39,277 nt of DNA from Sedimentisphaerales bacterium (GTDB lineage Bacteria; Planctomycetota; Phycisphaerae; Sedimentisphaerales; Anaerobacaceae). The position numbers were made by a program, and so were the translations under genes. Of the stretch, positions 1 through 39,277 are shown one piece after another. The stretch covers positions 1 through 39,277 of the forward strand of contig JAFGPJ010000397.1 of assembly GCA_016936275.1 (NCBI GenBank). The letters run 5' to 3'. Below the pieces are notes generated by a model. It did not search any database and was not told the DNA's origin. It saw only the letters and a list, made by a program, of their open reading frames with translations. The stretch's first letter is position 1, and every line of letters starts with the position of its first letter.

Positions 1-97
1 ACAAATCGGGATCGCTGTGCAATCTTCTTTGCCAGCCTCGTCCTCACAACGGCCTAAACCTGAACATAAAATCTTAAAGTGCTCTAGATATTATTTA
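1..97. other. Window-edge intergenic sequence
   Basis: These 97 bases lie downstream of the GH31 gene. I see no convincing ORF, hairpin with a T-run or RNA gene here. The GH31 transcript probably ends in or beyond this stretch. Confidence 0.5.
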
Positions 98-2899
98 TTA
101 TTCACCAGCCTTCTTTGATAGTGCGGAAACTTTTACAGATTTACCATCATAATGTACTTCCGCATCCGCGGTTTTAATTGGAGCGATTCCGGCGCCGTGA
201 TTGGAGCTTACCCACACAATTCTGAATGTGCGCTTCTCGACCATACCCGGAAATTTCCCTTTACGCTTGCCAATTGTCAGTTCCCTTTTTTGTTCATCCC
301 AACGGATTGGAATTTCAGCATAAGTACCCTTCTCATAGTTGTAATTGTCGCCCTCATCCTCATAAAGTGTAAAGGCGCCGTCTGCACCGGGGTAAACACG
401 CAACTCAATTGGCGCATCCGGTTTTTCATCCGCATATTGAATAGCCGGGCCGTAAGGAATTATCGCTCCTGCCCTGACTAACAAAGGCATAGTCTCTATA
501 GGTGCCGCCGCATCGATAGTCTGACCGCCCGTAAAGGATTCACCCGTCCAGAAATCATACCACTTCGTACCTTCAGGCAGATGCACTTCGCGGCTGGACG
601 CTCCTGCCTGGATAACAGGATTGACCATAATCGCAGTGCCGAACATATACTGGTCGGCAATACTATATACCTTCTCATCGTGCCGGAAGTCCATAACCAG
701 CGGACGCATCATCGTGTAATCATTACTTGTAACCTGCCAGGACACCGAATAAATGTACGGCAGCAGGTGGTATCGCAGGCGGTCGTAATCTATCAGAATT
801 TTCTGCGTGGCTTCGTCGAAACGCCACATCTCTTTGGCATGGCTGGTGCCGTGTACGCGGAACATCGGGCAAAACGCCCCGAACTGAAACCATCGCGTAA
901 ACAGCTCAGCATACCTGCTATCGGCGGGATTACCGCTGAAGAAACCGCCGACGTCGGTATTCCAGTACGGTATCCCCGAAGCGCAGAAGTTCAGCCCCGC
1001 CGGAATCTGTTTGGCAAAGATGTCCCAGGTGGCTCCGATGTCACCCGACCAGGTAACAGCGCCGTTACGCTGCAGGCCGGCATACGCAGAACGAGTAAGG
1101 ATAAATACCCGCTTGTGGGGGATGTCGGCACGCTGGCCTTGATAAACACCGCTGCTGTGCATCAGAGGATAGGCATTGTAAACTCTGGCGCCGGAACCTG
1201 CGCCCGTTTTCAAGTCTCTCATCTCGCCCCATTTGCCGCCAAGCTCCGCTTCGCTGGCATCCATCCACCAGCCGTCGAAACCGAGAGAGCCGAGTCTTTC
1301 CTTTATCTGTTTCCAATAGATACGGCGTCCTTCGGGATTAAAAGGGTCATACCACTTGGTTCCGCCCGCTGGGTAAACATTTGTATAAACAGGCGGATAA
1401 ATGGCATCGGCTTTTTCCATCTCGGCGAGATTGTCGGTTTCCAGGTCGAAACGCGGCCAAACAGAAACGATGATATGCGCGTTGGCGTTATGAACGGTCT
1501 TTACCATTTCAGCAGGGTCGGAATAACGTTTCGGGTCAAATTCGTGAGAGCCCCACTGGCCCCCCTGCCAGTATTGCCAATCCTGAATGATACCGTCCAG
1601 CGGAATTTTGCGTTTGCGATATTCAGCCAGAACTCCCAGCAATTCCTCCTGGCTTTTATAGCGCTCTTTGCATTGCCAGAATCCCCACGTCCATTTGGGA
1701 AACATCGGAACGCCGCCGGTAAGCTGCCGGTACGCGGAAATCGCCCGGTCCGGCTCCGGTCCATACATAAAGTAATAATCCACCGCACTGCCCGCTTCGG
1801 ACGACCACACTACAGCCGTTTTTTTCGCCGGCATTTGCCATTCCAGATAAGCCGCTGCGCCGCCCCCGCCCTGGAAAAATTCCATTTTTATGCTGTGTCT
1901 GCTGTTTGCGGCGAAGTTAAACTTTGCACTGAAGGTTTCCACCCCGTGAGTAGTCCAATCGTTAATTACCTGTTTATCGTCAATCCAAACACGCACACCA
2001 TCATCTGTCGATGCGAAAATAGTGTATTCTCCCTCCTCTTGGGCTTCGATAAAACCTGTCCAGCGTACACTGTAATGGTCGTGCGGCACACCGGTAGGCG
2101 GAGTCTGGCTCCACTCGAAATTTACCTCCGAATCTATTCGAGTGTCAATGAGTTCTCTGAAATTCTCTCCCCTGTAATATCGCGCGGTCAAACCACCGGG
2201 TTTACCTTCTTCATCATAAAGGCAACCTGACGGAATAATCTGTTTTTGGCCTGCACCTAAGCCCACGTTGGTTACTGCTGGATTGTCCCACAAGACAGCA
2301 TAACCTTTGGACGAAAGCAGAACCGGCACAGCAACTTCCATATTCTTTTGCTGCAGATGCACGTTCGTCCCGACGTAATTCATAGCCCCCTGCTGATGCT
2401 GGCCCAGTCCGTAAATAGCCTCTCCCCGGCCAAGCTCGAATTCCTGCTCTATACTATATGTTGCCTCGCCGCCAACCGTCGCCAGCTTTATGGAAGTGCC
2501 GTTTTCAGATTCAGCAAGAATTACTTCTCCTTTTGAATTCAGCAAACGAACTCGTCCGGTCGCTTTATCAACCTGCGCCTGAATCTGCGAGGTTTTCAGC
2601 AGAATGTAATCGTCCTTATCCTGAATCCGCCACTTGACATTTTCAGGCTCGGCTATGACAGCTAAGCTCGATTCCTTCGGCAATTCTCGCATTGGAGTAT
2701 GTAGTATGCGGACTATGTTCTCATTCCACACTTCAAGACGTGTCAATCCCCCATCTGTAACTATCGTAAATCCCGTTTTATCTTTGTTCATAACTTTATT
2801 TTTCCCAGGCGCACGATAAGCGGCAACCGTTAAAGAGCTGAACACTCCTGTTCCAATCCAAATAACTACGACGAGAATTATACGCTTGTTTATATCCAT
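98..2899 (-). CDS. GH31 alpha-xylosidase/alpha-glucosidase with inserted PA14 domain
   Basis: This is a secreted family 31 glycoside hydrolase (933 aa) that should release alpha-xylose or alpha-glucose from oligosaccharide ends by a retaining mechanism. The chosen ATG at 2899 has AGAAAGGA seven bases upstream and is followed by a signal peptide (MDINKRIILVVVIWIG). An open frame continues upstream to 2980 but lacks such a site. Domains seen: N-terminal GH31 beta-sandwich, a PA14 domain at about residues 230-358 (LTARYYRG, STDDGVRVWID), the catalytic barrel, and C-terminal beta domains. The nucleophile is D547 in WWMDASE and the likely acid/base is D620 in WSGDIG. PA14 inserted at this place is known from bacterial xyloglucan alpha-xylosidases, so alpha-xylosidase is favoured, but substrate cannot be fixed from sequence. 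It is transcribed divergently from the DUF3616 gene. Confidence 0.9.
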   Translation of the reverse strand: MDINKRIILVVVIWIGTGVFSSLTVAAYRAPGKNKVMNKDKTGFTIVTDGGLTRLEVWNENIVRILHTPMRELPKESSLAVIAEPENVKWRIQDKDDYILLKTSQIQAQVDKATGRVRLLNSKGEVILAESENGTSIKLATVGGEATYSIEQEFELGRGEAIYGLGQHQQGAMNYVGTNVHLQQKNMEVAVPVLLSSKGYAVLWDNPAVTNVGLGAGQKQIIPSGCLYDEEGKPGGLTARYYRGENFRELIDTRIDSEVNFEWSQTPPTGVPHDHYSVRWTGFIEAQEEGEYTIFASTDDGVRVWIDDKQVINDWTTHGVETFSAKFNFAANSRHSIKMEFFQGGGGAAAYLEWQMPAKKTAVVWSSEAGSAVDYYFMYGPEPDRAISAYRQLTGGVPMFPKWTWGFWQCKERYKSQEELLGVLAEYRKRKIPLDGIIQDWQYWQGGQWGSHEFDPKRYSDPAEMVKTVHNANAHIIVSVWPRFDLETDNLAEMEKADAIYPPVYTNVYPAGGTKWYDPFNPEGRRIYWKQIKERLGSLGFDGWWMDASEAELGGKWGEMRDLKTGAGSGARVYNAYPLMHSSGVYQGQRADIPHKRVFILTRSAYAGLQRNGAVTWSGDIGATWDIFAKQIPAGLNFCASGIPYWNTDVGGFFSGNPADSRYAELFTRWFQFGAFCPMFRVHGTSHAKEMWRFDEATQKILIDYDRLRYHLLPYIYSVSWQVTSNDYTMMRPLVMDFRHDEKVYSIADQYMFGTAIMVNPVIQAGASSREVHLPEGTKWYDFWTGESFTGGQTIDAAAPIETMPLLVRAGAIIPYGPAIQYADEKPDAPIELRVYPGADGAFTLYEDEGDNYNYEKGTYAEIPIRWDEQKRELTIGKRKGKFPGMVEKRTFRIVWVSSNHGAGIAPIKTADAEVHYDGKSVKVSALSKKAGE

Positions 2900-3202
2900 T
2901 CCAAAATCCTTTCTATTTATGTCGTTCATAACAATTGAAAGCATTGTACCCGAAGACAAAACTAATATCCAAAAAAACATCTTTCTATTCTGCCTTTTTA
3001 TTGTTTAGCGACGTGCAGCTGCTGTATATTCGTAACATCTTTAAGATAAAGGGCTTATGGCTGCCCAAGCCGGGACTTATTGCAGTTTACTAACGCTTGA
3101 GTTATAATCATTACAGGCCGACCGGCAGTTTGGCTAATAATGTCTCTGTAGCGTGTGCGGTGATGCGCATTTATTTGGATATTCCAAGGTGAAATAAAAA
3201 CA
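2900..3202. other. Divergent intergenic region (303 bp) between GH31 and DUF3616 genes
   Basis: This gap separates two divergent genes. It holds a good plus-strand promoter (3080-3108) and the ribosome binding site AAGGTGA for the DUF3616 gene. For the minus-strand GH31 gene only a weak candidate is visible (TACAAT at 2943-2948 without a well-spaced -35). I see no tRNA, riboswitch or clear operator palindrome. Confidence 0.5.
3080..3108 (+). promoter_or_regulatory. Sigma70-type promoter upstream of DUF3616 gene
   Basis: A -35 box TTGCAG (3080-3085) and a perfect -10 box TATAAT (3103-3108) are separated by 17 bases. Transcription would start near 3115, giving a leader of about 88 bases before the ATG at 3203. 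Confidence 0.6.
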
Positions 3203-4288
3203 ATGAAAACAGTGTTATTATATTGTTCACTTTTTTTGATGGCTGGCGTTGCTGAAAGTAGTAACCATGCCGATCTTGTTTTTTATGGGACCAGTGACAC
3301 TTCGGCTGGCGTGGCTTTGAATGAGAATATGTTTGTAGCAGCAGACGATGAAAACAATATTATCAGAGTTTACAAAACGGATTCCACCACCGGGCCGATT
3401 TGCAGTTATGACCTGACAATGTTACTCGATGTCGATCCTAATTACCCCGAGGCTGATATTGAAGGGGCAACAATAATCGGCAATCGGATATATTTTATTA
3501 CCTCTCACGGAAGAAACAAAGACGGCAAGATGCGTCCGGGCCGATACCAGTTTTTCGCTCTCTCATTCAAGATAGAAAATCAAACTGTTATTTTCAGCCC
3601 CGTTGGTACTGTATGCAAAACACTGGTTAACGAGCTTGTTGACTCAGTTAAAATATCAGGCATGGATTTAGAGCGTACAGTACAATTTGACGCGAAACTT
3701 GATAAAAAGCAACAGTTAAAGCTCGCACCCAAGAAAAAAGGATTTAATATTGAGGCCCTTTGCGCATCCAGTGACGGCAAAACTATATATATAGGAATGA
3801 GGAATCCACGCTTGTCTATAAACGGCAATCCAGACCGGTATGCTCTTGTCATACCATTGGTTAATCCAGACAAGATAATTGAAAAAGGCCAAAAACCGTT
3901 GTTCGGAGAACCGCTTCTCTGGAACCTCGGAGGATTAGGAATTAGAGGAATGGAGTATTCCGATTTTCACAAGGCATATTTTATTATTGCCGGGCCGCAC
4001 AATGAAAATTCGGAATTTGTCTTGTATAAGTGGTCGGGCATAAAAGAAAGCCAACCTGTTCTCGTCCGAAAAATAGAGGCAGGTAACAACTTTACTCCCG
4101 AAGCATTAGTCCCATTTAAAAATTCCGGCAAACTGCTGCTTCTCAGCGATGACGGAAGTTTGATTGTACCGGTCTCTGATGCTTCCGAATGCATGGAGGA
4201 CGAAATGCTCGACGATAAATCGTGTCTGAACAAACATTTGACAGTACCGGAGAAAAAAACCTTCAGGGCAATGTGGCTTCAGCCGTAA
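3203..4288 (+). CDS. DUF3616 domain protein, exported
   Basis: This 361-residue protein begins with a signal peptide (MKTVLLYCSLFLMAGVAESS), so it is probably periplasmic. The rest resembles the DUF3616 family, which is predicted to form a beta-propeller-like fold and has no assigned reaction. Family-like stretches are GNRIYFITSHGRNKDGK near residue 93, FNIEALCASSDGKTIYIGMRNP near residue 181 and ALVIPLVNP near residue 215. The ATG follows AAGGTGA at about 10 bases. It sits 117 bp before a GH50-like gene on the same strand, but that gene has its own strong promoter. A role in the glycan pathway is only suggested by position. The family call is from memory of motifs. Confidence 0.7.
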   Translation: MKTVLLYCSLFLMAGVAESSNHADLVFYGTSDTSAGVALNENMFVAADDENNIIRVYKTDSTTGPICSYDLTMLLDVDPNYPEADIEGATIIGNRIYFITSHGRNKDGKMRPGRYQFFALSFKIENQTVIFSPVGTVCKTLVNELVDSVKISGMDLERTVQFDAKLDKKQQLKLAPKKKGFNIEALCASSDGKTIYIGMRNPRLSINGNPDRYALVIPLVNPDKIIEKGQKPLFGEPLLWNLGGLGIRGMEYSDFHKAYFIIAGPHNENSEFVLYKWSGIKESQPVLVRKIEAGNNFTPEALVPFKNSGKLLLLSDDGSLIVPVSDASECMEDEMLDDKSCLNKHLTVPEKKTFRAMWLQP

Positions 4289-4327
4289 TTTCCCAAGCTG
4301 CCAGAAAACAGTCAGAGTAAGTAAATA

Positions 4328-4356
4328 TTGACACCGACAAATACTGCCTATATAGT
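4328..4356 (+). promoter_or_regulatory. Strong sigma70-type promoter upstream of GH50-like gene
   Basis: A perfect -35 box TTGACA (4328-4333) and a -10 box TATAGT (4351-4356) are spaced by 17 bases. The predicted start near 4363 leaves a leader of about 43 bases that contains AAAGGGGAAG just before the ATG at 4406. It lies in the 117-bp gap after the DUF3616 gene, so the second gene can be transcribed independently. Confidence 0.7.
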
Positions 4357-4405
4357 TAAGCTCGAGTATGTGTAAACAGTTTTACTCAACTGAAAGGGGA
4401 AGTAA

Positions 4406-6520
4406 ATGAGCTTAAATACACATCATCCCGAACAGCCTGATTACACATCATTTTCACGGCGGGATTTTCTAACCACCCTAACCAGCGGATTGGTCCTTTA
4501 CGGCTGTTCGCGAGCCTTTGGGACTTCACCTGTGCCAGAAGGTTTGACACTGGCGCCGACCAGGCTTGGCTCATTGAAGAGTACAGATGGAGTGAAGCTG
4601 ATTGACGGTGCCCAATGGTATGTCGCCAATGCCGCCGGAGACGGGCTGGAGTACACCTTTGCCAAAGGGGCTTTGGTGGATATTCGTTTCCTGACGTCTA
4701 ATATGCTGCTGGATGGTGAGGACCTGGCCGTATTTAATATAACTCTGCATGAAGGAGCGGACGGGCCGGCCTTTTCCCTGCGATACGGCCTGCTTTGTCA
4801 GTGTTCGGCAAGGCTGCGTTTTCCTCTGAGTCTCGTCGATATGAATCTCTGGCGTGCTGAACGCGAAGGGGCCTGGCTGAAACCACAATGTGACGGCCAG
4901 CGTGTCAATCTGGCCGATGTCGACCGAATGACATTGAAGGTGATTCGAAAAGGGAACCATCCGGTTCGCTGGTGTATGACACCGTTGACAGCAATAAAAA
5001 ATGACGTTGCTGTTATGACCGATCTCGTTTTGCCGAAAGGAAAATTGCTCGACGAGCTGGGACAAAGCGCAACACGCTCGTGGCCCCAAAAGAGTAAAAG
5101 TGTTGAAGAGGTAAACCGGCGGATACAGTCACAACTAAAAGATGCACCTGAACAAAAATGGCCCGGCCAGTTTTCAAAATGGGGCGGCTGGAAAAACAAG
5201 CAGTTCACTGCGACCGGTTTTTTCCGAACGGAATACGACGGCTCGCGATGGTGGCTGGTTGACCCTGACGGTTTCGCATTCTGGTCGGCGGGTGTTGATT
5301 GTGTTCGAGTCGATGAGTCGGCGAACATCAAGGATCTGGAAAGCGCTCTGGCGTGGAAGCCAGACAGACACGGTCCATACGCACCGGCGTATCGTTCGGA
5401 TACTTCCCTTAGTTATATAACAGTTAATATGATTAGGGCACTGGGGCCGGATAAATGGGAACAGGGGTGGGAACAGATCGCACTGGCTCAACTGCGAAAA
5501 ATCGGCTTTAACACTTTCGGCAACTGGTCCGAATGGGACATCGCAAGCCGGGCCGAATTTCCGTATGTTCGTCCGCTGCGTTTTCGTCCGAGACAAACCA
5601 AAAACATCTATCGGGACTTCCCGGATGTCTTCGACCCGGCGTTTGAAAAAGATTCCGCCGATTACGCACGGCAGCTTGCAGACACCACCGAAGACCCCGC
5701 TCTAATCGGATACTTCATGATGAATGAGCCGACATGGGCTTTTTCTTCCGAATTGCCCGCTGTCGGAATGCTGCTCAATACACCGGATTGTCTATCACGA
5801 AAAGCATTAGCCGATTTCCTAAAGCAGCGATACACCACGGACGCGGCATTCGCTGCGGCATGGCAAACTTCAGCTACCTTAGAAAATGCAGCCGGCGGTA
5901 AATGGACCCGGCCGCTGGCCGGCAAAGCCACCGAAGACCTCGAGGCCTTCTCCGAAATAATGGTTAAGCGCCTCTTCGATACCCTGCAGGAACACTGCCG
6001 AAAGGTGGATTCAAAGCACCTGAACCTGGGCATTCGTTACTACACAATTCCGCCTAAATGGGCTATGGAAGGAATGAAAACGTTCGATGTGTTCAGTATG
6101 AATTTCTATCGGGATAAAATCCCCTCAGACGCCGTGAAAAAAATCCATGAAGAACTGAAAATGCCGGTCATAATCGGTGAATGGCACTTTGGAGCACTGG
6201 ATGCCGGCATGCCGGCTTCGGGTATCGGCAGGGTCGCTACCCAGGCTGACCGCGGCAAGGCATACCGCATCTACCTCGAAGATGCCGCCGCCAATCCGTA
6301 CTGTGTCGGCACACACTGGTTTATTCTCTACGACCAGTCGGCACTGGGACGTTTCGATGGAGAAAATTACAACATAGGCTTTTTCGATGTTTGCAGCCGG
6401 CCCTATGAGCCGTTATGTGACGCAGCACGAAAAAGCCATGAAGCCCTGTATGACATCGCCTCCGGAATACAGGTTCCTTACAGCGACGCCCCTCAATACC
6501 TGGACAAAGTATTTCTGTAA
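4406..6520 (+). CDS. GH50-like (agarase-related) glycoside hydrolase, Tat lipoprotein
   Basis: This 704-residue enzyme belongs to clan GH-A and looks most like family 50, whose characterised members are beta-agarases. The N-terminus carries a twin-arginine motif SRRDFL (about residues 18-23) followed by a hydrophobic stretch ending in VLYGC, a lipobox, so it is likely a Tat-exported lipoprotein. A non-catalytic N-terminal beta domain (to about residue 230) is followed by the barrel. Diagnostic segments are GFFRTEYDGSRWWLVDPDG near residue 270, the acid/base E441 in MMNEPTW, and the nucleophile E592 in GEWHFG. The C-terminal part (ANPYCVGTHWF, FDGENYNIGFFD) also matches family 50. The ATG has AGGGGAAG close upstream. 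A second GH50-like gene lies at 24490-26592. Agar as substrate is not shown; other galactans are possible. It converges on the downstream GH2 gene with only 15 bases between stops. Confidence 0.8.
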   Translation: MSLNTHHPEQPDYTSFSRRDFLTTLTSGLVLYGCSRAFGTSPVPEGLTLAPTRLGSLKSTDGVKLIDGAQWYVANAAGDGLEYTFAKGALVDIRFLTSNMLLDGEDLAVFNITLHEGADGPAFSLRYGLLCQCSARLRFPLSLVDMNLWRAEREGAWLKPQCDGQRVNLADVDRMTLKVIRKGNHPVRWCMTPLTAIKNDVAVMTDLVLPKGKLLDELGQSATRSWPQKSKSVEEVNRRIQSQLKDAPEQKWPGQFSKWGGWKNKQFTATGFFRTEYDGSRWWLVDPDGFAFWSAGVDCVRVDESANIKDLESALAWKPDRHGPYAPAYRSDTSLSYITVNMIRALGPDKWEQGWEQIALAQLRKIGFNTFGNWSEWDIASRAEFPYVRPLRFRPRQTKNIYRDFPDVFDPAFEKDSADYARQLADTTEDPALIGYFMMNEPTWAFSSELPAVGMLLNTPDCLSRKALADFLKQRYTTDAAFAAAWQTSATLENAAGGKWTRPLAGKATEDLEAFSEIMVKRLFDTLQEHCRKVDSKHLNLGIRYYTIPPKWAMEGMKTFDVFSMNFYRDKIPSDAVKKIHEELKMPVIIGEWHFGALDAGMPASGIGRVATQADRGKAYRIYLEDAAANPYCVGTHWFILYDQSALGRFDGENYNIGFFDVCSRPYEPLCDAARKSHEALYDIASGIQVPYSDAPQYLDKVFL

Positions 6521-6535
6521 AATAATAACAGGCGT

Positions 6536-10731
<4,196 letters not shown>

Positions 10732-13122
10732 TTACTTTTCGCCAAGACCGTCAAACAATGTTTTTCGAGCGTAGATACGGTAATCCTTGATCCGTCCGTT
10801 TCGGCTGTCGGCCCGCGGCAGATAAAGCAACGCCGACACATCCTGCACCTTGCCCAAATCAAGCACCAGGTGATGCGGATGCGGCGGTGTGCTGCCGCCC
10901 TCCCACTGCGTATGCCACATTGTTACCGGCTGGTCATCGATTACGTTATCTGCACCGCCGGACTGACCAACCAACTCCTCGCTGTCGGCATAAACCACCT
11001 TCCATGAATTGCGGTCGATTTTCCGGCCCGCGGCATCGAGCATGTGAATTTCCGCAATCGACGCATATTGGTCATTGGCCTGAGAGTTCAGTGTTTCAAT
11101 ACAAATATACCGCGTCTGGACTGTCCTGCCGAAATTCGCTTTCTGCTCGGTCGCTCCCGGCTTAAAAGAACTTTCGACAACAACGTCTTTCACGTCGAGT
11201 TTTACGCTCTGCCCCGGTTTGCGATAGTATTTCAAATTGACTGCTGTCTGAAGCTCATAAACCGGTTCGGTCAGGCCTTTAACTGTATAATGCCCGCGCG
11301 GTTCAATATCAAGCACGATGATTTCGTTGACTCCTTTCTTCAGCCAGCAGCCAGGCATGTAAAGTGTCTGCTGCGGCCCGATTTGCCAGTATCGACCGAG
11401 ATTGTACCCGTTGACCCAAACCATGCCTTTGCCCCAGCCGCGCATGTCCAGAAACGTGTCGCCGGTCTTATCGATGTTAAACGTCGCTTTATAGAAATAC
11501 GGCATCTCATCTTGGGGCGATTCAACGGCCTCAAATGTCAACCCGCTCAAATCATCCAGCTCAAATGAATACATTTCCCAGCCCGCCGCAGCGGGCAAGC
11601 CGCTCAATACTTCATTATTTAGTTTTACCTCACCGGCAATACCCTTGCGGTCTGTAATCAAGTTACGGGAAAAGTTCAGATGCCCCATATTCTCAACCAG
11701 CACATCCAGCATAACGACACCATCGCCGATATCGACTCTTAATCTTCGTTGGTTATCCAGCCGCCTATCCAGCGTCCCGACACGTTTGCCGTCGAGCATC
11801 ACGAACGCCCGGTCCTTGACCGTCGCGAATTCAAGCGTGCCGCTCTTAGGGCCTTTGATATGTGTGCGATATAACATCAGCCCCTGTGCCTGATCCAGCG
11901 CTTCCATATACGTAGGAGTTTCCACCTTGCAGGGCTTTGTTTGTAACTGCATAAATGATGCCATCTGTGTCATCTTAATTTCCGGAATCTCAATGCGTCC
12001 TATCGGTTCCGGCAGTTCGGGCAGCTTTGTCCCTTCCGGCAGATGCTTCAAGATTACATCACGAAATTCATAAAACTTTTCAGCAGGGTTGCCCGCCTCG
12101 TGAAGATTCGCTGAGTAGTCATAGCTGGTCGTATCGCAACTGTATTTACCCGACCAGTTCGCACCTGCGGTAAATCCCCAGTTCGTTCCGCCGACGAACA
12201 TATACAGATTAAACGATATCCCGTTTTCCAGCATCCAGTCGATAAGCTTGGCTTTTTCAGCGCCGCTGGTTGTGTGATGCGGCGCTCCCCAGTGGTCGAA
12301 CCATCCCGTCCAGAACTCGCCGGACATCCGCGGCAAATCCGGATAGAACCGGTCAAACTGCTCAAAAGCCCATTGTGGATTGTCACCGAAATTCATTGTC
12401 GACAGCACGCCATCCAGATGTCCCCCTTTTATGGTATCATCGCGAGGCCAGTCACAGCGGATGAGCACCACATCGCTGAATGCCGCAGCCGTCTGGTCCT
12501 TGATCGTTTCATAATATTTGCGGTCCTCGCCGAAAACGGCATACTCGTTCTCAACCTGCACCATGATAATCGGACCGCCCTTAGAAGCCTGCAGCGGCGC
12601 GAGCTGCTTGCCGACTTCTTTCAGGTAACGCCCCGTCGCTTCGGTAAATTTTGGGTCGCTGGTACGCACTTCCATATTAGGGTCTTTCAAAAGCCACGGC
12701 GGCAGTCCGCCAAAATCCCACTCCGAACAAACATAAGGACTTGGCCGTACGATTACCCACAGTCCTTCTTCCTGAGCGACCCGGCAGAATTGGGCCACAT
12801 CAAGATTGCCGGAAAAATCAAACTCGCCGGGCGTTTTCTCATGCGCATTCCAGAATACATAAGTACTGATAGTATTGAGTCCCATCGCACGGGCCTTTTT
12901 CATGCGGTCACGCCAGTAAGCCCTTGGAATACGCGGATAGTGAACTGAGCCGGAAATAATGACCGCCGGTTTTCCGTCAAAAACAAAATTGCGTCCCTCG
13001 AACCCGAATTTCGGCTGCGGCTGTCCCTGCGGATTCGGAGCCGGCGCAACAGGCACCGAACCGGCATACGCCAAAGCACAGAGGATTAACGTCGAGATAC
13101 AATGCAATTGGATTTCTTTCAT
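10732..13122 (-). CDS. GH35 beta-galactosidase, exported
   Basis: This 796-residue protein is a family 35 retaining beta-galactosidase with a signal peptide (MKEIQLHCISTLILCALAYA, cleavage near AYA-GS). The barrel occupies about residues 35-365 and shows the family signature at its start (SGSVHYPRIP, WNAHEKTPGEFDF). The acid/base is E193 in VENEYAVFG and the nucleophile is E269 in GEFWTGWFDHWG. Beta-sandwich domains follow, including MRGWGKGMVWVNGYNLGRYW, typical of the galactose-binding domain of the family. The last 130 residues resemble an F5/8 type C module (TMWHTQW, LYLPRADSRNGRIKDYRIY) that ends soon after its late strand. It starts six bases after the stop of the upstream GH2 gene, so the two are surely co-transcribed. 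No strong Shine-Dalgarno is seen, which fits translational coupling. Confidence 0.94.
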   Translation of the reverse strand: MKEIQLHCISTLILCALAYAGSVPVAPAPNPQGQPQPKFGFEGRNFVFDGKPAVIISGSVHYPRIPRAYWRDRMKKARAMGLNTISTYVFWNAHEKTPGEFDFSGNLDVAQFCRVAQEEGLWVIVRPSPYVCSEWDFGGLPPWLLKDPNMEVRTSDPKFTEATGRYLKEVGKQLAPLQASKGGPIIMVQVENEYAVFGEDRKYYETIKDQTAAAFSDVVLIRCDWPRDDTIKGGHLDGVLSTMNFGDNPQWAFEQFDRFYPDLPRMSGEFWTGWFDHWGAPHHTTSGAEKAKLIDWMLENGISFNLYMFVGGTNWGFTAGANWSGKYSCDTTSYDYSANLHEAGNPAEKFYEFRDVILKHLPEGTKLPELPEPIGRIEIPEIKMTQMASFMQLQTKPCKVETPTYMEALDQAQGLMLYRTHIKGPKSGTLEFATVKDRAFVMLDGKRVGTLDRRLDNQRRLRVDIGDGVVMLDVLVENMGHLNFSRNLITDRKGIAGEVKLNNEVLSGLPAAAGWEMYSFELDDLSGLTFEAVESPQDEMPYFYKATFNIDKTGDTFLDMRGWGKGMVWVNGYNLGRYWQIGPQQTLYMPGCWLKKGVNEIIVLDIEPRGHYTVKGLTEPVYELQTAVNLKYYRKPGQSVKLDVKDVVVESSFKPGATEQKANFGRTVQTRYICIETLNSQANDQYASIAEIHMLDAAGRKIDRNSWKVVYADSEELVGQSGGADNVIDDQPVTMWHTQWEGGSTPPHPHHLVLDLGKVQDVSALLYLPRADSRNGRIKDYRIYARKTLFDGLGEK

Positions 13123-13127
13123 AACTG

Positions 13128-16343
<3,216 letters not shown>

Positions 16344-16364
16344 CTATAAGCTACAACAACTCAA

Positions 16365-16392
16365 TTTATAGCTAAGTAAATGCCGATTTCAA
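16365..16392 (-). promoter_or_regulatory. Candidate internal promoter upstream of GH2-GH35 pair
   Basis: On the minus strand TTGAAA (16387-16392) and TATAAA (16365-16370) are spaced by 16 bases, in the 124-bp gap after GH29. The sequence AATTGAGTTG occurs twice here, just upstream of the -35 and downstream of the -10, and might be a regulator site. The stretch is A+T-rich, so chance is not excluded. Confidence 0.4.
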
Positions 16393-16452
16393 CTCAATTT
16401 TTCGTCATTCTATCCCTGTTTTCCTTGAGTAATCAGCCCTAAAACTCTACGG

Positions 16453-17814
16453 TTACAAAATGGCTGTCACAGGTTTATCCAGTTCGAGTATAACAACGGT
16501 GTCCAATAGTCTTCTGTCAACAAGCGGAACTTCAATTAGAATTGATTTTTCATCTTGCTGAACAGAGACTTTTCCACCGGTCAATATCGAAGAAGATTGT
16601 ATCGTCTGGGCAATTGCAGGCAGTGTGATTGTTCCGTCTTGGGGCCAATTTCGGATATGAACGTAAATCTTATTCCCTTTATGGGTACTGCCATAATGCT
16701 CCGTGGGCTGAAACGGTCCGCCGCGGGTTCCGTAAATACTTTCTGCATGTTCGGCCATCCACTTTCCGACCTGGCGTAACCGTTGAACATGTGCAGGCGG
16801 AATTACCCCGTCGGCATCTGGTCCCACGTTCAGCAAGACATTGCCATCGCGGGTAAATATGTCGAGCAGCATATTAATTATTTCTTCGTACCCCATCAGG
16901 TTCTGTTTTGGTTGATATCCCCATGATACTTTGTTTAAATTTAAACATTTTTCCCACGGGAATGGAATGATCGGGCCTGAAATTGTATCACCTCCTTCAT
17001 TACAGTTAAAATCTCCCTCCCAGCCGGAACGTGGATTGATGACTGTTTTGGGGTTGTATTTGCGAACCATCTGGTTGAGTTTAACCGACCCCCAAAGCCA
17101 TGCGCCATCGGCATCGGTGCCCTGGTGTGCAAGCCAGCCGCCGTCATACCACAGGATATCAATCGGACCGTACCGAGTACACAACTCCTCGACCTGTCCC
17201 CAGCATTGTTCCTTCATCAGCAAAGCATTTTCCTGCAGTTCTTTCGGTTTAAAGTATCCGGGAAACCGCCAGTCCATCAACGAATAATAAATGCCTACTT
17301 TCAGGCCGGCATCTCGACAAGCCTGCACGTATTCTTTCACAAAGTCGCGTTTGGCCGCTGTTTTTACACTGGTAAAATCCTTGTAGCTGGAAGGGCTGTC
17401 CCATAAACAAAATCCGTCATGGTGACGAGCGGTCAAAACCATGTATTTCATCCCCGCATCTTTGGCAATCTGAGCCCATTGGTCCGCATCAAATCGCTGT
17501 GAATTAAACTCATCGGCCAGTTTGACGTACTCATCTGCGGGGATTTTTTGATTATACATCACCCATTCACCCTGCCCGGGGATGGCATAAAGTCCCCAAT
17601 GAATAAACATCCCGAATTTCAAACCACGCCATTGAGCCATGTCTTCCTCGGTCAATCTTAATCCGGGGCAGACAATCCCATCTCTGCTCTTAAAAAGCGT
17701 ATTGGCTTTTTCCATTGAGGCAAGCTCATCATCAGCTATCTCTGCGCCGAAAGAAACCCCGATATATAATAAAGTTACAATGATTATCACTGCCAATTTT
17801 TCCATACCGTTCAT
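16453..17814 (-). CDS. GH29 alpha-L-fucosidase, exported
   Basis: This 453-residue protein is a family 29 retaining alpha-L-fucosidase that removes terminal fucose from glycans. A signal peptide (MNGMEKLAVIIIVTLLYIG, cleavage near SFG-A) places it outside the cytoplasm. Family motifs are KFGMFIHWGLYAIPG near residue 66, YMVLTARHHDGFCLWD near residue 124 and IDILWYDGGW, in which D224 is the expected nucleophile. LLNVGPDADG near residue 325 closes the barrel, and a C-terminal beta domain follows. The ATG has GGAG seven bases upstream. It starts 35 bp after the GH112 stop, consistent with one operon. In this position it would uncap fucosylated galactosides so that the galactosidases can act. The acid/base residue varies in GH29 and I do not assign it. 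Confidence 0.94.
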   Translation of the reverse strand: MNGMEKLAVIIIVTLLYIGVSFGAEIADDELASMEKANTLFKSRDGIVCPGLRLTEEDMAQWRGLKFGMFIHWGLYAIPGQGEWVMYNQKIPADEYVKLADEFNSQRFDADQWAQIAKDAGMKYMVLTARHHDGFCLWDSPSSYKDFTSVKTAAKRDFVKEYVQACRDAGLKVGIYYSLMDWRFPGYFKPKELQENALLMKEQCWGQVEELCTRYGPIDILWYDGGWLAHQGTDADGAWLWGSVKLNQMVRKYNPKTVINPRSGWEGDFNCNEGGDTISGPIIPFPWEKCLNLNKVSWGYQPKQNLMGYEEIINMLLDIFTRDGNVLLNVGPDADGVIPPAHVQRLRQVGKWMAEHAESIYGTRGGPFQPTEHYGSTHKGNKIYVHIRNWPQDGTITLPAIAQTIQSSSILTGGKVSVQQDEKSILIEVPLVDRRLLDTVVILELDKPVTAIL

Positions 17815-17849
17815 TTTCTTACTCCGTAGTTTTATTAGCCGTCAGTGTA

Positions 17850-20036
17850 TTATATCTCATTCCCGTCGAAATCAAACCATTTGGATGCGTTGGCTTCGAG
17901 CCAGACAGTTTTTTCGTTACCGTCCCGGTCTGTAATTGTGGTTGTCTGCGGCTCGTAAGAGTTGTTAATCACAATGTATTTGCCGGTTCGGGGAAAGCCC
18001 GCAATTTCGGTTTCAATGTTGCTTGAGAACCATTTTTGGGTCATTTCGTCTTCTCTGCCGGCTGCGTACCAGATGGCGCGCTGCAGGAGGCGGTTCTGCT
18101 CGGAACCAAGCTCGAAACCAGCGAGGTAAACACCGCGGCCTTTACCGTAATCGTTAGCGGCAATTGTTACACTTCCCTCGTCATCTTTAGCGATGATTTG
18201 AGTGGACTCGAGGCAGGGATAAATTTTTTGAACGTGCTTACCGAGGCTGGGATTCGTGCCGGCGAGATCAGCGGCTATGAAATGACCTTTAGTGATATCC
18301 GTGGGAATCACTTTCCGGCAGCCGTTGGACAGACCTATTTCTTTTTGAACGCCGAGGATATCCCACAACTGGTAATAAGCCCCGCCGTGTTCACTGGCGG
18401 CAGGGTCGATAACACCGAGAAAGCCTCCGCCGGCGTCAACCCATTGGCGGATGGCGGTAATAATCCGGGGGTCTTTCCAGTGATGACCGCCGCTCCAGGA
18501 AGTGCCGGCAACGCCCATGTTGATGATGACACCGATATCTTTGGCAATACCGTTTTCTCTTATGTCATCGAAAGAAAGCCACTCGATGTCGAAGGGCAGG
18601 CCGGAGAGAGACTCGGTGATACCGCCGAGAGGCCAGGACTGGTCGAAGCCCCAGGAACGCGCTTTACCCCAGGCGTTGAGAATCGCCACTTTGAAGGGCG
18701 CGTTCTCGACGGGAGTGAAGTTGGTGTTTTCGGTAATTTTATAGTATTCCTTGCTCTGTGCCTCGACGTAATCGATGAACTCGGGAAATTTAACCGCCAG
18801 ATCAAGGTAACCGCCGTAACCGATTCTGTGAACGAGCCTGCGGAGCATGGCACGGCGAATCCACATCCAGTAGCGCTTGCACTCGCCGACAGGGTCGCCG
18901 CCTTCCTTAAAGGAAGGCTCATTCGTAAGATTCACGGGGAAAAAGTATGGGTACAGACGCAGCTCCTTAACAAGCTCGCCCGGGATGTCGGCGATACGGC
19001 GAACTTCACGGCCGTTGATGCAGGGACCTACTATCCCGTCGAAACCGATTTGCTGGAATTTCGGCTTGTAAGGCTCGGTGCCGATATGATGGTCGCAGTA
19101 GAACATGATTGCCTTTTTGCCGGCATCGTGAACCTGTTTGACGCAATCTCCGGAAAACTCAACCAAAAACTCGTGGACGAACTCTATCCAGTCGAGGTAG
19201 GCCCTGGTCGGCACGCGGTCGGTGGAGTTGAAGTAACCGTTTTCAACGATGTCATTGGGACTGAGGCGGTAGCCCTTCTTTTCCTCGAACTCATCGAGTG
19301 CCTGGGCGGACATGCAGTCTAAGTAGCCATACCAATCCTGATAGAGCGTTTGGTGCTTTTGGTTAGTTATAATCGGGAACTGATACGCCATAGAAGTAAA
19401 GCGTACCCAGTCTGTGTTCGGGTGGGTTGCCAGCCACTTGTCGAGGAACCTGGCGATGTGTTTGCGTGTTTCAGGCTTCCGGGGGTCGATGCCGGACTGG
19501 TGCGGCCTGTCCCAGTTATTCGTAATGTGGTTGTACATCGAAGTGGTTTCCCATATCTGGTAAACCAGGAAATTGACGACGTAAATATTCCATTTGGCGC
19601 AGTTGTTGACGGTTACGATACCGTCGGCATAGTCCCAATCGGAAACAGGAACGATTTGGCCGGTGGTCCTGTTGACGACCTCCCAGTATTTTTTGCAGTC
19701 GTGTACTTCGTCGATTTTAAACTGCTCGTTCGAATACCGCGCCATGATGTCAATTTTTATTGTTGCCTCGCGTGCCGCTTGCGGCGCCGAGTAGAGGTAC
19801 TTCTGCTGGCAGTCTTCAGGGTGTGAGCTGTTCCACTTTTGGTCTGCGCGGATAAGACAGATTGTCGAGTAGATGTCCCAGCCAAGCTCCATAATTGAAT
19901 CTGAAAGTACAGTCCCATCCGAGTCACGGAAAGCGTCGGCTCCCCAGCGCTTTGCCAGGTCCAGAACAATATCATCCATTCCAGCCTGTGCCGGAAGGGT
20001 AAAACCGCCTCGTTTAGCGTGTATTTTTTTACTCAT
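17850..20036 (-). CDS. GH112 galactosyl-disaccharide phosphorylase
   Basis: This 728-residue protein matches family 112, the inverting phosphorylases that convert Gal-beta-1,3-GlcNAc/GalNAc or Gal-beta-1,4-L-rhamnose plus phosphate into alpha-galactose-1-phosphate and the free acceptor. Recognisable segments are GGFTLPAQAGMDD near the N-terminus, RWGADAFRDSDGT, and FYCDHHIGTEP, where D315 corresponds to the general acid of the B. longum enzyme (D313) by motif. The length is usual for the family. There is no signal peptide or membrane segment, so it is cytoplasmic. AAGGAAG precedes the ATG by six bases, and it follows GH42 after 14 bp. The symporter two genes upstream is the likely source of its disaccharide. 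Whether the acceptor is a hexosamine or rhamnose cannot be told from sequence. No nahK-like kinase or galT gene is in the window. Confidence 0.93.
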   Translation of the reverse strand: MSKKIHAKRGGFTLPAQAGMDDIVLDLAKRWGADAFRDSDGTVLSDSIMELGWDIYSTICLIRADQKWNSSHPEDCQQKYLYSAPQAAREATIKIDIMARYSNEQFKIDEVHDCKKYWEVVNRTTGQIVPVSDWDYADGIVTVNNCAKWNIYVVNFLVYQIWETTSMYNHITNNWDRPHQSGIDPRKPETRKHIARFLDKWLATHPNTDWVRFTSMAYQFPIITNQKHQTLYQDWYGYLDCMSAQALDEFEEKKGYRLSPNDIVENGYFNSTDRVPTRAYLDWIEFVHEFLVEFSGDCVKQVHDAGKKAIMFYCDHHIGTEPYKPKFQQIGFDGIVGPCINGREVRRIADIPGELVKELRLYPYFFPVNLTNEPSFKEGGDPVGECKRYWMWIRRAMLRRLVHRIGYGGYLDLAVKFPEFIDYVEAQSKEYYKITENTNFTPVENAPFKVAILNAWGKARSWGFDQSWPLGGITESLSGLPFDIEWLSFDDIRENGIAKDIGVIINMGVAGTSWSGGHHWKDPRIITAIRQWVDAGGGFLGVIDPAASEHGGAYYQLWDILGVQKEIGLSNGCRKVIPTDITKGHFIAADLAGTNPSLGKHVQKIYPCLESTQIIAKDDEGSVTIAANDYGKGRGVYLAGFELGSEQNRLLQRAIWYAAGREDEMTQKWFSSNIETEIAGFPRTGKYIVINNSYEPQTTTITDRDGNEKTVWLEANASKWFDFDGNEI

Positions 20037-20050
20037 GTTCAGCTTCCTTT

Positions 20051-22066
20051 TTAGTTTTTCCTTAAAACAACGGGTTGCACGGCATCGAGCCTGATAGTGC
20101 CTTTCATGGTAGTCTGCGTCAAGAGGTCAAAGTATTCAGCGTCAGGCAGCGTCACTTCCACAGGCTCGTAGTTGTGATTCATGACGAAGAGGTATTCATT
20201 ATCTTTGTTGGAACGAACCACGGCTTCGACTTTTTCAGTCGCTTCGAGCACGGGTTTGACTCCCTTCTCAGCACAAACCTGCCTGAGGAATTGCCGCATA
20301 AACTCATTGCCGGGCAGTGTGGCAACGTAGTAAGCCTTGCCTTTACCAAAGTTATTTACCGTCAGGGCGGGAGTGCCTTTGAAGAAGTCGCTTCCGTATT
20401 CAGCAAGGGACTGGGCCGTGCCTAACTGCAGGATGTCACACCAGAGTCTGGATTCGAATTGGCCTGAAACGTTGGGCAGCTTGTCGTTCATCACAAGGCT
20501 GTTGTTGATGTAGGGTTTCATGGCTTCGAATTCTTCGACCTTCAGACCAAGCACATCGCTGAGCGGTCCCGGAAATCCGCCCTGGAATACTCTGTCCATT
20601 TCGTCAACTACGCCGCTGAAAAAAGTGGTGATGAATGTGCCGCCTTCGGACACAAATTTCTCAACGGATTCCTTGAAGCCCGGTTTTACCATGTATAAAA
20701 GAGGAGCAATGACGACCTTGTATTTACTCATATCCCTGTCGTAGGAAATGATATCCGTCGTGATGTTTTGTTCGAACAAGGGGTAGTGGTAAGCCTGTAA
20801 ATTTTCCAGATACTTCAGTAAAGCCGTAGGTCCTGGTGTAAACTCCACCGTCCACCAGTTATTGTAGTCCAGTACAATGGCGACATCGGCCTGCACGTCG
20901 CTGCCAAGCACCTCTTTGAGGCTGGGCAGTTCCCGGCCGAACTGGGTCATTTCTTTAAATACGCGTGAGTTCTCTCCGATGTGAGGGACTATAGCGGAGT
21001 GGAATTTTTCCGAACCCTGAACCGAAGCCCTCCACTGGTAGAACATGAAGCTGTCGGAACCGTGAGCCATGCCCTGATAGCTCCAGAGTCTCATCACGCC
21101 GGGTTTCTTGTTCACGTTTACCTTGCGCCAATTCACCTGGCTGGGAGCCTGCTCAAGCAAGACGAAGGGCTGGTCTTTCAGGCCGCGCATAAAGTCGTGG
21201 CTGAGCGCAGCTTCGCCCGGATGGGTGGTGGTTTTGGGGTCGGGGAATGAACTGACCGAGATAAAGTCAATCATATCCGCCCAGGCAAAGTAGTCCAGTG
21301 TCTTAAACTCGTAGAGGAAGTTTGTGGTAATCGGCACATTGGGTGTGACTTCGCGCAGGATGGCGATCTCGTCACGGGCAACTTCCATATAACATTCATT
21401 GGTAAAACGCTTCCACTCAAGCAAAAGGGTTGTGCTGACCTGGTGTGCCGTTCTCATAGGGGGCATCAGCTCATCCCACTGGTAAATATTGTTGCCCCAG
21501 AAATGCAGGCCCCATTTGTTATTGAGGTTTTCACAGGTGCCGTATTTTTCTTTGCACCAGTTTTGGAATTTTTTAATTGTGATTTCGCTGAAATCATAGT
21601 TGACTAAGTGCGACAGCTCGTTGTTTACGTGCCACATGCAAAGCGCGGGGTGGTCTTTGTAGCGTTCGGCGATTTTGCGGACAAGCTTTTTGCTAAGCTC
21701 TCTGTATTTGGGGCTGTTGGGATTGAATGTCTGACGTGAACCGTGATAAAAAAGTAAACCGTTTTTATCGATGGGCAGAATCTCGGGATATTTTTTAGCC
21801 ATCCACGCCGGAGTCGAGGCCGTGGCGGTTCCGAGGTCCGCTGAAATACCATTCTTTGCCAGGGTATTCATCACCTCATCGAGCCACTCGAACGTCCAGG
21901 TGTCTTCGTCAGGCTGGAGCTGGCCCCAGCTAAAAACGTTGATTGTCGCGATATTGACGCCGGCTTTCTTCATCAGGCGCATATCTTCTTCCATGACTTC
22001 CTTGCCGAAGTGCTCGGGAGTATAGTCGCCGCCGAAATAGATGTTAGAAAGTACAAATTTTTTCAT
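20051..22066 (-). CDS. GH42 beta-galactosidase, cytoplasmic
   Basis: This 671-residue family 42 enzyme hydrolyses short beta-galactosides. It starts directly with the family sequence (NIYFGGDYTPEHF), has no signal peptide, and so should work in the cytoplasm. The barrel carries the acid/base E150 in HVNNELSH and the nucleophile E305 in VLLEQAPSQVNW. A trimerisation (Rossmann-like) domain from about residue 390 and a small C-terminal beta domain complete the standard layout. GAGG is nine bases before the ATG. It lies between the symporter (215-bp gap holding a large palindrome) and GH112 (14-bp gap). Some GH42 enzymes prefer beta-1,3-linked galactose; pairing with GH112 makes that attractive here but unproven. 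Confidence 0.95.
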   Translation of the reverse strand: MKKFVLSNIYFGGDYTPEHFGKEVMEEDMRLMKKAGVNIATINVFSWGQLQPDEDTWTFEWLDEVMNTLAKNGISADLGTATASTPAWMAKKYPEILPIDKNGLLFYHGSRQTFNPNSPKYRELSKKLVRKIAERYKDHPALCMWHVNNELSHLVNYDFSEITIKKFQNWCKEKYGTCENLNNKWGLHFWGNNIYQWDELMPPMRTAHQVSTTLLLEWKRFTNECYMEVARDEIAILREVTPNVPITTNFLYEFKTLDYFAWADMIDFISVSSFPDPKTTTHPGEAALSHDFMRGLKDQPFVLLEQAPSQVNWRKVNVNKKPGVMRLWSYQGMAHGSDSFMFYQWRASVQGSEKFHSAIVPHIGENSRVFKEMTQFGRELPSLKEVLGSDVQADVAIVLDYNNWWTVEFTPGPTALLKYLENLQAYHYPLFEQNITTDIISYDRDMSKYKVVIAPLLYMVKPGFKESVEKFVSEGGTFITTFFSGVVDEMDRVFQGGFPGPLSDVLGLKVEEFEAMKPYINNSLVMNDKLPNVSGQFESRLWCDILQLGTAQSLAEYGSDFFKGTPALTVNNFGKGKAYYVATLPGNEFMRQFLRQVCAEKGVKPVLEATEKVEAVVRSNKDNEYLFVMNHNYEPVEVTLPDAEYFDLLTQTTMKGTIRLDAVQPVVLRKN

Positions 22067-22124
22067 TATACAATGCCTCAGAACTTTAGAATGCTAAATC
22101 CGAAAATTTAATTCGTTATTCGGT

Positions 22125-22195
22125 TGCCGGTTTCGCGGCTCGTAACGTTTTACGTAAAACGTCGGACGATACGAGCAGCGAAAACGAAAACGGCA
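22125..22195. repeat. Large imperfect inverted repeat with 18-bp perfect palindrome
   Basis: The gap between the symporter and GH42 genes contains the perfect palindrome ACGTTTTACGTAAAACGT (22145-22162). It is nested in a wider inverted repeat: TGCCG, TTTCGC and GCTCGTA on the left match TACGAGC, GCGAAA and CGGCA on the right with small mismatches and extra bases. The whole could be a mobile palindromic element, an operator, or an RNA hairpin that tunes expression of GH42 and later genes relative to the symporter. There is no T-run, so a simple terminator is unlikely. Confidence 0.65.
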
Positions 22196-22281
22196 TACGA
22201 TAGCAGAAACAATTTCGTGCTTCGAATTTTTATTAAGATTAATTGATTCAATTATTCGAACATCAATAAAGCACTGCGGTC

Positions 22282-24474
22282 TTAAACCGTACCGCGCCGC
22301 TCTTCCAGTTTCTTTCTGTTTTCCTCAGCTTTTTCCTTGCTAAGCGGATAAAAGCCCAGAAGGACAAAACAAAGCAGAGCCGGGCCGGCGGCGCCGATGC
22401 ACATGGCCAGACGCATGTTCAAAAACGTTTTTGCTGTCTGCTGACCATCCACACGGTCGTTATCTACCGCTGTGATTTCAAAATCAACACTTTCAGCTCC
22501 ATCGGGAATCGTTACCGTAGAAGGGACCGTTGCATCTTTGCTGTTGCTGCTTTTCAAGGTTACCTGCAGGTCTCCGCTTGTCCTATCGTTTCTCGCGACG
22601 GTTCCGACAAGCTCTCCTCCGTTTTCGCTCATATCATAACCCCAAATCCAGGTGTATAATGCCGGGCCGTCATCATCTATCACATCAATGGGCCCTCTGG
22701 TCGGTTTGCCTCCCTTGACCCAGGCTGTAATTGTAGCACTACGGGTACCGTTTGCTTTGGTATCATTCACTGAAGCAATCTCGAACCGGGCTTTTTTATG
22801 TCTGGCGGGAATCGTAACCGTTTCAGGCACGCTTACGATGGAGGTATTACTGCTTTTCAGGTTTACAATAAGACTGTCTTCGTCGGAGAAATTCGAATCG
22901 CGAGACAGGGTTGCCAGACAGGTTCCATCTTTCTCAATCATCCGTTGCTGAGCGATTTCCAGCCCAACCTTGTAGACGTCATTATCCGCTGCCGCAGCAG
23001 GTGCAGCAGCATTGACAGTTTCCGATTCATCGTCTGTAACCGCAAAGTCGGCGGAATCGGCGGCATAACTCTCAGCAACGACATCAACCTTTAAGTATCG
23101 GGTTGACCCCCACTGTGGATCAAAGCCAATACCCTCCAGAAACAGCCCGATAAGGACAAAGCTGAAAGCAAAGGAGGCCTTCATTGACCAGCCGTAGATG
23201 GCGCCGAACATGCCTTCGCGGCGGTGCCCGTTCTTGATTTCATCATCATCGCAGACGTCGGCGATCAACGATTGTCCCAATACGCCCACTCCGATCCAGA
23301 ACATACCCCCGGTCAACGGATCCAACCAGATAAGGGATTTGGCAATGGCAGCAAAGGACGTTCCGATTTCAGGAAAGCTTTTCCAGGTAAGGGCTGTGTC
23401 AAAACGACCGGGGAGATAGACGAACCAGCGAATAACCGCATTCAGGATCATCATACCATAGATAAACATGAAGCCGTGGATCTTTGTCATTTTCCCGGTG
23501 ACCCAGACGATGATAGGAATACCAAGAATACCTGTAACTGCATAGCCGATTGTCACAATAAGTTTCCACTGAGTCCCCAATGCAACATCCCCGTCAGACA
23601 GATAAAAAATTAACAGATACCAGTCCATGTTGCTGGCAAATACACCGGCAATAATAGTAAACACCGCAAGCGTACACAAAATAGCAAAGGCTTTGTTCTG
23701 CAGTGTTTCCCTGGCGGATCGCCAGAAGGGATCTTTTTCGCCATGGCGCTCCTTGATATTGAGTTCATAGTTACGTTCCCTGGCAAAGAAGGCCGGCAGA
23801 AGTCCGAACAGAGTCATGCCGACTCCACCGTAAATAGCAGCCGAGATACGGATACCTTCCATTTTTTCCGGATTAATCAGATCACTGGTATCAGAGTAGC
23901 CGTATTTCCATACGATGAAGGTCAAAGAAAGCGGGATCAGCCCCATATAGGTCATCTCGCCAAGCCTGTTCCAGAAAGTTACATAGCCCTGTACGCTGGT
24001 GCGCTCATCATAATCCGGTGTCATCTCATAGGTCAAACTGATAAACGGCACCGAGAAAATGGTGTAAGCCGTGTAAAACAACAAGCTGGTGGTAAGGAAC
24101 CATGTCAATTTACCTGCATCGCTCCATTCCATTGGAATCAACCAGATGCTGGCAAAGGTCAGCCCCATCAGAATTGCACCGAACAGAATAAACGGCCGCC
24201 GCCTGCCAAATCTTGACCGGAAATTATCGGAGATGTTCCCCATGATCGGGTCGGTGATCGCATCCCACAACAGTGGAATGGCCAGTACAACGCCCACCCA
24301 GAAGGCGTTGATACCGAGAATCATATTCAACACCGCCTGGCCGGTTGTGCGGACGCTCTGGTTGCCGAGAGAAACGGTCAGGCCGCCGGTGCCCACCGAA
24401 AACTTTTCTTTGAAACTCAGCTTGCCGCTCGAAGCAGCCGTGCTCCCTTGCGGAGTTTTATCCATTTCGCTCAT
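22282..24474 (-). CDS. GPH-family (MelB-like) sugar:cation symporter with Calx-beta-like insert
   Basis: This 730-residue membrane protein is an MFS transporter of the glycoside-pentoside-hexuronide:cation symporter family. The MelB-type motif WDAITDPIMG (helix 2, with its paired aspartates), the loop SRFGRRRP and the helix 10-11 stretch DVCDDDEIKNGHRREGMFGAIYG are all present. Twelve helices can be placed, but the last two are split: helix 11 ends near residue 455 (LIGLFLEGIGF) and helix 12 begins near 683 (MRLAMCIGAAGPALLCF). The roughly 220 residues between hold an Ala/acidic linker and two Calx-beta-like repeats with SSNTSIVSVPETVTIP and SSNSKDATVPSTVTIP. In the usual topology this loop is periplasmic. 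AAGGAG is six bases before the ATG. It lies 15 bp after the GH50-like gene and upstream of the cytoplasmic GH42 and GH112, so uptake of galactosyl oligosaccharides is the likely task. Confidence 0.92.
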   Translation of the reverse strand: MSEMDKTPQGSTAASSGKLSFKEKFSVGTGGLTVSLGNQSVRTTGQAVLNMILGINAFWVGVVLAIPLLWDAITDPIMGNISDNFRSRFGRRRPFILFGAILMGLTFASIWLIPMEWSDAGKLTWFLTTSLLFYTAYTIFSVPFISLTYEMTPDYDERTSVQGYVTFWNRLGEMTYMGLIPLSLTFIVWKYGYSDTSDLINPEKMEGIRISAAIYGGVGMTLFGLLPAFFARERNYELNIKERHGEKDPFWRSARETLQNKAFAILCTLAVFTIIAGVFASNMDWYLLIFYLSDGDVALGTQWKLIVTIGYAVTGILGIPIIVWVTGKMTKIHGFMFIYGMMILNAVIRWFVYLPGRFDTALTWKSFPEIGTSFAAIAKSLIWLDPLTGGMFWIGVGVLGQSLIADVCDDDEIKNGHRREGMFGAIYGWSMKASFAFSFVLIGLFLEGIGFDPQWGSTRYLKVDVVAESYAADSADFAVTDDESETVNAAAPAAAADNDVYKVGLEIAQQRMIEKDGTCLATLSRDSNFSDEDSLIVNLKSSNTSIVSVPETVTIPARHKKARFEIASVNDTKANGTRSATITAWVKGGKPTRGPIDVIDDDGPALYTWIWGYDMSENGGELVGTVARNDRTSGDLQVTLKSSNSKDATVPSTVTIPDGAESVDFEITAVDNDRVDGQQTAKTFLNMRLAMCIGAAGPALLCFVLLGFYPLSKEKAEENRKKLEERRGTV

Positions 24475-24489
24475 ATTTCACTCCTTTGG

Positions 24490-26592
24490 TTATTTGATGC
24501 AGTTATAAAGGTTGCGTCCGGATTCTTCGGCAGCCCGAACCAGTTCCTCATTGGGCATGTCCACTATATCGAAGAATCCGACGTCATAATTTTCGCCGTC
24601 ATAACGACCGCCGACATTTTGGTCTCGCCACTGAAACCAGTGAGCGCCGATAATTTGAGGATTGTTAACCGCTTCGGCAATATAAGCCCTTAATAAACGT
24701 CCCTGCTGAACGGCATCCTGGGCACTGCGCAAACCGCCGCCAAGATTACTCCCGGCCGTATTGACAAAATGAAATTCGGTAATCAATACGGGTTTATCCG
24801 TAACACCATATCTGCCTACATAAGGGCTGTATGAGTAAATATTAGCGCTGATTACGTCCGCGTATTTAGCTGCCGTCTTAATGACTTCCGGCGGAGCGAC
24901 ATGAAAACGACTGCCAAGATAAAGAATATTTGGAGAGTAGTTTTTCAATTCTTCCTTAACCATCTTATAGAACGCATCGGCGAAAAGCGTCGCTAACGCG
25001 GAACAGTCATCGGAATTTGCATTTCTGAATACTGATACGTCGGTAACTTTCAGTAAATCGTCCCATGTGGTAAAACTCGTTTTCCACGCGTTATTAAACG
25101 CCTCGATAGTGGTGTATTTTTCCTTAAACCAGTCACGGAAAACCTTTTTGACTTCGGTGGTCTCTTTTTTTACCGCGGCGTTCCTCTGGTCATAACCCAA
25201 AATAGCCGGAACCAGCTCAGTAGCTCGATTCTCCCAATGCAGCTCATTGTTTACAAAGGCACCCAGACACCAGGGGTCATCTTTAAAAGGCACCGGATAT
25301 TCCCGCATTGCTTTACGCAGACCGGCGCGGGTTTCCGGGTCGAATGGGTCAGGCATTTTCGGCGCGGCGAAAGCGTAAACATAATGGAGCATCACGGTAT
25401 AAGGCACTTTCTTCTGAGCGGCAATCTCGTAATCCGACCAGGCCCCGATGGTATTGAGATGGCAGTATTTCAAACGCTTAATATCCTGCTCGACAGTTTT
25501 TTCAGCCCAATCCCTGCCGTATTTGCGGTACAGGTTCGCTGCCGTAAAGTCATAGTGAGGAACATCTTCCAAAAGGGCGTAATTGTGTTCGACATCCAGC
25601 TTTATATAAAACTGACCGAATTTCTTATCATCCTTAGCTGGGAAACCCTGAAATACGGAAGGCTCTCTCTCTAAAGGTGTTTGACCGGCGAATTGAATTC
25701 CGATACAGTCGGCGCCATAAGACCAAAACAGATAACCCTCCGGGTCAACAAACCACCATCTGTCTTTATATCTTTCTACGCGGAAAAAACCTGTCGCTTC
25801 GAATTTCGGGCCTTCTTTGAAGCCTCCGTATTTAGTAAAGCCGGTTGGTTCGCTGTACTCTTCTTCCAGCTTTTTCTCAATCGCTATTCCTTTGAGTAAA
25901 TCCTTGTCGGAGTGTACCTTATTCGGCCATTCTTTTTGGATGTATTGTCCATATTTATCAATGAACGGAAATTTGCCCATTTGGCTCTCGTCCATCTTTT
26001 GCAGCGGGAACATCTGTGCCAGCTCGAAGGAATGCTCACCTTTTTGATTGCAGGTAATTACCAGGTCTTTTACCCGCTTCGGGTCGATAGTATGCCAATG
26101 GCTGAAATGTCCGTCAGGCAGGCCGGACATTCTCAGATAAGCCGGATGTGGCGGCTTTTCTTCCCAGACAGAACGGCGGCCAAGCGCCACAGCCAAAGGC
26201 ATTTCCTCCCCGGTTTTTACGACAGTTCGACCGAGCGAAGAGTTAGACCATCCGGTTGCGCCTTCATTGCCTAACATCATATCCAGAATCATTTCTGTGT
26301 TGCCGGTGTTTTTGAACATAAGGCCGAGAACGCTGACCGATTCCATCCCGACAAATCGCCAGACATCGTCTTGTACAGGCACCAGAACAAGCCTGAAACC
26401 ATCTTTAGCCTGCAAGATATGACGGCCTTCGACTGATTGCACTGAAAGATTTTGGGCCTCTTTAATCTTGTAGGGAATCGTGCTTATGAGATTTTGCTGC
26501 CATTGCGGTACATTGTGTTTTTCCGTTGCGTTGCAGCTCGCTAATCCAATCATTAATAACAAGCTGATTGATATTTTGAGGGTTTTTTTCAT
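24490..26592 (-). CDS. GH50-like (agarase-related) glycoside hydrolase, lipoprotein
   Basis: This 700-residue clan GH-A enzyme resembles family 50. The signal MKKTLKISISLLLMIGLASC ends in a lipobox, so it is a Sec-exported lipoprotein. An N-terminal beta domain is followed by the barrel with GFFRVERYKDRWWFVDPEG near residue 271, acid/base E450 in VNNELHW and nucleophile E606 in ITEFHF. The C-terminal IGAHWFQWRDQ and YDGENYDVGFFD fit the family. The same layout is found in the plus-strand gene at 4406-6520; that protein uses a Tat signal and reads GEWHFG where this one reads TEFHFV. It is the first gene of the minus-strand run, with a promoter-like site 65 bases upstream. No clear Shine-Dalgarno precedes the ATG. 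Substrate is unknown: agarose-type galactans are precedent, but no sulfatase or other agar gene is here. Confidence 0.82.
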   Translation of the reverse strand: MKKTLKISISLLLMIGLASCNATEKHNVPQWQQNLISTIPYKIKEAQNLSVQSVEGRHILQAKDGFRLVLVPVQDDVWRFVGMESVSVLGLMFKNTGNTEMILDMMLGNEGATGWSNSSLGRTVVKTGEEMPLAVALGRRSVWEEKPPHPAYLRMSGLPDGHFSHWHTIDPKRVKDLVITCNQKGEHSFELAQMFPLQKMDESQMGKFPFIDKYGQYIQKEWPNKVHSDKDLLKGIAIEKKLEEEYSEPTGFTKYGGFKEGPKFEATGFFRVERYKDRWWFVDPEGYLFWSYGADCIGIQFAGQTPLEREPSVFQGFPAKDDKKFGQFYIKLDVEHNYALLEDVPHYDFTAANLYRKYGRDWAEKTVEQDIKRLKYCHLNTIGAWSDYEIAAQKKVPYTVMLHYVYAFAAPKMPDPFDPETRAGLRKAMREYPVPFKDDPWCLGAFVNNELHWENRATELVPAILGYDQRNAAVKKETTEVKKVFRDWFKEKYTTIEAFNNAWKTSFTTWDDLLKVTDVSVFRNANSDDCSALATLFADAFYKMVKEELKNYSPNILYLGSRFHVAPPEVIKTAAKYADVISANIYSYSPYVGRYGVTDKPVLITEFHFVNTAGSNLGGGLRSAQDAVQQGRLLRAYIAEAVNNPQIIGAHWFQWRDQNVGGRYDGENYDVGFFDIVDMPNEELVRAAEESGRNLYNCIK

Positions 26593-26656
26593 CTATAAGT
26601 TGTTCTTTCAATTTTCCATCAGTGTCAGGAATTGCTCATTTCTCAACGAACCGGCA

Positions 26657-26684
26657 ATTCTACAAAATCCTATCGCAAGGTCAA
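26657..26684 (-). promoter_or_regulatory. Sigma70-type promoter of the minus-strand glycan gene run
   Basis: On the minus strand a -35 box TTGACC (26679-26684) and a -10 box TAGAAT (26657-26662) are 16 bases apart. Transcription would start near 26650, about 58 bases before the GH50-like ATG. It is the only good match found ahead of the run of GH and transporter genes. Confidence 0.55.
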
Positions 26685-26862
26685 GAATATTTCTTCCCAT
26701 GCCCTGAGATGACCAAGGAGACCGCCAAAAGCGGATAAACATCGTATCTGTCTGAGAAAAATAAGGTGTATGACCAAAAAAGGACATCAGAGGCTTAAGA
26801 AGTCAGGTAAGGGCAGGGACTATAAGAAAAACCGACTCTTGAAATAGCTGCGCTTCGTGTCA

Positions 26863-26898
26863 AACCTCCGTGGCATCCGCTGCGCGTCTGCGGAGGTT
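26863..26898. repeat. Inverted repeat AACCTCCG/CGGAGGTT
   Basis: Two perfect 8-bp arms (26863-26870 and 26891-26898) flank a G+C-rich 20-base loop. It lies just past the tRNA terminator in the reading direction of the ribosomal cluster. No T-run follows on either strand, so it is more likely a dispersed palindromic element than a terminator. Function unknown. Confidence 0.45.
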
Positions 26899-26912
26899 CT
26901 CATCCTCCAAGC

Positions 26913-26950
26913 AAAAAAGCGTAACTTGCCGGTTAAGGTCAAGCTACGCT
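26913..26950 (-). terminator. Rho-independent terminator after tRNA-fMet
   Basis: On the minus strand AGCGTAGCTTG pairs with CAAGTTACGCT (11 pairs including one G-U) around a short loop, followed by six T residues (complement of 26913-26918). It begins 11 bases after the tRNA 3' end and closes the transcript of the tRNA and perhaps of the whole ribosomal cluster. Confidence 0.85.
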
Positions 26951-26960
26951 CTCATTTTAA

Positions 26961-27034
26961 TAGCGGGGGGAGGATTCGAACCTCCGACCTCCGGGTTATG
27001 GGCCCGACGAGCTACCAGACTGCTCTACCCCGCG
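26961..27034 (-). tRNA. Initiator tRNA-fMet (CAT)
   Basis: A 74-base cloverleaf is readable on the minus strand: acceptor CGCGGGG, D arm GAGC/GCTC, anticodon stem TCGGG/CCCGG, anticodon CAT, T arm GGAGG-TTCGAAT-CCTCC. Initiator features are the three G-C pairs below the anticodon loop and the unpaired first position (C1 against T72). The sequence is very close to E. coli tRNA-fMet. The anticodon loop reads CCCATAA, so position 33 is C instead of the nearly universal T. CCA is not encoded and must be added by CCA transferase. It has its own promoter just upstream and a terminator just downstream, and follows the HIT gene in the ribosomal cluster. Confidence 0.95.
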
Positions 27035-27046
27035 GTCATTAGCCAT

Positions 27047-27075
27047 ATATTAACAAAAAACCGATACTTGTTCAA
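27047..27075 (-). promoter_or_regulatory. Promoter of initiator tRNA
   Basis: On the minus strand TTGAAC (27070-27075) and TAATAT (27047-27052) are 17 bases apart. A start near 27040 would leave a leader of only about five bases before the tRNA, typical of a dedicated tRNA promoter. Confidence 0.65.
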
Positions 27076-27085
27076 CACTTATTAC

Positions 27086-27505
27086 TTATTTTATATTTTC
27101 GCGAATCTTCGCCGCGATTTCCTCAATCTTGCCTGTCGGATACTGAAAATGCGGCCAGCGGTGAAAAACGCCGTCACCCTCATTTCTCGGTATAATGTGG
27201 AAATGCACATAGTCGATTAACTGCCCCGCCGCCCTGCCGTTATTGCAAAGCACATTATAACCATCGCAGCCAGTCGCTGCCGCCACCGCTTGTGCAATCT
27301 TGCCCAGCTTCGAAGCAAGCTGCCCTAAAACCTCCGCGGGACATTCATCGAGCTTTTCGTATTTCTGTTTTGGAATTACCAAGGTGTGTCCGTCACTGAT
27401 TGGATTTATATCGAGAAACGCAAGTACCGCTTCATCCTCATAGACCTTCTGTGCGGGTATCTCACCTTTGACTATTTTGCTGAAAATACAATCCTGCTCT
27501 GCCAT
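27086..27505 (-). CDS. HIT family nucleotide hydrolase (HinT-like)
   Basis: This 139-residue protein is a histidine-triad hydrolase of the HinT branch, which cleaves AMP from phosphoramidates and related adenylates in the cytoplasm. It begins CIFSKIVKGEIPAQKVYEDE, the usual HinT start, and contains the triad HFHIIPR (H-x-H-x) near residue 117, preceded by the conserved GQLIDYVH. Length is slightly above the typical 115-140. It lies 24 bp after rplQ and before the initiator tRNA, so it probably rides on the ribosomal-protein transcript. The physiological substrate is unknown for most bacterial members. Confidence 0.93.
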   Translation of the reverse strand: MAEQDCIFSKIVKGEIPAQKVYEDEAVLAFLDINPISDGHTLVIPKQKYEKLDECPAEVLGQLASKLGKIAQAVAAATGCDGYNVLCNNGRAAGQLIDYVHFHIIPRNEGDGVFHRWPHFQYPTGKIEEIAAKIRENIK

Positions 27506-27529
27506 CGCCAGTGCCCGCTCAAAAAAGAT

Positions 27530-28132
27530 TTACTGCTTTTCTTCTTCCTGCTCATCTTTGGCTGTTGTATCATCCGTCTTTTCCGGCTGTTGCTCTTCAG
27601 CCTCTGGTGTGGCAGCTTCCTCTTGTGCGGCCGGCTTTTGTGCTTTTAAACTCGCCGATTTACTAAACTCGGCAAAAGCCTCTGCCCGTTTAGACCTTTT
27701 ATTTACTTTTTTGTCTGATGAAGCTTTTTCCTCGTCGCCAATCAACTGAAGCAATACCACCTGGCCGTTGTCACCCAACCGCCTTTTTGCCAGTTTAATA
27801 ATACGCGTATAACCGCCTGGTCTGTCTAAGTATTTTGGGGCTATATCACTGAAAAGCTTACCAACAACATTTCCCTTACTGACAGGCTGACCTTCCTCAT
27901 AATCTACAATATCCTTGTTCCCAAGCAACGAAATGACTCTGCGTCTCGCTGTAAGGTCGCCTTTTTTAGCAATAGTTATAAGTTTTTCCGCAAAACCTTT
28001 TACTTCTTTTGCCTTTTCGATTGTCGTTGATACTCTGCCATGCTCAAAAAGCGAGCTAACCATGTTACGGCGCATCGCAAGCCTGTGCTCGGAGTCTCTT
28101 GATAATCGTCGTCCTGCTATTCTATGACGCAT
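27530..28132 (-). CDS. rplQ: 50S ribosomal protein L17 with long C-terminal tail
   Basis: L17 sits near the peptide exit tunnel of the large subunit. The first 120 residues are canonical (MRHRIAGRRLSRDSEHR, SLFEHGRVSTTIEKAKE, GGYTRIIKLAKRRLGDNG). After that the protein continues for about 80 residues rich in Ala, Glu, Lys and Gln, so the total is 200 aa against about 120-130 in E. coli and many others. The tail looks disordered and has no domain that I recognise. It follows rpoA by 41 bp, as in the alpha operon of many bacteria. Confidence 0.97.
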   Translation of the reverse strand: MRHRIAGRRLSRDSEHRLAMRRNMVSSLFEHGRVSTTIEKAKEVKGFAEKLITIAKKGDLTARRRVISLLGNKDIVDYEEGQPVSKGNVVGKLFSDIAPKYLDRPGGYTRIIKLAKRRLGDNGQVVLLQLIGDEEKASSDKKVNKRSKRAEAFAEFSKSASLKAQKPAAQEEAATPEAEEQQPEKTDDTTAKDEQEEEKQ

Positions 28133-28173
28133 AAAAACCAGCCACCTCAGTATTAAATTTCAAAATCTCAAAT

Positions 28174-29181
28174 TTATTCTACCGGCAAATCCGACATACC
28201 CAGCGATAAGCCGAGGTCCGCCAGTTTACGTTTCACTTCACGAAGACTCGTTCTTCCAAAGCTGCGAATTTTCAGCAGCTCACTCTCTGTCATTTTTGCA
28301 AGCTGACCAACCGTTCCCATCTTCACCGATTCAAGGCAGTTATTGGCTCTTACAGAAAGTTCGAGTTCACTTATCGGCATATTAAGCTTTGCCGACAACT
28401 CTTCATCCACCTGCCGCTCCTTTGATATTTCCTCGGCAATTTCTTCCGCTATTGTCTCCTCGCCCGTTTCGCTGTACTGCACAAATGGATTGATATACTT
28501 TCTCAATATCTTCGCGGCTTCCACAAGTGCCATATCAGCCGTTATCGTACCGTTCGTCCAAATCTCCAGAATCAGCTTATCATAGTTTGTCCGCTGCCCG
28601 ACACGTGTATCTTCGGTGCTGTAGCGAACGCGGGTAACCGGAGAATATGAAGCGTCGATAATAATTCTACCTATTTCCTGGTCGAAACGCTCGGTGGCGG
28701 CAATTCTTTCGGAAGCAGGCACATAACCTCTGCCGTTCTCCACGACCATTTCCACCTCAAAATCCACATTCTCGGTCAACGTTGCTATCACATGGTTCTT
28801 GTCAACTATCTCGATCGCAGGGTCAGCAACAATATCTCCGCTTTTAACCTCACCAGCCTTATTGGCTTTTAACGTCATTGTCCTCGGACCTTCACCGCTA
28901 AGGCGGATTACCAGGTCTTTCACATTGAGAACAATGTCTGTCATATCTTCCATAACACCTTTTATCGAGGTAAACTCATGATCGACACCTTTTATCTTAA
29001 TAGATGTTACTGCGCTGCCTTCGAGAGAAGACAGCAGCACCCGCCTTAAGCTGTTACCTATCGTAGTGCCGAAGCCACGCTCGAAAGGCTCGATATAGAA
29101 CTTGCCGTACTTCTCATTGGACACCAGTGTGTCACACTCTACCTGAGTCGGCAATTCCAGTCCACGCCACCTGATTCGCAT
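28174..29181 (-). CDS. rpoA: DNA-directed RNA polymerase subunit alpha
   Basis: The alpha subunit (335 aa) dimerises to nucleate RNA polymerase assembly, and its C-terminal domain binds UP elements and activators. The N-terminal domain shows GFGTTIGNSLRRVLLSSLEG near residue 36 and the C-terminal domain shows VRANNCLES and LLKIRSFGRTSLREVKRKL. AGGAGG lies five bases before the ATG. The gene is between rpsD and rplQ, the standard alpha-operon order. Length and domains are normal. Confidence 0.98.
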   Translation of the reverse strand: MRIRWRGLELPTQVECDTLVSNEKYGKFYIEPFERGFGTTIGNSLRRVLLSSLEGSAVTSIKIKGVDHEFTSIKGVMEDMTDIVLNVKDLVIRLSGEGPRTMTLKANKAGEVKSGDIVADPAIEIVDKNHVIATLTENVDFEVEMVVENGRGYVPASERIAATERFDQEIGRIIIDASYSPVTRVRYSTEDTRVGQRTNYDKLILEIWTNGTITADMALVEAAKILRKYINPFVQYSETGEETIAEEIAEEISKERQVDEELSAKLNMPISELELSVRANNCLESVKMGTVGQLAKMTESELLKIRSFGRTSLREVKRKLADLGLSLGMSDLPVE

Positions 29182-29259
29182 AAAGGCCTCCTGTGTTAAA
29201 CTATATTCTGGCCGCTTATAATTAACTTTATTTTCAACAAGCTATAAATCTTCCTGCAA

Positions 29260-29892
29260 TTACCTCGAACAAATTTCGACAACAAGCTGTTCTTCCATCG
29301 GTATCTGTATATCATCACGGCTCGGCAACGCCACAACTGTCGCTTCCGGTTTATCGCGGTCAAGCTGCAGCCAGCCCTGGGTTGTATAATTCGGGTTCAC
29401 TTCAAGCTGCATTTTGATTTTCTTTTTGCTCTTATCAGACGGCTTAACGATAATCTTGTCGCCGACCTTCAATGTATAATCACTTACATTGACCTTTCGT
29501 CCGTTGACATAGATATGACCGTGAACAATAAGCTGACGCGCAGCCTTACGGGAAGGTGCGAAATTCAGTTTGTAAATCACATTATCAAGTCTGCGCTCCA
29601 GAAGCTGAAGTAATATTTCACCCGTATTGCCTTTAATACGTTCGGCTTGTCGGAAGTAACGCATAAACTGCCTGTCCAAAAGGCCGTAAAACCTTTTTAT
29701 TTTCTGCTTCTCACGCAGACGAACTCCGTATTCACTCTGTCTGCCGCGGCGCCAGCCGTGCATACCGGGTGCCAGGTTGCGGGTCTTTTTCTCTACAGGA
29801 CACTTGGCGGTCTCGCAGCGAATACCTTTGAGCATCAGCTTCATGCCCTCACGTCTGCAAAGTTTACATGATGAATCCAGATAACGTCCCAT
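29260..29892 (-). CDS. rpsD: 30S ribosomal protein S4 (zinc form)
   Basis: S4 (210 aa) is a primary 16S-binding protein needed for small-subunit assembly. The N-terminus MGRYLDSSCKLCRREG carries four cysteines in the pattern C-x2-C-x13-C-x4-C, so this is the zinc-binding form. The S4 RNA-binding domain follows (RRLDNVIYKLNFAPSRKAARQLIVHGHIYVNG). In many bacteria S4 represses its own operon; no such mRNA structure was identified here. It lies between rpsK and rpoA with gaps of 29 and 78 bp. Confidence 0.98.
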   Translation of the reverse strand: MGRYLDSSCKLCRREGMKLMLKGIRCETAKCPVEKKTRNLAPGMHGWRRGRQSEYGVRLREKQKIKRFYGLLDRQFMRYFRQAERIKGNTGEILLQLLERRLDNVIYKLNFAPSRKAARQLIVHGHIYVNGRKVNVSDYTLKVGDKIIVKPSDKSKKKIKMQLEVNPNYTTQGWLQLDRDKPEATVVALPSRDDIQIPMEEQLVVEICSR

Positions 29893-29921
29893 CAGTTACA
29901 TATATCTCCAAAATAAATCTT

Positions 29922-30302
29922 TCAAACTCGTCTTCTCTTTGGTGGCCGGCACCCGTTATGCGGCAGGGGCGTTACATCTTCTATTGAAGATATACGCAAA
30001 CCCGCCGACTGCAACGCTGATATTGCCGACTCCCGCCCGGAACCAGGGCCTTTAACTCTGATTTCCACCTCGCGGACACCGTTTCGCATCGCCGCCGTCG
30101 CGCAGCGCTGGGCAGCCTGCTGGGCCGCAAAAGGCGTACTCTTGCGCGAGCCCTTAAAGCCGATACAGCCGGCCGAAGCCGTACATATAGTATCGCCATC
30201 AGGATCCGTTATAGCTATCAACGTATTGTTAAACGTTGCTTTAATATGTACTATAGCTTTTGATATATTTTTTTTGACTTTTCGCTTAGTGCTTTTGGCC
30301 AT
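29922..30302 (-). CDS. rpsK: 30S ribosomal protein S11
   Basis: S11 (126 aa) lies on the platform of the small subunit near the mRNA exit. Family stretches seen are [44 protein letters not shown] and the C-terminal [15 protein letters not shown]. Length is normal. It is 40 bp after rpsM and before rpsD. Confidence 0.98.
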
Positions 30303-30342
30303 TATTTTTTAATCCCGTTTCAAATAATATTTCTCTAAAATA

Positions 30343-30726
30343 TTAATGCACCTCTTTAACACCCTTCTTGCCGGCAACTGTCTTACGAGGTCCTTTCCGT
30401 GTTCTCGCATTGGACTGTGTCTGTTGACCTCTTACCGGCAATCCCTTGCGGTGACGTATGCCGCGGTAACAAACTATGTCCCGAAGACGGGCTATATTCT
30501 GTGACACCTGCCTGCGAAGCTGTCCGCCTACTATATAATTACGGTCAATAATCTGTGTTATACGGCTCAGCTCGTCTTCAGTGAGCTTGTTGGCCTTGGT
30601 CATCTTGTCGATACCGGCTTCTTTAAGTATCTGCTCGGACGTATGCTTGCCAATGCCGTGAACATAAGTCAGCGAAATCCATATCGACTTCTCATTAGGT
30701 ATATCAATACCAACTATACGGGGCAT
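30343..30726 (-). CDS. rpsM: 30S ribosomal protein S13
   Basis: S13 (127 aa) is at the head of the small subunit and contacts the large subunit and P-site tRNA. It begins [19 protein letters not shown] and shows [14 protein letters not shown] and [28 protein letters not shown]. The ending KKGVKEVH is short and unremarkable. It follows rpmJ by 17 bp. Confidence 0.98.
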
Positions 30727-30743
30727 ACTTGCTCCTTTTCAAT

Positions 30744-30857
30744 CTAACCCTGTCGTTGTTTGTGCCTCGGGTTACTGCAAATTACACGTATTACTCCCCT
30801 GCGGCGAACAACCTTACAGTTCTCACATATTCGTTTTACTGAACTTCGTACTTTCAT
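30744..30857 (-). CDS. rpmJ: 50S ribosomal protein L36 (zinc form)
   Basis: This 37-residue protein starts [21 protein letters not shown] and ends [10 protein letters not shown]. Cysteines 11, 14 and 27 with His32 form the zinc ribbon of the C+ type of L36. Position between infA and rpsM is the standard one. It is 12 bp after infA and 17 bp before rpsM, so all three share a transcript. Confidence 0.97.
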
Positions 30858-30869
30858 TTTATTGCCTTA

Positions 30870-31085
30870 TCAGTGCCTAAGTACAATTCTGCCTCGATTC
30901 AAATCATAAGGACTCATCTCAATGGTCACCTTGTCGCCTGACAGTATTCTTATATAATGCATTCGCATCTTGCCCGATACGTGAGCTAATATCTTATGAC
31001 CGTTTTCAAGCTCTACATTAAACATCGCGTTGGGCAATGCTTCCAAAACCGTCGCTTCGAGTCTTATCGCGTCTTTCTTAGGCAT
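30870..31085 (-). CDS. infA: Translation initiation factor IF-1
   Basis: IF-1 (71 aa) is a single OB-fold protein that covers the A site during initiation. From the ATG at 31085 it reads [19 protein letters not shown], which aligns with the usual start of IF-1. A TTG five codons upstream is in frame but would overlap the map gene and add an uncharacteristic MNKWF. The ATG is seven bases after the map stop, with AAGTGG between. The order map-infA-rpmJ-rpsM is common. Confidence 0.97.
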
Positions 31086-31092
31086 AAACCAC

Positions 31093-31872
31093 TTATTCAA
31101 CTGTCATTATTTCACAACCTTTACTCGTTATTGCTATTGTATGTTCAAAATGGGCTGATTTGGCACTGTCCTTTGTTACTACAACCCAGCCATTTTTTAG
31201 CGTTCTAACTTCCTTTTTGCCTGCGTTTATCATCGGCTCAACCGCCAATATCATACCATCAGACAGGATAATATCATCAGCAAGCAGCTCCTTACTAACA
31301 AAATTCGGCACTTTCGGCTCTTCGTGCATCGACCTGCCGATTCCATGCCCGACAAAATCACGAACCACAGAAAAGCCCGCTCCTTCGGCATATTTCTGCA
31401 TCTGAGCCGCAACAGTGCTCCACTTCACACCGGGCGCCATCGATTCTTGAGCTATTTCCAGAACGCGCTTCGTTACATCAATCAGCCTGCTGTCCTGGGC
31501 GCTTATATCACCAACCGCAATCGTTACCGCCGCGTCACCGCAGTATCCGTCAAGCCGCACCCCGAAGTCAATACTGAGAATATCACCGTTTTTAAGCACT
31601 ACTTCTTTCGATGGTATCCCGTGAACGACCTCATTGTTTAATGAAGCGCATATAGCTCCGGGAAACGGAAATTTCGCCGAAGGATTCTTAACACCCAAAA
31701 ATAATGCTTCAGCGCCGAAATCCGCGGTCATCCGCTTCGCCTGATTATCAAGCTCTGCGGTACTAATGCCCGGCTCAGCCATCTCTTTTAATTTTGAAAG
31801 AACTTTTGCTACTACACTGCCCGCCTTGCGAATCAAATCAATTTCTCTCGGACTGCGAAGGATTATCGCCAT
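31093..31872 (-). CDS. map: Methionine aminopeptidase, type I
   Basis: This 259-residue metallopeptidase removes the initiator methionine from nascent proteins. The pita-bread fold ligands are visible: D in SIDFGV, D in [10 protein letters not shown] in [14 protein letters not shown] in AVEPMIN and E in FEHTIAI. It lacks the N-terminal zinc-finger or SH3-binding extension of other subtypes, so it is the simple bacterial form. It lies 18 bp after adk and just before infA. Confidence 0.97.
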
Positions 31873-31890
31873 CTAAAATATTGCCTGAAA

Positions 31891-32544
31891 TTAATTACCC
31901 GCAAGGGCATCTAAGGTCTCAAACAGCTCAGAGCTAATCGCATCGGCGCTTTTGCCGGCATCAAGCACGATTACACATCCGTTATTCTTATAATATCCGA
32001 CAACCGGTTCGGTCTGCTCATAATATGTCTCTAACCTCTGTTTCACAACCTCAGGTGTATCATCAGGACGCTGAATCAGTCCGGTCCCGTCTTTATCGCA
32101 TTTGCCGTCAGCCTTTGGTTTTAAATTCTTTATATGATAAACCGCGCCGCACTTCGGACAGCTTCTCCTGCCCGTCATCCTGCCGAGAATAACATCATCT
32201 TCAATCTTCAGATTGATTATAGCATCAATCTTTTTACCGTCCGCTTCCAACGCCTTATCAAGCTCTTCGGCCTGGTTAACTGTCCTCGGAAATCCGTCCA
32301 GAACAAAGCCCGTATCCGGCGATTGAGATATCGCTGTTGCCATCATTTCAACTATCAAATCATCCGGTACAAGCTTGCCGGAATCCATATAGCTTTGAGC
32401 CTTTTTCCCGAGCTCTGTCCCGCCAGCTCTGTTCTTACGAAGAATATCACCGCTCGAAAGGTGCTGCAGGCCATATTTTTCAACTACCCTTTTGCACTGT
32501 GTGCCTTTACCTGCTCCCGGTGCGCCAAGTATTATTATTCTCAT
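31891..32544 (-). CDS. adk: Adenylate kinase, zinc-LID form
   Basis: Adenylate kinase (217 aa) interconverts ATP + AMP and 2 ADP. The P-loop GAPGAGKGTQ is near residue 7, the AMP-binding LDGFPRT near residue 82, and the long LID contains C-x2-C-x16-C-x2-D, which should bind zinc as in Gram-positive enzymes. Its ATG overlaps the secY stop in the sequence ATGA, so translation is coupled. The secY-adk-map-infA order is typical of spc operons. Confidence 0.97.
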   Translation of the reverse strand: MRIIILGAPGAGKGTQCKRVVEKYGLQHLSSGDILRKNRAGGTELGKKAQSYMDSGKLVPDDLIVEMMATAISQSPDTGFVLDGFPRTVNQAEELDKALEADGKKIDAIINLKIEDDVILGRMTGRRSCPKCGAVYHIKNLKPKADGKCDKDGTGLIQRPDDTPEVVKQRLETYYEQTEPVVGYYKNNGCVIVLDAGKSADAISSELFETLDALAGN

Positions 32545-33905
32545 CCGTAAGCTCCTTTGATTCTTCCACTCGAGCTGAATCCTTCATAGCTGCGCATAAG
32601 CAGGTTGGCTTCTATCTTCTGCACCAAATCAAGTGATACACTAACTACAATAAGTAAACCTGTACCACCCAGGAAGCTCGCGACAATCCAGTCTATATGA
32701 AGAAGAACCATTATCAGCGTTGGAATTATTGCAATCATTGCCAGAAACGACGCGCCGAAATACGTGATACGTGTCATTACCGTCTCTAAGTATTCCGCTG
32801 TCCTTCTGCCGGGCCTCAACCCCGGTATGAAACTGCCTGAATCGCGAAGATTCTTCGCCATCTCCTTGGGCTGAAACTGAACTGTCGTCCAGAAATAAGC
32901 AAATAAGAATATCAATAACATATAAAGAACATTATATGTATATGCCGAACCAGGCCTGAAAGCCCCCTCGATAGTATTTATTATTGCCGAGTCTCTAAAC
33001 GCTGGAATATGTCTTAACTGACTAATCAGTAATGGCGGGAAAAGCATAAAACTTGATGCGAAGATAATCGGCATAACTCCGCCATGATTAACCCTGAGCG
33101 GCAAATAATGTCTCTGGCCGCCGTACATCCTTCTGCCGCGCATCTGCTTGGCCTGCTGAATTGGTATTCGCCGCTGTCCCTGGGTTATTAATATGGCACC
33201 GGCAACAACGGTAACGAACGCCGCAATCAAAAAGCCTACCTGAGCAGGACCAATCTTGCCCGCTGCCGCTGTAACTGTAAAATCCATTTCATTAATAAGC
33301 TGACGTACCGCCCATGGCATCCTTGCTAAGATACCTGCCATAATGATAAGACTTATTCCGTTGCCTATGCCGTATTCATCTATCTGCTCGCCCAGCCACA
33401 TCAAAAACAGCGTTCCAGCCGTCATTCCTATTACGCCGAAAATAATTGCCCTGCCATGCATCCCCGTATAAACAAAATCTGTCCCGCCAAGCATACGCAT
33501 ATACATCAATGCCTGAACTATACAAATAAGAACAGTCAAATACCGCGTATATTCCTGTATCTTTTTATGCCCGCTCTGCCCCTCCTGCCGCAGCTTCCGC
33601 AAAGCCGGTATCACCTCACCTAAAAGCATAAGGATAATCGATGCTGTAATATAAGGCATAATTCCCAAACCGAACAAGCTGCTCTTGCTCAATGTGCCGC
33701 CGGTAAACATATTCATCATATCGGCGGCTCTGCCTAAAGGCGAATCGGTATCACGGTTCTGAACCTGTGCCTTAATTGCGTTATTGTCAAAACACGGATT
33801 GGATATGTGAAAACCAATCCGATATATCACTAAAAGAGCAAGCGTAAACAATATCTTGTTACGCAAATCCGGAATCTTAAATATGTTTACTACAACGTTA
33901 AACAT
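32541..33905 (-). CDS. secY: Protein translocase subunit SecY
   Basis: SecY (454 aa) is the channel of the Sec translocon in the inner membrane. Ten hydrophobic helices can be placed. Conserved stretches include LGIMPYITASIILMLL, the helix-4/5 region EQIDEYGIGNGISLIIMAGI, and the cytoplasmic loop GQRRIPIQQAKQMRGRRMYGG. The C-terminal loop AKNLRDSGSFIPGLRPGRRTAEYL is also typical. Length is slightly above that of E. coli. It lies 32 bp after rplO. Confidence 0.98.
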   Translation of the reverse strand: MFNVVVNIFKIPDLRNKILFTLALLVIYRIGFHISNPCFDNNAIKAQVQNRDTDSPLGRAADMMNMFTGGTLSKSSLFGLGIMPYITASIILMLLGEVIPALRKLRQEGQSGHKKIQEYTRYLTVLICIVQALMYMRMLGGTDFVYTGMHGRAIIFGVIGMTAGTLFLMWLGEQIDEYGIGNGISLIIMAGILARMPWAVRQLINEMDFTVTAAAGKIGPAQVGFLIAAFVTVVAGAILITQGQRRIPIQQAKQMRGRRMYGGQRHYLPLRVNHGGVMPIIFASSFMLFPPLLISQLRHIPAFRDSAIINTIEGAFRPGSAYTYNVLYMLLIFLFAYFWTTVQFQPKEMAKNLRDSGSFIPGLRPGRRTAEYLETVMTRITYFGASFLAMIAIIPTLIMVLLHIDWIVASFLGGTGLLIVVSVSLDLVQKIEANLLMRSYEGFSSSGRIKGAYG

Positions 33906-33937
33906 TTAATCCTGTCCAATCAGTTTAATAACCTGAA

Positions 33938-34384
33938 TCATATAACCTTGACCTTGCCGCCAACCGCGACTATTTTCTGCTCGGCGCTTCTGCTGAATTT
34001 ATGGGCACTTATATCCAGTTTCTTGGTAAGCTGACCGTCACCGAGAATCTTTATTCTCGACGCTTCACTATCGATAAGACCAGCCTTCAAAAACTGCTCT
34101 ATATTGATAGTGCTGCCCTCTTCGAATCTTTCCAGTTGTGAAACGTTAATTATCTCGTATTTGCTGGCAAAATTGGCGTTGTTGAAACCTCGCTTGGGAA
34201 TACGGCGGTAAAGAGGCATCTGACCGCCTTCTCTGAGCAGCATCCCGGTTGTGCCGCCGCTGCGGCTGCCTTGCCCTTTATGACCCCTGCAGCTCGTCTT
34301 GCCTTTACCGCTGCCGACTCCTCTGCCGATTCGCTTGCGGTTCCTTTTTTTACCGATTACCGTTGTTATTTCGTGATTAAGCAT
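33938..34384 (-). CDS. rplO: 50S ribosomal protein L15
   Basis: L15 (148 aa) is a late-assembling large-subunit protein. The Gly/Arg-rich N-terminal half is clear (RKRIGRGVGSGKGKTSCRG, GQMPLYRRIPKRGF), followed by the globular part ending KFSRSAEQKIVAVGGKVKVI. It starts only eight bases after rpsE, so rpmD, which normally lies between, is absent here. Confidence 0.97.
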   Translation of the reverse strand: MLNHEITTVIGKKRNRKRIGRGVGSGKGKTSCRGHKGQGSRSGGTTGMLLREGGQMPLYRRIPKRGFNNANFASKYEIINVSQLERFEEGSTINIEQFLKAGLIDSEASRIKILGDGQLTKKLDISAHKFSRSAEQKIVAVGGKVKVI

Positions 34385-34392
34385 TTATAATA

Positions 34393-34911
34393 TCACCACC
34401 TTTTAACAGGCTCAACTTCGACCCCGCGAAGGGATTCTACCATTTCCTTATCTCTTAATTTCAACAATCCGTCCATCGTCGCTTTGACAACGTTTTTAGC
34501 GCTTGTACTGCCGATTACCTTAGTCAAAACATCCTGAACTCCTGCGTACTCAAGCACCGCTCGGGCGCTTGAGCCGGCGATTACTCCTGTTCCGGGACTG
34601 GCTGGAACCAGTATTATTTTTGTCGACATATATTTGCCGGTAATCTGGTGAGGTATCGTCCTGCCCACCAACGATATCGTATGAAGCGACTTCTTCGCGT
34701 CCTTTACTGCCTTTTCTACCGCCAAAGGAACTTCGTTGGCCTTGCCATAACCAATACCCACTCTGCCTGCACGATTACCTACTACAACCTGTGCCGCAAA
34801 ACTAAATCGCCTTCCGCCCTTGACAACCTTGGAACAGCGGAAGATTTTTACCACAGTATCTTCAAAAGGCTGTTCTTCCTGTGCGTTAGTATTTACTGTT
34901 TCAAGAGCCAA
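34393..34911 (-). CDS. rpsE: 30S ribosomal protein S5 (TTG start)
   Basis: S5 (172 aa) takes part in translational accuracy and mRNA unwinding at the entry channel. The dsRBD-like part reads VVKIFRCSKVVKGGRRFSFAAQVVVG and is followed by GKANEVPLAVEKAVKDAKK and PGTGVIAGSSARAVLEYAG. The start is TTG at 34911 with GGAG seven bases upstream; no in-frame ATG stands before the conserved part, and the nearby upstream ATG is out of frame. The gene is 24 bp after rplR. Confidence 0.96.
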   Translation of the reverse strand: MALETVNTNAQEEQPFEDTVVKIFRCSKVVKGGRRFSFAAQVVVGNRAGRVGIGYGKANEVPLAVEKAVKDAKKSLHTISLVGRTIPHQITGKYMSTKIILVPASPGTGVIAGSSARAVLEYAGVQDVLTKVIGSTSAKNVVKATMDGLLKLRDKEMVESLRGVEVEPVKRW

Positions 34912-34935
34912 TTTATTTCTCCAATTTCCATAAAA

Positions 34936-35301
34936 CTAAAATGCCAAACCTGCTTTTCTGGCAGCTTCGGCCAGTGCCTTACATCTGCCGTGATATTTAT
35001 AAGGCCCCCTGTCAAAGCTTACACACTTAATACCGACATTCAACGCTGCCCTGGCAATCGCCTCACCAACCGTTGCCGCCGCTTCTTTGTTGCCGCCGCG
35101 TTTTATCTTGCCCTTAAGAGACTTGTTTTTTGTACTGGCTGATGCAAGAGTAACACCGGCCACATCGTCGATAATCTGAGCGTAAATATGCTTATTCGAG
35201 CGATACACGTTCAAACGAGGCCGCTCAGGTGTTCCTGATACCTTTTTTCTTACACGATATTTACGACGTCGTGCAGTTATATCTTTTTTTTCTAATCTCA
35301 T
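34936..35301 (-). CDS. rplR: 50S ribosomal protein L18
   Basis: L18 (121 aa) binds 5S rRNA. The basic N-terminus [20 protein letters not shown], the middle [22 protein letters not shown] and the C-terminus [24 protein letters not shown] are canonical. It follows rplF by 17 bp and precedes rpsE. Confidence 0.98.
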
Positions 35302-35318
35302 AAGTTATAAATTCCGTA

Positions 35319-35900
35319 TTACGCCGCTCCGGTTGCAAACGCCTTGCCGACCTTACGTCTTATCTGCTCACCCACATAACGGATTCCCTTACCTTTATAA
35401 GGCTCCGGAGGCCTGACCTTTCTGATTGCAGATGCAAACTGTCCCAATCGTTCCTTGTCTATACTACTGATGCTGAACTTCGCCGGTACATCATCTCCTC
35501 TTGTCGCCTTAGCCTCTATACTAACCTTAACACCTTTAGGTATCAAAAGCTCCGCAGGATTGCAGAATCCGACCTGCAAAACGAGCTTGCCGCCCTGCTC
35601 GGCAACATTGAAACCGGTGCCGTAAATCTCAAACTTCTTTTCGTATCCCTTGCTCACACCGGCTACCATATTCGCAATCAACGCACGCGTCGTACCGTGC
35701 ATCTGCCTGTTCAGACGCACCTTCGGCTCATCATTTATAATATTGACAACCTTTGCCGACTCATCATACCCGACTTTAATCAACGGATTAACATCCATCT
35801 CAAGGCTGCCCAGCTTACCGGTAACTTTAACATGCCTGCCCTTAAGCTCAACTTTCACGCCATCCGGAATTTCAACTGGTTTTTTCCCAATACGACTCAT
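35319..35900 (-). CDS. rplF: 50S ribosomal protein L6
   Basis: L6 (193 aa, somewhat longer than the usual 177-180) is near the sarcin-ricin loop. It starts MSRIGKKPVEIPDGVKVEL and ends with RKVRPPEPYKGKGIRYVGEQIRRKVGKAFATGAA. The extra residues lie in the first half (a loop around NIINDEPKV) and in the insert near RGDDVPAKFS. It lies between rpsH and rplR in the normal spc order. Confidence 0.97.
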   Translation of the reverse strand: MSRIGKKPVEIPDGVKVELKGRHVKVTGKLGSLEMDVNPLIKVGYDESAKVVNIINDEPKVRLNRQMHGTTRALIANMVAGVSKGYEKKFEIYGTGFNVAEQGGKLVLQVGFCNPAELLIPKGVKVSIEAKATRGDDVPAKFSISSIDKERLGQFASAIRKVRPPEPYKGKGIRYVGEQIRRKVGKAFATGAA

Positions 35901-35920
35901 ATCTGCTGTCTCATATTAAT

Positions 35921-36319
35921 TTAACAAACGGTACAAAGAATCTCACCGCCGTGCTTTTGGCGGCGGCACTTCCCGTCACTCATAACTCCTTTGCTTGTCG
36001 ATACTACCGCAATACCCATTCCATTCATCACTATAGGCAAATCCTCGACTCCCGAGTAAATCCTTCTGCCCGGTTTGCTGACGCGGTCTATCTGGCGAAT
36101 TATACCATCACCGTTAATATCGTATTTCAGACCTATCCGCAAAACACCCTGTTTGCCGTCGTCGATACGGTCATAGCCTTTGATATATCCTTCTTCCTTG
36201 AGAACCGCTGCTATTCCTTCACATATATTCGAAGCGCGAATATTCACTTCCTTGCTGCCGTTGCGAAGGGCATTTCGTATCCTCGTCAGCATATCTGCTA
36301 TTGGGTCACTCAAACTCAT
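35921..36319 (-). CDS. rpsH: 30S ribosomal protein S8
   Basis: S8 (132 aa) binds the central domain of 16S rRNA and, in enteric bacteria, represses the spc operon. The N-terminus MSLSDPIADMLTRIRNALRN and the C-terminal GMGIAVVSTSKGVMSD are canonical. The end GGEILCTVC replaces the more common LCYVW-type ending, placing two cysteines at the tail. It follows rpsN by 70 bp. Confidence 0.97.
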   Translation of the reverse strand: MSLSDPIADMLTRIRNALRNGSKEVNIRASNICEGIAAVLKEEGYIKGYDRIDDGKQGVLRIGLKYDINGDGIIRQIDRVSKPGRRIYSGVEDLPIVMNGMGIAVVSTSKGVMSDGKCRRQKHGGEILCTVC

Positions 36320-36389
36320 TCAAAACTCCACTATATATTTTACTATAAAAATCCGTGTTAATCTGTGTTAATCAGTGTCTAACAAAAAA

Positions 36390-36575
36390 TTACCAGCTTG
36401 CCTTTTTAACGCCAGGTATCTTCCCCTCATTAGCCAGGTTCCTGAAGCATATCCGGCATATTTTGAACTTGCGATACACCGCCCTGCTTCTGCCGCAAAA
36501 CGCACAACGCGTATAGCCCCTGACCCTGAACTTAGGCTTCTTATTACACTTATTAATCAACGCCTTTGTTGTCAT
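36390..36575 (-). CDS. rpsN: 30S ribosomal protein S14 type Z (zinc)
   Basis: This 61-residue S14 is the short zinc-binding type: CAFCGR and CRICFRNLA supply C-x2-C-x12-C-x2-C, and the protein ends in the typical GVKKASW. The zinc-free long form of E. coli is not seen here. It is 31 bp after rplE. Confidence 0.97.
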
Positions 36576-36606
36576 CTAAATAACTCCGATAAAAATTGCC
36601 GCCATT

Positions 36607-37149
36607 TTAGTTCTGTTTGAACGGCATCCCAAAACAGGACAAAAGCTTCCTGCATTCATCATCGCTTTTGGCTGTCGTTACAAATGTAATATTCATACCC
36701 TGGATATTTTCCATTTTTGCGGTGTCTATCTCGGGAAAAACACTCTGTTCACTAAGCCCCATCGAGTAATTGCCTCTGCCGTCAAAACTCTTCTGATTAA
36801 GGCCTCGAAAGTCCCTTACCCGCGGAACAGCCAGGCTGATTAAACGGTCCATAAACTCATACATCCGGACACCGCGAAGAGTAACCTTCAAGCCGATATC
36901 ACTGCCGGCACGAAGCTTAAAATTCGACACGCTTTTTCTCGCCTTGCAGACAATCGGCTGCTGACCCGTTATCATCGTCAGGTCCTTCTTTGCCGATTCA
37001 AGGAATTTCTTGTCCTGCAGACTCTTGCCCACACCCATCGACACTACCACCTTTTTAACCTTTGGTACGGCCATAGGATTGGTGTAGCCGAACTCTTTTT
37101 TCAGCTCGTCGATTATTTTTGACTTATATAAATCTCTCAATCGTGCCAT
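36607..37149 (-). CDS. rplE: 50S ribosomal protein L5
   Basis: L5 (180 aa) binds 5S rRNA and contacts P-site tRNA. Family stretches are VPKVKKVVVSMGVG, TGQQPIVCKARKSVSNFKLRAG, GLKVTLRGVRMYEFMDRL and YSMGLSEQSVFPEID. Length is normal. It is 57 bp after rplX. Confidence 0.98.
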   Translation of the reverse strand: MARLRDLYKSKIIDELKKEFGYTNPMAVPKVKKVVVSMGVGKSLQDKKFLESAKKDLTMITGQQPIVCKARKSVSNFKLRAGSDIGLKVTLRGVRMYEFMDRLISLAVPRVRDFRGLNQKSFDGRGNYSMGLSEQSVFPEIDTAKMENIQGMNITFVTTAKSDDECRKLLSCFGMPFKQN

Positions 37150-37206
37150 CGCTTATTCTTACACCTGTCGAATTATTTTCAAATCAGCGGCTTACCCGCC
37201 TGACTT

Positions 37207-37545
37207 CTAATCTTTTTTACCTCGTTTTGTTAATCCTATCTCAGTCCCGTCAATGCCTACCCGCTTTTTCGCGCCGTCCGATTCAATCTTATGCCTGACC
37301 CGCACTCCCTTATTGCTCTTGGAACTGACCGGCAATACATTGCTTATATCAATCGGCTGTTCCACCGTAATCTGGCCGCCCTGCGGATTCTGACGCGAAC
37401 GGCGGACATGCTTACGCGCAAGATTATGGCCCTGTATCAGGACTTTGCCTTCCTTCGGAAAAACACGAAGCGCCTTACCGGTAGCTCCTTTGTGCGCCCC
37501 GGAAATAATCTCTACCGTATCACCTTTTTTTACATGTAAACTCAT
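37207..37545 (-). CDS. rplX: 50S ribosomal protein L24
   Basis: L24 (112 aa) initiates large-subunit assembly. The KOW motif is at the start (KKGDTVEIISGAHKGATGKALRVFPKEGKVLIQGHNLARKHV is the region, residues 6-47), followed by the Q-G-G-Q-I-T-V-E strand. It ends in a basic tail GLTKRGKKD. Gaps are 76 bp to rplN and 57 bp to rplE. Confidence 0.97.
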   Translation of the reverse strand: MSLHVKKGDTVEIISGAHKGATGKALRVFPKEGKVLIQGHNLARKHVRRSRQNPQGGQITVEQPIDISNVLPVSSKSNKGVRVRHKIESDGAKKRVGIDGTEIGLTKRGKKD

Positions 37546-37571
37546 ATCTACTCACTACCTGTCTCGCCGTA

Positions 37572-37587
37572 GCCTTTAGGCAAAGGC
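37572..37587. repeat. Small hairpin GCCTTT/AAAGGC in rplN-rplX gap
   Basis: A 6-bp perfect stem with a 4-base loop in the 76-bp gap, next to a short tandem stretch of ACTATTA-type units (37593-37615). It may be a remnant of a dispersed element or nothing functional. Confidence 0.3.
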
Positions 37588-37621
37588 GGATTCACTAATA
37601 ACTATTAACTATTCACTGCCG

Positions 37622-38011
37622 TTACACTACTTCGCTCGCAAGCGAGATTATCTTCATATAGTTCTTTTCACGAAGCTCTCTTGCAACCGCGCCGAATATT
37701 CTTGTCCCTAACGGGTTACCATCATTGTCAATCATTACCGCAGCATTGCTGTCAAAACGCACATAACTGCCGTCCCCCCTTTTAAGAGGACTTCGTGTTC
37801 GGACAATTACGCATTTATGAACCTTCTTGTCATCCAGCGGACACGTCGGCAGACACTTCTTTATTGCGACTGTTATTACATCGCCAATACTTGCCGTAGG
37901 CCTGCGCATCTTCCCCTGGCGGGTTCCGCCTCTGCCAAGAACCTTAATACACAACGCGGTCTTAACGCCGCTGTTGTCGGTTATATCCAGCATTGTCTCC
38001 TGTTGAATCAC
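37622..38011 (-). CDS. rplN: 50S ribosomal protein L14 (GTG start)
   Basis: L14 (129 aa) is at the subunit interface. It begins [26 protein letters not shown], the canonical start, encoded from GTG at 38011. AAGGTGA lies seven bases upstream, and GTGA overlaps the rpsQ stop, so translation is coupled. The family signature [10 protein letters not shown] and C-terminal [26 protein letters not shown] are present. An internal stretch [14 protein letters not shown] is slightly longer than in E. coli. Confidence 0.98.
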
Positions 38012-38301
38012 TGTGACGTCACCTTTATAAAGCTGCTACCTTTTCTTTCTGCCGCCTTTTGAAGAATCCTTACCAACCTGTGACTTTTGGTCTTGCTGAG
38101 CGGACGGCACTGTGCTATTTCAACCAAATCACCAACATCACACTGATTACGCTCGTCATGAACACCGAGTTTAGTTCTTTGTTTTACATATTTACCGTAC
38201 ACAGGGTGTTTAACCTTATGTTCAAGCACAACCTTTGTGCTCTTGTTGCCGCTTCGGCTAACCACCACTCCGGTCAGTGTTTTTATCTTTTTTTCCTGCA
38301 C
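38008..38301 (-). CDS. rpsQ: 30S ribosomal protein S17 (GTG start)
   Basis: S17 (97 aa) is a primary 16S-binding OB-fold protein. [20 protein letters not shown] and [19 protein letters not shown] are typical, as is [22 protein letters not shown]. The start is GTG at 38301, with GAGGAAA about nine bases upstream. The C-terminal extension after the OB fold is short. Its stop overlaps the rplN start. Confidence 0.97.
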
Positions 38302-38316
38302 CTTTTATTTCCTCGG

Positions 38317-38520
38317 CTAATTATTCTGGCCTTGCCTTTCTCTTTCACGCATCACTGTCTTTACACGGGCTATTTCCCTGCGGGTATTAATTACCGATTT
38401 ATAATTTTCAAGCTTTTCTGTTACTGACTGGCTGCGCATTTCAAATAGACGCTTCTGTAGTTCTTCAGCCTTCTCGCTAAGCTCATCTGTGCTCATCTCT
38501 CTGTAATTAAGTGCTTTCAT
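38317..38520 (-). CDS. rpmC: 50S ribosomal protein L29
   Basis: L29 (67 aa) is a small helical hairpin near the exit tunnel. It reads MKALNYREMSTDELSEKAEELQ at the start and has the conserved INTRREIARVKTVMRER near the end. It follows rplP after an unusually long 153-bp gap that holds a palindromic repeat, and precedes rpsQ by 15 bp. Confidence 0.97.
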   Translation of the reverse strand: MKALNYREMSTDELSEKAEELQKRLFEMRSQSVTEKLENYKSVINTRREIARVKTVMRERERQGQNN

Positions 38521-38626
38521 TTTTTAACAATCCAATCAACCAACCACTAATCAACCACTTTTTACCCGACGACTTGTCCGACATAGTCCCGATTTTTTCT
38601 ATCAAGACGAAGTCGGAAGCCTTTCA

Positions 38627-38665
38627 GCCTTCGTAGCCACTTCGGCGAAGTAGGCTGGCGAAGGC
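38627..38665. repeat. Nested palindromic repeat between rplP and rpmC
   Basis: In the 153-bp gap, GCCTTCG (38627-38633) pairs with CGAAGGC (38659-38665), AGCC (38635-38638) with GGCT (38653-38656), and ACTTC with GAAGT around the loop GGC. The result is a long nested hairpin with no T-run on either strand. The G+C content and CGAAG units differ from the surroundings. It looks like a dispersed palindromic (REP- or MITE-like) element inserted in the ribosomal operon. Copies elsewhere in the genome cannot be seen from this window. Confidence 0.65.
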
Positions 38666-38673
38666 GGGAACCC

Positions 38674-39093
38674 TTACAATGAATGCCAACGTCTGACAAG
38701 TCTGCACCGAACAGGCATCTTATGCGAAACCCTCAATAACGCCCTTTTAGCCACATCTTCATCAACGCCGCCTATCTCAAAAAGCACATTGCCCGGCCTT
38801 ACACATGCCACCCAGAATGCCGGCTCTCCCTTACCTTTACCCATTCGAGTCTCAAGAGGCTTGGCACTGACAGGCTTATGAGGAAATATACGTATATATA
38901 CCTTTCCTTCACGGTGAAGGAAGTGTGTTGCCGCGACTCGGCCTGCCTCTATCTGCTTGCCCGATATCCAGCTCTCTTCAAGGCTCTGCAAACCGTAATC
39001 TCCGAACGTAACATGATTACTTCGCGTTGCCTTGCCTTTCATCTTACCGCGTTGGCTCTTACGGTACTTCACTCGTTTGGGCATTAACGCCAT
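38674..39093 (-). CDS. rplP: 50S ribosomal protein L16
   Basis: L16 (139 aa) helps shape the A site of the large subunit. From the ATG at 39093 it reads MALMPKRVKYRKSQRGKMKG, the canonical start; GAGG lies about ten bases upstream. A TTG two codons further up is possible but unlikely. Conserved parts are ATRSNHVTFGDYGLQSLE, WISGKQIEAGRVAATHFLHREGKV and RMGKGKGEPAFWVACVRPG. It precedes the gap with the palindromic repeat and follows rpsC by 28 bp. Confidence 0.97.
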   Translation of the reverse strand: MALMPKRVKYRKSQRGKMKGKATRSNHVTFGDYGLQSLEESWISGKQIEAGRVAATHFLHREGKVYIRIFPHKPVSAKPLETRMGKGKGEPAFWVACVRPGNVLFEIGGVDEDVAKRALLRVSHKMPVRCRLVRRWHSL

Positions 39094-39121
39094 TATCAAT
39101 CAACCTCAAAATAACTGATTA

Positions 39122-39277
39122 TCAATTACCTGAATCTTCTCTGGAACTACTTTTATCAGCTCCGGTATCCGCAGGATTAGAATTATCTGTAGCCGGACTC
39201 GGACTTGCCGGTTTTTTAGCCGCCGATGCTCCCGCTTTAGCTTTCGAACCGCTTCTGGTCCTGCCGCCGCTTTTGAC
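39122..39277 (-). CDS. rpsC: Probable 30S ribosomal protein S3, C-terminal tail (partial)
   Basis: The frame enters the window at 39277 and ends with TGA at 39122, giving 51 residues rich in Ala, Ser, Lys, Pro and Asp (VKSGGRTRSGSKAKAG near the edge, ending SSREDSGN). No folded S3 core is in view. The assignment rests on its place immediately upstream of rplP, where rpsC normally stands, and on the fact that S3 proteins often have disordered C-terminal extensions. The gene continues outside the window. Confidence 0.7.
   Translation of the reverse strand, partial: VKSGGRTRSGSKAKAGASAAKKPASPSPATDNSNPADTGADKSSSREDSGN

Follow-up and report, generated by a model that had tools for sequence, protein, structure and literature searches.

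Calx-beta-like repeats between the last two helices of a bacterial GPH-type symporter, and periplasmic-loop inserts in related transporters

Introduction

On a contig of a Sedimentisphaerales bacterium (GenBank assembly GCA_016936275.1, contig JAFGPJ010000397.1), an apparent MelB-type sugar symporter carries more than 200 residues between its last two membrane helices. The locus raises the questions of what this segment is, how it entered the transporter and what it could do beside a transport gate. We addressed them in the window, by which we mean the whole 39,277-nucleotide stretch of DNA analysed. An earlier note on this DNA had read the segment as two periplasmic Calx-beta-type repeats, which might capture substrate, bind a partner or sense cations, and knew of no transporter of the major facilitator superfamily (MFS) with this layout.

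An outward domain inserted within the MFS fold is already known from eukaryotes. The mammalian SLC15 transporters PepT1 and PepT2 carry, in the TM9-10 loop, tandem Ig-like domains that bind trypsin; transport persists when this extracellular domain is removed, bacterial homologues do without it, and the authors called a domain inside the MFS core "highly unusual" (PMC4597091). In SV2A, another MFS protein, the luminal domain LD4 forms a beta-helix between TM7 and TM8 (PMC11026379). These published cases, together with the GPH symporters with periplasmic-loop domains reported below, show that the layout has parallels. No description of a bacterial MFS or GPH symporter with such a layout was found in the literature searched, which mostly lay outside subscription papers.

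Results

The reading frame proposed earlier at 22282..24474 is real; it lies on the minus strand, which the earlier note had not given, and encodes 730 aa without an internal stop. Pfam MFS_2 (PF13347) matched residues 28-451 with an E value of 2.8e-58 and 197.9 bits, against a gathering score of 27, and an AlphaFold2 (AF2) model built with 30 aligned relatives placed 12 membrane helices at pLDDT above 90. The residues D55 and D59 (TM2) and K377 (TM11), whose roles in the MelB cation site are described (PMC8329300), corresponded in the alignment to D71, D75 and K432, which were invariant across the 30 alignment rows. By this family match, these helices and these cation-site residues, the protein is a complete symporter of the MFS_2/GPH type with 12 helices, as the earlier note had claimed. 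It resembles the MelB/GPH symporters in all three respects and departs from MelB in the TM11-12 loop, which is short in MelB, and in the galactosyl-binding residues D19 and D124, whose aligned counterparts are not acidic. For the latter reason we do not class the protein as a melibiose carrier, and we infer its substrate from the operon alone. Since its score against the gph subfamily model TIGR00792 (129.8 bits) was under the curated cut-off of 231.35 bits, we use the name GPH-type and do not assign it to TIGR00792.

The AF2 model placed TM11, which contains K432, at residues 420-448 (23131..23217) and TM12 at 681-708 (22351..22434), confirming a gap of about 220 residues between the two. TM12 is homologous to that of the relatives, residues 677-730 being 67% identical to the transporter of genome G033. 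Positive charges of the family were found in alternate, inward loops; this pattern and the MFS topology predict that the TM11-TM12 insert faces the periplasm, in line with the earlier proposal.

The insert itself spans about residues 455-678 (~225 residues; 22441..23112, minus strand) and is absent from six orthologues (L032-L034, L003, L036 and L037). Its main components are two related units. The first, a complete Calx-beta-like repeat, occupies residues 502-605 (22660..22971) and contains SSNTSIVSVPETVTIP at 541-556; the second, at 606-680 (22435..22659), contains SSNSKDATVPSTVTIP at 642-657 and VDNDRVDGQQ at 670-679, and ends DGQQT with its last strands missing. The two units lay where the earlier note had put them, except that the ND it had placed near residue 577 is at 570-571. 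The units exceed what chance would give. A search with the second of them seeded a repeat profile, built only from the large repeat proteins of other genomes, that matched residues 502-605 (1.3e-18) and 615-681 (8e-21); the second match ended at profile position 83 of 112, immediately ahead of TM12. The Pfam Calx-beta model PF03160 gave no match when compared directly with the window sequence, and we therefore call the repeats Calx-beta-like. That model did match 16 of the 18 sequences in the repeat alignment A3, whose profile, dominated by array rows, had NCX1 as its top match in the PDB (4e-18).

The full-length AF2 model left residues 460-675 unmodelled, having no aligned rows there, and an alignment that mixed transporters with array repeats put the array rows in the wrong place and was kept out of the folding. 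In the AF2 model of the insert, repeat 1 formed a complete beta sandwich, mostly at pLDDT of at least 90, and repeat 2 a partial one, mostly at 75-90. Foldseek returned the tandem Calx-beta pair CBD12 of NCX1 as the top PDB hit for this model (E 8.5e-9). The Calx-beta identity suggested earlier is thus upheld by profile and fold, with NCX1 on top, and not by a direct PF03160 match; of the two folded domains expected, the first is complete and the second lacks its last strands. We conclude that the loop between TM11 and TM12 has taken up about two units of an adhesin-type array of Calx-beta repeats.

Ahead of repeat 1, an N-terminal tail (about residues 459-487; 23014..23100) is joined to it by an Ala/acidic linker (about 488-501; 22972..23013), recognised in the sequence and modelled at low pLDDT. 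The tail fits the last two Calx-beta strands (profile positions 81-111), a fit that 16 of 20,000 shuffles gave in the same register at that score, and when it was joined to repeat 2 the score was equalled by about 1% of controls. The AF2 model of the insert did not place the tail as strands, and completion of repeat 2 by the tail, for which the sequence support is modest, was not reproduced in it. The insert probably starts and ends in one repeat phase, at profile positions 81 and 83. Entry in phase, as a piece about two repeat units long, is probable on this pattern, rather than proven, and may have come about through recombination at a short motif common to both sides, GQQT in the window and QT in the relatives.

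Conservation in related genomes, which the earlier note had set as a test, was not found. The close orthologues, 70-83% identical and mostly from Kiritimatiellae metagenome-assembled genomes (MAGs), all have a short TM11-TM12 loop (GFDP...QTxxTYxNMR), and this particular insert was not found in any transporter of relatives or across the phylum; it was seen in one genome only. Among these orthologues, L032, L033, L034 and L003 have a matching glycosidase upstream of the transporter and a GH42 gene downstream, with GH112 following in L032-L034; the insert-free transporters in this matching operon order are 75-83% identical to ours, and GH112 is present wherever the locus reaches. As their operon matches and they lack the insert, transport is presumably independent of it, and the insert would presumably be dispensable for transport. 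Neither a search with the insert nor PF03160 at E <= 1 detected a donor Calx-beta array elsewhere in this MAG (79% complete); the sole weak hit of the insert search, L041, was a penicillin-binding-protein-like sequence. Codon usage in the insert was slightly atypical in comparison with the neighbouring genes, falling below all 102 comparison windows, and is compatible with a recent, possibly not yet useful gain. As judged by sequence comparison, the insert is a recent accessory gain. The two orthologues L036 and L037, 70-72% identical to the window transporter, which is of Kiritimatiellota type, come from records titled Alphaproteobacteria isolate fen_915, probably a mislabelled MAG.

We then considered other GPH symporters, starting from long open frames that matched MFS_2 and came from the family, the order or the phylum. 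This gave 93 unique GPH reading frames, which were partly picked for length and provide no frequency estimate. Inserts of at least 50 residues were present in 18 of the 93, comprising the window transporter and 17 others (L062-L065, L070-L073, L104-L106, L111-L114, L117 and L075). All 18 were in periplasmic loops (six in TM3-4, six in TM5-6, one in TM7-8, two in TM9-10 and three in TM11-12) and none in inward loops. In a quick tree built from the transporter cores, in which two truncated copies of carriers were scored insert-free and several long branches make parts unsure, the state with or without insert changed 11 times, and several carriers stood beside insert-free sisters. Assuming 11 gains equally likely across the 11 inter-helix loops, 6 of them periplasmic, the probability that all would be outward by chance is about (6/11)^11 = 0.001. 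Purging of insertions on the inward side may lie behind this rule. Big_9-like inserts that are homologous to one another are shared by several genera, which indicates that some inserts were retained, and no stop or decay was found in any of the long inserts read. Domain grafting onto periplasmic loops appears to be a recurrent evolutionary mode in GPH symporters of the phylum surveyed.

These transporters share family, phylum and periplasmic placement of the insert with the window transporter, and differ from it in the loops and domain types involved. Their inserts comprised FG-GAP, Big_9/Ig, helical and charged segments and some of no identified family. L070 (322-2811:+) had six FG-GAP_3 stretches (E 2e-47) between TM9 and TM10, and its insert is probably a beta-propeller. 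Big_9/Ig repeats were detected in the inserts of L063, L064 and L072 and similar repeats in L062 and L073; these five belong to several genera and to two families, and in each the TM5-6 loop held Big_9/cadherin-like repeats of about 270-300 residues. L111, L112, L113 (G100), L114, L104 and L031 had inserts of 200-480 residues in the TM3-4 loop, three of them in one genome, and those of L104 and L031 shared a unit without family assignment. The about 190-residue insert of L071 (334-2310:-) in the TM7-8 loop, without a PDB or Pfam match, is possibly a sugar-binding-type beta sandwich. In genome G024, two GPH genes were adjacent (L065:1029-4576), only one of which had an insert, in TM3-4.

All genes of the operon are on the minus strand. 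Upstream of the transporter is a conserved neighbour, a putative lipoprotein glycosidase with a weak GH42 match (24490..26592). Downstream are a GH42 beta-galactosidase with no signal peptide seen by eye (20051..22066) and a GH112 1,3-beta-galactosyl-N-acetylhexosamine phosphorylase (17850..20036), which scored over the TIGR02336 cut-off and is conserved in L032-L034. These are followed by an alpha-L-fucosidase (GH29; 16453..17814), a LacZ-type GH2 beta-galactosidase (13128..16328) and a GH35 beta-galactosidase with a partial F5/8 type C domain (10732..13122), all three with signal-peptide-like N termini, and by a GH2 beta-galactosidase with an F5/8 type C domain and a lipobox-like N terminus (6536..10561). 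With export signals judged by eye, the operon thus mixes secreted-looking glycosidases with cytoplasmic-looking GH42 and GH112. The upstream glycosidase is single-copy in the window and a tandem of two copies in L033 (1766-5875:+) and L032 (1-3573:+). We rejected the possibility that the insert had taken the place of a Calx-like segment in this enzyme, the relatives' tandem copy being without Calx repeats.

Discussion

The explanation that we consider best overall, with a probability of about 0.4, is that the protein is a cation-coupled symporter whose insert would serve as a non-essential periplasmic platform, docking the operon's secreted glycosidases or a glycan near the gate. Transport would proceed by the usual cation-coupled rocker switch, as the retained MelB cation-site residues suggest, and the substrate, set free by the secreted glycosidases and used after import by the cytoplasmic GH42 and GH112, would be a beta-galactoside, for example lacto-N-biose or galacto-N-biose. 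The insert would project into the periplasm next to the gate and hold a partner, either a secreted or lipoprotein glycosidase or a glycan, near the entry site, as has been proposed for PepT1/PepT2 and trypsin. This proposal draws on that precedent, on the enzymes with export signals in the operon, on the insert-free orthologues and on the side bias. Against it, the insert occurs in one MAG only and repeat 2 is incomplete unless the tail strands complete it; moreover, the variety of the inserts argues against one shared partner or ligand. The likeness to PepT1/PepT2 consists in a tandem beta-sandwich within an outward loop of an MFS symporter, the second sandwich being incomplete in our model. 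The loops differ (TM11-TM12 here, TM9-10 there), so that the analogy is one of layout only, and the transporter families are unrelated; trypsin binding has been shown for PepT1/PepT2, while for the window insert docking is a proposal. SV2A likewise has a folded domain in an outward MFS loop, but is eukaryotic, with a beta-helix between TM7 and TM8.

A wider reading, tentative and possible at best, is that GPH symporters of this phylum share an exchangeable-module design in which a symporter is combined with a periplasmic module, and any outward loop can receive an adhesin, propeller, Ig or helical unit by exchange. Such a protein would be the one-polypeptide counterpart of binding-protein-assisted or enzyme-coupled uptake, the module here being two Calx-beta units that would have entered in phase as a circularly permuted pair, with the strands of the tail completing the second domain.

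The docking proposal has to be weighed against an unlikely alternative, a recombination accident in which repeats of an array landed in a periplasmic loop that tolerates them and do little or nothing there, insertions on the cytoplasmic side having been purged. The restriction of a recent insert to a single genome in which every close orthologue lacks it, its probable start and end at equal repeat phase (positions 81 and 83), which suggests mechanical recombination, and its slightly atypical codon usage would all fit this explanation, and purging alone would also give the side bias. However, the reading frame and both flanking helices are intact, the long inserts read show no stop or decay, and homologous Big_9-type inserts have been kept across several genera.

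It is unlikely that the insert acts as a glycan-capture module, binding an oligosaccharide directly and so raising the local substrate concentration at the gate. An operon of glycan-degrading enzymes would suit such a module, as would the L104 insert, which weakly matched an agarase CBM model (E 0.0018, below the cut-off), but two of the other inserts, when searched against the PDB, matched nothing. To our knowledge, Calx-beta repeats are not established carbohydrate binders.

Still less probable is a Ca2+-dependent regulator, in which the Calx-beta domains would bind periplasmic Ca2+ and alter transport as the cytosolic CBD1-CBD2 do in NCX. The top fold and profile matches are to the tandem CBD12 of NCX1, and the Na+/Ca2+ exchangers NCX1/CALX, likewise secondary transporters, also carry a tandem pair of Calx-beta domains in a loop; unlike the window protein, NCX is not an MFS transporter and its domains are cytosolic. 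Compared by eye with what we take to be the Ca2+-ligating positions of NCX, the insert keeps part of the ligand set: the E of IEKDG and the DDD of VIDDDGP in repeat 1, and the E of SENGG and the acidic residues of VDNDRVDG in the incomplete repeat 2. Other ligand positions of repeat 1 look lost (SNTS for D; NGTR for acidic residues), and repeat 2 has no terminal DDD unless TDDE of the tail takes its place. Regulation by Ca2+ would also leave the wider pattern unexplained, the inserts of the sister transporters not being Calx-beta.

An assembly chimera, in which the transporter gene was fused with an adhesin array, named in the earlier note as a refuting case, would agree with the absence of the insert from every other genome searched and of a Calx-beta array elsewhere in the MAG, but is highly improbable, because it would need to exit and re-enter one gene in frame at one outward loop, TM12 past the insert is homologous to that of relatives and in the right order, and other assemblies contain 17 comparable inserts that differ in composition, three of which lie on one 1.56 Mb contig.

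The layout has so far been described mainly in animal transporters, and it is found here in bacterial sugar symporters with differing domains and loops. A bacterial symporter family with about eleven domain gains in five different loops offers a tractable system for the function of inserted domains, with the insert-free orthologue in a matching operon as a natural control. It opens the questions of which loops tolerate domains and whether an enzyme or a glycan binder, once tethered, can be coupled to uptake. As for its genomic setting, the glycosidase cluster adjoins a ribosomal protein/rpoA/secY region (window 27530-33905).
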